A program made the position numbers and the translations under genes. DNA of 64,000 nt from the NCBI GenBank assembly GCA_946553025.1, contig CAMNRM010000003.1, positions 1-64,000 of the forward strand. The letters are read 5' to 3'. The stretch comes from an uncultured Clostridium sp. (lineage in GTDB: Bacteria > Bacillota > Clostridia > Lachnospirales > Lachnospiraceae). Below, piece after piece: positions 1 to 64,000 of the stretch (the first letter of the stretch is position 1; each line of letters opens with the position of its first letter). A model generated the notes under the pieces. The model was given only the letters and a program-made list of their open reading frames with translations. It searched no databases and had not been told where the DNA came from.

Positions 1-615
1 AAGTATGTTGTAAGGGGCTGTGCGCCTTATGTGGAGTGGCTGGGTATCCGGGAGAACCCACAGGGGAAAGGCTGGGCTGCGGGGGCCGGGTATGGGGAGA
101 AGATTCTTTCTATCTTGAAGGAGATTACCGGGGAGGCCGGGAGCGCCGGGGACGGTGCGGACAGCCCGGACAATCCGGTACAGCCCATGTCCGGGTATGT
201 GAAGGTGTTCTATAAGGGCAGGGACGGGGTGAATGTGCGGACTGCCCCCTGCATGGGGGACAACGTGGACCGGGTGGTGTATGAGGGGATTTATACGGTG
301 ACGGGCATCAGCCTGGATAAGCGGTGGTACAGGCTGAAATCGGGGCTTTTTATTACGGCGGATGCGGAGTATGTGATGTTCATGGAGAAGCTGCCGGGGA
401 AGTCTTCCTATCTGGTGCGGGTGGATATCCCGGACCTGAATATCCGTAAGGGGCCGGGGACGGATTTTGCCCGGACGGGGCTGTTTACGGGTGCGGGTAC
501 GTTTACCATTGTGGAGGAAGCGGACGGGAAAGGAGCCGGGAAGTGGGGGCTTTTGAAGTCGTATAAGCGGGAGCGGAACGGGTGGATTTCGCTGGATTTT
601 GTTACGAGGCTGTAA
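1..615 (+). CDS. Phage-type lysin, C-terminal part with two SH3-like domains (5' end outside window)
   Basis: The reading frame is open from base 1, so the gene begins before the window; the GTG at 31 is probably internal. The first ~45 residues (motifs GCAPYVEWLGI, GWAAGAGYGEKIL) look like the end of a peptidoglycan-hydrolase catalytic domain, either an amidase or a glucosaminidase; I cannot tell which. After a Gly/Asp-rich linker come two SH3-like wall-binding repeats, each with a VNVRTAP / LNIRKGPGTDF motif. This domain order is typical of prophage endolysins. It is G+C rich like the downstream recombinases and unlike the DNA after 3661, so it belongs to the older element at the left edge. 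Confidence 0.7.
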   Translation, partial: KYVVRGCAPYVEWLGIRENPQGKGWAAGAGYGEKILSILKEITGEAGSAGDGADSPDNPVQPMSGYVKVFYKGRDGVNVRTAPCMGDNVDRVVYEGIYTVTGISLDKRWYRLKSGLFITADAEYVMFMEKLPGKSSYLVRVDIPDLNIRKGPGTDFARTGLFTGAGTFTIVEEADGKGAGKWGLLKSYKRERNGWISLDFVTRL

Positions 616-787
616 AGGTGTTTTGGCAGGCGGGGCAGGGATGCCTTCTTTTTTTGTCCTGATGTATGGGGGCTGCCGGAGGCGGGTTTTTGTTGAGGGC
701 TTTTGTGCGGCGCGTCGGCCGGGGGATTCCCCGGCGGTACATACCATGCCGTTGGTATGAATTTTTGGAAAGGTTAGGTAAGAGGTT

Positions 788-1036
788 ATGACGGCAAAGG
801 AGCTGGATGCGCTGAAAGATGTTGATATACAGACGGTGGAGAAGGAGGCGCTTGTGGATATCCGGGAGGTGGAGGTTGACAGGAGCCTGTCTTTGGAGGA
901 AAGGAAGATGGCCTATCTGGAAGCGGTGGGGAATCCTTATGCGGTACGGGTAGGGGATATGAAGGTCAGGGTACGGTTTGCGGAGGACGGGGGCTCTTTT
1001 GAAGAGGCTTTTGAAAATATGCTGCGGAATGTTTAA
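788..1036 (+). CDS. DUF6870 family small protein
   Basis: An 82-residue acidic protein whose motifs (TAKELDALKDVDIQTV, LVDIREVEVD, GNPYAVRVGDMKVRVRFAED) I recognise as the DUF6870 family, which is common beside serine recombinases in Lachnospiraceae mobile elements. The role is unknown. The ATG at 788 follows a weak AAGAGG site. It lies between the lysin and the recombinase pair, the usual position at the end of such elements. The 170 bases before it hold no gene that I can see. Confidence 0.65.
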   Translation: MTAKELDALKDVDIQTVEKEALVDIREVEVDRSLSLEERKMAYLEAVGNPYAVRVGDMKVRVRFAEDGGSFEEAFENMLRNV

Positions 1037-1152
1037 AATAACATTGGACTTTTTGGGGCGGAGGCGCTATGATTGTCTTAGGGACAAGTTAGTGCATCCG
1101 CCTTTTTGATTTTGCAGGTGATTCTGGCAGAGAATGAAAGGAGCGGAAGCAC

Positions 1153-2847
1153 ATGGAAAGTAAACAATTCAAGAAGATCTATCATGCCGCCATCTATGTC
1201 CGGCTGTCGAAGGAGGATGGCGATGTTGCCGGCGCGTCTAAGGCGGAGAGCAACAGCATTTCTAATCAGAAAGAGCTTATCAGAAATTTCCTGAAGGACA
1301 AAGAGGATATTGTGGTGGTGTCGGAACGGGTGGACGACGGGTACAGCGGTTCCAGTTTTGAGCGGCCTTCTTTCAAGCTGATGATGGAGGATATCAAGAA
1401 GGGCGTTGTGGACTGCGTGGTGGTCAAGGACCTGTCCAGGTTCGGGCGGGAGTATATTGATTCCGGCAGGTACATTGAGCGGCTGTTCCCGGCTCTGGGA
1501 GTGCGTTTTATCGCCGTCAATGACGGATACGACAGCCTGGAGGGGAAGGACCAGTCAGACGAGATCATCATTCCGTTCAAAAATTTGATAAATGACGCAT
1601 ACTGCCGGGATATTTCGGTGAAGATACGGAGCCATTTGGAGGTGAAGCGGAAGAACGGGGAGTTTATCGGTTCTTTTGCGCCTTATGGGTATCAGAAGGA
1701 TGAGGGGTGCCGGAACCGGCTGGTCATTGACCCGGTGGCGGCAGGTATTGTGAGGGATATTTTCCGTATGAAGCTGCACGGCATGAGCCAGGACGCCATT
1801 GCGGGCAGGCTGAATGAGACGGGGGTGCTGTCTCCTATGGAATATAAGAGTGCGTCCGGGAGCAATTACCGGACCGGCTTTAAGACCGGGGAGCGGGCAC
1901 TGTGGAGTTCGGTCACGGTACGGCGGATTCTGGAAAATGAGTGTTATATCGGGAATCTGGTGCAGGGCAGGCAGACGACGCCGAACCATAAGGTGAAGAA
2001 GCCCATTGTGAAGCCGGAGAAGGACTGGGTGCGGATTGAGAAGAACCATGAGCCGGTGGTTTCGGACCGGGATTTTGCCATTGTGCAGAGGCTTCTGGGG
2101 ATGGATACGAGAATGTCCCCGGAGCAGACGGAGGTGTACCCTCTGGCGGGCATGGTGGTATGCGCGGACTGCGGCGCGGCCATGGTGAGGAAGAATGTGT
2201 GTGCCGGAAAGAGGAAGTACCGGTATTATGTGTGTTCCAGGAATAAGGCGACGAAGGAGTGCGCAAGCCACAGGATTGCGGCGAAGCGGCTGGAAGAGGC
2301 GGTCCTGCATCTTCTGAAAGTGCAGATCGGCAATATCCTTGATTTGAAGCGGGCCATGGAGAGGGTTTCTGAAATCCCGTTTCAGGAGCTGGACATCCGG
2401 GAGCTGGAAAAGCGGATTGAGCAGAAAGAAGCGGAGGTCCTGCGGTGTAAGGAACTGCGGAATATGCTCTATGAGGACATGAAGGACGGCATTGTCTCCA
2501 AAGAGGACTATATGGAGCTGCATGAGGCGTATACGCAGAGGCGTGACATGGCGGAGGAAGCAGTGGAGAAGATGCAGCAGGAGATTAGGGACATTCTTGC
2601 TTCCAATACGGACAAGTACCGGTGGCTGGATTATTTTGCGGAGCATAGGAACATTGACCGGCTGACAAGGAACGTGGCGGTGGAACTGATCGACAGGGTG
2701 AAGGTCGTGGATAAGGATACGGTGGAAGTGGTTTTCAGCTTCGGGGACTGTTACAAGGAGGTTCTGGAAGGGCTGAAACATGCGGGCTGTGAGGTGGTCT
2801 GCGACAGCCGGGGCAGAGTCCGGTTTGAGTGGAAGGAGGCGGTATAG
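1153..2847 (+). CDS. Large serine recombinase (site-specific integrase/resolvase family)
   Basis: A 564-residue recombinase expected to integrate or excise the older element. The N-terminal resolvase domain holds YVRLSKED with the nucleophile Ser near residue 19, then DDGYSGSSFERPSF and VKDLSRFGRE. A 'recombinase' DNA-binding domain follows (APYGY, about residues 175-300), then a zinc-ribbon region (CADCGAAM ... YYVCS ... C, about 337-375), a coiled coil (about 400-480) and a C-terminal tail. Length and order are those of an intact large serine recombinase. The start at 1153 has AAAGGAG upstream. It ends one base before the next recombinase, so the pair is a tandem operon, as in elements that use two or three such enzymes. 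Confidence 0.92.
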   Translation: MESKQFKKIYHAAIYVRLSKEDGDVAGASKAESNSISNQKELIRNFLKDKEDIVVVSERVDDGYSGSSFERPSFKLMMEDIKKGVVDCVVVKDLSRFGREYIDSGRYIERLFPALGVRFIAVNDGYDSLEGKDQSDEIIIPFKNLINDAYCRDISVKIRSHLEVKRKNGEFIGSFAPYGYQKDEGCRNRLVIDPVAAGIVRDIFRMKLHGMSQDAIAGRLNETGVLSPMEYKSASGSNYRTGFKTGERALWSSVTVRRILENECYIGNLVQGRQTTPNHKVKKPIVKPEKDWVRIEKNHEPVVSDRDFAIVQRLLGMDTRMSPEQTEVYPLAGMVVCADCGAAMVRKNVCAGKRKYRYYVCSRNKATKECASHRIAAKRLEEAVLHLLKVQIGNILDLKRAMERVSEIPFQELDIRELEKRIEQKEAEVLRCKELRNMLYEDMKDGIVSKEDYMELHEAYTQRRDMAEEAVEKMQQEIRDILASNTDKYRWLDYFAEHRNIDRLTRNVAVELIDRVKVVDKDTVEVVFSFGDCYKEVLEGLKHAGCEVVCDSRGRVRFEWKEAV

Positions 2848-2848
2848 C

Positions 2849-3661
2849 ATGGCGAGGAAGTCTAAGAAGGTGGATTTTGTCAATGTCAATGATTTAGGAC
2901 CGCAGGCTTCCCAGCTTCCGGTTCCAGCAAAGGCTGTCTGCTATAAGACCGGGCTGTATGCAAGACTTTCCGAGGAAACGGAAGCCAACAGGGAGCGGGC
3001 GACGGTGGAGACGCAGATGGATTTGCTGCGGAAGTTCGTGGCGGAGAGGGATGATATGGTCATTGCCAAAGAGTATGTTGACATCTCCTGCACAGGCACG
3101 AATTTTGAGCGTCCGGGGTTTGAGGAAATGATGCAGGATATGAGGAATGGGCTTATCAACTGTATTATCGTGAAGGATTTGTCCAGGCTGGGCAGGAATT
3201 ATGTGGAGACGGGCAACTATATTGAGAGGGTGTTCCCGTTCTTTGGTGTGAGGTTTATTGCGGTAACGGACGGGTATGATTCCGACAAGCCGGGGGAAGA
3301 ACTGCTGATGCCGCTGAAAAACATGATCAATGAGATGTATGTGAAGGATCTGTCCAGAAAGATGAAGACGGCGCACCGGGCATATTGGAAGAACGGCGAG
3401 TATTCTTCGGGGGCGGTTCCGTATGGATACGTCAATATAGACAGGCATCTTTATCCGGATGATAAAGTGAAGGGTACGGTGCAGGAGATATTCCGGCTGT
3501 TCCTGCAGGGAAGTTCCATGAAGGAGATTGCAAGGCGGATGTCTCAAAAAGAGATCAACCCGAAAGCATATAAGATGCTACGGTTCGGGCATGAGATTCC
3601 GGCTGATTTTAATACAAAATGGAATTATGTGACTGTGCGGACTATACTGACGAACGCCTGA
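2849..3661 (+). pseudogene. Second large serine recombinase, truncated at the ICE junction
   Basis: The start ATG at 2849 lies one base after the first recombinase stop, with GGAAGGAGG upstream. The resolvase domain is complete: LYARLSEET (Ser near residue 41), DISCTGTNFERPGF, VKDLSRLGRN. The recombinase domain begins (VPYGYV ... EIFRLFLQG) and reaches YVTVRTILTN, where related proteins continue with a tyrosine/glycine segment, zinc ribbon and coiled coil. Here it reads Ala and stop, giving 270 residues instead of roughly 500-560. Base composition also changes just after this point. I infer that the gene was split by insertion of the downstream element and that its 3' half lies beyond the right edge. 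The product probably cannot recombine. Confidence 0.8.
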
Positions 3662-3730
3662 GTTATAATAAGCATAACCTTAGAAAAGCTAGGAAACATG
3701 AGGCTTTCACCGGTTATGCTTATTTTATTT
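3655..3730. other. Probable left junction of the inserted ICE, with a 13-bp inverted repeat
   Basis: Homology to serine recombinases ends near 3655. Immediately after are perfect inverted repeat arms 3667-3679 (AATAAGCATAACC) and 3712-3724 (GGTTATGCTTATT), followed by a T/A-rich run. It can be read as the end (att site) of the inserted element, as an integrase binding site, or as a terminator; these are not exclusive. The matching right junction is not in the window. Confidence 0.5.
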
Positions 3731-3758
3731 TACCTAAATATTGGACAGGGAGGTACGG

Positions 3759-3998
3759 ATGAAAACAAGGAACTTGACGGTTTATGAGGGAAGCGGGAAG
3801 AATTATGCCCCGATTCCGAAAATTATCTTACAGGGCCAATGGATTGGGCAGTTGGGTTTCTCCATTGGCGATAAAGTCAAGGTAATGTATCAGGATGGAC
3901 AAATTATTGTGGAAAAGGCGTTGGAAGCAGAAAGTGGACAAGCTGACCAAAGGATAAGCATGGTAGCTGAATCGGACAATCCATATGGGAAGGAGTAG
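3759..3998 (+). CDS. SymE-like / AbrB-fold small protein
   Basis: A 79-residue protein. The ATG at 3759 is chosen over upstream in-frame codons because AGGGAGG lies 5 bases before it. The segment PKIILQGQWIGQLGFSIGDKVKV matches the SpoVT/AbrB-like swapped-hairpin fold of SymE-family proteins, which in Clostridia occur at the start of ICE maintenance modules. SymE in E. coli is an SOS-linked toxin; whether this one is a toxin, a nuclease or a DNA-binding regulator cannot be told here. It is the first gene of the inserted element and is followed by the DUF5348 gene 6 bases on. Confidence 0.65.
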   Translation: MKTRNLTVYEGSGKNYAPIPKIILQGQWIGQLGFSIGDKVKVMYQDGQIIVEKALEAESGQADQRISMVAESDNPYGKE

Positions 3999-4004
3999 AA
4001 CAAA

Positions 4005-4445
4005 ATGGCAGATTTAAAAACAACATTAACAAAAACTTTTGCATTAACCCCGGAAATTGAATCCCTTTTCCGAGTATCAACTTTTGGTGACTTTGGTGAT
4101 CTGTGTGGTCTACATATTAATGAGGAGGACAGCAATGAACTTTTCCTTGTCAATGAACTGCAATGGATTATGTGCAGATTAGAGGAAGCCAAAAACCGGA
4201 TTGCTTACCTGAAACGCCCGGTTAAGGAAACCAGCCGGTTACATAAAAATGCAGGCGGACGGTATGAAACATCCAGCGGACACGAGTATACCAGTGGAGA
4301 TATTATTGAAGTCTTATTGCGTGGTGACAGCTTCCATGAAACGCCTTATTGGATCAGGACAAATGTGGAGCATAACGGCAGAGATTATTACCTGGTACAT
4401 TACAAAGACATCAGCATGGAAGGGTTAGCTGTCCGTAGGAGATAA
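4005..4445 (+). CDS. DUF5348 domain protein
   Basis: A 146-residue protein; the start at 4005 has GGAAGGAG upstream. The first half is acidic and helical, with LVNELQWIMCRLEEAKNRI. The second half (about residues 85-146) is a small beta domain with YWIRTNVEHNGRDYYLVHY, which I recognise as DUF5348, a family found beside parA/repA in Lachnospiraceae ICEs. Function unknown. It sits between the SymE-like gene and parA with short gaps and is probably in one transcript with them. Confidence 0.6.
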   Translation: MADLKTTLTKTFALTPEIESLFRVSTFGDFGDLCGLHINEEDSNELFLVNELQWIMCRLEEAKNRIAYLKRPVKETSRLHKNAGGRYETSSGHEYTSGDIIEVLLRGDSFHETPYWIRTNVEHNGRDYYLVHYKDISMEGLAVRRR

Positions 4446-4462
4446 GAAAGGGAAGTTTAAAA

Positions 4463-5239
4463 ATGGGAATAATTTACAATATATGTAACCAGAAAGGGGG
4501 ATGCGGCAAGACCATGACCTCGGTAAGCCTTGGGATTGGCCTTGCCCGCCAGGGCAGGCGTGTTTTACTGGTGGATATGGATGGGCAGGGGTCAATGACC
4601 GCCAGTTTAGGCTACAGCCAGCCGGATCAGATGGAAGTTACCTTAGCAACAATTATGGAAAAGGTTATTGATGGCAAGTCGTTGTCGGATGGGGAAGGAA
4701 TCCTTCATCATTCTGAAAATATTGACCTTCTTCCGGCAAATATTGAGTTGTCCGGGCTGGAAGTTACATTAGTCAATGCTATGAGCCGCGAAACGATTTT
4801 TCGGGAATATATAAAAACGGTGAAGGATGCGTATGATGTAGTGATTTTAGATTGTATGCCTTCTCTGGGTATGCTGACCATCAATGCACTGGCTGCGGCA
4901 GACAAAATAATCATTCCTGTCCAGGCACAATATTTATCTATTCGTGGATTAGAACAGTTAATTCGCACCATTGCCAGAGTAAAACAGCGGATAAATCCCG
5001 GACTTTCTATTGATGGAATCCTGATTACTATGGCGGATATGCGGACGAACTATGCACGGGATATTGTGGAACTTTTACATACCACTTATGACGGGAAACT
5101 GCGGATTTTTGAGAGTATTATCCCGTTATCAGTAAGGGCGGCGGAAACCAGCGCAGAAGGAAAAAGCATTTATCTCCATGACCCGGCAGGCAAGGTGGCA
5201 GCGGCATACGCCGCATTGACAAGGGAGGTTATGGAGTGA
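4463..5239 (+). CDS. parA: ParA/Soj partition ATPase
   Basis: A 258-residue deviant-Walker ATPase. The P-loop KGGCGKT is at residues 11-17, the A' motif region is DMDGQGSMTASLG, and the Walker B region is VVILDCMPSLG. Length and motifs are those of small chromosomal/ICE ParA (Soj) proteins without an N-terminal HTH. ParA binds DNA non-specifically and, with ParB, positions the element copies, which would stabilise the excised circle. Its stop overlaps the ParB start (GTGA), so the two are translationally coupled. GGGAAG lies upstream of the ATG at 4463. Confidence 0.93.
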   Translation: MGIIYNICNQKGGCGKTMTSVSLGIGLARQGRRVLLVDMDGQGSMTASLGYSQPDQMEVTLATIMEKVIDGKSLSDGEGILHHSENIDLLPANIELSGLEVTLVNAMSRETIFREYIKTVKDAYDVVILDCMPSLGMLTINALAAADKIIIPVQAQYLSIRGLEQLIRTIARVKQRINPGLSIDGILITMADMRTNYARDIVELLHTTYDGKLRIFESIIPLSVRAAETSAEGKSIYLHDPAGKVAAAYAALTREVME

Positions 5240-6174
5240 AAAGCAGTGCGAGGAATATCAAAATGACTAAGTTTGATGACCTGTTCCAGACGGAAGACCA
5301 TCCAGGTGGAAATGGTGAACAGGTGTGTGAACTGCCATTATCGGAACTTTTTCCATTTAAGAACCATCCGTTTAAAGTAGCTGATGATGAATCCATGCAG
5401 GATATGGTGGAAAGTGTCCGGCAGTATGGGGTGCTTGTCCCCGGCATTGCCCGTAAGTCCCCGGAAGGACATTATGAGCTGATTGCAGGCCATCGGCGCA
5501 AAAGGGCGTCGGAACTGGCAGGGAAGGCGACTATGCCGGTCGTAATTCGGGAGCTGGACGATGATGAATCAGTCCTGGCCATGGTGGACAGCAACATCCA
5601 GCGGGAAGACATCCTGCCAAGTGAGAAAGCATGGGCATATAAAATGAAGCTGGATGCCATTCGGCGCAGGGCAGGCCGTCCATCGGCAAATAATCCTCGA
5701 CAAGTTGGCGAGAATTACAGCGTGGAAATCGTGAGCCAGGATTCCGGTGACAGCGCCCGGAACATCCACCGGTATATCCGTCTGACCTGCCTTTTGCCGG
5801 AGATTCTGCAAATGGTAGACGATAAGAAGCTGGCCTTTAACCCGGCGGTGGAGCTTTCCTATCTGGAAGAAAAGTGGCAGAAAAGGTTGTGGGAACAGAT
5901 AGAAAAACTTGGCACAGTTCCTTCCTTGGAGCAGGCAAAACAGCTTAAACAGCTTAGCCAGGAGGGAAAACTGGATGACGAGGAAATAGCGAAAATCATG
6001 GCAGGAGGGCATTCGGCTTCTGTGCAGGTGACATTAAAGGGCGGACGACTGAAGCAGTATTTCCCGATGGGTTATACACAAAAGCAGATGGAGGAGGTTA
6101 TCCTTTCTCTGTTGGAAGAATGGAAAAGCAGGCAGGCGGCAAACACCGATGGCTGCTGCACAGAAACCGTGTGA
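5236..6174 (+). CDS. parB: ParB partition protein
   Basis: A 312-residue centromere-binding protein starting at GTG 5236, which overlaps the parA stop by 3 bases; GGGAGG lies just upstream. An internal ATG at 5263 is a possible alternative. The N-terminal CTPase/nuclease-fold segment has LPLSELFPFKNHPFKV and the arginine box LIAGHRRKRASELAG. A central HTH region includes SARNIHRYIRLTCLLPEI. The C-terminus is a mixed-charge helical region. It pairs with ParA. I found no classical parS palindrome; the inverted-repeat element right after the stop (6176-6290) is one candidate centromere site. Confidence 0.92.
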   Translation: MKSSARNIKMTKFDDLFQTEDHPGGNGEQVCELPLSELFPFKNHPFKVADDESMQDMVESVRQYGVLVPGIARKSPEGHYELIAGHRRKRASELAGKATMPVVIRELDDDESVLAMVDSNIQREDILPSEKAWAYKMKLDAIRRRAGRPSANNPRQVGENYSVEIVSQDSGDSARNIHRYIRLTCLLPEILQMVDDKKLAFNPAVELSYLEEKWQKRLWEQIEKLGTVPSLEQAKQLKQLSQEGKLDDEEIAKIMAGGHSASVQVTLKGGRLKQYFPMGYTQKQMEEVILSLLEEWKSRQAANTDGCCTETV

Positions 6175-6175
6175 G

Positions 6176-6290
6176 GTAAACCTTTATGCGCCCACAGAGA
6201 TACATTACCATAGGAATCAAAGTCTGCAGGGCGCACTTGGAATACCTGAATTTATGCCGCCTATTCATCGGTGGACGTTTAAGGTAAAGT
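6176..6290 (+). repeat. Conserved intergenic element, copy A (possible pseudoknotted RNA or centromere-like site)
   Basis: About 115 bases that recur at 60752-60866 with roughly four-fifths visible identity. Shared blocks include GTAAACCTT, ATGCGCCCA, GGGCGCACTTGG, ATACCTGAATT and AAGGTAAAGT-like ends. Stem 1 pairs TGCGCCC (6187-6193) with GGGCGCA (6229-6235). Stem 2 pairs AAAGTCTGC (6219-6227) with 6271-6280, with one bulge and wobbles. The 5' arm of stem 2 lies inside the stem 1 loop, which is an H-type pseudoknot arrangement. It lies right after parB and right before a terminator, so it may be a regulatory leader for repA, or a DNA site bound by ParB. Confidence 0.7.
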
Positions 6291-6333
6291 ATCCGGCAAA
6301 ACATTTTTGGGACAGGTTTTGCCGGATTTTTTT
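6291..6333 (+). terminator. Rho-independent terminator / GGCAAAAC hairpin, copy 1
   Basis: Perfect 12-bp inverted repeat ATCCGGCAAAAC (6291-6302) and GTTTTGCCGGAT (6316-6327) followed by seven T. It ends the parAB transcript before repA. Related hairpins occur at 15879-15915 and 45254-45290. Confidence 0.8.
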
Positions 6334-6392
6334 AAAGATTTGTTTTACTGGGAAAAGGCTATAAAAATTATACACGAGGAGGAGCACAGATA

Positions 6393-7343
6393 ATGATGGA
6401 TTTGGAATATTACTACGGGAATGAGGCGGATCAATACAGCTTTTATCGTATCCCGAAAGCACTGTTTACCGATAAGCGTTTTGGCAGTCTGTCTGTGGAA
6501 GCAAAAGTTTTATATGGCCTGCTTCTTGACCGGATGTCTCTGTCCATAAGGAATAACTGGCTGGATAAAGACGGGCGGGTATATATTATTTTTACTGTTG
6601 TCGATATTATGGCAACGCTTGGATGTGCGGAGCAGAAAACCAGCCGCCTGCTGTCCGAACTGGACAATGTAAAAGGGGTAGGATTAATTGAGAGGAAACG
6701 GCGGGGACAGGGAAAGCCCAATGTGATTTATGTAAAGAAATTTACAGACCAGCAATGGGCAAAACCACAATTCAAGGAAGAGGAAACCAGCAATTCAAAA
6801 GATGTGAAAACCACAAATCAAGAATTGCCCAAATCACAAGCAAATAATACAGATAAGAATAATACTGACTTAAACAATATCCATCTATCTATCCATCAGG
6901 ATACACAAAAAACTACATTTGCGAATTCTGAGGATAAACCGACAAAGAAAAAGCAGAGGATGGATAGGATGGATAAGATGGATGCGTACCGCAGGCTGAT
7001 CAAAAAAAATATTTCGTATGATACCCTTGTCCATAACCATCCGTATGACCAGGAAAGCATTAATGGGTTTGTGGAGCTGATGACGGAAGTGTGCTGCAGT
7101 ACACGGGACACACTGCGGATTAACCAGGAAGAGATGGCGGCAGAGGTGGTTAAGAGCAGGCTGTTAAAGCTGGACAGTGGGCATATTGAGTATGTGCTGG
7201 AATGTCTGAACCAGAATACGGCGCGGGTGGGAAATATCCGGGCCTATACCTTATCGGCACTTTATAACGCACCCGTGACCATCAGCCAGTATTACACAAA
7301 CCGTGTCCACCATGATATGGCAAAGGGGATGTATGATGGGTAA
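6393..7343 (+). CDS. repA: RepA_N-type replication initiator
   Basis: A 316-residue protein with GGAGGAG before the start. The N-terminal ~115 residues (YRIPKALFTDKRFGSLSVEAKVLYGLLLDRM in sense, with WLDKDGRVYIIFT and TSRLLSEL) match the RepA_N winged-helix initiator domain of Firmicutes plasmids. A Ser/Asn/Lys-rich linker follows (about 125-195). The C-terminal domain (about 205-316, with DTLVHNHPYDQESINGFVEL) resembles the DUF6017 domain that follows RepA_N in ICE proteins. It likely starts replication of the excised circle. In RepA_N plasmids the origin lies inside the rep gene; the direct repeats at 6958-6984, in the linker, fit that. It follows a terminator and so has its own transcript. 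Confidence 0.85.
   Translation: MMDLEYYYGNEADQYSFYRIPKALFTDKRFGSLSVEAKVLYGLLLDRMSLSIRNNWLDKDGRVYIIFTVVDIMATLGCAEQKTSRLLSELDNVKGVGLIERKRRGQGKPNVIYVKKFTDQQWAKPQFKEEETSNSKDVKTTNQELPKSQANNTDKNNTDLNNIHLSIHQDTQKTTFANSEDKPTKKKQRMDRMDKMDAYRRLIKKNISYDTLVHNHPYDQESINGFVELMTEVCCSTRDTLRINQEEMAAEVVKSRLLKLDSGHIEYVLECLNQNTARVGNIRAYTLSALYNAPVTISQYYTNRVHHDMAKGMYDG
6958..6984 (+). repeat. Iteron-like direct repeats inside repA (candidate origin)
   Basis: Three 9-base units in a row: GGATGGATA (6958-6966), GGATGGATA (6967-6975) and AGATGGATG (6976-6984). A roughly complementary array (ATCCATCTATCTATCCATC) lies at 6879-6897, with AT-rich DNA before it. The location in the linker of a RepA_N gene matches known origins of that family. 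A near copy of the same unit array occurs at 29712-29734. Confidence 0.45.
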
Positions 7344-7513
7344 AAATGGTCACTCGATGCTGGATGGATAGCAGATACAGAGCAAATGTCGAAAATCTTT
7401 GAGATTACATAAGCATGACCAGATAGAAAATGAGAGTTTGCCAATGAAGGTAAATGGTGATAACAAAAAAACAGGGAGAACGAGGAGAAAACCGGGATGA
7501 AAGGATGGTGAAA

Positions 7514-10500
7514 ATGGCAAAAATCAATGATATACGGGCATTGGCAGAAGAAACAGCCGGGAAGGTAAGCAGCTCCCCGCAGGAGTGGATGGAATACCTG
7601 GACACGGCGGCAAGACTGTACCGCTATCCCTTTGCTGACAGCCTGTTAATTCACGCACAGCGCCCAGATGCTACAGCCTGTGCATCCATGGAATTGTGGA
7701 ATGGAAAAATGCGCCGGTGGGTGAAACGAGGGGCAAAGGGAATTGCTCTGATTGATGACAGCGGCAGGAAAAAACGGCTGCGATATGTGTTTGATATTTC
7801 CGATACCCGGATGGTTCAGGGCGGCAGGATGCCGTTTTTGTGGCAGATTAAGGAGGAACAGAGGGAAGATATTCGGAAATTTTTAGTTGATGCTTATTGG
7901 CTGGAGGGAGAGGAAACAGAGAGCCTTCCGGGGGCTTTGCGTGTGCTTGCCTTAGAAGTGACCGAAGAACTGGATGAAGCGTTTGCCGGTTTGGAGGATG
8001 AGGATGCAGAGCGTTTTCAGAGAATGGGAAAGGAGGCCGTCCGGGAGCAGTTTAAGGAGCTTCTTATCGACAGTGTGTTTTATGTGTTGGCTCGCCGGTG
8101 TGGATTGGAGCCAAAGGAGTACATGAGGGAAGGGGCATTTGCCAGGATTGAGGACTTTGGTTCACTGTCCCGTTTATCGTTCCTGGGGGATGCTACAAAT
8201 AAATTTGCAGAGTCCGTGCTTGTCTGGATACGCAGGGAGATGCAGAAAATCTATCGGAAGGAGGCGAAAAAGGAAGAAGAAAGCAAAGAGAGGGCAGAAA
8301 GTAAAGAAGAAAAAAAGAGAAATATTCATGCGGAAGATGCTAAGGGTACAAAAGATGCCAAGGAGGGCACATATTCGTCAGGGAATGAAAGAGAAACACA
8401 AAGAGCAATACAGGAAGGAGAGAAAGAACATGAAGCTGACTTATCACCAGAAAGGGGATTATCTGTTCCCGGATCTGACCATAACCGAGGAGGAAACGAA
8501 AATCGGGAAATATGGGATGCTGCGGGAAACATTTCTGAAGGAACACCGGAGAGGATGGTATCAGAGCCTCCTTCTTTCCGGGAAGCTGAATCAACACCTG
8601 GAGGAAACAGAAAAAGCAGCCAGAGAAAGGATAGAAACCATAATGGAAGGATTGTTAGAGAGCCATCCGGCCCCGGACAAGAAAGCAGACCCCATGGCCT
8701 GGACAGCCCATATGAACGGATTAATAGCGATGGCGGAGGAAACCATCCTGACAGAGTTGATATATCGTTAGGAGAAAGGTCGAGTAATCAGGGAAAAGGA
8801 AATCATGATGCGTTGAACAAAGCGGAGGAGCAACTGGCCTCCGCTTTGTCGTTGCCGGATTTACTAGGGGTGGATGAACAGAAACGTATCATTGAGGAAC
8901 AGATGCCTGCTTTGTTGGGCGACACTTTGTATGCGGGGACAACGGCGATACCATCGGAAGTTATTGATGAATTTTTGCGGGATGGTGGGAACCTTCGTGG
9001 GAGTAAAGAACGGATTATCGGCAATTTTATGCTGGATAAAGAACCGGAAGAATATGCAGAATTTATCCGGGAAGAGTATGGGACAGGCGGGAAAGGGATG
9101 GAGATTGCAGGCCAGGAATATTCTGCCTGGTTTGACGAAAAGGAGATGCAGATTGCCAGGGGAAACAGTGTAGTAGGTGTAAAAGGACAGGCTCCTGTTA
9201 AGTTATATCTTTCCTGGGAGGAGGTAAGCAAACGCATTCACCAACTGTTAAAACAGGGAGAATATGCCCCTCAGTCCACACTGGATGCAGCCAGGGTTAA
9301 TGTACTGGAGGGTGCAGCCAGGATGTTTACAGATATGGCCAGAAACCTGGAGGAAGAAGTTGCGGAACTGTTTTTTGAAAATGGGGAAGAAACTTGGAGG
9401 GCATCATTGCCTGACATTAAAGAACTTGCAAGCCTGTTCGCGCAGCCGGAATATTTGAAAAACCTAAATAAACGCCTGGAAGAACTGGCTGAGGTTTATG
9501 AAGCGGATAATGGGATTCTCCGTTCCAGCAGCAATCCGCCGGATAAAGTTTATGCCACATTACAGGAAGCAGCAAAACAGGCAGTACCCTATTCGGCCAG
9601 GGACGATTTCAAGGAGGGAAAATATCCGTCATTTATCACCCAGGATGAGGTAGATGCCTTTCTGATTGACGGGACTCCTTACGAGAATGCACACCTGCGG
9701 ATTTATGCGTATTTTCTTCAGGAGCATACCGGAAAAGAAAAAGCAGATTTCCTTCGGGATTGTTATGGAATAGGAGGAAGCAGCAGGGCAATCCCCTGGG
9801 CCGATGACTTCCGTGCGGATTACAGCCATAAAGGATTACGGCTATTTCGGGGAGCATATGGGGACCCGAAAGCAGAAATATTAATTTCGTGGCCGAACGT
9901 AGCCAGGCGGATTGATTACCTGATGGATGAGGGCCGCTATTTATCAGCAAAAGCATTAGAGCAGATGCCGGAGTATGAACGGGAAATAATGGCAGAAGAC
10001 TTCCTGCATTTTTACCGGCGTATACCGCGGGAAATCATGGATTCCTTTGCCTACACAGATATTTCTGTGCGGATTGGCAATGTGAAAGAACTGGCAGGGC
10101 AGCTTAATGACCAGGAAACGGCTTCTGCACTGGTTTATGGGATACGGAAAGCCTTGGATGCCCTGCCATTGGAGTATGCCGGATATCAGGAAATGGAGCA
10201 GTTTGTAAACAATTTCAGACAGTACATAGATGGAAACTACACAATCTTTCCAGAGCGTAAAGTGCAGGGAGAGCTGGAACCAGGGCAAAGTAAAGATGGG
10301 CAGCTTTCCCTGTTTGATTTTATGGATGGGTCAACAGACGGGCAGGAACCGTTAGTAATACATCCAAAGGAAGATACAGGAAATAACAGAAAAGAAAATA
10401 TTGTATTTGCAGGTTCTTTGGGAGCAGGTGGTATTCGAGAAGCAAGAAATGCTCCGGGAGAGGAGGACAGTCTAAGAGAAAAAAATTCTTCAGGAGAAGA

Positions 10501-13500
10501 AAAAAGTTCTCAGACCGTACTTTCAGCAGAAGGGGAAGTTCTGCCAACAGGAACTTTGGAAATGGCCCAAAAGCAAGAATCAGAACCAGAAAGAATCAAC
10601 TTCCGCATCACCAACGATGATCTGGGAGCAGGCGGGCCAAAACAGAAGTTCCGCGCAAACCTGGAGGCTATTTATCAGTTAAAAAAGCTGGAAGCAGAAA
10701 ACCGCCTTGCCACACCTAAAGAGCAGGAAATTTTATCTCACTATGTCGGTTGGGGCGGAATCCCCCTTGCTTTTGATGAACATAATGAGAGCTGGGCTGC
10801 AGAATATCATGAATTAAAAGAAGTCCTTACCCCGGAAGAGTATAAAGAAGCCAGGGCCTCTACATTAAATGCTTTTTATACTTCCCCCACGGTCATTAAA
10901 GCTATGTATGAAATCCTTGGAAATATGGGCCTAACTTCAGGAAATGGACTGGAGCCTTCCTGTGGAATCGGAAACTTTATGGGATTAGTTCCCGAAGGGA
11001 TGGAAGGGGTTCGGATGTATGGTGTTGAACTGGACAGTATTTCCGGGCGGATAGCCAGGCAGCTTTACCAGAAAAATTCCATTGCTATCCAGGGGTTTGA
11101 AACAACGAATTACCCGGACAGCTTTTTTGATTTTGTTATTGGAAATGTGCCTTTTGGTAACTATAAAGTACCTGACCGCAAGTATGACCGATACAATTTT
11201 ATGATTCACGATTACTTTATCGGAAAATCTCTCGATTTGGTGCGCCCTGGCGGAGTGATTGCCGTGATTACTTCCAGTGGGACAATGGATAAGCAGAACT
11301 CATCCGTGCGGCAGTACATTGCCAGTCGTGCCGATTTATTAGGAGCAATCCGCCTTCCGAACAATGCTTTTTTGCGGAACGCCAATACTTCGGTGGTGGC
11401 AGATATTTTGTTTTTCCAGAAACGTGACCGTGCGGTGCTGGAACAGCCGGATTGGGTAAACCTTGTGGTTATGCCAGAGGGCTACAGCATTAATGCTTAT
11501 TTTGCCAAACATCCAGAAATGGTTCTTGGGGAGTTTAGTACAGAAAATACCCAGTATGGCAGGCAGGAAGTGACCGTAAAACCCAAAGAAGGGGCTTCGC
11601 TTGCAGAACAGCTAAGAGAAGCAGTACTGCATATCCATGGAAAGATTGAAGAAGTAGAATTCAGAGAACTGGAAGATTGGGAAGAGGAAGAAAAGGCAGA
11701 TTCTATCCTGGCAGACCCTTCGGTAAAAAATTTCAGCTTTGCCAAAGTTGATGGAGAAGTATATTATCGGGAAAATTCCCGGATGAAGCGGGTAGAACTT
11801 CCTATGGTCACAAAAGAACGTGTACTTGGCATAGTTGAGCTACGGGAGATTACCCAGGAATTAATCCAGTGCCAGATGGAGGACGGCAGCGATGAAGAAG
11901 TAGCGGCCCTTCAGCAGAAACTTAACCAAAGGTATGATGCATTTACAGCGCATTATGGCTTAATCAGCAGTAAGGCCAACCGAAGAGCATTTTCCCAGGA
12001 CAGCAGTTATTGTTTGTTGACTTCCCTGGAATATCTGGATGAAGAGGGGAAGCTGGAGCGCAAAGCGGATATTTTTACGAAACGGACAATCCGAAAAGCA
12101 AAACCGGTAAGTCATGTAGATACAGCCAGCGAAGCCCTTGCGGTTTCTCTTGGGGAGAGGGCAAAAGTGGATATACCATTTATGGTCAAACTTGCAAATA
12201 AAACAGAAGAAGAGATTACCCAGGAATTGTCCGGTGTGATTTTTAAAAATCCAATGACGAACCAATGGGAAAACGCAGACGAATATCTTTCCGGAAATGT
12301 ACGGGAAAAGCTCAACATAGCCAGGGAATTTGCCAAAGATAACCCAGAGTTTTCGGTTAATGTTCAATCCCTGGAAAACGTACAGCCTAAAGACCTGGAA
12401 GCATCTGAAATTGAAGTCCGGCTTGGGGCAACCTGGGTAAAGCCAGAATATATCCAGCAGTTTATGGCAGAAACTTTCCAGACGCCAGGGTATCTTTTAG
12501 AGCGTGTGATTAAGGTTCGTTTTGCCCAGGTTAATGGCCAGTGGAATATCTCCGGGAAGAATGACGACAGCCCCGGAAACAGCCTGGTAACAGCTACTTA
12601 TGGGACAAGGCGGGCCAATGGTTATCGGCTCCTGGAGGATGCCCTGAATCTGCGGGATACGAAAATTTATGACACCGTAACCGAAGATGGTAAGGAAAAG
12701 CGTGTGTTAAACAAACAGGAAACCATGCTTGCCCAGCAAAAGCAGGAAATGATTAAGGAAGCGTTTAAGGAGTGGATATTTAAAGATTTGGAACGCAGGG
12801 AGGATTTATGCCGGATTTATAACGAAACCTTCAACAGCATCCGTCCCCGCGAGTATGATGGGCAACATATTCAGTTTGTTGGGATGAACCCGGAAATTAC
12901 CTTGATGCCTCATCAGAAAAACGCCATAGCCCATATCCTTTATGGAAAAAATACTTTGCTTGCTCATTGTGTGGGTGCTGGGAAAACTTTCCAAGCTATT
13001 GCCGCAGGAATGGAATGTAAACGGCTTGGATTGTCGCAGAAAAATTTGTATGTGGTGCCAAATCATCTGACCGAACAGTGGGCCAGCGACTTTTTGCGTC
13101 TGTATCCGGGGGCAAATATTTTAGCAGCAACAAAAAAGGATTTTGAACCGGCTAACCGAAAAAAATTCTGTTCCCGGATTGCTACTGGTGAGTATGATGG
13201 CATTATTATCGGTCATAGTCAGTTCGAGAAGATTCCGATTTCCAGAGAACGGCAGCAGATGTATATTGAACGCCAGGTGGAAGAGATTACCAGAGCGATT
13301 GCCATGGCTAAGGTGGAAGACGGTGAGAGATATACGATTAAGCAAATGGAAAAAACAAAGAAGGGACTGGAACAAAAACTGGAGAAATTGACCAATCAGG
13401 ATAAGAAAGATGATGTGGTGACATTCGAGCAGCTTGGTGTGGATCATCTTTTTATTGATGAGTCACACTATTACAAAAACGCTTATTTTTTTACCAAAAT

Positions 13501-15733
13501 GCGTAATGTAGCTGGTATTGCCCAGACGGATGCTCAGAAGTGTTCCGACTTATTTTTAAAGTGCCAGTATTTAGATGAGATAACCGGTGGGAAGGGGATT
13601 ACCTTTGCTACAGGGACTCCCGTTTCCAATAGTGTCGTGGAGCTTTACAGCACCATGCGCTACCTTCAGTACGATACCCTGCAAAAGATGGGGTTAGGGC
13701 ATTTTGACTCCTGGGCTGCAACTTTTGGAGAAACGGTAACAGCGGTAGAGTTAAGCCCTGAAGGAACCGGTTATCGGGCGAAAACACGTTTTGCCCGTTT
13801 TTTCAATCTGCCGGAACTGATGTCCGTATTTAAAGAATGTGCCGATATTCAAACCTCGGATATGCTGAAGCTTCCTGTACCAGAGGCAGAGTATATCAAT
13901 GTGGTGATAAAACCAAGTGAAGAACAGAAAGAGTTAGTAAAATCTTTTGCGGAAAGGGCTGAACGCATCCGCAAAGGTGGTGTTGACCCCTCGGAAGATA
14001 ATATGCTTGCTGTCACTAATGACGGGAAAAAATGTGCATTAGATCAACGCTTAATCAATCCTATGCTACCGGATGCAAAGGAAAGCAAAGTCAACCATTG
14101 TGTGCAGGATGTTTTTGCTCTCTGGTTGGAAACTATGGAGCAGAAATCCACACAGATTATCTTTTGTGATACATCAACACCAAAGAATGATGGAAGCTTT
14201 AATGTCTATGATGATGTGCGGGAAAAGCTGGTGAATAAAGGCATACCAAGGGAAGAAATCGTTTTTATTCACGAAGCCGTGACCGAAGCAAAAAAAGATG
14301 AATTATTCTCAAAAATGCGTTCCGGGAAAGTAAGGATTCTTTTAGGTTCTACGGCAAAATTAGGCACAGGAACAAACATCCAGGATCGGTTAATTGCCCT
14401 TTATCACCTGGATGCGCCCTGGCGTCCTGCAGATCTTGAACAACAGGAAGGAAGAATCCTACGACAAGGCAATCAAAACAAAAAAGTGAAGATTTTCCGC
14501 TATGTGACAGAAAATACATTTGACGCATACCTCTGGCAGATCCTAGAAAATAAACAGAAGTTTATCAGCCAGATTATGACCAGTAAATCTCCTGTTCGTG
14601 CCTGTGAAGATGTTGACGATACAGCATTAAATTATGCCGAAGTAAAAGCATTGGCTACCGGAAATCCCTACATTAAAGAGAAGATGTCTTTAGATATGGA
14701 AGTCAGTAAATTGAAGCTGATGAGAGCAAACTATAACAGTCAGAAATACCGGCTGGAAGAACAGATTGCACGGAGTTATCCGGCACAAATAAAAGCACTA
14801 AAAGAACGAATTACCGGGCTAAGTGACGATGCATCGGCAGCAGAATTGGCTTTGGATAAAGATAAGCAAAAAGAAGAGTTTTCCATAGAAATCCGGGGAA
14901 TAACTTACATGGATAAAAAGCAGGCGGGGATTGCGCTGATGGCGGCCTGTACCGGTCTTGCTTCATCAAAAAATGAGGAAATGATTGCTTCTTTCCATGG
15001 ATTTAACTTATCCGCTTATTTTGAAAGCTTCTCCCAAAAGTTTATTTTGACTGTTCGCCGGAGATGCAGTTATCCAATGGAGATGGGCAGTGACCCATCA
15101 GGAAACATCCAAAGGCTCATAAACCTTATGGCAGGGATTAAGAAAAATCTTTCGGAAGCAAAACAGAAATTAGAAAGCGTAAAACAACAGTTTGCAACAG
15201 CAAAGAAGGAAGTACTAAAACCATTTGCAAAGGAGGGAGAACTGAAAGAAAAAACAGCACGGTTAGCTGAACTGGATGCTTTGCTTAACCTGGATGATAA
15301 GGGGATAACCGAAGTTTTAGATACGGAAAACAACGGACAAAAAGATAAGGAAACAAAAGAAAATGAAGAGTTGGTTTTTGGTAAAAACAGCCAGGAAATA
15401 TCGGATAAAGGCGAAAAGAAAGAACCGATACCAGAAACAAATCAGGAAAGGCAAGGAGAGCCAAATGGAAAAGACGAAAAGGTAGAAATACCTCGCAAAG
15501 AAAGTGAAACCGTTAAAGCTTTTGATGGAACAATAACGGCTTCCGATGAAAATAAAGGGATTCCTGTAGAAGCAATGGAGCATATGTCTGAAAGTCAGAC
15601 GGCCTGTCACGAACACAGGCTGCTTACGCTGAATGATTTAAAACAGATACAACGGGAATATGCGGACAGAAGGATGGTCAGACAAAATCTAAACAGACAG
15701 AATTTTGTAAAACGGGATGGATATTCCCGGTAA
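7514..15733 (+). CDS. Giant ICE protein: ArdC-like N-terminus, DNA methylase and SNF2-type helicase
   Basis: About 2739 residues from the ATG at 7514, preceded by AAGGATGG; the frame is open from 7454. Residues ~20-130 ([31 protein letters not shown]) resemble the ArdC-type ssDNA-binding/antirestriction N-domain. A low-complexity hydrophilic linker covers about 270-430 and encodes tnpV in another frame. Around 1130-1300 is an N6-adenine methylase fold ([12 protein letters not shown], then NVPF as the NPPF-like motif). Around 1815-2330 is an SF2/SNF2 helicase: Walker A GAGKTFQA near 1820, DESH near 1982, [10 protein letters not shown] near 2309. The tail is charged and coiled. Such proteins are typical of Clostridia ICEs and are thought to protect incoming DNA, but the mechanism is not established. 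Confidence 0.85.
8430..8771 (+). CDS. tnpV: TnpV-family protein encoded in an alternate frame inside the giant gene
   Basis: A 113-residue ORF in the +1 frame relative to the giant gene, with AGGAAGGAG about 10 bases before its ATG. The protein begins [16 protein letters not shown] and has [39 protein letters not shown] and ends ILTELIYR. This is a complete, full-length TnpV of the kind known from Tn4451-like and other clostridial elements; its function is unsettled. In the giant gene's own frame the same bases encode a Gly/Ser/Arg/Glu-rich linker with no fold signal, so the tnpV frame looks like the constrained one. Either the host gene grew through tnpV or tnpV was overprinted. Confidence 0.8.
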
Positions 15734-15833
15734 TTGATAACGGATAATCCGTAACATTGACTACGATTAAAGATTTAGTAACAAATAATAAAAGCCTGCG
15801 GTATCCGTTAATCGGATGATACAGCAGAGCAAT

Positions 15834-15868
15834 ACAGGCAAGTCATGCCCATTTGGTTTGCCTGTTTT
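15834..15868 (+). terminator. Terminator after the giant gene
   Basis: Stem ACAGGCAA (15834-15841) with TTGCCTGT (15858-15865), followed by a short T run. It lies about 100 bases after the stop at 15733. Confidence 0.6.
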
Positions 15869-15878
15869 ATAATGAAAC

Positions 15879-15915
15879 ATCCGGCAAAACACGTCAGTGA
15901 TTGGTTTTGTCGGAT
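15879..15915 (+). repeat. GGCAAAAC hairpin, copy 2, just before a ribosome-binding site
   Basis: ATCCGGCAAAAC (15879-15890) pairs with GTTTTGTCGGAT (15904-15915), with one G-U. It shares its loop (CAGTGA) and 3' arm with the copy at 45254. Unlike copy 1 it has no long T run; the GGAGG of the next gene begins 5 bases after it, so it could act on translation or as attenuator. Confidence 0.55.
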
Positions 15916-15932
15916 TTATGGAGGAAAACATT

Positions 15933-16904
15933 ATGGGAAGAAAAGAATGGAAGCAAAAAGGGGAAGGGAAGTATTGTAAAGAGGAAAAGGCTTACATGGG
16001 GGAACAGGAAGTTAGAAAGCTGGAATATTCTGAAAACGAAGAAAACGGACAAAATCAAGGAAAATCCAAGGGCAGTAAAGCCGGGGACAATTGCCTGCTT
16101 AACCGCCCATCGGAATGGACGGAAAAGAATATTGACGAAGTAGCTGCAGCGGTCAGGGAAGATCCGCAGTCAGAAGGTGCAACTGTGTTTTGGAATGTTT
16201 ATCGAGGTCCATTCAGCGATATTCCCTGTAATGAACCGCTTCGCTCCATTATCATTAAGGCCAGGAAATCTTATTCCACTTATTATCCGATTCCCGAAGA
16301 AGAGTACCTGGGGGATGTTATAGCTTTGATGGGAGAAAAGCTGCTTTCTGACTGGATGCCGGAAAAGGAAAGTCTGGAGAATTATATCCGCTGCCGGTGC
16401 CGCCCCAATGCAGACTATGGGCGCTCTATTTTAAAGGCGCATGGCAATAAGGTATATTCCCTGGTTAAAGATAATGGTCATGGTTCCTTTGAGGTATATG
16501 AAATCAGCAAATACAACATTAAGGCGCATCCAGAGTGTACCAGAAAATATGTCAACCAGCAGCTCTTGCCCATAGGCGATGCCGTCCAGAAGGAAAAAAG
16601 CGGTCAGCCTTATGCTCCCTGTATTGTGGCACAGGAGGATGGATTTTACCGGATTGAACAGGAGTCGGTTCGCAACTGGCTGATGAAACAATGCAAAATT
16701 AGTGAATATGAACTGCAGATATGTGAACTGATTGCTGCTCATGGAAAGTATATTAATTCCCGGAGTGTAAAGGAAATCAATGAAACCGTTGTTATCCCTG
16801 CCGGAAACCCGCCGATGACGCAGAAAGAACTGTCTGTGCTTAACCATCGCGTCCATGTACGGGCGCGTCATTATTATGCGGAGGCGATAAAAGGGATAAG
16901 GTAG
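15933..16904 (+). CDS. Conserved ICE hypothetical protein
   Basis: The ATG at 15933 is preferred (GGAGG at 15920, 8-base spacing), giving 323 residues. The N-terminus is charged and low in complexity. The rest looks globular, with FSDIPCNEPLRSIIIKARKS, LENYIRCRCRPNADYGRSI and a C-terminal helical part LIAAHGKYINSRSVKEI that could be helix-turn-helix-like. I do not recognise a family with certainty; the position after the giant methylase/helicase suggests an element-specific regulator or transfer accessory protein. No catalytic motif is visible. Confidence 0.6.
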   Translation: MGRKEWKQKGEGKYCKEEKAYMGEQEVRKLEYSENEENGQNQGKSKGSKAGDNCLLNRPSEWTEKNIDEVAAAVREDPQSEGATVFWNVYRGPFSDIPCNEPLRSIIIKARKSYSTYYPIPEEEYLGDVIALMGEKLLSDWMPEKESLENYIRCRCRPNADYGRSILKAHGNKVYSLVKDNGHGSFEVYEISKYNIKAHPECTRKYVNQQLLPIGDAVQKEKSGQPYAPCIVAQEDGFYRIEQESVRNWLMKQCKISEYELQICELIAAHGKYINSRSVKEINETVVIPAGNPPMTQKELSVLNHRVHVRARHYYAEAIKGIR

Positions 16905-16933
16905 TAATTATTTAGTGGATGGAGGATTAAAAA

Positions 16934-17164
16934 ATGTCTTGCTAAGGAAGAAAAAGCAGGATTAATTTTACATAGCTTATTTGTTATCAAATACAGCAAG
17001 ATAAAATAAATCTTTATTTCTGTCATTATGGGGCTGCTGTAAAATTCAGTATCTATGCAATTTGTGGGATAAATGTGCCGGACATCTATGCCATAGATGG
17101 TAGAAATCTGTAGCTTGCATCGACCCCATATTTTTTATATAATGGCTGTGCATATGCAAATATA
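16934..17164 (+). pseudogene. Possible decayed small gene with several in-frame stops
   Basis: A good GGAGG site precedes ATG 16934, but the frame meets TAA at 16943, TAG at 16973 and TAG at 17111. Between and after them the frame reads like protein (GRKSRINFT, KFSIYAICGINVPDIYAIDG, LASTPYFLYNG). All three stops could derive from CAA/CAG glutamine codons by C-to-T change. I do not know the ancestral family, so this is tentative. Confidence 0.3.
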
Positions 17165-17797
17165 TTATATAGAAGGCGCATTTATGATAGTTTGACCGTG
17201 AAGCTGCTCCAATAACAGGAGATATTTTGACTGATATTCGTTTATCGTCTGTTGAAACTGCTCCTGAAGCGCATCCGTCTGAGCATCGGCTTCTTGCATG
17301 GCATTGATTTGGAACTGTAGATTATTGCAAAGATTGGATAGTATTTTGTTTTTCTCATTCTTATCATTCAGTGCATTCTGTAAGGCAGTAATGGTATCTG
17401 CCAGCCATTTATTTTCATCTGTTTTTTCCTCTTCTGCTGTTTTGGCGGTCTTTAAATCTAACCTTGCCTTGTTTAATTTATCCTGTAAATCCATAATTAC
17501 ATTATTTTTACTTTTCAAGGTTGTGTCAAATTCATGCATTGTGATTTAACGGGTGTTCTGTTATGCCTGCAATGCCTGGATATACATGGATAACAGACCG
17601 GTGGTATAGGATTCAAACTCATTCAGGTTTGCTTTGCAATCCGGCAATGCTGCTTTTTGTTCCTGCATATAATAAGCATTAACCATCATTTGTATGGTGT
17701 CCTGTTAGCTTCCTCCGGCTTGCTCTGTAATCTCTTTAAGCCTTTGAAAAATCTCATCGTCCAATCGGATCGATCTTGGTTTTGTTCTTTCTGACAC
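17165..17797 (-). pseudogene. Ribbon-helix-helix/coiled-coil protein broken by three in-frame TAA codons
   Basis: Read from GTG 17797 (GAGG upstream), the frame gives SERTKPRSIRLDDEIFQRL, an RHH-like DNA-binding start, then KEITEQAGGS, stop (TAA), QDTIQMMVNAYYMQEQK and a region ending IQALQA, stop (TAA), QNTR, stop (TAA), ITMHEFDTTLKSKNNV and about 110 residues of coiled coil rich in Asn/Gln/Leu, ending LHGQTIINAPSI. No frame change occurs anywhere; only three TAA codons interrupt about 210 codons. CAA would restore glutamine at each site. Protein-level conservation across the stops suggests recent decay or, less likely, stop-codon readthrough. The last open part (17165-17539) has its own ATG but no evident ribosome site. 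Confidence 0.65.
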
Positions 17798-18293
17798 GTT
17801 AAAACCTCATTTTAAACTATGTAGTGTATTACAATTACTATGTAATTTAATATATTGTATTTACTTTATCAAGAATTTTATGGGATGTCAACTGCGCAAA
17901 AAAGTTAAAAATTTTTATAATATACCATAATTATATGTAATACAATCTATTTATGGATGATAGTATGATAGATACAAGAGATATGTAGGAGGTAGTTTAT
18001 TTGCCCGTTTTTTCTTTTCAAGGTTAATTTATCAAGTTTTGGATTAGATTTTTCGTTATTTCCTATTTGTTTCTGGTCGATATTATCACGGTTGTTTAGT
18101 AGGAAGTTTGCAGTAATGCTTATTTTTGGAAACGTATTTTCTTTTTTCATTTGTTTTATTTTTTCTTACATCACTAATTTTTATTTTGAAAATCATTGAT
18201 TTTTATATCAAAAACCTCTTTAAGCATAAATTTATAGGAAGAAAAGATGCGAAACGGATTGGCACAGGAAATTTATATTCATAATAAAGTCAG

Positions 18294-18324
18294 GGCGTGA
18301 TTGCCATAAAAGGGCAATCACGCC
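18294..18324 (+). terminator. 12-bp inverted repeat, terminator-like
   Basis: GGCGTGATTGCC (18294-18305) and GGCAATCACGCC (18313-18324) are perfectly complementary around a 7-base loop, followed by TTGATT. It could terminate on either strand; no adjoining gene decides this. Confidence 0.55.
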
Positions 18325-18337
18325 TTGATTACCAGTC

Positions 18338-18416
18338 AGCAAAAGCGTGCGGGTCTGTCAACGGCGGTGCGTAAGCGCCGTTCATCTTGCCGTTGACAGG
18401 TCCGTGCGTTTTTGCT
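18338..18416. repeat. Large near-perfect palindrome with an inner hairpin
   Basis: Outer arms 18338-18365 and 18389-18416 are complementary over about 28 bases with a few mismatches (AGCAAAAGCGTGCGG and its complement; CTGTCAACGGC and GCCGTTGACAG). Inside, AACGGCG (18360-18366) can instead pair with CGCCGTT (18376-18382). Similar palindromes recur in clostridial conjugative elements as far as I recall. Possible roles are a recombination or replication site (for example a single-strand origin) or a strong RNA structure. Confidence 0.6.
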
Positions 18417-18717
18417 ATCTGCCTTTTTGAAATAAATAGGGGAGAACACCTGTTTCTATGATTTCTGAAAATATTGAGGTACTAAAGGCTGAAGTTAGCC
18501 AGACAGTTATAAAAGTGCGTTTTAATGTATTAACTGTTGGTGTCTACTGAGTTTGGAAGCTGTAAAAACAAGGAAGAGTTTGACTATCAAGCTTTCCAGA
18601 TAAAGATATACTATCTCAAATGTATTTTAAAGATTGATATTTTTGCATATTTCATTTATAATTATCTACAATGGGGCATACTGTGTTTAACAGTTGTTGT
18701 GACTATAGGAGGCAATC

Positions 18718-19869
18718 ATGGCAGATAGAGAAAAGAGGAACATAGATCTAGAAAAATTAAAATTTGATTCAATGAATCCAAGGTTACCAGTTCGCTTGTA
18801 TGGAATAACTGACGAAAGTAAAGTGATTGATTACATGGTTAAATATGGAAACATTGTTGAGTTAATGCTTTCTATAGCTGAAACTGGTTATTCGGATGCA
18901 GAACCTTTATTGGTAGTATCCGATGTTGATGGCAATTATGTGGTGGTTGAAGGCAATCGTCGATTGGCTGCTTTAAAGTTGCTTAATAATCCAGAATTGA
19001 CAAAAGTACGGATTCAATCAATTAAAGAAGTTGTTTTAAATGCTAATCATAAACCAAAAGAAATTTCATGTATTTTATATTCAAGACGGGAAGATGTTTT
19101 AGATTATTTAGGATATAGACATATTACAGGAGTAAAGGATTGGGGAGCTTTAGAAAAAGCCCGTTATTTGGATCAACTGTATCGGATTCATATTGTAGAT
19201 ACAGAACCAGATAAAATATATTCTAAACTAGCAAAAATGATTGGAAGTCGTGCTGATTATGTTTCAAAGCTACATACTGCTTTGAAATTATATGAGAAAG
19301 CGAATGATAATGCATATTATGGGGCTGATATTAAAGAGGAAGATATTAGTTTTTCTTGGTTAACTACGGCATTGGGATATAGTGGTATTATGAATTTTAT
19401 TGGGTTATCATCAATGCCATTAACCACTACCTTAGAAGGGCTTAACGAAGAAAATTATAAAAAAATATTTACATGGATGTTTTTTCCGGGAAAAACGGTT
19501 ATTAAAGAGTCCAGGCAAATTTCAGAACTTGCGAAAATAACAGAGTCTGTGGTTGCCTTAGAACGCTTAGAAAATGGTAGTTCTATTGATGAAGCATTAT
19601 TATACACATCTGCTCCAAGTGAAGCTTTTATTGAAATGTTAAAAAAGGCTAAGCAACAATTAAAACAAGCCAAAGAAGCTATTGAACAACTAAGTGAGGA
19701 GCCTATTGAGGCAAAAGGATTATTGGAGGATATTGATAAATTACTAAGGACAATTTCTGGTGCATTAAAAGAGAATTTTAGTAAAGAGGAAGATAGTGTA
19801 AAACTTTTAGAAAAACTCGCTTCTGATCCTAATACATTAGCGCAACTGAAAAAATTACTTGGAAAATAA
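18718..19869 (+). CDS. ParB/Srx-fold protein of a probable restriction/defence cassette
   Basis: A 383-residue protein; TAGGAGG precedes the ATG. Residues ~10-100 match a ParB-like N-terminal domain: LEKLKFDSMNPRLPV and the box VVVEGNRRLAALKLL. The middle is helical and the C-terminus (about 300-383) is a coiled coil with KKAKQQLKQAKEAIEQL. It lacks the partition ParB features of the parB at 5236 and is AT rich, so it is not part of the partition module. It is followed 9 bases later by the nuclease-like gene and then a C5 methyltransferase. ParB-fold proteins in such contexts can act as nucleases or DNA-binding adaptors; the role here is inferred from neighbours only. Confidence 0.65.
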   Translation: MADREKRNIDLEKLKFDSMNPRLPVRLYGITDESKVIDYMVKYGNIVELMLSIAETGYSDAEPLLVVSDVDGNYVVVEGNRRLAALKLLNNPELTKVRIQSIKEVVLNANHKPKEISCILYSRREDVLDYLGYRHITGVKDWGALEKARYLDQLYRIHIVDTEPDKIYSKLAKMIGSRADYVSKLHTALKLYEKANDNAYYGADIKEEDISFSWLTTALGYSGIMNFIGLSSMPLTTTLEGLNEENYKKIFTWMFFPGKTVIKESRQISELAKITESVVALERLENGSSIDEALLYTSAPSEAFIEMLKKAKQQLKQAKEAIEQLSEEPIEAKGLLEDIDKLLRTISGALKENFSKEEDSVKLLEKLASDPNTLAQLKKLLGK

Positions 19870-19878
19870 GGAATTGCT

Positions 19879-20829
19879 ATGATAGTAAAGGATAAAATTT
19901 TAAAAGTGCCAAAATGGAGTAAAAACAACATAAATCGTTGGGCTGATTATATTGAACTTTTGTGTTTATATGATGATGATCATTTGATTTCAAAAGATGA
20001 TATTATGGAAATGTTTTTTAAGGATGATATAGAAGAACTTAAACGTGGTGAAATTGATCACTCTAATAAGTATGATAAAATAGTTTCAATTATTGGAAAT
20101 TATTATGAGATAATCAAATATCGTAGTTTAAAGCATAAGAGTTATTATCCGTTTGATATTGAAGATGGTCAATGTGTTATTTTAAAAAATTTTCTATCAG
20201 AAAGACATATGCATTATATATTTTTATTGCTTTGTTCAAATATATGTTTTATGGAACAATATTCTCTTCAAAAAATAACACATACATTTGAAAAATATTG
20301 TTATCCAATTATGAAAGTGTTAATGCCTTTTGATGCACAAACCGAGCTTTTTGGGACAACAAGGAGTGGTAGTAAATTTAATGGTACATTACGGGTTCGT
20401 ATAGGTCAACTAGCGGATATTTTGGGTGCACAAACAACGAAATCGATGGACAGAGATGAAAAGTATGATCGTATTCATGCAGGGGATGCTGGTTTAGATA
20501 TTGTTTCATTTGTTAAATTAGATGATGCTTCTCATATTCCTTTTGCATTAGGTCAATGTACGTGTAGCTATGATGAATGGAAAGATAAACAATCCTCTAT
20601 AGATCACGATACATGGAGTACACGAATTGATCCACTTGCGCCTTTTTGGAGATATATGTATGTGCCCTTCTTTTGTCATAATGCTTCTGGTAAACTTGAA
20701 AATTTAACAGAAATTCATTCGTGTTTAATAGATCGACAACGAATTTTAAATATCTTTGATTTACATAATGAGCTTTTTGATGAAGTACAATCATTAAATA
20801 TTAAAGGATTAATAGAAGAAGTTTGGTAA
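19879..20829 (+). CDS. Probable restriction endonuclease-like protein
   Basis: A 316-residue protein with AAGGAA before the ATG. The N-terminal half is helical. Near residues 190-225 is GDAGLDIVSFVKLDD followed by FALGQCTCS, a D ... (xQC) pattern like the degenerate PD-(D/E)xK core of uncharacterised restriction proteins that read D-hydrophobic ... GQC. The lysine of the classical motif is not evident, so activity is uncertain. A W-rich segment (APFWRYMYVPFF) follows. Gene order ParB-like, this protein, C5 methyltransferase suggests that it is the cutting or effector part of one cassette. It could instead be an unrelated structural partner. Confidence 0.5.
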   Translation: MIVKDKILKVPKWSKNNINRWADYIELLCLYDDDHLISKDDIMEMFFKDDIEELKRGEIDHSNKYDKIVSIIGNYYEIIKYRSLKHKSYYPFDIEDGQCVILKNFLSERHMHYIFLLLCSNICFMEQYSLQKITHTFEKYCYPIMKVLMPFDAQTELFGTTRSGSKFNGTLRVRIGQLADILGAQTTKSMDRDEKYDRIHAGDAGLDIVSFVKLDDASHIPFALGQCTCSYDEWKDKQSSIDHDTWSTRIDPLAPFWRYMYVPFFCHNASGKLENLTEIHSCLIDRQRILNIFDLHNELFDEVQSLNIKGLIEEVW

Positions 20830-20889
20830 AAGTTTTTGGTCATCTTTGAACAGAAATGATATAATTGTCTTATTTAAGGAAGTGAGAAA

Positions 20890-21858
20890 ATGAAAAAACT
20901 TAAAGCGGTATCTTTATTTTCGGGATGTGGTGGCTTTGATTATGGTGCAACACAAGCTGGTTTAGACATTATTTGGGCTAATGATAAGGATAAATATACA
21001 TATGCAGCATATAAATCTATTCTTCCAAATGTACCACTTTATATTCAAGATGTTCGAGAAATTGAAAAATTCCCTCAAGCAGAAGTTCTTATTGGTTGTT
21101 ATCCATGCACTGGATTTAGTATAGGAGCTAGAAGAGGTGGAAAGAATGGTCAGAAAAAAGATTTAATGAAGGTAGAAGGTAATTTTTTGTATAAAGAATA
21201 TCTTCGCGCTTTAGAACAGGTAAAGCCTAAATATTTTTTTGTTGAAAATGTGCTGGGAATGGCAAGTGCTATGGATGGATGGTTTTTTCAACAGCAACTT
21301 AATGGATTCCGAGAGCGCGGGTATACACCTATAGCTAAACTTTTAAAAGCTGTTCAATATGGACTGCCACAAAATAGACAAAGAGTTTTCATAGTTGGTG
21401 TTAGGAATGATATTACTCATGATTTCACTTATGAATTTCCGGCTCCAACACATGGATCAGAACTGTTGCCGTATAGAACTTTGAAAGATGCTATTAGCGG
21501 TATGCCTAAAAATCCAATAGGGGAATATGCAGTAACCCCTTTTCATGGACATTATCTTACACGTAATAGAAAACAAAATTGGGACAAACCTAGCTATACT
21601 ATTGTTGCACATGAAGATCATGTACCATTACATCCAGATGGAGATCCAATGAGAAAGATTGGTACGGATCAATGGGAATTGTGTGGAGATTTTAATAGAC
21701 GATTATCTTGGAAAGAGTGTGCTGTTTTACAAGGACTTCCTCTTTGCATTGCACCAGAGGGACGACTAAAGGATAAATATAGAGTTGTTGGGAACGCAGT
21801 TCCACCGATATTTGCAAAAACAATAATCACGCCTATTGTTATATTTGAAAATTCATAA
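20890..21858 (+). CDS. DNA (cytosine-5) methyltransferase
   Basis: A 322-residue C5 methyltransferase. Motif I SLFSGCGGFDYG, motif IV GCYPCTGFS with the catalytic Cys, motif VI FFVENVLG, motif VIII QNRQRVFIVG and motif X GNAVPPIFAK are all present in order, so it should be active. It transfers methyl from SAM to C5 of cytosine in a sequence set by its target domain (about residues 180-270). It ends the AT-rich cassette and would protect host DNA from the presumed nuclease partner. GGAAG precedes the ATG at 20890. Low G+C, unlike the ICE backbone, points to separate acquisition. Confidence 0.92.
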   Translation: MKKLKAVSLFSGCGGFDYGATQAGLDIIWANDKDKYTYAAYKSILPNVPLYIQDVREIEKFPQAEVLIGCYPCTGFSIGARRGGKNGQKKDLMKVEGNFLYKEYLRALEQVKPKYFFVENVLGMASAMDGWFFQQQLNGFRERGYTPIAKLLKAVQYGLPQNRQRVFIVGVRNDITHDFTYEFPAPTHGSELLPYRTLKDAISGMPKNPIGEYAVTPFHGHYLTRNRKQNWDKPSYTIVAHEDHVPLHPDGDPMRKIGTDQWELCGDFNRRLSWKECAVLQGLPLCIAPEGRLKDKYRVVGNAVPPIFAKTIITPIVIFENS

Positions 21859-21901
21859 TACTTTATTTTGTGACGTTTAAAAGAAATATAAAATATTATT
21901 T

Positions 21902-21943
21902 AACAGGGGTGTTACAATAATATTGTGTAGCAGCCTTGTTTTT
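21902..21943 (+). terminator. Terminator-like imperfect hairpin after the methyltransferase
   Basis: AACAGGGGTG...TTACAATA (21902-21919) pairs imperfectly with TATTGT...CCTTGTTTTT (21920-21943), ending in five T. The remaining bases up to 22139 hold nothing I recognise. Confidence 0.45.
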
Positions 21944-22139
21944 GTGTAAAAAATCAGTATTTGTCATATATTATTCTTGATTTTTTCAAGTTGCATTATC
22001 ATTTGTTTTTATGTCATAATTTCAGAGATTAAGGAAAATATAAAATCGATTTTTGGTATAGAGTAGAATTTACGGACGTACATTATGAACGCATATGCAA
22101 AAATTATTCGATATATAGTGAGCTATTAAAAATAATGGA

Positions 22140-23045
22140 TTATCTCGCATTATTAATTGTTTTGAAGTGCTGAATGCTTTTAAAATAACTTTTAATGGCC
22201 GTCTTGGTTGTATTAAATCTTTTTGCCGTTTCTGTTATACCGTTTTTCTGATAGCAGGATATAATTTCTTCATTAATCAAGTCATTTATGATAAAAAAAC
22301 TGCCTTTTCCATCAGGGAAACATCCGATATTTTTCAGGCGGGAGCGCATAGTCTGTTCAGACAAACCGTATTCCTGAGCTAATATTTTCAGGGAAGATGT
22401 TTCGCACTTTTTGCGAAGTTCCTGTTGGATATGGATAGGAAATTCAGATGCCTTTTTTGCCGTAAGTCCTTGTCTTTTTAACCAATAATAGAGTGTATGA
22501 TAAGGAATATTATTTTTCTTTGCCAGTTCTGCAATACTCATTGCGTTGAGCTGGTTTAGAAGTTTCTCTTGTAATTCATCAGAAATGGATGAAGATATAT
22601 TTCCGTTCTTTGTCTGGTAGTTATGTTTTTTTGCCCAGTAATAAAGGACTGGGGCAGGAAGATTAAACTGTTGAGAAAGTTCTTTTATTGTAAATACTCC
22701 TTCGACTTGCCATAACATTTCTTCGTATTCTGGTGATATGGATGGCTTTCGGCCTGGAAAGGAGCAAAATAGAGAGTTTTCTTTACATAGGTCTGTTTTA
22801 TCTTTTGCACTTACAGAGAAATGTATGGCTTGATTTTCGTTTGATTTATCTGTAAGTCCTATATTCTGATTTTGAGTAATGCTGTTCTTATTGGTATCAT
22901 TTGATGATGAATCGGAAGACGAGTTATGTTCTTCTGATGATACTTTTGTTAGCTCTAAACTATTTTTTGCCAAAGTATTTTGTTCATTTTTTGCTTTGCT
23001 TTTATGAATAAGATGTTTAATTTCTGCTAACGTTGTTTTGGACAT
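22140..23045 (-). CDS. Protein with four tandem helix-turn-helix-like units, downstream of the relaxase
   Basis: A 301-residue protein whose start overlaps the relaxase 3' end by 29 bases. After an N-terminal Ser/Asn/Lys-rich ~90 residues come four similar units of roughly 45 residues: TIKELSQQFNLPAPVLYYWA, SIAELAKKNNIPYHTLYYWL, SLKILAQEYGLSEQTMRSRL and GITETAKRFNTTKTAIKSYF. Each looks like an HTH of the kind found in transposase/resolvase C-termini. A four-HTH protein could bind a repeated site, for example at oriT, as a relaxosome accessory or a regulator of transfer genes. I know no named family for it. Confidence 0.6.
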   Translation of the reverse strand: MSKTTLAEIKHLIHKSKAKNEQNTLAKNSLELTKVSSEEHNSSSDSSSNDTNKNSITQNQNIGLTDKSNENQAIHFSVSAKDKTDLCKENSLFCSFPGRKPSISPEYEEMLWQVEGVFTIKELSQQFNLPAPVLYYWAKKHNYQTKNGNISSSISDELQEKLLNQLNAMSIAELAKKNNIPYHTLYYWLKRQGLTAKKASEFPIHIQQELRKKCETSSLKILAQEYGLSEQTMRSRLKNIGCFPDGKGSFFIINDLINEEIISCYQKNGITETAKRFNTTKTAIKSYFKSIQHFKTINNAR

Positions 23046-25302
23046 TAGGTTTATTCCTCTTTTCTTTTTCCTGTTCTTTTTTCAATTCTTTTTCAAAAAA
23101 ATCTTCCGACTTTAATTTTATAATCAAATAGTGTAGATTTTGTGGAGTTATATCATAAAAATCTGATTTTTCAGGATAAAGTAACTGCAAATCATGGATG
23201 AATCGGTATTCTTCAGGATTGGGCATTTTCATCAACATAAGTTCCTGCGGTTGAATATCAGGAAGTTTGTTAAGGCGGGATTTCATATACCGAAGCGTAT
23301 CCTGTTTTATGCCGTCTTTATGTTCAGCAAGCAATAATTCATTTAGTGAAATAGCGCTTCCAGATGAGGATTTTTTGTGTAATGATGATGGGCAAGCTAC
23401 AAAAATTGATGATTGAAACTGCTCAATCGTTTTCTTTAGTTTAAATAAGGTTTTGATTTCAGCATTGATTTCATTACTCAAGTTTTTTTGCAAAGTAAGT
23501 TCATTAAGTTTTTCTGGAATATTGTTTAAAAATCCATTCATTTCATCTTCATTGGTAAGTCCATAGGAAGCCAATTTGTCGGAGATTTCTTTAAAATTTA
23601 AGATAGCCTGTTTAGTTTCTGCATTATATTTTTTGAGGTTAATAGGAGTTCTTTTTGATGAAGAAGATGTATTATTAAGAGAAGAATCTTTCTTTTTCTT
23701 GTTGCTTCCCTGTATTTTTCTGCCATAAATTAATCCATCTGGAAGGTTTTCTTTTTCTCCATCTCGTATGATTTTTATGATCTGGTGTGCTTCCGTTTCA
23801 GTTATTGTTTTAAATTTTTTTGTCAATCGATAGGGCGAGTTATGGATAGCCTGAAATAAGTCAGATCGGGTTTTTGCCTGCATCGGGTTTAATTTTGCCT
23901 GGTTTTCTTGGATAACGGAGGAATCCGGGATATAAACAATATCCTTTATATCTATGCCTTCTGCGCGAATAATGGGTTTTAATTTTTGATATTCTTCAAT
24001 CCATCGTTTTATTTCCCCTGCTTTTTCCAGGTAATCTTCCAGATTAAAAATAGCGTGTTTGTAAGGAGCATTTTTTGCATGAAGTTCTCGTATCTTCATT
24101 TCTAAAACATTCATATTGGTAATACCATACTGATTGACAAGATCCAGAGTTTCATCCAAAAGTTTTATTTGTTTTTTTGCCTTTTCCGTTTCAAAAGCCA
24201 TGTTTTTTGACAAAGGATTTTTGTTTGTAGGAATTGTTTGTTCATCCATTGCCAGGGAGATACTTTCTTTTACCATCATCAGAAAACGGGTAAAGAAGCT
24301 TCTGCGTTTTCCGTATTGATCATAGCGTGAAATATAGGGCATGGGATAAATGATTTTTGTTTCTTGTTTTTCCTGTCTTTTTTTGCACTCATCCATCTTT
24401 TTTTGATATTCTTCGTTTTTAATTCGTTTTTCGATAGCATGACAAATACTTTCATAGGTATATGCATATCCCAGGCGGCGGTCACGTACCATGCCTTCCT
24501 CTTTTTTGAACGTAATACTTTTCGGATTATGCTGAATTTCATAGCCTTTTTGTTCCATGCGTTCCAATACTTCTTCATAAGAACTGGACAGGGAAATGCT
24601 TTCATCTAAGTCATGAATGATGTTCTCTTTCCAGCTTTCCCCTTCTTTCGTAGCAATAAATTCCTTCCAGCTTTTATAAGGCGTTTCTTTCTCTCCATTT
24701 ACGAAAACAGGAAGGCCATATTCCAGGCTGATTTCATTGGCAATGCTGCGGAATTTTTGGTAAACATTGTAGCTGTCTTTAAACTTATGCCGTCCATCCA
24801 AAGCATAGGCATTAACTAAAATGTGGTTATGATAGTTGTTGGTATTAAGGTGTGTAGCGATTACTGCCTGGAATTCATCACCGCATAATCGCCTTGCAAA
24901 CTCACAGCCCATTTCATGGATCATTTCTGGCTCAGTATCCGTTCCTTTGTAGCTGAGAATGATGTGAAAAGCTTGGTTTGCTGTTTGCCCCGGAGCAAGC
25001 TTTTCGCTTTTGTGAGAATGATATAATTTCTCGATAAGAGAAAACTCCTGTACGGCAGTATCTGCACTGCAGTTGTGGCCAGAAACTAAGCGCTTTCCTG
25101 TAGCTGGATGAATTATTTTGGGGTCGTTTTGGATGTAATGAATAGCACCTTCAGCATAAGCAATTTCGGTTTTATTTTCATCAAAAGATGCCTGGATTTT
25201 TTCTGGATCATCAATATAATGCATACATTTTTTTACTCCGGTTGTGCCGCTTTTAATTTTGATGTATTTACCATAGACGGTTCCATTTGCGTGTTCTGCC
25301 AT
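23017..25302 (-). CDS. Relaxase (MobP-like nickase)
   Basis: A 761-residue protein; GGAGGAAG precedes the ATG. The N-terminal ~210 residues form the relaxase domain: HIILSYKG, then VIATHLNTNNYHNHILVNAY, which contains the HxH metal-binding motif III, and KFRSIANEISLEYGL. The catalytic residue is probably an N-terminal Tyr (YGKYIKIK region). The rest is charged and helical with several coiled coils, usual for these proteins. It nicks one strand at oriT and pilots it to the coupling protein. The divergent non-coding stretch upstream, beyond mobC, is the probable oriT. The relatively low G+C and many Lys differ from the T4SS genes, as often seen in relaxases. Confidence 0.88.
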   Translation of the reverse strand: MAEHANGTVYGKYIKIKSGTTGVKKCMHYIDDPEKIQASFDENKTEIAYAEGAIHYIQNDPKIIHPATGKRLVSGHNCSADTAVQEFSLIEKLYHSHKSEKLAPGQTANQAFHIILSYKGTDTEPEMIHEMGCEFARRLCGDEFQAVIATHLNTNNYHNHILVNAYALDGRHKFKDSYNVYQKFRSIANEISLEYGLPVFVNGEKETPYKSWKEFIATKEGESWKENIIHDLDESISLSSSYEEVLERMEQKGYEIQHNPKSITFKKEEGMVRDRRLGYAYTYESICHAIEKRIKNEEYQKKMDECKKRQEKQETKIIYPMPYISRYDQYGKRRSFFTRFLMMVKESISLAMDEQTIPTNKNPLSKNMAFETEKAKKQIKLLDETLDLVNQYGITNMNVLEMKIRELHAKNAPYKHAIFNLEDYLEKAGEIKRWIEEYQKLKPIIRAEGIDIKDIVYIPDSSVIQENQAKLNPMQAKTRSDLFQAIHNSPYRLTKKFKTITETEAHQIIKIIRDGEKENLPDGLIYGRKIQGSNKKKKDSSLNNTSSSSKRTPINLKKYNAETKQAILNFKEISDKLASYGLTNEDEMNGFLNNIPEKLNELTLQKNLSNEINAEIKTLFKLKKTIEQFQSSIFVACPSSLHKKSSSGSAISLNELLLAEHKDGIKQDTLRYMKSRLNKLPDIQPQELMLMKMPNPEEYRFIHDLQLLYPEKSDFYDITPQNLHYLIIKLKSEDFFEKELKKEQEKEKRNKPNVQNNVSRN

Positions 25303-25355
25303 AACTTCCTCCTTGTTTTGTGGGATTTTTGTGGGCTATCCAAGTATTTCCTGGT

Positions 25356-25739
25356 TCATTTTGGCTCGTCAGACGGGTGATATTTTTTTCGGATTGTTTC
25401 CAGAATTTTTGAAACTTCTAAAAGAAGTTGGATGGTATACAAGCGAAAAGTTGGAAAAGATTCGTCAGGAGTTTTTGCAGAAATCTGAGTGTCCATGTAA
25501 GTTTGAAGGCTGTTCAGTTCATTAACGATTTGTGCCAGCAGTTCATTAGCAAGCTGAATCTCCGCTAAGATTTCTTTTTCCTTATGGTCAGGATGAAAAC
25601 TATCTGTGTGGTAGTAACCATATTTTAAATAATCGTTTATAATCTCATCAATAAGGCGGTTCTTACTGACGCCTTTTTTCTTTGCAATTTTCTCTAAAAA
25701 TTCATTTGTTTTTTCTTCACATCGGTAACATATTTGCAT
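25356..25739 (-). CDS. MobC-like relaxosome accessory protein
   Basis: A 127-residue protein read just before the relaxase gene, 53 bases apart. The N-terminus (MQICYRCEEKTNEFLEKIAKKKGVSKNRLIDEII) fits a ribbon-helix-helix start and the rest is a helical bundle with LANELLAQIVNELNSLQ. Small RHH/MobC proteins at this position bind oriT and help the relaxase. GGAGG lies upstream of the ATG at 25739 (on the minus strand). No other family fits as well. Confidence 0.7.
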   Translation of the reverse strand: MQICYRCEEKTNEFLEKIAKKKGVSKNRLIDEIINDYLKYGYYHTDSFHPDHKEKEILAEIQLANELLAQIVNELNSLQTYMDTQISAKTPDESFPTFRLYTIQLLLEVSKILETIRKKYHPSDEPK

Positions 25740-25744
25740 AAAAA

Positions 25745-26143
25745 TCCTCCTAAAAAATTGTTTGTAGAACGAAAAAAGTTGCTTGTAAAGTCAATAAAAA
25801 CTGCCGGAAAAATCAGAAAAATAAGCGAGGTAATGATAGCCCGAAAGGGCAGGTACGGCAAAGCTGTCGAAAAGGGTTCGGGTGTCCCGACCTGGGGACG
25901 CAGTGGGAAAATGTGATAGCATTTTTCCACGCAGTCATTACTGGCTAAGTTTAGAAAGTGTCAATTAAATTCATTCAAATTTTTTATCTTCTGACTTATC
26001 TTAAAGTGGCAAGGGTTTTAAGGATTGAAAATAAAGAGAAAAATTTTATCTCATTTCTCAAAACGTAAATCTCTGTCCATATCGTTTTAGAATCGCCGGA
26101 GGCAGAGAAAGAGAGCAAGTAAGGGAAAGAAAGGGAATGATTT
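25745..26143. other. Probable origin of transfer (oriT) between divergent mob and transfer genes
   Basis: A roughly 400-base gap between mobC (minus) and the PcfB-like gene (plus). It contains GTCCC (25884-25888) with GGGAC (25895-25899), and an 11-bp inverted repeat GTGGGAAAATG (25903-25913) with CATTTTTCCAC (25920-25930), flanked by GACGCAG and GCAGTCATTACTGG. Position and hairpins are those of oriT regions. The nick site cannot be named. The rest holds promoter-like AT-rich DNA, and a purine-rich stretch runs up to the ribosome site at 26146. Confidence 0.6.
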
Positions 26144-26155
26144 ATGGAGGACAGG

Positions 26156-26854
26156 ATGTTAGTAAGTGTGGGGATGGAGTATTCGCAGAGGACAATGGAA
26201 GTATGGGAAGATGTGGTCGAGGCATTGCTGGCGACCTTGTCCGGCAAATCCAGTACGGGGCAGAAGCATATCCTGGAACAATTTGCTGCCTATGTAAAAG
26301 CAGGGGGAACATTAAAGGCGGTCAGGTTTGATGAGAAACATCTGGTAGACTTTCATACGGCAGCCAGAGAACTTGGGATGATGTATTATGCCGTTCGGGA
26401 TGTACGGACGAAACAGGCGGTAATTATATTCAGGGATTGTGATACCGCGAAGTTGAATCAGGTGGCAGAAAATTTGGCAAAACGCGGAAGGCCATTATAT
26501 CCTAATCCGCAGCTTTCGGTTTCGGAATTTCTGGAAAAGAATGAAAAGGAAGAAGTTATGTTTTGTCGAGCAGAATCTCTGGAAACGATAGAAGCGGCAA
26601 AATGGGAAGCGGCAAACAGAAAAATGGAGTTTGCTGTAGGGAAACAGCAGGATGGAAGCTATATTGTTATTTTTCGTAAGGAAGATACAGAAAATTTAAG
26701 AGAGATTGGAGTTATTCCTAAAGATGCACCAGTATCTAAACTTTTCCGGGTTTCGGATATAGAAGATGTAAAACAGATTGTCCGGGAACACCGGCAGGCA
26801 AAAGAAGCACAAAAGGAAGCCGAAAAACAAAAGCAGAAAAATCAGGGGAGATAA
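26156..26854 (+). CDS. PcfB/DUF3801-like conjugation protein
   Basis: The ATG at 26156 is favoured (GGAGG 5 bases upstream) over 26144; 232 residues. Motifs VWEDVVEALLATLSGK, KHILEQFAAYVKAGG and LKAVRFDEKHLVDFHTAARELGM (middle part) match the DUF3801/PcfB group, which binds the coupling protein and relaxase to recruit the relaxosome. A second similar alpha/beta repeat (about 130-205, ENLREIGVIPKDAPVS) follows and the C-terminus is a Lys/Gln coiled coil. It opens the plus-strand transfer operon. Confidence 0.65.
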   Translation: MLVSVGMEYSQRTMEVWEDVVEALLATLSGKSSTGQKHILEQFAAYVKAGGTLKAVRFDEKHLVDFHTAARELGMMYYAVRDVRTKQAVIIFRDCDTAKLNQVAENLAKRGRPLYPNPQLSVSEFLEKNEKEEVMFCRAESLETIEAAKWEAANRKMEFAVGKQQDGSYIVIFRKEDTENLREIGVIPKDAPVSKLFRVSDIEDVKQIVREHRQAKEAQKEAEKQKQKNQGR

Positions 26855-26920
26855 GGAGATAGAGTTTATGATTAAAAATCGTGATAAGTAAGAGGTAATT
26901 TATTAGAGAGGAAAAAGTTT

Positions 26921-27244
26921 ATGGCAAAGATTGTAAAGACCGATAAACAGGAAGCTGCGTTAAAGGTAATTAAGGGAAATATAAAAGTTCTGACAGGGAT
27001 AAATACGGTAATAAATTCCAAAGAAAAAGATTTTCGTATAAGCATTATTGCAGGAAAAAGGAAAGTATCTTTCGTTGTTGGAAAATCATTTTGTGATAGT
27101 GCTTTAAAGGAAATTTCTAAAAAGATGATTGCACAAACAGAGATATTGGCAAAAAAGAATGCCATTAAGTTAAATGAGGAAGAGATGGCTGTATTGAAAA
27201 AACGAGGGAATAGTTCCGACTTACCATTAAATGCGGAGGAATAA
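26921..27244 (+). CDS. Small conserved ICE protein, unknown function
   Basis: A 107-residue, Lys-rich protein with AGAGAGGAAA before the ATG. It begins MAKIVKTDKQEAALKVIKG and contains FRISIIAGKRKVSFVVGKS and a helical C-terminus. No family recognised. It lies between the PcfB-like gene and the coupling-protein membrane domain, so a role in transfer is likely by context only. Confidence 0.55.
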   Translation: MAKIVKTDKQEAALKVIKGNIKVLTGINTVINSKEKDFRISIIAGKRKVSFVVGKSFCDSALKEISKKMIAQTEILAKKNAIKLNEEEMAVLKKRGNSSDLPLNAEE

Positions 27245-27248
27245 AGTC

Positions 27249-27749
27249 GTGTCAGGAATTAGAAAGAGGAAAGATCATTCTGATATTCGGGAAAAATGGA
27301 CTGCCTTTGCTGTAATGGCAGGGGCAATGGTTTTTTTTTGCGGGCATTTATCGGCAGTTATCAACAATGGAGCTGACCTGGATAATTGGTCAATGATGTT
27401 GATGGAACATTTGCGGACAGTACCCTTTGATTTCTTTTATGTGAATGATTATGTTTTGTATTTTGCTGTTTGTATTTTTGCTCTTATTGTTTTTATCGCG
27501 TTATCGAAAAAGGAACTTCCCAAGGCAGAAATGAAGGGGATAGAACATGGCTCTAATGATTTTCAGACCATGGAAGAAAGAAACGATTTTCTGGCTGGTA
27601 ATACAACACCAATCTATTCTTTAGATTTACATGAGTTTGCAACAGAAATGGTTAGAACAGAGAAAGCGGAGGCACAAACGTTGAATTTGCAAATTTTCAA
27701 ATGGATAAATGAACGAATAGGAGTGAAAGAAAAAATAGAAAACAGATAG
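27249..27749 (+). CDS. Membrane N-domain of a split T4CP (VirD4/TraG-like)
   Basis: The GTG at 27249 has GGAGG 9 bases upstream; 166 residues. Two membrane helices (WTAFAVMAGAMVFFCGHLSAV and the region YVLYFAVCIFALIVFIAL) flank a ~45-residue outer loop with NGADLDNWSMMLMEHL, then a cytosolic IEHGSNDF motif. This is the layout of the N-terminal membrane part of VirD4-type coupling proteins, whose EHGSA motif precedes the ATPase. The next gene is that ATPase, in the same frame and separated by one TAG (27747-27749) and three codons. So the coupling protein is either naturally encoded in two parts or split by a nonsense change. Confidence 0.6.
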   Translation: MSGIRKRKDHSDIREKWTAFAVMAGAMVFFCGHLSAVINNGADLDNWSMMLMEHLRTVPFDFFYVNDYVLYFAVCIFALIVFIALSKKELPKAEMKGIEHGSNDFQTMEERNDFLAGNTTPIYSLDLHEFATEMVRTEKAEAQTLNLQIFKWINERIGVKEKIENR

Positions 27750-27758
27750 GGTGGAGAA

Positions 27759-29618
27759 ATGAAAAGAGGAGAGAAACTAGAAAATAAAATAAGAAAAACA
27801 GGCAGAAGAATAAAAATGAAAAGCAGAAATAAAAAGCAAAAATTAACCGGGTCAAAAAGTGTTCAGGGAAGGACAGGAAGGGAGAGCAATCTTTTATTAA
27901 GCCAGAATGTAAAAGTCAGTTATAATACCTGGCTGTCAAAACTGGGTTCCCTAAACTGCCTGGTTATTGGCGGAACTGGCGAGGGAAAGTCCAGGGGATT
28001 TGTTAAACCTAATGTCTATGCACTTCCGGTTGATCCCAGGGATGGTAAGCCGATTAGTTTTGTTTTCACCGATCCAAAAGGAGAACTGTGTCGTGACACG
28101 GCTGGATTTTTAGAAGCCAATGGTTATCAGATACGAGTGTTTAATATTAATGAACAGCGCTTTTCGGATTGCTATAATCCGTTTCGGTACATACGAAGTG
28201 CAGATTCCCTGCTGATTATGGTGGATTCTGTGGTGGAAAATGCAAACGGCGGAAAAGTTCCATCCGATCCGCATTGGATGAACAGCGCAAAATCCCTGTT
28301 AAATTCCATCTGCTATGCCGTCTATTATGAGTTTGCTTTTCGTGACCAGAACTTTACTACGGTTTCTGAATTACTTAATATGTGCGGTTTTTCCGAAGAG
28401 AATGAAGATTATAAGTCGGATTACGATGTCTGGCTGGATCATCTGGTCAAGGCTTCAAGGATGGGGGAAGAGCATCCGGCAATCGTGTGGAGAAGGAAGG
28501 TATCAGCAACAGGAAAAGAGATGAGTTCCATTATTTCTACGGCTCAAACTGCTGTCCGGTTGTTTGCATCCAAGGATGTTCAGCGGTTGACGAATGTAGA
28601 TACCCTGGAGATGGATACGATTGGGGACAAGCCAACTGCCTTTTATATCATTATCCCAACCACAAACAGCACTTATAATTTTTTGATTTCCCTGCTGTAT
28701 ACCCAGTTGTTTGAAAGCCTTTATTACCGGGCGCAGAACGTATTTGACGGAAGCCTTCCCCATCATGTGATTTTCTTTCAGGACGAGTTTGCAAACGTCG
28801 GAAAAATTCCAGATTTTGACAAAAAGATTGCTACTTTCCGCTCGGTAAATTTATCTACCTGTATGATTGTCCAGTCCCCGAATCAGATTGAAACTCTTTA
28901 CGATAAGGCGGCTGCAGACATTATGGATAACGTTCATCAAATTGTATTTATTGGAAGTGGAGGGCAGGGAGAAAAATCAGCAACAAAATGGATGAGCAAT
29001 GCGTTGGGGATGAAAACTATCCAGTCGGAGCAGACTTCCGTTCATGCATCGAAAACGGTAGGGATGTTTGGCCTGGATGGTTCTACGGTGGAACATTCTT
29101 ACAGTGCTACCCAGAGGCAGCTAATGACTCAGGATGAACTTTATCGCCTTGCCCCGAACCAATGTATTGTGATGATAAAAGGACAGAAACCGTTTCTGGA
29201 TGAAAAGATTAATCCGGATCAGTGTCTGAATTTCAGTTCTGACCAGTTCACTGTGCAGGGAAAATATGGGCGAAAGTTAAAGCCGGAATTATTGTACCCG
29301 ATTAATGACAAAGACCCAGAGCATCCAGCCAGGAAGCGCACATCTGATTCTTACCGGTTGGGTTTGGAGCAGTCGGTAAAGATTGATAAGGAGCAGAGTG
29401 AACGGCGAAAGCGTGATATGGAAGAAGATGAAAAATACGATCCGACACCAAAAGAGCCAGTAATGCCGGAAACGAAGCCATTGGCAGAGGTGGTTTCTGC
29501 AGGAGAAGTTGATGGGTATGAACCTGCTGTTTTCTGGAATGAAGCACAAGAGGAAGAAGGGGAAGCAGTAAATCATCGAGAAGATCAAGAAAATGCAGTT
29601 TATCAGGCTGAACGGTAA
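27759..29618 (+). CDS. virD4: Type IV coupling protein ATPase (VirD4/TraG family)
   Basis: A 619-residue ATPase with GGTGGAG just before the ATG. A basic N-terminus leads to LLLSQNVKVSYN and Walker A IGGTGEGKSRGF (about residues 68-80). Walker B FFQDEFANVG is near 340, followed by IVQSPNQIETLYDK and VFIGSGGQGEKSATKW. The C-terminus is acidic. It lacks membrane helices of its own; these are supplied by the preceding gene. It links the relaxosome to the secretion channel and pumps DNA. The length without the membrane part is normal. Confidence 0.9.
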   Translation: MKRGEKLENKIRKTGRRIKMKSRNKKQKLTGSKSVQGRTGRESNLLLSQNVKVSYNTWLSKLGSLNCLVIGGTGEGKSRGFVKPNVYALPVDPRDGKPISFVFTDPKGELCRDTAGFLEANGYQIRVFNINEQRFSDCYNPFRYIRSADSLLIMVDSVVENANGGKVPSDPHWMNSAKSLLNSICYAVYYEFAFRDQNFTTVSELLNMCGFSEENEDYKSDYDVWLDHLVKASRMGEEHPAIVWRRKVSATGKEMSSIISTAQTAVRLFASKDVQRLTNVDTLEMDTIGDKPTAFYIIIPTTNSTYNFLISLLYTQLFESLYYRAQNVFDGSLPHHVIFFQDEFANVGKIPDFDKKIATFRSVNLSTCMIVQSPNQIETLYDKAAADIMDNVHQIVFIGSGGQGEKSATKWMSNALGMKTIQSEQTSVHASKTVGMFGLDGSTVEHSYSATQRQLMTQDELYRLAPNQCIVMIKGQKPFLDEKINPDQCLNFSSDQFTVQGKYGRKLKPELLYPINDKDPEHPARKRTSDSYRLGLEQSVKIDKEQSERRKRDMEEDEKYDPTPKEPVMPETKPLAEVVSAGEVDGYEPAVFWNEAQEEEGEAVNHREDQENAVYQAER

Positions 29619-29723
29619 AGATAACCGACAAAAGAAATAACCGTAAATGTAAGGATGGAAGTGAATAAAGAAGTGGGAGTTATAGCAGTTAGATATAGGA
29701 GACAAGAAAGAGGATGGGATAGG

Positions 29724-30194
29724 ATGGATAAGATACTGCTGAGTACGGGAAAAGATGATTGGGAAATACCAAAGAAGTTATTTCGTCAGTTGGATCAGGA
29801 ATTTCATTTTACCTTAGATCCATGCTGTACCCATAAAAATGCAAAGTGTAAAAAACATTACACGAAAAAAGAAAATGGACTGATTCAAGATTGGGGAGGC
29901 GAAACCGTGTTCTGCAATCCCCCATACTCTAAAGCGGGCAGGCAGGATGCATGGGTAAAGAAAGGCTATGAAGAATCCCAAAAGGAAAATACAACGGTGG
30001 TTATGCTGCTTCCAGCACGGACAGATACCCGGCGGTTTCATCAGTATATTCTTGGAAAAGCAGAAGTCCGGTTTATTCAGGGAAGAATTGCCTTTGAAGT
30101 TAATGGAGAACCCATCCGGGATAGAAAAGGTAAGCCAATGGGTGCGCCATTTCCATCTATGGTAGTGGTATGGAAATCAAATTTTATTTCCTGA
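29724..30194 (+). CDS. Phage/ICE-type DNA N6-adenine methyltransferase
   Basis: The ATG at 29724 gives 156 residues; the frame is open upstream to 29655. It starts MDKILLSTGKDDWEIPKK, then FTLDPCCTHKNAKC, and has the catalytic FCNPPYSKAG motif and LLPARTDTRRFHQYIL. This is the small Dam-like family seen in phages and ICEs. It lacks a separate specificity domain, as is usual for the family. It may protect transferred DNA from restriction. The DNA around its start repeats the GGATGGATA units seen in repA. Confidence 0.85.
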   Translation: MDKILLSTGKDDWEIPKKLFRQLDQEFHFTLDPCCTHKNAKCKKHYTKKENGLIQDWGGETVFCNPPYSKAGRQDAWVKKGYEESQKENTTVVMLLPARTDTRRFHQYILGKAEVRFIQGRIAFEVNGEPIRDRKGKPMGAPFPSMVVVWKSNFIS

Positions 30195-30228
30195 ACGCAA
30201 TTATTTTTCCACAAGAAAGTGTTGGAAG

Positions 30229-30300
30229 TTATACCTTATCGGACGAAGCCCGGCCCTGTCCGTAGGACATGAGTTTAGGGGTACTTGGAAAAGTATGCCT
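30229..30300 (+). ncRNA. Repeated three-stem RNA-like element, copy 1
   Basis: Nearly the same ~70 bases recur at 48532-48601. Proposed stems: outer TATACCTT (30230-30237) with AAAAGTATG (30289-30297); a hairpin CGGAC-GAA-GCCCG (30240-30252); a hairpin TGTCC-GTA-GGACA (30257-30269), whose arms differ in sequence but not pairing in the other copy. A conserved single-stranded-looking stretch AGGGGTRCTTGG follows. It lies 63 bases before the VirB2-like gene. It may be a leader, riboswitch-like element or small RNA; the class is not recognised. Confidence 0.6.
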
Positions 30301-30362
30301 TTTCATATTTCCAGCAAAAGTTACAAGCAATGAATGGAGTTTCAGGAAGGAGAGCGAAAGTA

Positions 30363-30770
30363 ATGAGAAAACAGGTTTCTAAAGTGAAGGCGTATGCAAG
30401 AGAAGCAGTAAGACAGATAGGAGCTGCGAAAGGATGGATGGCGGCAGCAATTATTGCGGGGATGTTGAATATCACAGCGTTTCCCGTTTATGCGGATGGC
30501 CTTACGGTAACGGACAGTGCAATTAAAACCATGTTAAACAGTACGATTGATATTGTGTTCCTGATTTTTAGCGTAGGTATTGCGGTCATGGGTGCGTTCC
30601 AGTTAATCCCTGCCATTATCCATTTCATTCAGGCCAGCAACAGCCAGAATGGGGAGCAAAGGAAGGAAGCCGGTTCCGGCATTGGTACAAGCATTATGAT
30701 TCTTTTGCTGGCTGGTCTGGTATTTATGCTGAAAAGCCCATTAAAGGGTCTGGTAGGACTTGGCGGGTGA
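30363..30770 (+). CDS. VirB2/Maff2-like pilin-type membrane protein
   Basis: The ATG at 30363 has AAGGAGAG upstream; 135 residues. A signal-like first helix (GWMAAAIIAGMLNITAFPVYA) is followed by a loop and two hydrophobic helices (IDIVFLIFSVGIAVMGAFQLI; IMILLLAGLVFMLK). Size and layout match VirB2/TrbC-like or Maff2-family proteins of Firmicutes conjugation systems. It probably forms part of the channel or a short surface fibre. It is followed by the VirB6-like gene in the same operon. Confidence 0.75.
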   Translation: MRKQVSKVKAYAREAVRQIGAAKGWMAAAIIAGMLNITAFPVYADGLTVTDSAIKTMLNSTIDIVFLIFSVGIAVMGAFQLIPAIIHFIQASNSQNGEQRKEAGSGIGTSIMILLLAGLVFMLKSPLKGLVGLGG

Positions 30771-30849
30771 TAGATGGGATGGATAGTTTGATGGGGCTGG
30801 AGAAGCAGATGGGGGGAATATCTGAATAATGAAGAGGGGGAGAAAGGTA

Positions 30850-32013
30850 ATGCTGAAATTATATAAAAAACTTGATGAAAGAAAATACCCTATAGTTACC
30901 CTGATTTGTGCTTTTCTTTTACTTATGGTATTGACTATACCATCCATTTCTTATGCAAGTGAAGGCAGCCCAGAAGCAATCCGTCTGGATAATGAAGGAG
31001 GAGTGCCAGTTGCGGATGGCGGCGGAGAAAATGGAGAGGGTGAGGCTTCGGAAGGAAAATCAAAGGAAAATAGCGGCAATGCATTTTTAGATGCCATTCT
31101 GGATTCTGTGTTTGGAATGACGGAGGAAAAGGATGGTTCAGGTTTTTCGGTATATGAAATGCTGGATGAGGCTGTGGGTATTGTCGATAAGGCATTTGAA
31201 ACCATGACGGATACCGACTCTGACATTGGGACTTTTTATTATATGCTGAAAGCAGTAGCTCTTACCATTATGACCATGTATTTCATTATGGGGCTTGCCA
31301 GCAAAGATTTTACTCAGCAGTTTGGAAAGCCAACGGTTGAAATGCTGGCAAAGCCCTTTGCCAAGTTCATTCTCTGCATTGTTATTTTGATATTTTCGGA
31401 ATGGCTGATGAGGTTCTTTTTATATCTTTCCCAGTGGTGCTTTAACCGTGCGCCCAAGGGTAATTCCATGCTGGGGGAGATTGCGAAAGAGGTAGGGGAT
31501 TATAAAAAGCTGGTGTATGATGCAGTAGGTTATACCTTGCCATCAGAGAAAAAAGGGCTTGGAATTATGGATACGTTTAAGAATATCCTGCCATTTATTT
31601 CGGTTTTTATCGCCTTTATGCTTCCCTGGTTGGTATCGATGGCGGCAAGCCTGGTTTCGGTGTGGGTGGTGTATTCCCGGACAGCTCAGTTAATTATTAT
31701 GGCAATCGGAGCGCCTTTAGCTATGGCGGATCTCTATGGGGAACATCCATTAAGAGAAACCAGGGCCTTTAACTACATCAAGGAATTTGCTGGCCTGTCT
31801 TTTCAGTCCGTGGTGATTGCCCTTGTCTTTATTGCCATGAACATGGTAATGGCGATTTTTATGGGGCACTTTGCCAAACAGGTTTCTGGTGGGGCCAGTG
31901 GCATTGGCGGATTGATGGCTATGGGGTTAAAGATTGCGGTGTTTAAACTAGTGCAGGTCGGGCTTGTGGTCAGTTCGGCAAACCGGGCAAAGAAGCTGAT
32001 GGCGTCAGTATAA
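30850..32013 (+). CDS. VirB6/TrbL-like polytopic membrane protein
   Basis: The ATG at 30850 has GGGGGAG upstream and is preferred over 30829; 387 residues. An N-terminal helix with a cleavable look (LICAFLLLMVLTIPSISYAS), a Gly/Glu-rich extracytoplasmic part, then about five membrane helices, among them the pair ILPFISVFIAFMLPWLVSMA and VVIALVFIAMNMVMAIFMGH. The C-terminus is short and basic. Equivalent proteins form the inner-membrane pore of Firmicutes type IV systems. Family assignment rests on topology and place in the operon. Confidence 0.75.
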   Translation: MLKLYKKLDERKYPIVTLICAFLLLMVLTIPSISYASEGSPEAIRLDNEGGVPVADGGGENGEGEASEGKSKENSGNAFLDAILDSVFGMTEEKDGSGFSVYEMLDEAVGIVDKAFETMTDTDSDIGTFYYMLKAVALTIMTMYFIMGLASKDFTQQFGKPTVEMLAKPFAKFILCIVILIFSEWLMRFFLYLSQWCFNRAPKGNSMLGEIAKEVGDYKKLVYDAVGYTLPSEKKGLGIMDTFKNILPFISVFIAFMLPWLVSMAASLVSVWVVYSRTAQLIIMAIGAPLAMADLYGEHPLRETRAFNYIKEFAGLSFQSVVIALVFIAMNMVMAIFMGHFAKQVSGGASGIGGLMAMGLKIAVFKLVQVGLVVSSANRAKKLMASV

Positions 32014-32093
32014 AGCAGGAAGTGATGGGTGGTTAAGGTTGGAAACAGATGATGGGATGGACGGCCCCGGAAGAAAAGGAGGAGATAGGAGAA

Positions 32094-32567
32094 ATGTATC
32101 GTGATGAAGAACGAATTGTGCCATATGATGGTGCGGTAGAAATCCCAAAAGAAATCCAGAAAATTCGTGACCCGATTATCTTTAATCTGACGAAACGGGA
32201 GTTATTTTTTGTCAGTACAGGGCTTATCTTTGCCGCTGTTTCCCTGTGGGTGTTATTTCGATGGATAGGGGTAAGACATTCTGCTTTTGTGTTGGTTCCG
32301 GTACTGCTTGCGTCCCCATTTTTGCTGTTTGCGTTTATCCGCCCGATGGGGTTAAACCTGGAGGATTGGCTTACGATCTGGATGAGCAATAATCTAAAAT
32401 CAGCGCCGGTGCGGAAGCTGTTTTCATCAAATGAATATGAAAAAGCTCTGGAACTAGCGAAGGCCCATGAAGAAAAGACAGCAATGGGAAAAAGAAAGAC
32501 AGGAATGAAAAAGAAGCAGAAGAATAAAACAGTAAATCGGAAATCTGCTTATAAAATTAGGATGTAA
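32094..32567 (+). CDS. PrgI-family (VirB3-like) protein
   Basis: The ATG at 32094 has AAGGAGGAG upstream; 157 residues. Motifs VEIPKEIQKIRDPIIFNLTKRE and two adjacent membrane helices (LFFVSTGLIFAAVSLWVLF; FVLVPVLLASPFLLFAFI) followed by RPMGLNLEDWL are diagnostic for PrgI, which usually precedes VirB4. The C-terminus is Lys rich. It should anchor VirB4 at the membrane. Confidence 0.85.
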   Translation: MYRDEERIVPYDGAVEIPKEIQKIRDPIIFNLTKRELFFVSTGLIFAAVSLWVLFRWIGVRHSAFVLVPVLLASPFLLFAFIRPMGLNLEDWLTIWMSNNLKSAPVRKLFSSNEYEKALELAKAHEEKTAMGKRKTGMKKKQKNKTVNRKSAYKIRM

Positions 32568-32602
32568 GGGAAAAACAGGATGTAAGGAAAAAAGGAGAAA
32601 TT

Positions 32603-34705
32603 GTGTTAGGAATAAAAGAAAAGTTAGGAGAACCGGTTATTCGGAAATCAATGAGAAAAACAGTAAAGATACGAAAACCGATTGTCCGAAAACAGGCAAA
32701 TAAATTTATTACTTATGGCGGGTATATTCAGGAGTTAGATATGTTTTTTAATGATGGGTATTATTTCAAAACATATGCATTGAAAGAACCCATTTCAGAA
32801 AAGCTGTTTTTTCATCATGGTATAGATGAAAATCGGGTTTTGGATAACCGGACAGATGAACCAGATTTTCCTGGACAAGTATTGCATAATTCTGGTTTTA
32901 AAATCCAGATAATCGCTGCAAAAAGAATGATTTATGGAGTTTTTGGGGTAAAAGCAGAACTGCCAGAAGATGCCGCAGAAAAATTTAAGGTTTTTGAACA
33001 GTCATTTCTCTGCCCGGTGATTTCCTGTGAGGAATGGTTTTCAGTTATGGCAGGACAGTTGCAATTTGAACCATTTACCGGGATGCTCCAGGGAAAAAAG
33101 GCAAAGAAAACCCAGGCCATCCGTTTGATTCAGCCATATGATGTTAAAATTCGGCAGAAAGATATGGAAATTTCAGGAAGGACAGTAAAAACCTTAATCT
33201 TGACAGGCTATCCCTCAAAGCTGTTTCCAGCGTTTGCTACGGAACTGCTGGAAATTGCGGATAATCTCACGCTTGTTATTTTTGCAGAAGAAATCCCCGC
33301 AGAATCCTGCTTGGATGGAGTGAATCTTTCTCAGGAGCTTAGGGTAGCCAGGAAAGAGGCAATGAAGGACTTTTTAAAGAAAGCCATAAAAGAAGGGATG
33401 AAGCTTTATAATACCTGTGCTTTGGTAAGATTGGAAGGGCTTCCTGGGGAAGTGGAAGAAAACAGCCAGATATTAAAGGCATTTTGCAGGAAATATTTAA
33501 TTTCTGCTTCAGAATTGGATTACCAGCAATCCGATGCATACTGTTCAACACTTCCGTTGCTGAAAAATCACATTCGTTATTATCGTGTCCTGACAGAAGA
33601 TAATTTAAGAGCACTGCTTCCATGGTCAGATTTAAAGAGATGTAAACAGAATGTTGCCTATGGTGAAGATATTATCAGTGGAGAAATAAAGTATGACCGC
33701 AGGCTTCACCAGGAGAATGGGTTTATTTTATCCAGCAATTATTCATGGGCGCTGATGCAGGCCAGGAAGGAAATGCAGGATTATTTTTCTGCTCCAATGA
33801 CCGCAGATGAGAAAATTTCGGTTCTGGCAGGAGGAAATATAGAATCTTCTTTGTTTGGAGTCGGAGAGAAAAAAACAATCCAGTTAAGTTATGATGAAGC
33901 ACCAGCCTGGCTTATCCGTGCTGCGATAATTCGTTGGGCGGTGAATGGTTTATCTACTAATGGAAGGATAATGAAACCTTATATGGATATGGTGCTAAAG
34001 GCCGCAGAAGGATTAACGATTAAAGAAGAAAAGGTTTTGGCGAAGGACGAGAATGCTTTTTCCAATGAAGAAAAGGAAGCCAGAACAAAAAAATTTGAAC
34101 AGAACAAAAATGATGAAGTAACAAATGGAAAACAAAAAGGCAGTAAGAAACTACGGGAAAATACATATCAGGTGAAAGATTTTATTGAGCAGTTCCTTTC
34201 TGAAATGGGAGAAAATGAAAGGCGGGCATTGTCTATCCGACCATTTATTACAGAGTATGAGGTTTTAGAAACTTCCATGGAGCATGGTGTATTCTACCAG
34301 GTTACAGGAAGCGGAATCCAGGCAGAACTTGCTTATGCCTTGCTGTTTTATTTTCTGCATGGGATTGTCTATTCTTTAAATTCTGAATTATTGGCCTGGA
34401 ATCCGGCAGAGATGTTCCGGCTCCATGAAGATTCCATGTACACTTTTCTTACTCAGGATAACCGGACATTGTATGAAAGCAAACGATTTGCCAGGCTTTT
34501 AAAGGATGCACCATTTCTGCTTATCGGGGAACATAAAATTTTTGAAAAGTTGAAATTGTCGGAAGTGATTGGCTTAGATAAAAAACAGCGGGAATGGATT
34601 TCTGAGCCAGCAAAAGGAGCATTACTGATGACAAAGCTGGTAACGTATCAGCTAAAAAGCAGTAATGGATGCAGAGATGACCAGAAAAAGGAAAGGGGAG
34701 ATTAA
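32603..34705 (+). CDS. VirB4-like paralogue that has lost the Walker A motif
   Basis: GTG start at 32603 with AAAAGGAG upstream; 700 residues. I align it by eye with the VirB4 that follows: LTEDNLRALLPWSD ... VAYGEDIISGEIKYDRRL corresponds to LTTENLAIFVPFSS ... TVYGLNKVTHNIITFNRM. At the P-loop, VirB4 has GFTGSGKSFFAKKEI whereas this protein has LSSNYSWALMQARKEM (about residues 375-391), so ATP binding is lost. The N-terminal VirB4 region is retained (LTGYPSKLFPAFATELLEI). The last ~170 residues (FIEQFLSEMGENERRALSI onward) resemble degenerate ATPase parts. It probably acts as a structural partner of VirB4. Stop and VirB4 start are adjacent. Confidence 0.65.
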   Translation: MLGIKEKLGEPVIRKSMRKTVKIRKPIVRKQANKFITYGGYIQELDMFFNDGYYFKTYALKEPISEKLFFHHGIDENRVLDNRTDEPDFPGQVLHNSGFKIQIIAAKRMIYGVFGVKAELPEDAAEKFKVFEQSFLCPVISCEEWFSVMAGQLQFEPFTGMLQGKKAKKTQAIRLIQPYDVKIRQKDMEISGRTVKTLILTGYPSKLFPAFATELLEIADNLTLVIFAEEIPAESCLDGVNLSQELRVARKEAMKDFLKKAIKEGMKLYNTCALVRLEGLPGEVEENSQILKAFCRKYLISASELDYQQSDAYCSTLPLLKNHIRYYRVLTEDNLRALLPWSDLKRCKQNVAYGEDIISGEIKYDRRLHQENGFILSSNYSWALMQARKEMQDYFSAPMTADEKISVLAGGNIESSLFGVGEKKTIQLSYDEAPAWLIRAAIIRWAVNGLSTNGRIMKPYMDMVLKAAEGLTIKEEKVLAKDENAFSNEEKEARTKKFEQNKNDEVTNGKQKGSKKLRENTYQVKDFIEQFLSEMGENERRALSIRPFITEYEVLETSMEHGVFYQVTGSGIQAELAYALLFYFLHGIVYSLNSELLAWNPAEMFRLHEDSMYTFLTQDNRTLYESKRFARLLKDAPFLLIGEHKIFEKLKLSEVIGLDKKQREWISEPAKGALLMTKLVTYQLKSSNGCRDDQKKERGD

Positions 34706-37102
34706 GTGGATAAGAAATTGAAAAAAGTATTGAACCTGCGCCCTCATTTTAATATTGCAGATTCCATCCCGCTTTATTCCATTTCCGATGATGGAATTGT
34801 GGAGATTGCCAGGGGGCTTTATTCCAGGACATATAAAGTACAGGATATTAATTTCGGGATTGCAAGAAGGGAAGAACGGGGGATAGTTTCCAATAAGTGG
34901 GCAAATGTATTGAAATCTATCGATCCTTCCTACGATTTACAGATCTGCATTTACAACCATAGCGTTGACTTAGATTACCTGTCAGATATTGTGCTGTTGC
35001 AGGAGGCGGGTGACGGGAAGGATGGGCTTCGGGCAGATATTAATCAGATCGTCAAACGGAACATGATGGAAGGGAATAACGGAATCCGTAGGGATATTTA
35101 TCTGACCTTAACGATTCCCGCACCAGATATGCCTTCTGCCATCCAGAGTTTTGTCAGTGCAGAGCATGACATCTTATCCATCCTCCGTTCCATTCGCGGA
35201 TGTGGGGCAATGCCGCTAAAGGCATTAAAGCGCTTAAACCTTCTTCACGATATGTTCCAGGGAGGGAAAGAGAGCGAGATGGAGGAATATGGAACCTATA
35301 ACCGGGAAAGGGTGCGTTCATTCTCCCTGGAAAATCTATATCAGAGTGGTGTAACGGCGGTGGAGTTAATCCAGCCGGAAAGCATGGAATTTAAGTCGGA
35401 CCATTTCATTATTGGCGGGATATATGGACGGGCGTTTAACCTGGCTGATTTTCCAACGATTGTTATGGACTCCTTTATGCGGGAGTTTTCCTCCATGCCC
35501 TTTAACCTTCTTTTGACAACCAATCTCCATCAGCTTGATCCAGTAAAAGCCCTCAACCTGGTAAAAGCGCAGCGAACCAATGCTTCCGGTTCCTTTGCTG
35601 AAGCACAGAAGAAAGCCAGCCAGCAGGGGTACAGTGCGGAACTGGTCAACCCAGATCTGGCCAAGAATTACCATGCTGCAGATAACCTGTTAATGGATAT
35701 GGAGCGCCGTGACCAGAAGCTGTTTGAAACAAAAATGCATATCGTTATTTTTGCTGAAAGCCAGGAACAGTTGGATAAAAACTGTGAAACATTCTTAACG
35801 AAATGCCGGTCAAAAAGTGTGCAGTTTAACGTATCTTACGGCCTCCAGGAAAATGCTTTGATTTCCTCTATGCCTTTTGGCCTGGACAATACACCGGAGT
35901 TTCGGACACTGACAACGGAAAACCTGGCGATATTTGTTCCTTTTTCTTCCCAGGAAATGACACAGAAAGGCGGCACAGTTTACGGCCTGAATAAAGTCAC
36001 CCATAACATTATTACCTTTAACCGCATGATGGCAGATTCCTACAATATGCTTATCCTTGGCTTTACTGGTTCCGGGAAATCTTTCTTTGCCAAAAAAGAA
36101 ATCCTCTCAACCTACTTGAACAGCAGTAATGATGGCGATGTCTTTATCCTTGATCCGCAAGGGGAATATGGGAAACTTTGTCGAGCTGTCAATGGAGTGG
36201 AGGTACATATCAAGGGGGCAGGGGAACACCATATTAATCCATTGGACATCAGTGCAAGTTATGACGATAACCCCGTTGCAGCGAAAGTCGAATTTATCCG
36301 TTCCATGTGTGCAGAAATGCTTTCCTATACGCCGGATGCCACCCAGAAAACTGCCATTGCCGTAGCTGCCAAGCGCTGTTATGATGCATGGCTAATCTCT
36401 GGCGAGGATAAAGATATTCCGACTTTAAATGACTTTTACCTTGCCCTGTGTGATTACTATAACAGCGAAGGAGGAAGTATTCCTTCTATTCTGGATGTGG
36501 TGAAGGCTGTTGAATTTTATGTGGCGGGTGTAGATACCTTGTTTCAGGGACATTCCAACATCAACACTGAGGCATCCTTTATTTCCTACAATATTTCGGA
36601 ACTAGGAGAAGGAATACGCCCGTTAGCGATGTTGATTATCCTGGATTCCATCTTAAACCGGATGAGCCGTAACCGGAAGCTGAACCGTCCGACCTTTATC
36701 TATGTTGATGAGGTGCATATGCTCTTCCAAAAAGAACAGACTGCCCAATGGATTAAAAAGTTATGGAAAACGGCAAGGAAATATCATGGCTGTCCCTGTG
36801 GAATAACCCAGGATTTAGAGGATCTTTTAGCATCCGATACCGGACGTGCTGTGCTGACTAATACGGCGTTTGTGGTATTGCTTAAACAGCAGTCCATCAA
36901 TGCCAGTGTGCTTGCCGAACAGCTTCAGTTATCCAGCCGTCAATTAGAATACGTAACTGATACGCCTCCTGGTGAGGGACTTTTATATATTCAGAATGCT
37001 TCCCGTTTTACCGGCGGGGTAATCCCCTTTGAAGACCATTATCCCGAAGATTCGCTGTTGTTTAAGATTTGCCAGACGGATCATGCAGATTCTGATGGCT
37101 GA
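34706..37102 (+). CDS. virB4: VirB4 secretion ATPase
   Basis: GTG start at 34706, directly after the previous stop, with GGGGAG upstream; 798 residues. Walker A ILGFTGSGKSFFAKKE is near residue 452, FILDPQGEYGKL follows, and Walker B FIYVDEVHMLFQ is near 667. The N-terminal domain carries ARREERGIVSNKWANVL and LLTTNLHQLDPVKAL, as in TrbE/VirB4 of Firmicutes. It powers assembly and DNA/protein transport by the type IV channel. Intact. Confidence 0.95.
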   Translation: MDKKLKKVLNLRPHFNIADSIPLYSISDDGIVEIARGLYSRTYKVQDINFGIARREERGIVSNKWANVLKSIDPSYDLQICIYNHSVDLDYLSDIVLLQEAGDGKDGLRADINQIVKRNMMEGNNGIRRDIYLTLTIPAPDMPSAIQSFVSAEHDILSILRSIRGCGAMPLKALKRLNLLHDMFQGGKESEMEEYGTYNRERVRSFSLENLYQSGVTAVELIQPESMEFKSDHFIIGGIYGRAFNLADFPTIVMDSFMREFSSMPFNLLLTTNLHQLDPVKALNLVKAQRTNASGSFAEAQKKASQQGYSAELVNPDLAKNYHAADNLLMDMERRDQKLFETKMHIVIFAESQEQLDKNCETFLTKCRSKSVQFNVSYGLQENALISSMPFGLDNTPEFRTLTTENLAIFVPFSSQEMTQKGGTVYGLNKVTHNIITFNRMMADSYNMLILGFTGSGKSFFAKKEILSTYLNSSNDGDVFILDPQGEYGKLCRAVNGVEVHIKGAGEHHINPLDISASYDDNPVAAKVEFIRSMCAEMLSYTPDATQKTAIAVAAKRCYDAWLISGEDKDIPTLNDFYLALCDYYNSEGGSIPSILDVVKAVEFYVAGVDTLFQGHSNINTEASFISYNISELGEGIRPLAMLIILDSILNRMSRNRKLNRPTFIYVDEVHMLFQKEQTAQWIKKLWKTARKYHGCPCGITQDLEDLLASDTGRAVLTNTAFVVLLKQQSINASVLAEQLQLSSRQLEYVTDTPPGEGLLYIQNASRFTGGVIPFEDHYPEDSLLFKICQTDHADSDG

Positions 37103-37229
37103 TAGAGAGGAAGAAGAAAACAAACCGACAGAAAGAGATTCTTTGGTAGAAAACATCCTTTTGAAAGGATAAATGTGTTCTGCTGTTTTGTATAGGAATG
37201 TTTTATGATTTTAGGAGGGAGGTGGGCTC

Positions 37230-40025
37230 ATGCCGGAACAGGAGAAGGAACATCGAAGAGAAACCAGGGAGAATACGTATTATCAGCCGAAGACCGATAG
37301 AAGCCAATCGGTATTGTTAAACCGGATTGAACGGTATAACCAGTTTTTAAATTATCAAGATTTTGGACGGAACTATTTGATGAATCCGGCAGGAAGGATG
37401 CTGAAAACCCCTTCCCGGCAGCTTACCCAGGCGGCAATAAACGAAAAAGATGAGGAAGCAGCAGGGCTATCAAAAGTAGTTGGATATACAGGAATAGCTG
37501 GATCAATTTTTGGAACGTATGCAGATAAAGCGAGAATAAAGAAGGTATATCAGGACACGGTTTCCATGGAGCATTATCTTAATGCAGAAAAAATCTTTAT
37601 CCGCGATCCGTTTACGGAAGCAGGAAGTATTTTCCATGATGTTGAAAAATTTAGTATTATCGACCCGGAAAAAGTTACCCGTGGGGATTTAAAAATGTTC
37701 CAATATCGCTTAAAACATCCCGATGCATCCTTTGAGGAACTTTTATCGGTACGAAAGGAAGCCAATGCCCGGTATAGCAATGGTGGAAAAATTGACTACC
37801 GGAAGCTTGGGCAGCGCAATGGGCTGAAAAAGCGGATTGACCGGCTGGCAGGATTATCAGAAATCAATGCTTTTATGGAGTTTAGCAAAACGGTAGAAGC
37901 AGAGAATCCGCAGCTTTTTACGCCAGTACAAAAAAATATCCTATACCGGGAAGCTGGATTTATGGAGGCAAATAATCCTGTAGAATTTATGGCAAATACC
38001 ACATTGATCCGGCAGATCTTAAAATCACCATCCCTTGCCGGGGAATTTTCATGTTTAGATCCTGAAGGATTAATGAATGAACGGGATATACACCGACTGC
38101 TAAAGGGACAGATACCTGGGTTAAGGTTAGAAAAGGCGGGAAAAGGGGGAAATCTGGAAAAGATGTCGGGGCGGTTAAGGCAAAACCATACGGTGGCACA
38201 ATCCGGAAAAAACAGACCGATTATCCTGGATGCAAAACGTTACTATCTTTTTCATGGCGGGTTAAAGGCGCTTTTGTGGAATCAGGGAAACTACCGAAAA
38301 ATCATGGAAATGCGTAAGTCACTTTCTGGGAGAGAAAGCATTAAGGGATGGGTTTTCCGGGAATTTAAACAGGAGCTAATGGAAGATGAAGAGTTTGCTG
38401 CAATGTCAGGTTATGTGGATCATGCTGTTCCAGTATCTGTTGTCGGGGCAAAAACTGCTATTGCTGCAGGAAAAACCGCAGGCAAGGTGACGGGTAATGT
38501 GGCGGTAAAATCCAGTGCGGCGGCAGGTAATGCAGTAATTTCTGGCTTACATAGGATGGGAAATGATGTGGAAGCTGAAGCAGTAAGGGCAATGGGAGAA
38601 GGGATAACCAGGGTTGGAAAGGCCATAGATGACCGGATAAATGATGTTCTCCGTCTTCCAGGGCAAGCTGTCCGGAATGTGGAGAAACAGGCCGTATCAG
38701 CGGCGGTGTCAGGAGCAAAAGTATTGGTCGGTAAAGTTGAACAGTTAGAACAGTTATTGCGGTCAACGAAAGCTGGCGCAGCCATTACACAAAGTCCTGT
38801 TTATCGGGGAATAAAAGCAGCAGGAAAGAAAACTTTCCATGGCTTTCGTCAGGCAAAACATATCGCCCACGCAACAACCGATGTTATTTTCCGTTCATCG
38901 GGAGTTGCATTTGATTCGGTAAAGCAATGGCTGCTCAAACCGGCGGCAATTTTTATCGGCCTTATTGTATTTTTACAGCTTATCCTTGCCGCAGCATTTG
39001 GCGGGATGGGAGGAGCTTCCGTGGTGACGGTAACAGTATTTGATACACCGGAGCATTTCAATAACCCGGATTACATAACCCCTGAAGAGATGGGATTTCA
39101 GCAGCGTTATGAGCAGGCACAGGTAAGGTTCCAGTCCCAGATTGATGGGATAATTCATGGTTATGCAAAAACCTTAAACAAAAAGGGGAACCAGATTCCC
39201 TATGGGGTGAATGGGGCAAATAACCAGGAGGATTGCCGGAATGATGATTATGTCAGTGGGGTAACGATGCATTTTGATTCCGAAAAAAGCAATAACCTGG
39301 AAGATATTCTTTCCTGTGTGGCCGTCATTATGCAGCAGAAACAAGCGGAACATCATGCAGAAGCTTTAGAACTGGTGGATTGTTTTTATCAATCCTCCCA
39401 CACCTATGATTACATGGAGAGTCCGTTATATTCCTGTGATTCCGGCTGTGAAATAACACGATATTTCTGCAATGAAGCTGAGAATGGATATGTGAGTACA
39501 GAAATGAAATTCGCGCCATATCTTTATGAGAAATTATTTGTTCCAGAAGAAAGCCATCAGTGTGAAGTAGACCGGGAAAACTCGGAAATGAAGTTTAGCG
39601 ATTATGCGGGATGTGTGGTTACAGGAACCTGTTTCCATAATTCCGGCGATGAAGAGGATAACTTCGGGCGGAGGAAACCCCAGAAAAGTAAGTGTTCCAA
39701 TCCTGAAGCTTTTTGGAATTGTAAACATAGCTGCACGAACCCAAAATGTACTCATGACTGTTCCCGTTCTTCCCTTGGCTGCGGCGGCTACTGGTATTGT
39801 GGAGGCCATGACCACTTTGGCTGTCCAGATGGACATGAAGTTAAGGTTTGTTTTGGTCATGTGAGCATGGAAATGAATATCCATATGAAAACCATGGAAG
39901 AGCTGTTTGCTTTGGGTGGGGTAGAAGTGAATGAAGATGGAGCCAGTACAGAAGATTTAGAGGGCAATATGGGTATGGATGCAGACACAGATACTTCGTC
40001 TGAAGCTTATGATACTTCTGAATGA
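37230..40025 (+). CDS. Large conjugation membrane protein with Cys-rich outer domain (CD1107-like)
   Basis: The ATG at 37230 has GGAGGGAGG upstream; 931 residues. About 565 residues of cytosolic, charged and Ala/Gly-rich sequence (repeated SAAAGNAV / AVSAAVSGAK-like helices) precede one membrane helix near 567-592 (PAAIFIGLIVFLQLILAAAF). The outer part has more than 20 cysteines, in clusters such as CKHSCTNPKCTHDC and CGGYWYCGGHDHFGC, likely disulfide or metal bound. Proteins of this kind follow VirB4 and precede the wall hydrolase in Clostridia ICEs. In some elements it and the hydrolase are one protein; here they are separate. Confidence 0.65.
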   Translation: MPEQEKEHRRETRENTYYQPKTDRSQSVLLNRIERYNQFLNYQDFGRNYLMNPAGRMLKTPSRQLTQAAINEKDEEAAGLSKVVGYTGIAGSIFGTYADKARIKKVYQDTVSMEHYLNAEKIFIRDPFTEAGSIFHDVEKFSIIDPEKVTRGDLKMFQYRLKHPDASFEELLSVRKEANARYSNGGKIDYRKLGQRNGLKKRIDRLAGLSEINAFMEFSKTVEAENPQLFTPVQKNILYREAGFMEANNPVEFMANTTLIRQILKSPSLAGEFSCLDPEGLMNERDIHRLLKGQIPGLRLEKAGKGGNLEKMSGRLRQNHTVAQSGKNRPIILDAKRYYLFHGGLKALLWNQGNYRKIMEMRKSLSGRESIKGWVFREFKQELMEDEEFAAMSGYVDHAVPVSVVGAKTAIAAGKTAGKVTGNVAVKSSAAAGNAVISGLHRMGNDVEAEAVRAMGEGITRVGKAIDDRINDVLRLPGQAVRNVEKQAVSAAVSGAKVLVGKVEQLEQLLRSTKAGAAITQSPVYRGIKAAGKKTFHGFRQAKHIAHATTDVIFRSSGVAFDSVKQWLLKPAAIFIGLIVFLQLILAAAFGGMGGASVVTVTVFDTPEHFNNPDYITPEEMGFQQRYEQAQVRFQSQIDGIIHGYAKTLNKKGNQIPYGVNGANNQEDCRNDDYVSGVTMHFDSEKSNNLEDILSCVAVIMQQKQAEHHAEALELVDCFYQSSHTYDYMESPLYSCDSGCEITRYFCNEAENGYVSTEMKFAPYLYEKLFVPEESHQCEVDRENSEMKFSDYAGCVVTGTCFHNSGDEEDNFGRRKPQKSKCSNPEAFWNCKHSCTNPKCTHDCSRSSLGCGGYWYCGGHDHFGCPDGHEVKVCFGHVSMEMNIHMKTMEELFALGGVEVNEDGASTEDLEGNMGMDADTDTSSEAYDTSE

Positions 40026-40113
40026 ATCAGCAGAGGATTATTGAAACCGTTTTCGATAAAAAAGTTTGCCTGAAAGGATTAAAAGTACGCAAAAAGGAAG
40101 GAGGGGATAGCAG

Positions 40114-41706
40114 TTGAAGATAAGGAAAGATAATGGTCAAAAAAAGCAGAGATGGATAGGACGTAGGAAGGACTGGAGGAGAAAATGGGCAAAACAGGTA
40201 ATCGCTATTGTCCTTCTTGGAACCATGTTTGTACCAGTGTTTTCTTTTCTGAAGATTACCGAGCCATTCCAGGCGGATGCTGCCATTGGATTAGGGATCG
40301 AAACCGTCTATGACGATGAGATTTGGATGGGATGGACAATCTTTGAATCCGGCAATGTTGGTTATGGACAAGCCGGCGGTGATGGAGGCAGGGCCTATGG
40401 CCGTTACCAGTTTGACTATCAGTATGCTCTGCCTGAATTTTTAACCTATGTTGTGTCAACGGATTCTGAAAAATATTCCATGTTGTCAAAGTATACCCGC
40501 TATGGTGCAGGCTCGGATAAGCTGCTAAGTGGTGCTGGTTTGGGAGCAGACTGGGTAAAAGCTTACCATGCTGACCAGGAAGAATTTTCCCGTTTACAGG
40601 ATGAGTTTGCTTATGACCATTACTACCTTCCGGCAAAGCAGATCATGGCTTCCCATGGGATTGACCTGGACGAGATTGGCGATCCGGCGGTAAAAGGTAC
40701 AGTTTACAGTTTTTCTATCCGGGATGGACAATACGATCAGGGCCTCCGTGCGGCATGGCAGTCTTACTCTGCCGGGGATGATATCAGCACCTGGTTAAAC
40801 AAGATGTACAACCTGGAAGCCAGACGCCATCCGACCCAGGCAAACCGGTGGAACAATGAACAGAGAATTGCTGCACTGAATGGTGCAACGACCGGATATT
40901 TAAGCGATTTAGGCTCCATTCTGACCGCAGGTGGTACGATTTATCAGGATTATGTAAAAGGCTGGATATCGAAATATCCTGATTTATCGGAAGCATTTAA
41001 GAAATCTGGCGGTTGGAATACGGATAATAAAACTTGGGCCACAGCTCTGCGGGAAATTGGGGACTGGCAGGAAATCTATGGGATTAAAGGCGGATGTTTG
41101 GATTTTTCTTTTGCAACTTCCGGGGGAATGTATATTAGCGATGTTATTGTTGATGTTAAGTCCTTGTCCATTCCCGACAATGGGAGCAGTATGCCGGTGG
41201 TTTATATGGCACAAAGCGGCGGTCAGCCCTGGAGTAATGTCCCCTTTGGGGGAGGGACAATCGCTACCTCCGGCTGTTCGGTAACTTCTCTTGCGATGGT
41301 TTTATCCTATTTAAAAAGTGATGTGGATTCGGATGGATGGATTTATCCGTCAGATATTGTTGCTGCCATTGCCGGAAAGTATGGGAATTACAATCATTTC
41401 TATACAAAAGACGGACAAGCGTGGGAGATTTTCCCGGCAGTAGCAGCTATTTATGGAGTTTCCTGCAGGCAGATTAACACAGCCAGTATTGTCCATGAGA
41501 TGGAGGCAGGCCATCCGGTGATTATGAGCTGTAAGCCAAGTGAATTTACCTCAAAGGGGCATTTTATTGTACTTTCTGGCCTTACCGATGACGGCTACGT
41601 AACAGTAAATGATCCAAACTCTGCCCATGCGTCCTATTCCCATAAAAAATATCCCGTGTCCTACCTGGTTGGCTGTGGGAAAGGATGGTGGGCGTTTTCT
41701 ACATAA
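40114..41706 (+). CDS. Lysozyme-like / C39-type peptidase wall hydrolase of the transfer system
   Basis: TTG start at 40114 with AAGGAGGGG upstream; 530 residues. A signal or anchor helix at about 27-50 (VIAIVLLGTMFVPVFSFL). A lysozyme-like domain (about 55-300) has WTIFESGNVGYGQ and GRAYGRYQFD. The C-terminal domain (about 365-530) is a C39-like cysteine peptidase: GCSVTSLAMVLSYL with the nucleophile Cys, GHFIVLSGL with His, and VNDPNS. Most related transfer hydrolases use NlpC/P60 instead, so the C39-like domain is a variation. It opens peptidoglycan for the mating channel. Confidence 0.8.
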   Translation: MKIRKDNGQKKQRWIGRRKDWRRKWAKQVIAIVLLGTMFVPVFSFLKITEPFQADAAIGLGIETVYDDEIWMGWTIFESGNVGYGQAGGDGGRAYGRYQFDYQYALPEFLTYVVSTDSEKYSMLSKYTRYGAGSDKLLSGAGLGADWVKAYHADQEEFSRLQDEFAYDHYYLPAKQIMASHGIDLDEIGDPAVKGTVYSFSIRDGQYDQGLRAAWQSYSAGDDISTWLNKMYNLEARRHPTQANRWNNEQRIAALNGATTGYLSDLGSILTAGGTIYQDYVKGWISKYPDLSEAFKKSGGWNTDNKTWATALREIGDWQEIYGIKGGCLDFSFATSGGMYISDVIVDVKSLSIPDNGSSMPVVYMAQSGGQPWSNVPFGGGTIATSGCSVTSLAMVLSYLKSDVDSDGWIYPSDIVAAIAGKYGNYNHFYTKDGQAWEIFPAVAAIYGVSCRQINTASIVHEMEAGHPVIMSCKPSEFTSKGHFIVLSGLTDDGYVTVNDPNSAHASYSHKKYPVSYLVGCGKGWWAFST

Positions 41707-41911
41707 ATTCTATAGAGATTTTTTATAGAAGTTTGTGGCATTTCTTAGTTTATAGTTTCCCAATAGGTAAGCTTCTCCCCACAGGTAATCAGGAAAAAAT
41801 ATAAAAATTGGAAGCAGGAGAAAACGAAAACCGGGAAAGAAAAAAGAGAGAAAATGTGCGAAAACGAAAAGAAAAAGGAAGGGTGTTTATAAAGAAGGGA
41901 GTTTGAAATCG

Positions 41912-42397
41912 ATGAAAAAATTAAAATGGTTTATCCCAGGATGTACAGCAATGATTGCCGTTTTATTCCTATGTGTCCCGGCAATGGCAGGCGGGTACTC
42001 TGCAAGTTCAGAACTAAAGGTAAATATCATTGGTATCAGCCCGTGGCCAAAGGAACCAGAAACCGTAGAGGAAATGTATTTATTTACTGAGCAGGAATTA
42101 TCACAGGCAACACCATCCAATGCATCTAAATCGGATGCTGTCAGGGCGAATATCTCCCACACAGATGATGCTTTGTCAGATATATGTTTATCAAGTACAA
42201 GCCCGTCAAATACAGAATATGCAGAATCATGGAATGACGAAAAAACAGAAGAAAAAGAAAAGGAAAACAAGAATTTTAGCAGAGATAATATGATGGATAA
42301 CTTGCCAGGCAAAAAGCCGGATGAAGGGCAGGAAGAAAGGCTTTCCACACCATCAGATGGGAAAAGAGCCGATGTTTTGGATGCAAATACAACGTAA
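41912..42397 (+). CDS. Small secreted protein, unknown
   Basis: The ATG at 41912 follows GAAGGGAG; 161 residues. A clear signal peptide (LKWFIPGCTAMIAVLFLCVPAMA) then a short region SSELKVNIIGISPWP that resembles the start of TasA-like proteins, then a Ser/Thr/Glu/Lys-rich low-complexity tail. No wall anchor seen. It begins the SipW/TasA cassette, so it may be a minor part of the secreted fibre, but nothing proves this. Confidence 0.6.
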   Translation: MKKLKWFIPGCTAMIAVLFLCVPAMAGGYSASSELKVNIIGISPWPKEPETVEEMYLFTEQELSQATPSNASKSDAVRANISHTDDALSDICLSSTSPSNTEYAESWNDEKTEEKEKENKNFSRDNMMDNLPGKKPDEGQEERLSTPSDGKRADVLDANTT

Positions 42398-42502
42398 AAA
42401 TAATGTGTTGTTCTATTTTTGCAGAGAAGTATTGTTAAATGATGGGAGAGAAGTTTCCAGATACTCTTAATTGTTTCCACATACTGGCAGGAGGATAGAG
42501 GA

Positions 42503-43120
42503 ATGGATAAACGAAGGACAACGGGAAAACTGTTGATAAAACTGCAAAAACATAATGAATGGGGGTGTTCCCATTCTATCCGTGTAAGTCAGTATGCCGT
42601 AGAAATGGGAAAATACCTGGGAATGAATGAAAGGGAAATCAATACATTATTTACAGCCGCACTGCTCCATGACATTGGGAAACTGTTTATTCCAGCAAGA
42701 ATACTGGATAAGACAGGAGCTTTGACCAGGGCAGAGTATCGGATAGTGAAATGGCATACCTGGTTTGGGTATTTGCTTTTAAAGATATTGGGCTATCCAG
42801 AGAATATCTGCAGGGCAGTGGAAAACCATCATGAACGCTATGATGGCAATGGCTATCACAAGAAAAAGAATGTCGGCTTATTTGCAGAGATTATCAGTGT
42901 GGCGGATGCCTATGATGCGATGAAAAGCAGCAGGCCATACCGGGGAAAGATGGAGGAGGCGGAAATTTTTTGTGCGATGGCAACGGGAAGCGGAAAACAA
43001 TTTAACCCGGATGTGTGGGAGGTGATGTCCTGTATGGTATTCCCGAAAAAACAGAATTTGTATATTGCCAAAGCAGATACAGAAAGTTATGTCACTAATC
43101 TTATTCCCGGAGCTACATAG
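42503..43120 (+). CDS. HD-GYP-type phosphohydrolase
   Basis: A 205-residue single-domain protein; GGAGG precedes the ATG. HDIGK is at 56-60, HHERYDGNGY at 109-118 and ADAYDAM follows, the metal and substrate motifs of HD-GYP domains, which hydrolyse c-di-GMP. No sensor domain is attached. In place of GYP it has GYH, which some active members also show. Its 3' end lies just before the signal peptidase gene. It may link second-messenger level to fibre secretion or to transfer. Confidence 0.8.
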   Translation: MDKRRTTGKLLIKLQKHNEWGCSHSIRVSQYAVEMGKYLGMNEREINTLFTAALLHDIGKLFIPARILDKTGALTRAEYRIVKWHTWFGYLLLKILGYPENICRAVENHHERYDGNGYHKKKNVGLFAEIISVADAYDAMKSSRPYRGKMEEAEIFCAMATGSGKQFNPDVWEVMSCMVFPKKQNLYIAKADTESYVTNLIPGAT

Positions 43121-43130
43121 GGAAGGAAAT

Positions 43131-43550
43131 GTGAACCAAATGCAGAAAATGCACGAGAAACTAAGTCTGGTGGTAAAGAGGAGAATGAAAGAAATTTTAC
43201 GGGGTAATCGCTTCTTTTTTCTGGCTGTGGCAGTTGTGATTTTTCTGAATGTACAGTTTGATTTCTACTATATCAAAACTGGAAGTATGGAGCCGGAACT
43301 TCCTGTGGGAACAATCGTCGCTACTGATACCAATACACAGGCAAAGGTTGGGGATATTTATGCTTACCGAAGCGGCAAAAATGTTGTCATTCACCGCATA
43401 ATAGCGGCTGATGAAGAAGGATATACCTTTAAAGGGGATGCAAACCCTTCTACGGATGCGGCTAAAGTAACAGAAAGTCAACTTGTGGGAAAAGTTGTGT
43501 TGAAACTGACATTTTTAGTACCAGTATTAAGATGGGCTGGCAGAACATAG
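43131..43550 (+). CDS. sipW: SipW-type signal peptidase I
   Basis: The GTG at 43131 is favoured because GGGAAGGAAA precedes it; ATG 43140 is possible. About 139 residues. A membrane helix (FFFLAVAVVIFLNVQF) is followed by YIKTGSMEPELPVGT with the catalytic Ser, and by VVIHRII, where a His replaces the Lys of ordinary bacterial signal peptidases. That is the ER/SipW type, which in Bacillus processes TasA. Two TasA-like proteins are encoded just after it, so they are its likely substrates. Confidence 0.88.
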   Translation: MNQMQKMHEKLSLVVKRRMKEILRGNRFFFLAVAVVIFLNVQFDFYYIKTGSMEPELPVGTIVATDTNTQAKVGDIYAYRSGKNVVIHRIIAADEEGYTFKGDANPSTDAAKVTESQLVGKVVLKLTFLVPVLRWAGRT

Positions 43551-43589
43551 GATTCGGCTTTTCATTATTTCTTTCAGGAGGCAGTTGCG

Positions 43590-44408
43590 ATGGCGGATAA
43601 AATGAGCATGAGGGCAGGGAAGAACAGAAAAGGAATAAAGGCGGTAAAAGAAACCATGAAAGTAAAGAAAGTCACGAAATCAAAGGAAATAAAAGCAGGA
43701 GCAGGAAAACGGGTGAAAGCAGCAAAGTTGGTAAAAGCAGGAGTCATTGCAGGGGTGTTGTATCTGTTTGTGGCAGGTGGAATACATAGCGGATATGCCT
43801 ATTTTTCAGGAACATCGGAGATAAAAGTAAACCAGCTATCCATAGCCAGAGGGGAACAGGATCAGGACGGAGCGCTTATCATTGTTGAGCCGGAATGGGA
43901 TGCAAGGAAGGAGGTGGATGGAAACTATGCTATGGATATGCAGCCTGGGGAAAGTGCAGTAAAAGATCCAAGGGTGGAGAGCAGTATTGATTATCCCTGT
44001 TGGGTATTTGTAGAAGTGTCAATTCCAGAAGAATCAGGTACGTTAGAGAAAGCAGATAACCCTTATCCGTATGTCACCTTTACCGGGGATGGGACAGATT
44101 ATACGTATGAATTTGAGATTGTTGTTCCAGAGATTAATGAGGAAGATTGGGAGCTTTATCAGAGGTCAGATGGGAAAAACCTTATTTCTTATGTGTATGG
44201 GTGCAGGACGCCACTGGAAGCGTATGGAACGACAAGCCCTGTTTTTGAATCTATTACTGTACCGAAATTTAAGCAGTTTGAAGGCGGTGAAAATTATATT
44301 TTTATCCGGGCAAAGGCAGTACAGACAGAAGGCTGTTTGACGCTGGATGATGCTGCCAAAAAGCTGGGAATCGAAAGGGAAATTAAACAAACATTCATAA
44401 ATCCGTAG
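43590..44408 (+). CDS. TasA/camelysin-like secreted protein 1
   Basis: A 272-residue protein with AGGAGG upstream. The first ~50 residues are very basic, then a membrane helix LVKAGVIAGVLYLFVAGGIHSGYAYFSG with the AYF-type cleavage region of SipW substrates. The mature part has KVNQLSIARGEQ, ALIIVEPEWD, VKDPRVESSIDYPCWVFVEVSIP and IFIRAKAVQTEG, the beta-sandwich pattern of TasA/CalY. It is expected to form or decorate a surface fibre. Confidence 0.82.
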   Translation: MADKMSMRAGKNRKGIKAVKETMKVKKVTKSKEIKAGAGKRVKAAKLVKAGVIAGVLYLFVAGGIHSGYAYFSGTSEIKVNQLSIARGEQDQDGALIIVEPEWDARKEVDGNYAMDMQPGESAVKDPRVESSIDYPCWVFVEVSIPEESGTLEKADNPYPYVTFTGDGTDYTYEFEIVVPEINEEDWELYQRSDGKNLISYVYGCRTPLEAYGTTSPVFESITVPKFKQFEGGENYIFIRAKAVQTEGCLTLDDAAKKLGIEREIKQTFINP

Positions 44409-44525
44409 AAAGATATTGAAAAAGTAAAGGATTAGAAAAAGGCATTATGCAAAAGGAAAAAGCAGATATTTACAGCAAGGATGCTGTTGATATAACCATG
44501 TTTAAGAATAAGGAGGAAGAAAGAA

Positions 44526-45194
44526 ATGATGAGCAGAAACAAAGAGATGATGGAAGGAAAATGCAGTCAGGGAAATTTGGGAAAGAGAAATCTTAACCCT
44601 AAAAAATGGAACAAGGTGAAAGCCGGGGTAATTGCCGGGGCAATGGCGCTATCGGTGTTTGGGGCTTATTCAGCTTTTACCTCCGTAACCGATACAAAGG
44701 TTAATACCTTTAATATCGTAGCCGGAGAAGATGGCGCACAGACAGGAACCATTGTGGAGCCGAGTTGGGATGAGGATAATGCGAAGAATATGCTGCCAAG
44801 GAAAACCGTAGCGAAAGATCCGAAGGTAGTATCGGATGCAGAATATGAAACCTGGGTATTCTTAACCGTTGATGTTCCCACATTCCAGGCAACATTAAAT
44901 GGTACAGCAGATGTCTACGATGCAGTTACCCCCAACTTTAATGCTGATGGGAAATGGACATTGATTAAGTCGGAAAAATCCAGCACAGCCGGAACCGATT
45001 CCCGCTATATTTACGGCTATAAGGATAAAGTGGCAGCGAAAGGAGAAACCAGTTCCTTATTTACTGAATTTACTGTCCCTGATTTTACCAAGACGGAGGC
45101 GCTAAAGGACAGTATTGACATTTCGGGAAGGATGATTCAGACGGAAGGCTATGCTACCCTGGCTGAAGCTGCGGCAGTTCTGGGACTGGATTAG
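44526..45194 (+). CDS. TasA/camelysin-like secreted protein 2
   Basis: A 222-residue paralogue of the preceding protein; GGAGGAAG precedes ATGATG. Basic N-terminus, helix VKAGVIAGAMALSVFGAYSAF, then TDTKVNTFNIVAGEDG, IVEPSWDED, VAKDPKVVSDAEYETWVFL and a C-terminal VQTEG-like MIQTEGYATL. The match with the first protein runs over the whole mature length. It is followed by a terminator, so the sipW-tasA operon ends here. Confidence 0.85.
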   Translation: MMSRNKEMMEGKCSQGNLGKRNLNPKKWNKVKAGVIAGAMALSVFGAYSAFTSVTDTKVNTFNIVAGEDGAQTGTIVEPSWDEDNAKNMLPRKTVAKDPKVVSDAEYETWVFLTVDVPTFQATLNGTADVYDAVTPNFNADGKWTLIKSEKSSTAGTDSRYIYGYKDKVAAKGETSSLFTEFTVPDFTKTEALKDSIDISGRMIQTEGYATLAEAAAVLGLD

Positions 45195-45215
45195 GTTCAT
45201 CAATTAAAAAAGGAT

Positions 45216-45245
45216 GGGGGCAGTGATTGGCTGTCCCTGTTTTAT
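45216..45245 (+). terminator. Terminator of the SipW/TasA operon
   Basis: GGGGCAG (45217-45223) pairs with CTGTCCC (45231-45237), one G-U, followed by TGTTTTATT. Confidence 0.65.
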
Positions 45246-45253
45246 TACGAAGT

Positions 45254-45290
45254 ATCCAGCAAAATGCGCCAGTGACGTGTTTTGTCGGAT
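45254..45290 (+). repeat. GGCAAAAC hairpin, copy 3
   Basis: ATCCAGCAAAA ... TTTTGTCGGAT, with one mismatch and one wobble, and the shared loop CAGTGA. The 3' half (GTTTTGTCGGATTT) is identical to the copy at 15879-15915. It lies between a terminator and the wall-binding protein gene. Confidence 0.5.
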
Positions 45291-45397
45291 TTGATGATTG
45301 CTTATTGCTGTGTTTTTCAAGATTTCATTTTAAAGAAATGCTTAAATGAAGATGTTTGATTGTAGTTAAAATTTTTTGGGAGTAAAGGAGAAAATGT

Positions 45398-46531
45398 ATG
45401 CGTGGAATAAAGTATAGAATAAAGAAAAAATACTTATTTTTCCTGTTGCCTGTTCTATCAATGTTGCTGTTCCGTTTTCCGGCATTTGCGGCAGAAAGTT
45501 CTACGAAACAGGTAATGGTGGAGTTGGAAGCCATAGCCGAGGAAAAAGATTATTTTACACCAAATGAAATGGCTGGTTATCGGATTACCCTAAAAAATAA
45601 ACTGGGGCCAGCCTGGATACGGGTGAAATTTGACCTTTCAGGTAAAAATATTGACCAGGAATTTACGGATAAAGATTTGCAGATTCAAGATGGCTGGATA
45701 AAGCGAGGAGGATATTTTTATTATACGAAAAAGGCAGAAGCCTATACAGATTATCTCGTTGTAGATGGTATTAAGATTCCTGATATAGCAGTTATAGATA
45801 AGCAAAGCGGGGAAGCGAGAGCAAGTGTAACTGTCAGCGTTTATGGCGAGGCCATCCAGTATGACAGCATTACACCTGATTTTTCCAGCGAAACACCGTG
45901 GGATAAAGAAGAACCGCAGCATACAGCACATACATCAGGTGCGTCCCGCAGAAGCAATTCCCCTACAGATTCTATCCATCTGTATTCATCCCCGCAGGAA
46001 ACTGGAACCCTATCAACAGGTAATTGGGAGTTGATTGATCAGGAAAACCATATATGGAAGTACCGGGGAAGCAATGGAAACTATGCAAAAGACGGCTGGA
46101 TTTACGTCTATAATCCCTATTCCCAGGAAGAGGAGAAATATAGCTGGTTTCATTTTGATGAACATGGGGTAATGACTTATGGCTGGTATAAAGCAGAAGA
46201 AAGGATTTGGTATTACTGCCATGAGGTATCGGACGGAAGTCTTGGGAAGCTGGTGAAAGGCTGGCATGAGGACAGGCAGGATGGAAAGAAGTATTTTCTT
46301 GACCGAAAAACAGGAATTATGTTATCAGGATGGCAGGAGATAGATGGAAGAGATTATTACTTTTCGACCTATGAGGAAATCCCACAGCAGACCTGGATCT
46401 GGAATGTATTTGGTGACAGTGGCCTGGGTAGATGGATTTATGAGCGGTTAGGGTATCGGAGTTATGGTTCTTTGTACATTAATGAAAAAACACCAGATGG
46501 ACAGTGGGTATATGAAAATGGAAAAAAATAA
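45398..46531 (+). CDS. Secreted protein with cell-wall-binding (choline-binding-type) repeats
   Basis: A 377-residue protein. Signal peptide YLFFLLPVLSMLLFRFPAFAA; a ~150-residue beta domain (VMVELEAIAEEKDYFTPNEM, AWIRVKFDLSG) similar in style to the TasA-like neighbours; a Ser/Pro-rich linker (about 170-205); and C-terminal repeats with GWIYVYNP, YGWYKAEERIWYYC, KGWHEDRQDGKKYFLD and SGWQEIDGRDYYFS, the aromatic pattern of CW-binding repeats. It may attach the fibre to the wall. It is separated from the sipW operon by a terminator. GTAAAGGAG precedes the ATG. Confidence 0.75.
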   Translation: MRGIKYRIKKKYLFFLLPVLSMLLFRFPAFAAESSTKQVMVELEAIAEEKDYFTPNEMAGYRITLKNKLGPAWIRVKFDLSGKNIDQEFTDKDLQIQDGWIKRGGYFYYTKKAEAYTDYLVVDGIKIPDIAVIDKQSGEARASVTVSVYGEAIQYDSITPDFSSETPWDKEEPQHTAHTSGASRRSNSPTDSIHLYSSPQETGTLSTGNWELIDQENHIWKYRGSNGNYAKDGWIYVYNPYSQEEEKYSWFHFDEHGVMTYGWYKAEERIWYYCHEVSDGSLGKLVKGWHEDRQDGKKYFLDRKTGIMLSGWQEIDGRDYYFSTYEEIPQQTWIWNVFGDSGLGRWIYERLGYRSYGSLYINEKTPDGQWVYENGKK

Positions 46532-46770
46532 AATTATGGCTTGACATAAGGCTTGTTTTATTGAAAAAAATATGCTATTTTATGTAAGAAATAGTATAGA
46601 ACTACCGTATCATAGAGGAGAAGCGAAATTTAGACGTTGAAAATCTTTGTCTTATTGATAAAGTAAAGATTAATCCTATAATCTAACACATGTAGTAAAA
46701 TAAAAGATCACACGAAAGATACTATAACAACAGGATAAAAATAGCTGGACATCGATCAAGGAAAAATTAT

Positions 46771-47163
46771 ATGAAAAAAAATTATGGATTAACAAATACA
46801 GAACGAGTACTTATGGAACTTTTGTGGAAAGAAGCAAAACCAGTGACTTTTCGAGAAATTTTAGACGTAGCTACAAAAGAGTGGGGGAAAGAATGGAAAC
46901 CGCAAACCTTAAATACTTTTTTACGTGGTTTACAGAAGATGGGCATGATTCGAGCCGAGAAAAGTTTAATTTCTGGTTACAATGTTTATTATGCTTTAGT
47001 TACAAAAGAGCAACATATTCATAAATGGACAAGAGAATTGGTGGAAGTTTATTATCATAATTCTATAGTTTATCTCGCAAAGGCATATATTGGCGATGGA
47101 CAGCTCTCAGGGCAAGAAAAAGAAGAATTAAAGGAATTTATAGCAAGTCATATTGATAGTTAA
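46771..47163 (+). CDS. BlaI/MecI-family repressor
   Basis: A 130-residue protein. NTERVLMELLWKEAKPVTFREI, the recognition helix WKPQTLNTFLRGLQKMGMI and the wing GYNVYYALVT are typical of BlaI/MecI/CopY winged-helix repressors. The usual partner, a BlaR1/M56 sensor protease, is absent; instead an AgrC-like kinase gene follows 30 bases later. The target is unknown; the AT-rich 240-base stretch upstream (with TTGACA at 46544) is a candidate operator region. Confidence 0.85.
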   Translation: MKKNYGLTNTERVLMELLWKEAKPVTFREILDVATKEWGKEWKPQTLNTFLRGLQKMGMIRAEKSLISGYNVYYALVTKEQHIHKWTRELVEVYYHNSIVYLAKAYIGDGQLSGQEKEELKEFIASHIDS

Positions 47164-47193
47164 AATAATGAAAAAGTACCTGGAGATAAATGA

Positions 47194-48507
47194 ATGCTGG
47201 AAAATACAATAACTAAAGTGGTTTTTCTGACTGTTTACAATGTAATTATGATAAATGTGTATATGGACAGTTTTTTGATTTATCATAGTAAAAAACGAAT
47301 GATATTGGGATGGATGCCATTTGTTATATGGGAATTTATACGGATTACTTCTATATGGCATATGTATCCAGAAGGAATACTTACCAGACAAAATCCGGGA
47401 ATTAATCTTTTTGTGAATATTTTAGTAATGGTTATAGCAGGTTTGTTTGCATATCAGGGGGAAATATGGAAACGCCTGCTGTTTCCAATTATGTATGTTG
47501 CCTTGCTGATGGTTGTAGAAGCTGCGGTTGTATTTGGATTAAATTATTTGGAAAATTCTGACTTTCCTATAGCCTTTTACCTGTTTCTATCGAATAGCAT
47601 GATGTCTATGTTGGTGTTTGGAATTAGAAATTATGTAAAGGTTAAAGAAATACGCCAGGGGTATGTAAAAGATGGTAAAAGTCTGCTTATTCTTCCGCTA
47701 ATAGGAATAAATCTCTATTATGTATTGTATAAAACAGCCTTGTTAATGAAAACGGAAAGTAAAGAAATAACAAAAGGGCTTATTATGTCAGCGATTCTTC
47801 TTCTTATTATTCTCTTATATGGCTATTGCATTTATGGAAGGATGGCAAAAGAATTTCAGATTTTAGAAAATAACCGATTTTATATAAATCAGTTGGATTT
47901 ATATAAGAATTATTTTCATATGAAAGAAGAAGCAGAGCAGGAGATATTGAGAATTAAACATGATTTGAAACAAAGTTTTTTACTCATTGAACATATGCTT
48001 ATTCAACATCAATATGAGGAGGCACAGAATATGATTATCTCTATGCGTGGAAATGTCTGTTCGCCACTTGGTTTGAGGAACCATACGGGAAATTTGGCAT
48101 TGGATGCACAGATATGTCAAATGTTGGAAACCGCAGAACAAAAAGGGATAAGGGTAAATATTAATACGGACATACAGAATATCTTGAACATTGCGGATGA
48201 AGATTTATCGGTAATATTGGGCAATGCAATAGATAATGCATTTGAAGCTTTAACAGAAATCGTCGCTCAGGAAAAGCAGCTATGGCTGGATGTTCGATAT
48301 GTTAAGGGAATAGTATTTATCCAAGTAAAAAACACATATTTTGGTGAACAATTGACAGGGATACCTAAAAGTAATAAAACAAAAAAATATCACGGGATTG
48401 GCCTGGCCTCGATTGAAAGAATGGTAAAAAAATACCAAGGAAGGATGAAAATTAAGACAGAAGATAATTGTTTTTCTTTGGAAGTTGTATTATATGAAAA
48501 TGAGTAG
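47194..48507 (+). CDS. agrC: AgrC-like sensor histidine kinase (GHKL type)
   Basis: A 437-residue protein. About six membrane helices fill the first ~215 residues. The cytosolic part has the H-box IKHDLKQSFLLIEHML, the N-box VILGNAIDNAFEAL and the G-box HGIGLASIERM of GHKL-type kinases. This is the layout of AgrC, which reads the autoinducing peptide. The cognate regulator, peptide and processing genes lie 0.7-2.5 kb downstream, separated by an RNA-like element and the XRE gene. A CTGGAG site lies before the ATG. Confidence 0.85.
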   Translation: MLENTITKVVFLTVYNVIMINVYMDSFLIYHSKKRMILGWMPFVIWEFIRITSIWHMYPEGILTRQNPGINLFVNILVMVIAGLFAYQGEIWKRLLFPIMYVALLMVVEAAVVFGLNYLENSDFPIAFYLFLSNSMMSMLVFGIRNYVKVKEIRQGYVKDGKSLLILPLIGINLYYVLYKTALLMKTESKEITKGLIMSAILLLIILLYGYCIYGRMAKEFQILENNRFYINQLDLYKNYFHMKEEAEQEILRIKHDLKQSFLLIEHMLIQHQYEEAQNMIISMRGNVCSPLGLRNHTGNLALDAQICQMLETAEQKGIRVNINTDIQNILNIADEDLSVILGNAIDNAFEALTEIVAQEKQLWLDVRYVKGIVFIQVKNTYFGEQLTGIPKSNKTKKYHGIGLASIERMVKKYQGRMKIKTEDNCFSLEVVLYENE

Positions 48508-48531
48508 AAGATAACAGATAGTAATTAAAAA

Positions 48532-48601
48532 TTATACTTTATCGGACGAAGTCCGCCCATCCCGCTAGGGATTAAGTTAAGGGGTGCTTGGAAAGTATAC
48601 T
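48532..48601 (+). ncRNA. Repeated three-stem RNA-like element, copy 2
   Basis: Second copy of the element at 30229-30300. Stems: TATACTTT (48533-48540) with AAAGTATA (48592-48599), perfect; CGGAC-GAA-GTCCG (48543-48555), perfect; ATCCC-GCTA-GGGAT (48559-48572), perfect. The last stem differs from copy 1 at both arms yet pairs in both, which is covariation. It lies about 25 bases after agrC and 285 before the XRE gene. Confidence 0.6.
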
Positions 48602-48630
48602 ATATTTGATATTAATATTGTAGATAAAAT

Positions 48631-48693
48631 AAATGGCTCTTTTTTGTTAAGAATTTGAGAAATGATTATTCTTACTGAAAAGGAGCCATTTTT
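48631..48693 (+). terminator. Long hairpin, probable bidirectional terminator
   Basis: AAATGGCTCTTTTT (48631-48644) pairs with AAAAGGAGCCATTT (48678-48691), with an inner TTAAGAAT / ATTCTTA stem and T-rich ends. It closes the agrC transcript. The rest of 48694-48887 is AT-rich promoter-like DNA for the next gene. Confidence 0.65.
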
Positions 48694-48887
48694 ATGGCAA
48701 TATTTAAGGGGTAAATACTGTATCAGAACAATAGGCTAAATAATATAATCTGACCGTTAAATTTAAAATATTTTCTCAAAAAAATACAAATATAGAATTA
48801 TTTACTCCTATTAAGAGTAAAATAAAAGTTATAAAATGATTAAAATTAATTAAGATAAAATGTTAAAATATAACCGAGGTGGAATAA

Positions 48888-49232
48888 ATGAGAGAAAATA
48901 GAGTAAAAGAACTTCGGGAATCTATGCATTTGAGCCAGGAAAGGCTTGGTGAATATACAAATATTTCGCAGCAAGTAATTAGTAAGATAGAACGTTGTGA
49001 TTCTCGCCTGACAAAAGAAAATATGATTATTTTGGCAGATTTTTTTCAAGTATCTACGGATTATTTATTAGGGCGAAGCGGCTGTAAAAGGACGATTGAG
49101 CAGGAAATGGAAATGCTTAACAAATTTGAACTGTATGATGAGTTTATACAGGCATATGTTAAACTTGGTGAAAAAGGACGTACTTTGATTCGTCGTATTG
49201 CAGATATGATGATAGAATTGGGGCTTGACTGA
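48888..49232 (+). CDS. XRE-family transcriptional regulator
   Basis: A 114-residue protein with a Cro/CI-type HTH at about 5-60 (VKELRESMHLSQERLGEYT, ISQQVISKIER, FQVSTDYLLGR) and a short helical C-terminus. Gene order XRE then agrA-like then agrD suggests that it controls the quorum module or the element. Its stop lies before the GTG chosen for the next gene. GAGGTGG precedes the ATG. Confidence 0.88.
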   Translation: MRENRVKELRESMHLSQERLGEYTNISQQVISKIERCDSRLTKENMIILADFFQVSTDYLLGRSGCKRTIEQEMEMLNKFELYDEFIQAYVKLGEKGRTLIRRIADMMIELGLD

Positions 49233-49242
49233 GGTGGAAACT

Positions 49243-49950
49243 GTGTTTGATATAGCAATATGTGATGATGAACGTTACCAATTGGGTGAACTGGAGGAAA
49301 TGTTATGCAGCTTGGCAAAAAAGATGGGAATATATCTGGAAATTCATGTGTTTGAGCAAGGAGAACTTTTGCTTGAAGAAATTCGGCGGGGAACTCAATT
49401 TGACATTATTTATTTGGATATTGAACTGAATGGAATCAATGGGGTTAAATTGGCAGAGGAACTTCGTAAAAGTGACCAAACTTTACATATTATTTATGTA
49501 ACTCAATATGAAAATTACATAAAGAAAAGTATTAATACGATGCCAAGCGGCTATATTACAAAACCGATAAATGTAAATGAATTTGAAACTGTTTTTCGCA
49601 GAGTGAGTGGTTGGATTCAGGGAAAAGATGTGTATTATCGTTTTATTAGTGATAAACTCCCGTGTAAAGTCTTATTAAAAAATATTTTGTATTTTAAAAG
49701 TGATTTAAGACGGGTTGAGATTGTTTGTGAAGAACAAAAGTATAAGATTTATAAGAAATTGGATCAGATAGAGATGGAATTTACAGAATCATGTAAAAAT
49801 CAGTTTTTGAGAATTCATCAGTCATGGCTTGTTAATTATAATCATATTAATCGTTTTGGATATAACTGGGTGGAACTGAGCAGCGGAGAATATTTACCAA
49901 TAAGCCGAAAAAGACGAGGAAAAATTGAAGAAATACTTGGGAAAATATAA
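49243..49950 (+). CDS. agrA: AgrA-like LytTR response regulator
   Basis: The GTG at 49243 has GAGGTGG 5 bases upstream; 235 residues. The receiver domain has ICDDE and the phospho-acceptor in IIYLDIELNGI; YITKPI supplies the conserved Lys. The C-terminal LytTR domain (about 135-235) includes RFISDKLPCKVLLKNILYF-like and FLRIHQSWLVNYNHI. It should be phosphorylated by the AgrC-like kinase and activate the agr promoter. A terminator follows. Confidence 0.9.
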   Translation: MFDIAICDDERYQLGELEEMLCSLAKKMGIYLEIHVFEQGELLLEEIRRGTQFDIIYLDIELNGINGVKLAEELRKSDQTLHIIYVTQYENYIKKSINTMPSGYITKPINVNEFETVFRRVSGWIQGKDVYYRFISDKLPCKVLLKNILYFKSDLRRVEIVCEEQKYKIYKKLDQIEMEFTESCKNQFLRIHQSWLVNYNHINRFGYNWVELSSGEYLPISRKRRGKIEEILGKI

Positions 49951-49980
49951 ATACAGTGTGCTATTTTTTAGATAGATTGA

Positions 49981-50012
49981 GGAGCGATTAGTTTTAATTG
50001 CTTCTTTTTTTA
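49981..50012 (+). terminator. Terminator after agrA
   Basis: GGAGCGATTA (49981-49990) pairs with TAATTGCTTC (49995-50004) with two G-U pairs, followed by a run of T. Confidence 0.75.
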
Positions 50013-50251
50013 TTTGTAAAAACTAAAGACATTTATTCCAGTCAAGTAGGGTTAGAACTTTATCTGACAAGCTGTGACAGTAACATGGAGTATTTGAGGA
50101 AGTAACAAAATGGGGGTGTCAGGACTTCCGAAATTTTTTGACTACAATGTGGGATTTGCAAGATAAAAAGTGGAGAAAAATTCTTTAGCTTAATAGAAAA
50201 TAGGATAAATATGTTAAATATTACATATTTTTTGCTATTTATGACATAAGA

Positions 50252-50280
50252 AGAAAACGGACGCTAAAATGGTGTATAAT
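50252..50280 (+). promoter_or_regulatory. Candidate promoter of agrD (good -10, poor -35)
   Basis: TATAAT at 50275-50280 lies 31 bases before the agrD ATG. At the expected spacing the -35 is AGAAAA, a weak match, which fits a promoter needing an activator such as AgrA. The 240 bases upstream hold no gene; they may hold LytTR sites but I could not fix them. Confidence 0.45.
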
Positions 50281-50311
50281 CCAAAATAAATTATACGGAG
50301 GTGAAAAAATC

Positions 50312-50467
50312 ATGAAAAAAACACAAAAAAACAAACGTAAATTCTCTTATGCAACGGTGAATGCTCTTGTTATGTGCCTGTGTGTTTATGCAGCAAATAC
50401 ACGCTGCGGCTGGCTTCTTCATCAGCCCGAAATGCCGGACGAGATGAAAAAATTTGGAAAGATGTAA
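50312..50467 (+). CDS. agrD: AgrD-like cyclic autoinducer peptide precursor
   Basis: A 51-residue peptide with GGAGGTG before the ATG. A basic amphipathic leader (MKKTQKNKRKFSYATVNALV) is followed by AANTRCGWLLHQPEMPDEM and a charged tail. Cys32 followed by four residues (G-W-L-L) predicts a five-membered thiolactone ring; the conserved Pro of the tail (HQPEMP) and acidic/basic end are as in AgrD. The exact N-terminal cut is unknown. agrB starts 5 bases after the stop. Confidence 0.88.
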   Translation: MKKTQKNKRKFSYATVNALVMCLCVYAANTRCGWLLHQPEMPDEMKKFGKM

Positions 50468-50472
50468 TATCT

Positions 50473-51045
50473 ATGGAAAAACTGGCATCTATGCTTGCGG
50501 AGTATATGAGCAGGCATAATGAGGGTTCAGCATTTTCTTATGATGTATACCGTTATAGCTTCCTGCTGCTTCTGGAAATGACAGCAGGAGGTATAACCGG
50601 TATCATTATTGCAATGTATATGGGTATTCCTATAGAGGCAATTATTTTTATCGGAGTATTTTTTTTGTTGCGATCTTATGCGGGAGGTCTTCATTTAGAA
50701 ACTTTTTTAAAATGCTATTTTGCCTCAACAGGAATTTTGTTCATCGCATTTTGGCTGATTAAGCATTGGAAGGCAGAGGTTTACGTTTCCGTTCTGTTGA
50801 TGTTGCTCTTTGGAGGAATTTTAATTGCATCCAATGGCTGTAATAGCAAAAACCGTTCGGTAAGCAGTAAAGAATCCGTATATTTTAAAAAGAAATTATT
50901 TTTGACAATGACTCTGACGAGCTGCTTATATCTTGTTTTTGTGATAATGGGATATGGCCGATGCAGTCTGGCCGTATCCCTGGCGGTTACGATATCAGGT
51001 TTGCTGATGGTGCTTGGAAAAATAAAGAATGAGAAAATTAAATAA
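50473..51045 (+). CDS. agrB: AgrB-like peptide-processing membrane protease
   Basis: The ATG at 50473 gives 190 residues; the frame is open upstream over agrD. Motif RSYAGGLHLETFLKCY carries the catalytic His74 and Cys81 of AgrB; about five membrane helices surround it. It cuts the AgrD tail and forms the thiolactone. Its 3' end overlaps the VWA gene by 17 bases, which couples the quorum module to the downstream cluster. Confidence 0.9.
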   Translation: MEKLASMLAEYMSRHNEGSAFSYDVYRYSFLLLLEMTAGGITGIIIAMYMGIPIEAIIFIGVFFLLRSYAGGLHLETFLKCYFASTGILFIAFWLIKHWKAEVYVSVLLMLLFGGILIASNGCNSKNRSVSSKESVYFKKKLFLTMTLTSCLYLVFVIMGYGRCSLAVSLAVTISGLLMVLGKIKNEKIK

Positions 51046-53065
51046 ATTTCTGGCATTATTGATTTGTATAATTCTGTATGGAATCATGCTGGCACAAAGC
51101 GCCTGGGCCAAAGAATATGTTTCTGTGAAAAGTGGCCTGGATGTAATTTTTGTCATGGATTATAGTGGTTCCATGAAATCCAATGATCCAAATGATATTG
51201 CTCAAGGCATGGTAAAAGCCTTTATTGACACCGTTCATGCGACGGATATTCATATAGGATTTGTCGCATATAATGATCAGATTTTATCTGCGACGCAGCC
51301 TTTACCGGTGAAAACAAATGAAGAGAGGCAGGCATTAAAAATGCTAATCGATAAGGCCGGTTATTCTGGAAATACGGACATTGGACTTGGGCTGCGTTAT
51401 GCTTATGATTTAATCCGTCAGAACAGTGAACGAAAGAAGGCAATCATTTTAATTTCTGACGGGGAGTCTGATTTGAGAGGATCGGCAACGGGCAGAGTAC
51501 TGGAAAATGCTTTGCAGGATATAGAATATGTAACCTCGGAATGTAAAAAAGAGGCTATTCCTATCTATTCGATTGCATTTGGAGAATATGATGGAAATGT
51601 AAAGTCTTTAGAGAAAATATCTGGTCAGACAGACGGCAGGATGTATACGGTAAAAAAACCGGAAACATTAATTCAGGTTTTATACGGTATTTTTGAAAAT
51701 AACATGGATTACCGTATTGAAAAAATCACTGATGGCATTTATGCGGCTGGTCAGCAGGATATTTTGGTGAAGCTGGATGAACCTTATGTGGATGAGCTGG
51801 ATGTCCTGCTCATCTCGCCGCAGGCCATTGGTTCTGTGGAAATTATCTATGGAGAAAAGAAAGCTGAAATTGTTCATTTAAAAAATTATGCAGTAGCGAA
51901 GATTGAGGATATTGATGAACAAATTAGAGAACTGGTAGTAAGAACGGAAACGGTAAGAAATCAGGAACTCCAGGTTTATTTACTTGCTTACCGCAATTTA
52001 ACGCCAGTACTTTTGACCGAACCTGTTATTAATAAAAATAGTTCGTTGACTTATCAGGTATATTTTAAAGATAAGAATGAAAATATCATTACCGATGAAG
52101 CGTTTTATCATCGTTTTTTTTATACCTTTGCTTTGTCGAAAAAGGAAGAAAAAGAAACTTTAGAAGCAGAAATCCGAAACGGAAGGATTTGTGGGGAGAT
52201 TATTCCTGAACATGCAGGAACTTATTTCCTGGAAGGAAGATTGGATGACCATATGGGAAAGGTGGTCTTTCCAACAATAGAAATTCAGGTTCGGAACCGA
52301 TGCCCGGAGGGAGAACTTCCCGCAAACGAAAGGTACACTATCTTAACGAAAGAACAAATAGTTCAATTAAGTAACTATTTTTCCGATCCAGATGGAGATA
52401 ATCTGACCTATAGCTTAAAAGAATTATCAGATAATACAGGTAATACCGGAACGAAATCTTTGCAGGCAGAACTAAGCGATGGAGTACTTCGGATTAAACC
52501 GGTAAAATCGGGAAAAGGAATGATTGAACTGGAGATAACCGATGGAGAAGCTGCTTTTACCTATACCTATGAAGCCGAAGTAATTCCCTTATGGAAAGCT
52601 TATTGGTGGGTAATTGTTTCCCTGGCTGTTTTATGTGCTGCGATATTCTGGAAGTTAAAGCATAAGGCTAAACCGGAATTAAAACAGCTTGTTGCAGATA
52701 CCAGAAAAAATCAATTCTGCGGAAGGTTGGATGCTTATTTTACCGTACAGCCGGAAACCGAAGAAGAAATTCCTCCATTATCGTTTTCCATGATACAGTT
52801 TATCGATAACAAGCTTTCTCTGGATCTTTTGTTTAAAGAATATCCGGAAACAATCGAAGCACTGGAACTGGATTCCATTTATCTGGTTGCTGATGAAGAA
52901 CGAAGAATGGTACTGTATCATGGTTCAAAAAGTTCAGTAATGATTGGGAATTCTATTGTATGTAAGGAAATCCAATACAGTGTAAGCTTTGGTGATGTGA
53001 TTTATATTACTTCACCAGACAGAGCCTATGATCTGGAAATTCATTACATTGCGGTGATTCAATAA
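51029..53065 (+). CDS. Membrane-anchored VWA-domain protein, first gene of the structural cluster
   Basis: A 678-residue protein. Signal peptide (about 1-27, LLICIILYGIMLAQSAWA). The VWA domain (about 36-230) has the MIDAS D44-x-S46-x-S48 (VMDYSGSMKS), SGNTDIGLGL and ILISDGESD, so metal-dependent ligand binding is expected. A beta-rich part with a cadherin-like segment (LSNYFSDPDGDNLTYSL) follows. A membrane helix near 525-545 (WWVIVSLAVLCAAIFW) leads to a ~130-residue cytosolic domain ending VSFGDVIYITSPDRAYDLEI, which resembles a degenerate FHA fold. It could carry a signal from outside the wall to the FHA/phosphatase proteins encoded downstream. Confidence 0.78.
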   Translation: MRKLNKFLALLICIILYGIMLAQSAWAKEYVSVKSGLDVIFVMDYSGSMKSNDPNDIAQGMVKAFIDTVHATDIHIGFVAYNDQILSATQPLPVKTNEERQALKMLIDKAGYSGNTDIGLGLRYAYDLIRQNSERKKAIILISDGESDLRGSATGRVLENALQDIEYVTSECKKEAIPIYSIAFGEYDGNVKSLEKISGQTDGRMYTVKKPETLIQVLYGIFENNMDYRIEKITDGIYAAGQQDILVKLDEPYVDELDVLLISPQAIGSVEIIYGEKKAEIVHLKNYAVAKIEDIDEQIRELVVRTETVRNQELQVYLLAYRNLTPVLLTEPVINKNSSLTYQVYFKDKNENIITDEAFYHRFFYTFALSKKEEKETLEAEIRNGRICGEIIPEHAGTYFLEGRLDDHMGKVVFPTIEIQVRNRCPEGELPANERYTILTKEQIVQLSNYFSDPDGDNLTYSLKELSDNTGNTGTKSLQAELSDGVLRIKPVKSGKGMIELEITDGEAAFTYTYEAEVIPLWKAYWWVIVSLAVLCAAIFWKLKHKAKPELKQLVADTRKNQFCGRLDAYFTVQPETEEEIPPLSFSMIQFIDNKLSLDLLFKEYPETIEALELDSIYLVADEERRMVLYHGSKSSVMIGNSIVCKEIQYSVSFGDVIYITSPDRAYDLEIHYIAVIQ

Positions 53066-53104
53066 AGAGAGTACGTAAAAGAAAATAAGGAGGAGTAGGG
53101 GCCT

Positions 53105-55273
53105 ATGGAAACCATCACGCAAACAAACCGGACGCTGCTGTTTGCAGAGATTAATCCGGAAAGGAATAACCTGCTTACGCTGATTGGCGATGTGCGGGGG
53201 AAAAGTAGTCTGGATGATGACAAAATAAAAGAGATTAATGAAGAACTGGTGGTGTCCAGTTTTGAAGAATTTCTTGAAAAATATGCACCGGTAGTTTATT
53301 CCTGGTGTGATGCAGCTGCCGGAGATATCCAGTACAGCCTTGTGCGGCCGGAAAATATCCCGGATAACTGTATTACCGAAATTCCATTAAATGAGAGCAA
53401 TGATTTAGTCAATATGTTAATTACCCTGCTGGATGCCAAAGGCGCCCAGGGCGTGGCAAATGTAGATTTTACTTTCAGCAACATCATGGATATGATCTCT
53501 CCAAAGAAAATCATGGAAGATATCCGCCAGGTGCGCAGGGAGATTCAATATACCTACGAAAAATATGCACAGCTGGACGATGAAGACCCGAAAAAGCTGG
53601 ATTTGGGCGATAAGCTGAACGACCAGTTTGAACAGGCCAGCCAGAACTATAACCATGTACTTGCCATGCTTCCCCTTGCCATTGAAGATGCAAAAACCCG
53701 TCTGCTTTTAGGCGATGGAGAAACCAAACAGAGAGGACGGGATTTCAAAGCTGGTCTTTTAAGTATGGGTGAAGACGGAGAACTGAAAATCCTGGAGATG
53801 AAGCAGGAGGAAAATACCCAGCTTGCCATCGTGGATGATAAGATTAATACGGGGTTAATTGAAGCATTTAAGGAAGACTACGATGCTTTAAACGATACTC
53901 CCTCTGATCATGTACGTGATTTGGTGGTGCGGACATTCTGCCCGTTAAGTTCCACCATGGAAAGTATTGTTGATCGGGAAGCTGAGGTTCGCAATTACAA
54001 CCAATATCTGGAGTTTTATAAGAAGAGTAAAGATGATTTTGTCAAAGCCGTAAAACCTTTAATTGAAAAACTTTTAGGGGTAAAGATATTTTTTGACCAG
54101 TATCAGGTGAAAGAAAAAGGGATGCAGCCGCAGCTTTTAATTTCCAATATTTCTCTGGAAATGATGGTAAAGGCAAGCAACCTGCCAAGGCTTTTAACCT
54201 ACTTAAACACGACCAATGACAAGAACGAATTTGAAAACACCATATGGTTTGCCATCGTACCGGATGTGGAACTGAGTCAAAGCGGAGGCGGAAAGCTTCA
54301 GAGAATCCGTTTTGCCGGAAACCAGAGGCAGGAGAAGCCGGGAGCAAACTCTATAGAGAATTTGTCCATTCTGATGAATGCAATCCAGCCTTACCGGATT
54401 ACTACCTTCTTTAGTTTCCGTACCGGCGAAGAAACCACGTTTAATTATATTGCAACCGAAGGCGTGGGGATTTTTAAAGAAAAATGCGCACCATTGATGA
54501 AAAAAGAATACAGCGAGTTTGTTGTGCCGTGTATCCCGAATGCGACCATTATCCCCAAGGATAAATCGGGTCTGATTTTGGATAAGCGGATGGTCATGGA
54601 TGAGCATGGAAATGTGGCGCTTTCCAATGAAAAAGAAGATGTTATGAAGATGTGGCTGGAAGGTATTTACGTAGGTGCGGCTTATGAGGCAGCCGGAATT
54701 GTGGCAGCATGGCAGTGCCCGGAATATCTGAAAGAGAGATTTAATAATACCAGCCCGGAATACCCAGGTGTGCGCTTTGATGTGGAGGCAGATGATAATG
54801 CGCTTTTGGCAGCAACCAGTATGACCAAGGAGATTTCCGGATTTACAAACGCGATAAAAAACTCCATCAATCATACAGGCTTTGGCTTTGTCTTTAGTTC
54901 CGATAATGCACAGTATAAAGGAAAAGAAATTAAAAATATTACGGTTTATAAGGCCCGTAACCTGTTAAGCAATGGAACAGAGTTTGAGCCGATTTATAAA
55001 ACCTTAGTTGTTACTTATATTGAGCGGATGCTGCGTTTTTACAGCAGTGACTTTAAGCAGGATAAAATCCTTAAATTTTTCAGCAGCAATCCAAACAGCC
55101 AGAAGAGCCGGTGGGATGCTGACCGTCAGCATATTAATTCAATCTTACAGGATGGAGATGAATTGGATTTCAGTATTGATGAAAAGTATGGCATCTGCAA
55201 TGTCCAGGTAACTTTTGCTAATACAACGAGAAATCTGAAAGTTCAGCTTACACGGAAAGCTGGAGATAAATAA
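53105..55273 (+). CDS. 722-aa protein of the tube cluster, possibly sheath-like
   Basis: GGAGGAGTAGG precedes the ATG. No signal peptide or membrane helix, so cytosolic. Helical regions lie at about 130-215 (IRQVRREIQYTYEKYAQL) and 260-350. The later half is mixed alpha/beta (PRLLTYLNTTNDKNEFENTI, WFAIVPDVELS; MWLEGIYVGAAYEAAGIVAA) and ends with an ERMLRFYSSDFKQDKILKFF helix followed by beta strands (CNVQVTFANTTRNLKVQL). The end resembles tail-sheath/TssC C-termini in layout, and it directly precedes two Hcp-like genes. The match is weak and there is no separate TssB-like gene. I do not recognise a named family. Confidence 0.5.
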   Translation: METITQTNRTLLFAEINPERNNLLTLIGDVRGKSSLDDDKIKEINEELVVSSFEEFLEKYAPVVYSWCDAAAGDIQYSLVRPENIPDNCITEIPLNESNDLVNMLITLLDAKGAQGVANVDFTFSNIMDMISPKKIMEDIRQVRREIQYTYEKYAQLDDEDPKKLDLGDKLNDQFEQASQNYNHVLAMLPLAIEDAKTRLLLGDGETKQRGRDFKAGLLSMGEDGELKILEMKQEENTQLAIVDDKINTGLIEAFKEDYDALNDTPSDHVRDLVVRTFCPLSSTMESIVDREAEVRNYNQYLEFYKKSKDDFVKAVKPLIEKLLGVKIFFDQYQVKEKGMQPQLLISNISLEMMVKASNLPRLLTYLNTTNDKNEFENTIWFAIVPDVELSQSGGGKLQRIRFAGNQRQEKPGANSIENLSILMNAIQPYRITTFFSFRTGEETTFNYIATEGVGIFKEKCAPLMKKEYSEFVVPCIPNATIIPKDKSGLILDKRMVMDEHGNVALSNEKEDVMKMWLEGIYVGAAYEAAGIVAAWQCPEYLKERFNNTSPEYPGVRFDVEADDNALLAATSMTKEISGFTNAIKNSINHTGFGFVFSSDNAQYKGKEIKNITVYKARNLLSNGTEFEPIYKTLVVTYIERMLRFYSSDFKQDKILKFFSSNPNSQKSRWDADRQHINSILQDGDELDFSIDEKYGICNVQVTFANTTRNLKVQLTRKAGDK

Positions 55274-55304
55274 TTATTTTTAAATCGCAGAGGAGGAAAA
55301 TAGA

Positions 55305-55733
55305 ATGGGATTACGTTTAAAAATCGAAGGCAGTGAGTCGATTAACCTGCGGGAAACCAGTATTGTCAATGTAAAGTTTGGAGCAGATATACCGCACGAT
55401 TCCAATGCAAGATCAACGGATCTTGGTTCCACGGTATTGATTACAGGAAAGATTCTTGCTGCTGTAGACGGTGAGGCAGCAGACGATACCAGCAAGATTG
55501 CAAAGTGGTCCTTAGTGCCGGCAGAAAATTCGGACTGCTATCGGAAGGTACAGATTGATGTTGTCAATGCGTCGCAGATAGTACGCCAGATTACGATTCC
55601 CAATGCTTTTGTGGTCGATTACGAAGAAGATTTTACCGATGCAACCGGAGCAGGAACCTTTAAGCTGTTAATTAAACAGAAGAAAGATAAGATGGTAAAC
55701 CTGAAATTTGAAGGCGGGTTTAGTGGAGAGTAA
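55305..55733 (+). CDS. Hcp/TssD-like tube protein 1
   Basis: A 142-residue all-beta protein with GAGGAGG upstream and no signal peptide. It begins GLRLKIEGSESINLRET and has SNARSTDLGSTVLITGKIL, YRKVQIDVVNASQ and NAFVVDYEEDFTDATGAGTF, then KKDKM. The C-terminal AFVVDYEEDF ... KKDKM pattern and the size resemble Hcp (TssD) of Bacteroidota type VI systems (AY..EYEEHF ... KK). Hcp forms hexamer-ring tubes. The identification is by eye and needs a fold search. A paralogue lies 112 bases downstream. Confidence 0.6.
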   Translation: MGLRLKIEGSESINLRETSIVNVKFGADIPHDSNARSTDLGSTVLITGKILAAVDGEAADDTSKIAKWSLVPAENSDCYRKVQIDVVNASQIVRQITIPNAFVVDYEEDFTDATGAGTFKLLIKQKKDKMVNLKFEGGFSGE

Positions 55734-55845
55734 ATTTGGATAAAGGTCAAAATGTTTTGCAGATTCAGAGCATTTTGTAAAGGAAGAAAAGAGTACAGAT
55801 TATTTACAGGTGATTTTATGATAAAAAAGGAAGGCAGGAGAAACT

Positions 55846-56274
55846 ATGGGATTCAAATTAAAAGTAGAGGGACCATCAACGATTGAACTGGGAACCACGA
55901 TTATTACCGGTGTAAAATTCCGCACAGATATTCCACATGACAGCAATGCCCGTTCTACGGATATGGGCAGTACTGTGACGATTACCGGAAAAATCCTGAC
56001 CGCTGTAGATGGCGATCCCTTTGACAGTACCAGGCAGCTTGGCCTGTGGGCTTTAGTTCCGGCAGAGAAGTCCGATTGCTACCGGAAGGTGAGTGTGGAA
56101 GTTATTGCAGCTTCTCAGGTGGTGCGGAAATATACCTATCCTAATGCCTTTGTTGTGGATTATAAAGAAGATTACGGCGATGTAGAAGGCGTGGGAACAT
56201 TTACGTTAATCATTAAGCAGAAAAAAGATAAGATGGCGCAGGTTGCAGTAGAGGGTGGATACAGCGTATCATAA
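55846..56274 (+). CDS. Hcp/TssD-like tube protein 2
   Basis: A 142-residue paralogue of the preceding protein, about half identical by eye: GFKLKVEGPSTIELGTT, SNARSTDMGSTVTITGKIL, CYRKVSVEVIAASQVV, NAFVVDYKEDYGDVEGVGTF and KQKKDKM. Identical length and spacing with no gaps indicate duplication followed by divergence, so the two may make a mixed tube or alternate rings. AGGCAGGAG precedes the ATG. A terminator-like hairpin follows, which would let the structural genes be made in excess over the regulatory genes. Confidence 0.6.
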   Translation: MGFKLKVEGPSTIELGTTIITGVKFRTDIPHDSNARSTDMGSTVTITGKILTAVDGDPFDSTRQLGLWALVPAEKSDCYRKVSVEVIAASQVVRKYTYPNAFVVDYKEDYGDVEGVGTFTLIIKQKKDKMAQVAVEGGYSVS

Positions 56275-56324
56275 ACGATTTTCGATACCCTGATGGGTAA
56301 AAGCAGCTAAAGCGAAGGATTGAG

Positions 56325-56350
56325 GGCTGCCTGTCTCCAGGCGGCCTTTT
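56325..56350 (+). terminator. Terminator/attenuator between tube genes and signalling genes
   Basis: GGCTGCCTG (56325-56333) pairs with CAGGCGGCC (56338-56346), one G-U, followed by TTTT. The short T run suggests partial termination. Confidence 0.6.
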
Positions 56351-56371
56351 GTCATAGGGGCAGATGAAAAA

Positions 56372-56770
56372 ATGAAGGATTACTATGCCATACTGGGAGT
56401 TAAAGAAAGTGCCGGTGCACAGGAGATTAAAAAAGCCTACCGGCAGTTGGTCAAGATTTATCACCCGGATGTTGTCAGGGAAGATAAAGAAAAAATCCAG
56501 CGGATGTACGCAATTCAGGAAGCTTATCAGTGTTTAAGTAAAGAGGAGAGCCGAAAGAAATACGATGAATCCCGAAGAAAACAAGCAGAGAAATTTACAG
56601 GAAAAGTTACGACCTTTGGTTTTCAGGCGGGGAAAGGGATGGAAACGTATCGAGGGAAACCATCGGGAGAAAAAACAACAGCAGGTAAGGTACAAACCGA
56701 CGCATTGTTTTCTGCATTTTTCGGGCCGAAAAACAGGTCAAACACCGGGAAAAAAGGAGGCATTCGCTGA
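56372..56770 (+). CDS. J-domain protein (DnaJ-like)
   Basis: A 132-residue protein. The J domain fills residues 1-63 with the HPD motif at 31-33 (YHPDVVRED) and AIQEAYQCLSKEESRKKYDE. The remaining ~70 residues are basic and low complexity with no Gly/Phe or zinc domains, so it is a class C type. An Hsp70-like ATPase is encoded at 60880; the J protein would stimulate it. Its stop overlaps the next ATG by one base (TGATG). Confidence 0.88.
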   Translation: MKDYYAILGVKESAGAQEIKKAYRQLVKIYHPDVVREDKEKIQRMYAIQEAYQCLSKEESRKKYDESRRKQAEKFTGKVTTFGFQAGKGMETYRGKPSGEKTTAGKVQTDALFSAFFGPKNRSNTGKKGGIR

Positions 56771-57348
56771 TGGAAAAAAGCCGGAAAATAAAGATTGCTG
56801 CAGATGTGGTTATGCTGTTCTGTGGAGCAATTCTGTTTGCTGTCCTTCGCTATGATTCATGGTTCAAAGGGAAGGGCACTATAATTAAAGCGGGATTATT
56901 TCTGTGCATGGCAGTAATTCTGGCAGATTTGCTCTATCAGTCTTTTTTGCTAAAGTCTGCTTCCCCATCTTCCCGAAAGCTGCAGGAATCCGGGAAGGTA
57001 AAGGCTGGGCTGGGAATCGAACGTCTGATTCTCTTAGATGAGCAGAATAAGCCGGTAAAATCCTGGGATATGGAAGGAAGAACGGCAATGCTTATCGGTC
57101 GAAGCGGGGGCGAAGAAGATGTGGATGTAGATTTGGAAGATTGTGCCTACAGCAGCTTTATTGATTTTCTGCATGCTGCCTTAAACTTTGCGCAGGATCA
57201 GTGGTATGTGGAAGATTTAGGTTCTCAAAATGGAATAAAAATCCGAAAAGTAGTGGATGGAGAATGCTATAAAGTTATGGGACGGCCCTGTAAAGTTGAA
57301 GCAGGAGATATTCTTTATATTGCAAATACCAGGCTTCTTTTATCTTAG
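56770..57348 (+). CDS. Membrane-anchored FHA-domain protein
   Basis: A 192-residue protein, translationally coupled to the J-domain gene. Two N-terminal membrane helices (IAADVVMLFCGAILFAVL; AGLFLCMAVILADLLYQSF) place a C-terminal FHA domain (about 95-192) in the cytosol: AMLIGRSGGEEDVDVDL, SSFIDFLHAALNF (the S..H pattern) and YVEDLGSQNGIKI. FHA domains bind phosphothreonine. It probably gathers phosphorylated parts at the membrane. Confidence 0.85.
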   Translation: MEKSRKIKIAADVVMLFCGAILFAVLRYDSWFKGKGTIIKAGLFLCMAVILADLLYQSFLLKSASPSSRKLQESGKVKAGLGIERLILLDEQNKPVKSWDMEGRTAMLIGRSGGEEDVDVDLEDCAYSSFIDFLHAALNFAQDQWYVEDLGSQNGIKIRKVVDGECYKVMGRPCKVEAGDILYIANTRLLLS

Positions 57349-57405
57349 ACAACAGGTATGCTTTAAAAACCTAACGGAGTATATGGAGATGGGAGAACGG
57401 AACAA

Positions 57406-57903
57406 ATGAGTTTAGTAAGATGTCCGAATGGACACGTATACAACGCAAAGCGCTATGGAAAAATATGTCCTTACTGCAGCATGAAAAGCCAGGAGGAAAC
57501 CGCAGTGACAAAGCCGGTTGGTTTTGAACCGCCAGTGGAAATTTTAATGGAGGAAGTCAGGCCGGTGTGCGGATGGCTGGTTTGTATTGAAGGGGCCAGG
57601 GTGGGGATGGATTATAAGATTTTTAAAGGAAAAAACTTCGTTGGCCGAGGAGATGCTATGGATATCCAGATTCTTGGAGATAACGAAATTAATCGAAAAA
57701 ACCATACCATTATTGTTTACGATGACAAGAAGCTGAATACGATGATTTTACCTGGTGACTCTTCGGGACTGGCCTATTTAAACGATGAACCTGTATACGT
57801 TCCCACGGAGTTAAAGCCCTATGACATTATCAGTATGGGAAACAGCCGATTCCTTTTTGTCCCTCTGTGTGGAAGTAATTTTTCCTGGAGTGACGTGAAA
57901 TAA
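57406..57903 (+). CDS. Zinc-ribbon/FHA-domain protein
   Basis: A 165-residue protein with GGGAG upstream. Residues 6-24 hold CPNGH ... CPYC, a four-ligand zinc ribbon. The FHA domain (about 60-160) has KNFVGRGDAMDIQIL, NEINRKNHTIIVYDDKK and VYVPTELKPYDIISMG. Soluble. Together with the membrane FHA protein and two phosphatases it implies a Ser/Thr phosphorylation circuit, though no kinase gene is in the window. Confidence 0.85.
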   Translation: MSLVRCPNGHVYNAKRYGKICPYCSMKSQEETAVTKPVGFEPPVEILMEEVRPVCGWLVCIEGARVGMDYKIFKGKNFVGRGDAMDIQILGDNEINRKNHTIIVYDDKKLNTMILPGDSSGLAYLNDEPVYVPTELKPYDIISMGNSRFLFVPLCGSNFSWSDVK

Positions 57904-58031
57904 ACGATGTGGCATAAAAAATATGCAATAAAAGACGTAAAGGCATGAAATAAAAAAGTAAAAGTATGAAAGTATAAAAAACAAGCAGGACAAGAACCAG
58001 GCAAAGGTAAAGAAGGGGCGGGAAGCAAGAG

Positions 58032-58859
58032 ATGGAAGGAACGGGTTTTATTCGCCTGTTGGCAGCAATAGGCTTTGCGGGAGCAGGGATTATCCGTCTG
58101 CGCCCGTCACTGGTTGAACTGTTTGATCAAAGGGCGTTACCACTAAATGCAGGAATTTCGCAGACCACGGGAAATAAAGAAGTTCAGGCGGATCTGGCGA
58201 AGGTCGTGGCAACGAATGCCGGAAGGCTTGCTGTTCTTGCGGATGGAATCGGAAAGAAAAATACTGGTCAGGTGTGCGCTCAGATAGCCGTGGATGCGAT
58301 TTTAGATCAGTATGAACCATACCAGATATTAAATAACCCCGACTATTTGTTTAAGACGGCTTTTTATGAGGCAAATCGGCGGATTCAGGCAACCCTGGGA
58401 GAACGTTGGGGCGGTGTAAGTCTGGGTGTTGCTTTTATGAACCAGACACATCTGCACTATGCATTGGCAGGAAATATCCGGATAGCGCTGTTTCGCCACG
58501 GGGAACTGATTCCGCTGAGTAAGGGACAAACTCTGGATGTATTAGCCGAAGATGCATGGAAAGACGGAAAGATTTCCCGGCAGGAAGCTGTGTGGAGCAT
58601 GGAAGAAAGCCGGATGTGGAATTATCTTGGAATGGATGGTTTTCACGAAATTGAACTGTGCAGCTGTCCTATTCAGCTAAAGCCGCAGGACGTTGTCTTT
58701 ATGGCAACCTGTGGCATCTTTGAAGAACTTTCCTGGAGCGAGATAGAAGATATTCTGGCAGAACCGGGGAGTTTGCAGGAGCGGGCAGACGCTGTGATTC
58801 GTGCTGCTGAAGGAAAAGAAAGCAAAGAAAAAGAAAACGGAAGTGTAATTATCTTTTAG
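58032..58859 (+). CDS. PP2C-like protein phosphatase 1
   Basis: A 275-residue protein. An N-terminal hydrophobic helix (GFIRLLAAIGFAGAGIIRL) may anchor it. The PP2C pattern follows: RLAVLADGIGKKNTGQVCAQ (the DGxG metal site), GVSLGVAFMNQTHLHYAL, GNIRIALFRHGELIPLSKGQ and DVVFMATCGIFEELS, where usual PP2C proteins have SDG; here it is TCG, so one metal-binding Asp is missing. It may therefore be a weak or inactive phosphatase, or a phospho-binding regulator. It lies between the FHA and second PP2C genes. Confidence 0.7.
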   Translation: MEGTGFIRLLAAIGFAGAGIIRLRPSLVELFDQRALPLNAGISQTTGNKEVQADLAKVVATNAGRLAVLADGIGKKNTGQVCAQIAVDAILDQYEPYQILNNPDYLFKTAFYEANRRIQATLGERWGGVSLGVAFMNQTHLHYALAGNIRIALFRHGELIPLSKGQTLDVLAEDAWKDGKISRQEAVWSMEESRMWNYLGMDGFHEIELCSCPIQLKPQDVVFMATCGIFEELSWSEIEDILAEPGSLQERADAVIRAAEGKESKEKENGSVIIF

Positions 58860-58930
58860 GAATGTGCGGATAACAGGAAAGAGATTAATATCTCACAAGG
58901 ATAATCCATACAAGCCGCACGGAGGAGAAC

Positions 58931-60730
58931 ATGAGAAGAATCAATTCGGAGTTTAAGACCGTCAATATGTCCGAAGAGGGGCAAAAACTATCCAATCGGG
59001 ATTATTTTGGCTATGTGGAAATGGATGATTTTGCCTGTTACGTCCTGGCCGACAGTCTGGATGAAGAACCATCGGTAAACAGTGCAAAAATGGTGGTTGA
59101 AAGTATTATCCGCGATTTTACCGAAGCCCCGTCGATGCGAAAAGGGCGATGGAAAAGGTGGATGCATCGGGCGCATACCGAATTGATAAAGCAGAGAAGC
59201 GGGATGCATTTAAAAGCATCCGCTGTCATTGTCGTTACCGATTACCGGAAAATTCGCTATATTTACGTAGGAAACAGCCGCTATTATCTTATCCGCAATG
59301 CCAGAATACTGGAGCGGACAACCGATCAGTCATTGACACAAAACCTTGCCGAAGCCGGGAAAATCCCTCTGGATCAGGCTGCTGCCCATGAAGAACGAAA
59401 TAACCTGTATTCCTTTCTTGGAGAACGGGGAACACCGAAAATACAGCTTTCCCGAAAGAGAAAACTGGAAAGCGGAGATGTCTTTTTGCTGTTAAGCCGG
59501 GGCGTATGGGAGCAGTGTCCGGACGAGGAACTGCTGGAGATGATTAATACAGCAAAAGAACCAGCAGAGGTTTTACATCAGGCCGAAGATTTCATTCTCG
59601 GACACCAGGAAAGTAAGGAAATTGATAATTACACCATGGCAGTTACCTTTGTCCAGAAGGTTTACCAATCCCCGAAAAAGCCGTGGACGGTGAAAAAGAT
59701 ACTGATGATTGTACTTCCTATTTTGCTTATTGTGGGAGGAATTAGTCTGGGGCTGTATCTGCGCTGTCGCAGAATTCGGCAAAAAGAGGAAAAACTGGCA
59801 GAATGTATGGAGAGCGGGGAGGATTATCTTAGGTATGACAATTACCAGAGGGCCGCAGAAGAGTTTGGGGAGGCAAAGACACTGGCTGAAAGCTTACGAA
59901 AAAATGAGGAATCGGATCGGGCGGATCAATATAAAAAGCTTGCCGAACAGATTATGTTATCCGATGAAGCATTGGCAGCCAAAGAATATGAAAAGGCACA
60001 GGAACTGTATCTGAAAGCCAGGGAAATGGCAGAAGAAGCGGGAAATGTGGGAAAAGTTTATATTGAACATCAACTGGAGCGAACTAAGGATTACATCGAA
60101 GTTTATGACTTGATTGCCATGGGGGAGAAAAAAGAAGAGTATGGAAATCTTACCGGTGCGATAGAAGCCTATAAAGAGGCAAAGACAAAGGCTGCTGATT
60201 TGTACTACAGTGAAGGAAAGGCTGAAGCCTTAGAAAAACAGGCCGCTGCTGAGGAAGTGTTAGAAAAAGCGCAGCTTGCCGATGAATCACGCCGGAAGGA
60301 ACAGGAAGAATCTGCTGCAGCAGAAGCAGCGAAACAGCAAAAAGAAGAAGAATCCGCAAAGGAACTGGAAAATCAGCAAAAAGCAAATGACCAGCAAAAT
60401 GCGATTGAATTAGAAAACCAGGGAAATGAGTTATTCGCCCAGGGACAGTATGACCATGCCATAACCTTTTATCAGGCGGCACAGACTATCTATATCCGGC
60501 TTGAAATGGTTTCCATGGCAGTAAACCTGAACCAGAAAATAGAAGCAGCCATGGCGGGAAGTGCAGCCAAGGCATCCAAGGAAGCGGAGGGAAAAGCAAG
60601 GGAAGAAGCAGGCACGATGGAAGCAAAAGAAGTTCCTTCGCAGCCATCAATAAACAGCAAAACAGAAGCCTCAGGTGCCGGAGTGAATGAAGTGCCTGCT
60701 GGGACAACCATGGGGAATACGCCTAATTGA
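58931..60730 (+). CDS. PP2C-like phosphatase with membrane helix and TPR-like repeats
   Basis: A 599-residue protein; GGAGGAG precedes the ATG. Residues ~10-240 follow the PP2C layout: FACYVLADSLDEEPSV (DGxG replaced), KASAVIVVTDYRKIRYIYVG, NSRYYLIRNARIL and DVFLLLSRGVWE, where the usual SDG is SRG. Key acidic metal ligands thus appear lost, so it is probably a pseudophosphatase. A membrane helix lies near 253-277 (ILMIVLPILLIVGGISLGLYL). The outer part (about 280-540) has TPR-like repeats (YLRYDNYQRAAEEFGEAK; YEKAQELYLKAREMAEEA; YDHAITFYQAAQTI) and coiled coil. It could pass outer assembly state to the inside. Confidence 0.72.
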   Translation: MRRINSEFKTVNMSEEGQKLSNRDYFGYVEMDDFACYVLADSLDEEPSVNSAKMVVESIIRDFTEAPSMRKGRWKRWMHRAHTELIKQRSGMHLKASAVIVVTDYRKIRYIYVGNSRYYLIRNARILERTTDQSLTQNLAEAGKIPLDQAAAHEERNNLYSFLGERGTPKIQLSRKRKLESGDVFLLLSRGVWEQCPDEELLEMINTAKEPAEVLHQAEDFILGHQESKEIDNYTMAVTFVQKVYQSPKKPWTVKKILMIVLPILLIVGGISLGLYLRCRRIRQKEEKLAECMESGEDYLRYDNYQRAAEEFGEAKTLAESLRKNEESDRADQYKKLAEQIMLSDEALAAKEYEKAQELYLKAREMAEEAGNVGKVYIEHQLERTKDYIEVYDLIAMGEKKEEYGNLTGAIEAYKEAKTKAADLYYSEGKAEALEKQAAAEEVLEKAQLADESRRKEQEESAAAEAAKQQKEEESAKELENQQKANDQQNAIELENQGNELFAQGQYDHAITFYQAAQTIYIRLEMVSMAVNLNQKIEAAMAGSAAKASKEAEGKAREEAGTMEAKEVPSQPSINSKTEASGAGVNEVPAGTTMGNTPN

Positions 60731-60751
60731 ATGCAGAATTGAACTGAAAGA

Positions 60752-60866
60752 GTAAACCTTCATGCGCCCATAAGTGGTCATACCACCATAAATAAAAGTC
60801 TGCCGGGCGCACTTGGCATACCTGAATTGATGCCGTCTATTCGGCGGCGGACTTTTAAAGTAAAGT
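60752..60866 (+). repeat. Conserved intergenic element, copy B (possible pseudoknotted RNA)
   Basis: Second copy of the element at 6176-6290. Stem 1: TGCGCCC (60763-60769) with GGGCGCA (60805-60811). Stem 2: 60794-60804 with 60846-60856 (AAAAGTCTGCC / GGCGGACTTTT, one G-U). The 5' arm of stem 2 lies in the stem 1 loop. An extra hairpin GTGGT-CAT-ACCAC is found only here and GGCAT/ATGCC is possible. It fills the gap before the Hsp70-like gene, about where a 5' leader would be. Confidence 0.7.
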
Positions 60867-60879
60867 GAGGAATGGACTA

Positions 60880-63384
60880 ATGAGCCAATATACTTATACG
60901 CTGCGGCCTAACCGCCCGGAAGAACCAGTACATACCTACAAGCGAAATGATCTGGAAAAAATGACCATGTTTCATTTGCGGGAGATCTGCAGAAAAGAAA
61001 AATTAGTGGTGACTTCCTCACAGCAAGGTGATAAGGAAAGCCTGATTCGCCTGATTATGCGCTTCCGTGGACAGAAGGAATATCGAAATATCCAGACCGG
61101 GTGCGAAGGAGGATTAGAGCGCCTTCAGGAATTTTTTCGGGATCATGAAATTCAGCTTACAAACCGGATGGCGATAACCTTGCCGGGAACAATTACGTTG
61201 TACCATGGAGCCGGAATAAATGAAATGGACAATTATCAGGTACAGTCCAAGGAAAAACTCTATGAGGGAAACTTGTTATTAATTGACGAAGTTTATCAGG
61301 TTTATACCTGTTTTTATCTGCAGATGCTTGAAGGAAAGATGTATCTTTTTAAAGGAAAAGATGTAGTCGTAAAACCTTTAGAAAAGCATCAGTATTTTAT
61401 CTTATATTTACCGAATGAACGAGATTCAGAATTTTTATACGACTGTTACTATGGGAAAAGAGCTTTTGTTCCCGGATATATGGAAGGGATTCGGATACCG
61501 CTTTTGGATATCCAGGAAAAAGAGATTATAAAAACAGAACTTCCTCTGATCATCGATTTGGGAAGTTCCAATACAACGATGGGAATTTGTCTGCCGGACG
61601 GAAGTACACGGACAGCAAAGATAAGGGGAACGGAGATTATCCCCAGTATGATTGGTGTTCAGAAAAAAGCGGGGGAGAAAACAAGCTTTTTATTTGGCTA
61701 TGAAGCAAAAGAATTCAATGAACAGAATTACCGGGATGAGGATGTAACGGTATTTTATGATATAAAACGATGGATCAGCGATCCTGAACGGACAGAAAGC
61801 GTTATCTTGCGGGATGGCTATAAATATCAGTTTTCCAGAAAAGAAATGATGCGGGCTTATCTGGAATACCTTTTGGATTTGGCAAAACAGCAGTTTAAAT
61901 GCAGCTTTACCAGTATTCAGCTTTTGGCGCCTATCCGCCATAAAGAAAAATTTCAGCAATTTTTCAAAAACCTGCTGCCGGAGTACCAGGTAAACTGTGA
62001 GCTGGACGAAGGCATGGCTGTTTTGTTTCATAGTATCAACCAGATGATTGCGCAGAAAAGTTATGATGAAAAACGATGGTATCATGCATTGATTATTGAC
62101 TGCGGGGGAGGAACTACGGATTTAACTTCCGGGAAATTTTGTATTGACAACAGCCGGGTATCCTACATTATTCAGCTTAAAACACGGTATGAAAACGGAG
62201 ATACGAATTTTGGAGGCAATAACCTGACCTATCGAATTTTGCAGTTGATAAAGATTCGGATTGCACAGAAGCTGGGATGGATGGGAAGTGAAGGCTCTAT
62301 TGGAGTTAATGAAAGAAACAGAAATATTGCTGAAGAAAATGAAAAAAGTACAAATGCAAGACTGGAACATTTATATCAGCAGGCCGAAGCCTGGATTCCT
62401 ACGCAGTTTAAAGCTTACGAAGAAAAAAGCAGAGAGCAGTATTTCCTGGTAAAAAATAATTATTATTATCTGTTTGAACTGGCAGAACAGGTAAAGAAAG
62501 CCTTCTTTCAGCCGGAATTTCGCTATGAATTAACCATTTCAACAAAACGTGAAGAGGGAAAGAAGGGGATATATCTGGATAAATGGAGATTATCCATTGC
62601 TCAACATGGACAGCTTGTTCCTGTGGCGGAACCGGTGGAGATTTGTCTGTACTTAAATGAGATAGAAGAAATTTTGCGGCCGGATATCTATGCATTGATG
62701 GAACGGTTTTTAAATCAGAAATTTGAACAGGGGAAGCTGCAGGATTATGAGATGATTAAACTGACTGGACAATCCTGCAAATCACGGCTGTTTACCGAAG
62801 CCTTAAAACAATATGTCCCTGGAAAGCTGATACAAAATACTAGGCAGGAACAGGATGGGACAGAATTAAAAATGTGCTGCATCCAGGGGGCTATGGCGTA
62901 TTTTTTAAACTGTAAGCTGGGGTATATGAAGGTTGAGCAGGATTACCAGGTGGGCAGCTTGCCTTATGAAATCATGGCTTATACCCATGAAAATGAAGAA
63001 AAAATCCTGATTAAAAGTTTGGATGCAGAGAACCATATCGGCTATATATCACGATTCCGCATAGGAAACCAGTTGGATCTGTATCTGAATGATGAGCAGG
63101 GAAACCGGCTGAAGACATATTACTTTGCCTACGATACTGCAAAATTTGAACAAACAACACAGGAAGAAATCGATAAAGCCTATGGAGGAACAGTTATCCA
63201 GGAGGAAACCGATGTTATTCTTGAAGGAGAAATGAAATTTTTTGTCTGGGTATCCAGAAAACGATGGGGTTTTGTGGTATTGCCGATTCTGCGGGATGGA
63301 GAACTTTTGTATAGGGGAGCAGAAACCTTCTTCGACTTTGAAGATGATACGTGGGAATTGAATTTTTTTGATGGGAGAAAGTGA
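60880..63384 (+). CDS. Hsp70/actin-fold ATPase with SAP-like N-terminal region
   Basis: The ATG at 60880 is chosen (GAGG upstream); 834 residues; GTG 60865 is possible. The N-terminal part (about 20-65, DLEKMTMFHLREICRKEKLV) looks like a SAP-type helix pair; about 65-215 is unassigned. The actin/Hsp70 fold begins near 225: IIDLGSSNTTMGI (phosphate 1) and IIDCGGGTTDLTSG (phosphate 2), then NFGGNNLTYRIL and MIKLTGQSCKSRLFTEAL. There is no usual substrate-binding domain; the C-terminal ~170 residues are beta rich. It probably works with the J protein at 56372 as an assembly ATPase for the cluster. It is larger than DnaK (~610). Confidence 0.8.
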   Translation: MSQYTYTLRPNRPEEPVHTYKRNDLEKMTMFHLREICRKEKLVVTSSQQGDKESLIRLIMRFRGQKEYRNIQTGCEGGLERLQEFFRDHEIQLTNRMAITLPGTITLYHGAGINEMDNYQVQSKEKLYEGNLLLIDEVYQVYTCFYLQMLEGKMYLFKGKDVVVKPLEKHQYFILYLPNERDSEFLYDCYYGKRAFVPGYMEGIRIPLLDIQEKEIIKTELPLIIDLGSSNTTMGICLPDGSTRTAKIRGTEIIPSMIGVQKKAGEKTSFLFGYEAKEFNEQNYRDEDVTVFYDIKRWISDPERTESVILRDGYKYQFSRKEMMRAYLEYLLDLAKQQFKCSFTSIQLLAPIRHKEKFQQFFKNLLPEYQVNCELDEGMAVLFHSINQMIAQKSYDEKRWYHALIIDCGGGTTDLTSGKFCIDNSRVSYIIQLKTRYENGDTNFGGNNLTYRILQLIKIRIAQKLGWMGSEGSIGVNERNRNIAEENEKSTNARLEHLYQQAEAWIPTQFKAYEEKSREQYFLVKNNYYYLFELAEQVKKAFFQPEFRYELTISTKREEGKKGIYLDKWRLSIAQHGQLVPVAEPVEICLYLNEIEEILRPDIYALMERFLNQKFEQGKLQDYEMIKLTGQSCKSRLFTEALKQYVPGKLIQNTRQEQDGTELKMCCIQGAMAYFLNCKLGYMKVEQDYQVGSLPYEIMAYTHENEEKILIKSLDAENHIGYISRFRIGNQLDLYLNDEQGNRLKTYYFAYDTAKFEQTTQEEIDKAYGGTVIQEETDVILEGEMKFFVWVSRKRWGFVVLPILRDGELLYRGAETFFDFEDDTWELNFFDGRK

Positions 63385-63424
63385 CAGGAAACTATAAATT
63401 GTGTGATTTAAAGAAAGGAATAGT

Positions 63425-63913
63425 ATGGAAAAGGAAAAAAGTATTGAAACAAAACAATTATTGATTAAAGGAAATATTATAAGTTGGGAAAATACGATGA
63501 TTCAATTATCTAATGTTTCTTCTATCTCTACTTTATCATTAGAACCATTGGAATTTCCTAAGGCTGTATTTTTTGTTTTTATTGCTGGTTTAATAATGAT
63601 GATGAAATTCAATGCGGGAATTGGTGTATTTATGTTAGTAGTATCAGTGGTATGGTTGTATAAGTGGTATACTGAAAATCAGCAGCGAAATTCAAAAAAA
63701 GCTTTGAAGATAGTAATGAACTCGGGATATAGTTTTTGTATAATTTTTAACGATCAAACATTTCTTCAGACCGTCTTGAAGATACTAAAGTTAATCTTTA
63801 TTGAAGGAGGAGTAGGAGAACAAAATATTGTAATAAATCTTCAGAATTCTAAAATAAGCGGAAATGCAAGTGTGTTAAATCATCTTAATGCTTTACAAGG
63901 AAGGAATATTTAA
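63425..63913 (+). CDS. Small membrane protein, DUF6232-like
   Basis: A 162-residue protein with AAAGGAA before the ATG. An N-terminal strand region (LIKGNIISWENTMIQLSNVSSI) resembles DUF6232; two membrane helices follow (FFVFIAGLIMMMKF; GIGVFMLVVSVVWLY), then a cytosolic-looking tail ending NLQNSKISGNASVLNHL. Its stop overlaps the next start (TAATG). AT rich compared with the upstream genes. Confidence 0.6.
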   Translation: MEKEKSIETKQLLIKGNIISWENTMIQLSNVSSISTLSLEPLEFPKAVFFVFIAGLIMMMKFNAGIGVFMLVVSVVWLYKWYTENQQRNSKKALKIVMNSGYSFCIIFNDQTFLQTVLKILKLIFIEGGVGEQNIVINLQNSKISGNASVLNHLNALQGRNI

Positions 63914-64000
63914 TGGGGATAAATATTAATATGGAAGGAATAAAAATTGGTGGAAATGCAGAAGTTTTAAATGATTTAATAGTTAAAGGTTCTTTAGATA
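63913..64000 (+). CDS. Start of another small gene, cut by the window edge
   Basis: The ATG at 63913 overlaps the previous stop. The 29 codons read MGININMEGIKIGGNAEVLN, then DLIVKGSLD. The segment resembles the tail of the preceding protein (SKISGNASVLNHLNAL), so the two may share a small domain. Function unknown. Confidence 0.4.
   Translation, partial: MGININMEGIKIGGNAEVLNDLIVKGSLD

What the first reader, a model, noticed from the sequence alone, without database searches (positions are those of the whole stretch)
51029..64000. Candidate undescribed system: Hcp-like tube proteins with VWA, FHA, PP2C-like, J-domain and Hsp70-like partners
Seen: one co-directional run of VWA-membrane protein, 722-aa cytosolic protein, two Hcp-like 142-aa proteins, J protein, two FHA proteins, two PP2C-like proteins and an Hsp70-like ATPase. 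Known: FHA, PP2C and Hcp-type tubes occur together in type VI secretion of Gram-negatives; Hsp70/J pairs and VWA proteins serve assembly. Inference: a Gram-positive, ICE-borne tubular or contractile assembly under phospho-control. No ClpV, baseplate, TssB, or kinase is in the window, so it is incomplete or different.
Basis: partly seen in the sequence, partly recalled or inferred. Interest (0 to 1): 0.9.

Follow-up and report, generated by a model that had tools for sequence, protein, structure and literature searches.

The report
Toxin-injection machine in Gram-positive bacteria
The genes look like a spring-loaded, syringe-like machine for injecting toxins into other cells, related to a weapon known from Gram-negative bacteria, here in Gram-positive bacteria and coupled to an Hsp70-type chaperone; if so, it fills a gap that earlier authors could only guess at.

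Summary
The 142-aa proteins have the Hcp tube fold. The 722-aa protein is best read as a one-chain contractile sheath: its model is poor (pLDDT 54.7) and plain Foldseek is not significant, but on re-alignment the first 19 rows all come from contractile tails, T6SS or CIS, and its N-terminus aligns weakly with TssB. Just past the window lie two VgrG-like hubs, a DUF4280 PAAR-like tip and a 2,442-aa Rhs toxin. The module recurs: 45 loci in one scan, 13 of 398 Bacillota genomes, 30 of 80 Fusobacteriota genomes, one by fragments only. Viral contigs and plasmids gave no relative. Six of nine fusobacterial loci add a kinase; the Bacillota PP2C-like proteins have mostly lost a metal-binding Asp. A Hsp70-like ATPase is in 52 of 53 loci; no ClpV was seen in the proteins scanned. 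Best explanation: a membrane-anchored, type VI-like contractile injection system for polymorphic toxins. Two papers speculated on such a system; ten searches showed no description of it.

The parts
47194..48507 (+). GHKL-type sensor kinase (AgrC-like), candidate regulator
   Evidence: PF14501 E 3.4e-23; same family within 7 kb upstream of the sheath gene in 12 of 34 loci with at least 6.5 kb of upstream sequence
48888..49232 (+). small helix-turn-helix protein, possible regulator
   Evidence: read from the sequence; no family search
49225..49950 (+). response regulator with LytTR-like end (AgrA-like)
   Evidence: read from the sequence, not tested against Pfam; family upstream in 16 of 34 loci
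50374..51045 (+). AgrB-like peptide-processing membrane protein
   Evidence: PF04647 E 1.9e-25; family upstream in 9 of 34 loci
51029..53065 (+). VWA membrane protein: signal-like N-terminus, VWA domain outside, one TM (about 518-546), cytosolic tail; candidate envelope anchor
   Evidence: PF00092 E 6.5e-18; hydropathy scan; MIDAS DxSGS in 38 of 40 relatives; VWA in 41 of 56 loci
53105..55273 (+). 722-aa one-chain contractile sheath protein (TssB-like N-terminus, sheath/TssC-like remainder)
   Evidence: model m8563c0768dd4, pLDDT 54.7; first 19 VIA rows all from contractile tails/T6SS/CIS; TssB profile best of 18, 0 of 100 shuffles as high, HHalign probability 3%; Foldseek alone not significant
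55305..55733 (+). Hcp-fold tube protein 1
55846..56274 (+). Hcp-fold tube protein 2 (63-64% identical to the first)
56372..56770 (+). J-domain protein with HPD motif
   Evidence: PF00226 E 6.7e-21; HPD in 30 of 30 relatives
56770..57348 (+). FHA protein with two predicted TM helices
   Evidence: PF00498 E 9.2e-8; hydropathy scan
57406..57903 (+). soluble FHA protein with a conserved CPNGH...CPYC start
   Evidence: PF00498 E 2.3e-4; conservation over 42 rows
58032..58859 (+). PP2C-like protein, probably not an active phosphatase
   Evidence: NF033484 E 3.8e-18; SDG Asp position holds K 29, R 8, C 6, N 2 of 47 family members, the other two not printed
58931..60730 (+). PP2C-like domain, TM, then TPR/helical region presumably outside; probably not an active phosphatase
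   Evidence: NF033484 E 1.7e-19; SDG Asp absent in 44 of 44, GDSR Asp to Asn in 44 of 44; TM 251-280
60865..63384 (+). Hsp70-like ATPase with an N-terminal extension of about 230 aa; core part
   Evidence: ATPase motifs; in 52 of 53 loci; a divergent homologue matches PF07520 SrfB E 4.1e-7
63425..63913 (+). 162-aa membrane protein, first gene of the inserted effector block; no relative in the other loci
   Evidence: cluster 39 holds only this gene, read twice; hydropathy scan

Best explanation
It is a contractile injection system that works like type VI secretion, adapted to a single-membrane cell. Shown by fold or profile: an Hcp-type tube, VgrG-like hub, PAAR-like (DUF4280) tip, and Rhs effectors with variable C-termini. 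Indicated, not proven: the 722-aa protein is the sheath. Inferred: the VWA protein, the two-TM FHA protein and the TM PP2C-like protein form the envelope anchor in place of TssJLM; the 432-, 237- and 258-aa proteins (C3:77734-80510) are the baseplate; the small gene after the Rhs gene is immunity; on a trigger the sheath contracts and drives tube, hub, tip and toxin through the cell's own wall into a neighbour. FHA proteins gate assembly, with a kinase in the fusobacterial form. The Hsp70-like ATPase, with the J protein, assembles or disassembles sheath or baseplate, the job ClpV does in type VI systems (inferred; about 0.35). An agr-type peptide signalling set upstream may time expression in some hosts.
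For: Hcp fold. Sheath. VgrG: PF05954 E 2.9e-8 and 8.1e-11, PDB VgrG E 2e-5; in a divergent locus PF04717 E 2.8e-10. Tip: PF14107 E 6.4e-20, in 16 of 17 cluster genomes tried (handles G082 and G106 look like one genome). Rhs: PF05593 E 6e-87 with a Phage_GPD-like start (1.9e-6, below cut-off); six Rhs proteins have cores 40-61% identical in all 15 pairs, and no C-terminus resembles another. Downstream families, of 10 genomes: Hsp70-like, 258-aa, VgrG, pentapeptide and 177-aa in 10; 432, 237 and 200-aa in 9; DUF4280 in 8; Rhs in 7. Divergent loci keep a reduced core. Co-occurrence among 98 relatives: Hcp 7, sheath 8, overlap 7, Fisher 6e-10; sheath with DUF4280 6 of 8, Fisher 1e-5.
Against: The sheath model has low confidence, and such models can give meaningless matches; plain Foldseek has no significant hit (best a T6SS sheath at E 0.35; viral library none). 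The TssB match has only 3% HHalign probability; TssC is not found by profile. The baseplate candidates match no TssE/F/G/K profile, and no convincing Pfam or PDB sequence. Even the Hcp profile does not beat shuffles there (2 of 60 as high), so that method is weak at this distance. Five of 98 relatives have DUF4280 without the sheath. Streptobacillus notomytis has sheath and DUF4280 but no Phage_GPD hit. Nothing here tests expression, contraction or secretion.
Confidence: 0.82

Rival explanations
1. A free, tailocin/eCIS-like particle released by lysis that acts at a distance.
For: The sheath model also resembles phage, PVC and AFP sheaths; PAAR proteins of several types, DUF4280 among them, serve eCIS (passages of PMC8651086); CIS gene clusters are known in Bacillota (passage of PMC11566945).
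Against: No lysis gene or long tape-measure-like gene was noticed among the conserved families (seen from gene lists, not searched by profile). Three conserved proteins of the locus have predicted TM helices.
Confidence: 0.07
2. An intracellular contractile system acting on the producer, like that of Streptomyces (stress-induced cell death).
For: Known for a Gram-positive CIS (abstract of PMC12237407 in the listing).
Against: Rhs C-termini are polymorphic, and 5 of 7 Rhs genes are followed by a small gene that may be immunity, typical of toxins aimed at rivals.
Confidence: 0.05
3. A non-contractile Hcp/VgrG tube; the 722-aa protein is a cytosolic scaffold.
For: Low model confidence, no significant Foldseek hit.
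Confidence: 0.05
4. A phage remnant or anti-phage defence island.
For: PADLOC candidate models hit the long PP2C-like protein (PDC-M21C, 1e-10) and weakly the Hsp70-like protein (PDC-M61B, 0.0015); eight other proteins had none.
Against: No relative of the sheath in viral contigs (0 of 23 candidate stretches, two peptide patterns only), plasmids or phages (one hit at E 0.2); no capsid gene noticed in the locus; strong conservation (82% mean column identity over 31 rows).
Confidence: 0.03

Closest known systems
Type VI secretion system (T6SS, types i-iii)
   Same: Hcp fold with best match to Bacteroides Hcp5, VgrG, PAAR-like tip, Rhs effectors, FHA and PP2C-like proteins (plus a kinase in fusobacterial loci).
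   Different: Sheath in one chain; no PF05943 TssC above cut-off in 11 cluster genomes; no TssE/F/G/K/L recognised; VWA protein and Hsp70/J pair where TssJLM and ClpV would be; Gram-positive hosts.
Membrane-bound contractile system of haloarchaea, and T6SS type iv (PMC11566945, passages)
   Same: T6SS mode of action outside Gram-negatives, with a minimal membrane anchor; its Cis11 is nearest to Bacillota CIS clusters.
   Different: Built from CIS (Cis1-Cis13-type) genes; no such gene was recognised here (Pfam scans only), and no Hsp70/FHA/PP2C set was mentioned in the passages seen.
Extracellular and cytoplasmic contractile injection systems (PVC, AFP, Streptomyces and Anabaena CIS)
   Same: One-chain sheath as in phages; occurs in Gram-positives too.
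   Different: Membrane FHA/PP2C-like/VWA set and Hsp70-like ATPase; eCIS marker genes were not seen in gene lists but not sought by profile.
Francisella IglG and DUF4280 'PAAR-like' proteins
   Same: Same tip family; Lays et al. (whole text) raised a Gram-positive phage-like translocation system.
   Different: They described only the tip domain, no machine.
'Unknown phage-like translocation system' of Firmicutes (PMC8651086)
   Same: Phage_GPD next to DUF4280 in Firmicutes (passage).
   Different: That paper saw no conserved eCIS or T6SS genes nearby; here candidate ones are named.
SrfB (srfABC operon)
   Same: A divergent homologue of the Hsp70-like protein matches PF07520 just above cut-off.
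   Different: SrfA and SrfC were not looked for; what SrfB does is not settled (recalled).

Membership tests
Type VI secretion system | Hcp tube protein | tested here: met
   Fold; Pfam TssD only below cut-off
Type VI secretion system | VgrG hub and PAAR/PAAR-like tip | tested here: met
Type VI secretion system | Separate TssB and TssC sheath proteins | tested here: not met
   One 722-aa chain; PF05943 over cut-off in 0 of 11 genomes
Type VI secretion system | Contractile sheath fold | tested here: inconclusive
   Points to yes, but by a low-confidence model: for, not significant
Type VI secretion system | Baseplate TssE, TssF, TssG, TssK | tested here: inconclusive
   No profile match; three unassigned conserved proteins could hold the place
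Type VI secretion system | TssJLM membrane complex | tested here: inconclusive
   The TssL profile labels only a YadA/OmpA-type neighbour in L056; TssJ and TssM not sought
Type VI secretion system | ClpV (AAA+) recycling ATPase in the cluster | tested here: not met
   No AAA+/Clp family in Pfam scans of the cluster and downstream proteins; genes past C3:81138 and the rest of the genome not scanned for it
Type VI secretion system | FHA/PP2C/kinase control set | tested here: inconclusive
   FHA yes; PP2C-like degenerate in the Bacillota set; kinase in 6 of 9 fusobacterial loci
eCIS / CIS | tape measure protein, AAA+ ATPase, phage-like baseplate | not tested
   None noticed in gene lists; no profile search made

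The most novel reading that the evidence does not exclude
A distinct class of contractile injection system, shared by Gram-positive Bacillota and Fusobacteriota, whose contracted sheath is taken apart (or whose baseplate is assembled) by a dedicated Hsp70/J pair instead of ClpV.
Probability: 0.35. Interest if true: 0.95.

Novelty: new variant of a known kind. Interest (0 to 1): 0.85.

Why it matters
Two papers suspected a type VI-like machine in Gram-positives from orphan VgrG/DUF4280 genes but had no machine; outside Gram-negatives a membrane-bound T6SS mode was shown in haloarchaea (passages). This locus supplies a parts list in culturable Clostridia and in many Fusobacteriota, so contact killing among these bacteria becomes directly testable. 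A Hsp70-type motor would, as far as I know, be new for contractile machines.

Tried and rejected
HHalign of our families against TssE, F, G, K, A, L and Hcp: no convincing hit; only TssB stood out. In the first run Hcp was third for our Hcp family, and fourth in the second, so negatives mean little. Pfam and PDB sequence searches for the 432-, 237-, 258- and 200-aa proteins: nothing convincing (a PPR match at 1.4e-7 has no stretch passing on its own). My idea that the 200-aa protein is an EagR/DcrB-type chaperone found no support. Viral fold library for the 722-aa model: no significant hit. A mechanical ORF picker lost true genes to longer antisense frames, so counts were redone by profile on all frames. 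PHROGs gave nothing convincing. Rows dropped: relatives shorter than 0.75 or longer than 1.35 of the family median (258-aa family: under 200 aa) were left out of the profiles; the 419-aa protein of L125 was put into the 432-type profile by position, so its later match there is circular.
Full report
Observation. Pfam and NCBIfam support VWA, DnaJ, two FHA and two PP2C-type proteins; the 142-aa proteins match TssD/Hcp only below cut-off and the 722-aa protein matches no relevant family. The window is the first 64,000 bases of a 140,130-base contig of a 4.87-Mb genome in 126 contigs.

What lies past the window. From 63425 on comes an effector block: 162-, 119- and 196-aa proteins, two VgrG-like proteins (PF05954; the first at C3:64902), a pentapeptide protein, a 177-aa protein, a DUF4280 PAAR-like protein (PF14107, E 6.4e-20), a 2,442-aa Rhs protein whose start is VgrG-like, and a 128-aa candidate immunity protein; then the conserved 432-, 237- and 258-aa proteins at C3:77734-80510. 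The second VgrG matches a solved T6SS VgrG at E 2e-5.

Conservation. A scan of genome contigs with the 722-aa protein gave 45 loci at 47-91% identity (best segment; one is a fragment), mostly in the same gene order. The downstream block was read in ten genomes. In five the order is Hsp70-like, 432, 237, 258, 200, VgrG, VgrG, pentapeptide, 177, DUF4280 without a break; in L098 and L102 it is the same apart from extra small frames or genes not picked up; L059 (the window's genome, effector block placed before the 432-aa gene), L099 and L103 are rearranged. Phage_GPD genes occur in 10 of 11 such genomes and DUF4280 in 16 of 17 (G082 and G106 look like one genome). The sheath occurs in 8 of 98 relatives (one with a stop) and 13 of 398 Bacillota genomes in 12 genera, both counts including the window's genome, and in 30 of 80 genomes of the phylum of Streptobacillus (29 without a fragment-only case), which is Fusobacteriota. 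In a tree of 31 sheaths the best tree has two label changes between the phyla, but well-supported branches force only one. Two divergent Bacillota loci (L125, L126) show sheath, Hcp, VgrG, a 177-type and a 237-type protein and Hsp70-like ATPases, with 258-type found in L125 only and 432-type by profile in L126 only; no FHA, PP2C, J or VWA gene was found in these stretches. In L125 DUF4280 is fused to an AHH nuclease-like domain just below cut-off.

Effectors. Six Rhs proteins over 2,000 aa have related cores (40-61% identical in all 15 pairs) and C-termini with no detectable resemblance (0 pairs at E 1e-5), the mark of polymorphic toxins. For one of the six no core boundary was found and its last 200 aa were used.

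Control and chaperones. In the Bacillota set the long PP2C-like protein lacks the SDG Asp in 44 of 44 and the short one shows K, R, C or N there in 45 of 47, whereas the genome's own Stp keeps it; they may be pseudophosphatases. Of nine fusobacterial loci, six have a kinase-like gene just before the Hsp70-like gene or one gene away (two of the six, L143 and L148, are close relatives); the three tested match Pkinase at 3e-39, 1e-22 and 2e-11. The Hsp70-like protein is missing in only one of 53 loci with room for it and persists in the two divergent loci without FHA, PP2C, J and VWA, so it is closer to the core than they are. No AAA+ ClpV was seen in the proteins scanned. That the Hsp70-like protein replaces ClpV is inference.

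Envelope. Hydropathy predicts a signal-like segment and one TM in the VWA protein, two TM in the first FHA protein and one in the long PP2C-like protein. I take these as the anchor; untested. The VWA protein is the least constant of the window's parts (41 of 56).

Regulation. AgrB- and GHKL-type genes stand directly upstream; one or the other family is within 7 kb upstream in 15 of 34 loci with enough sequence.

Literature. Lays et al. 2016 (PMC5349215, whole text) and the PAAR survey PMC8651086 (passages) note DUF4280, and the latter Phage_GPD genes beside it, in Gram-positives; [quoted passage not shown] Passages of PMC11566945 describe a membrane-bound T6SS-mode CIS in haloarchaea and CIS clusters in Bacillota of another gene make-up. 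Passages only were also seen of PMC5014421, PMC8651079 and PMC8632748. Searches (listings with titles and starts of abstracts; CC-licensed PMC only, no preprints; several lists were cut) showed no description of this machine in Bacillota or Fusobacteriota. A subscription paper or preprint may exist.

Verdict. A real, conserved, widespread gene module that most likely encodes a contractile injection system working like type VI secretion. It fails T6SS membership on the two-chain sheath and on ClpV in the cluster, and leaves the baseplate unassigned: a new variant of a known kind.

Noticed in passing
G000:C43:17901-38378 (L060, L069): A second, incomplete copy in the same genome: Hcp, short J and FHA pieces, PP2C-like, two VgrG-like, DUF4280, 432- and 237-type proteins, but no sheath.
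   Followed up: partly
L142, L143, L148 (Fusobacteriota): Kinase-FHA-PP2C set beside the sheath, plus a 292-293-aa Hcp-like protein in L143/L148; the sheath is in over a third of the sampled genomes of this phylum.
   Followed up: partly
L125:4595-7579 and L126: A second, 994-1010-aa Hsp70-like ATPase beside a DUF4280-bearing 594-595-aa protein; L126 also has a DnaK-like 530-aa protein.
   Followed up: partly
window 22140-41706: Conjugation module: relaxase, T4CP, VirB4-like protein, and a C39-type peptidase with a VgrG3-C-like match. Whether the element carries the injection genes is not settled.
   Followed up: partly
G000:C3:91495-93867 (L067): A second HTH, LytTR-like and GHKL-like gene set resembling that at 47194-49950 (read by eye).
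   Followed up: no
G000:C3:118684-126201: Another FHA2-like gene and two PP2C genes, outside the cluster.
   Followed up: no
window 7454-15733: A 2,759-aa open frame upstream of the conjugation genes, not examined.
   Followed up: no
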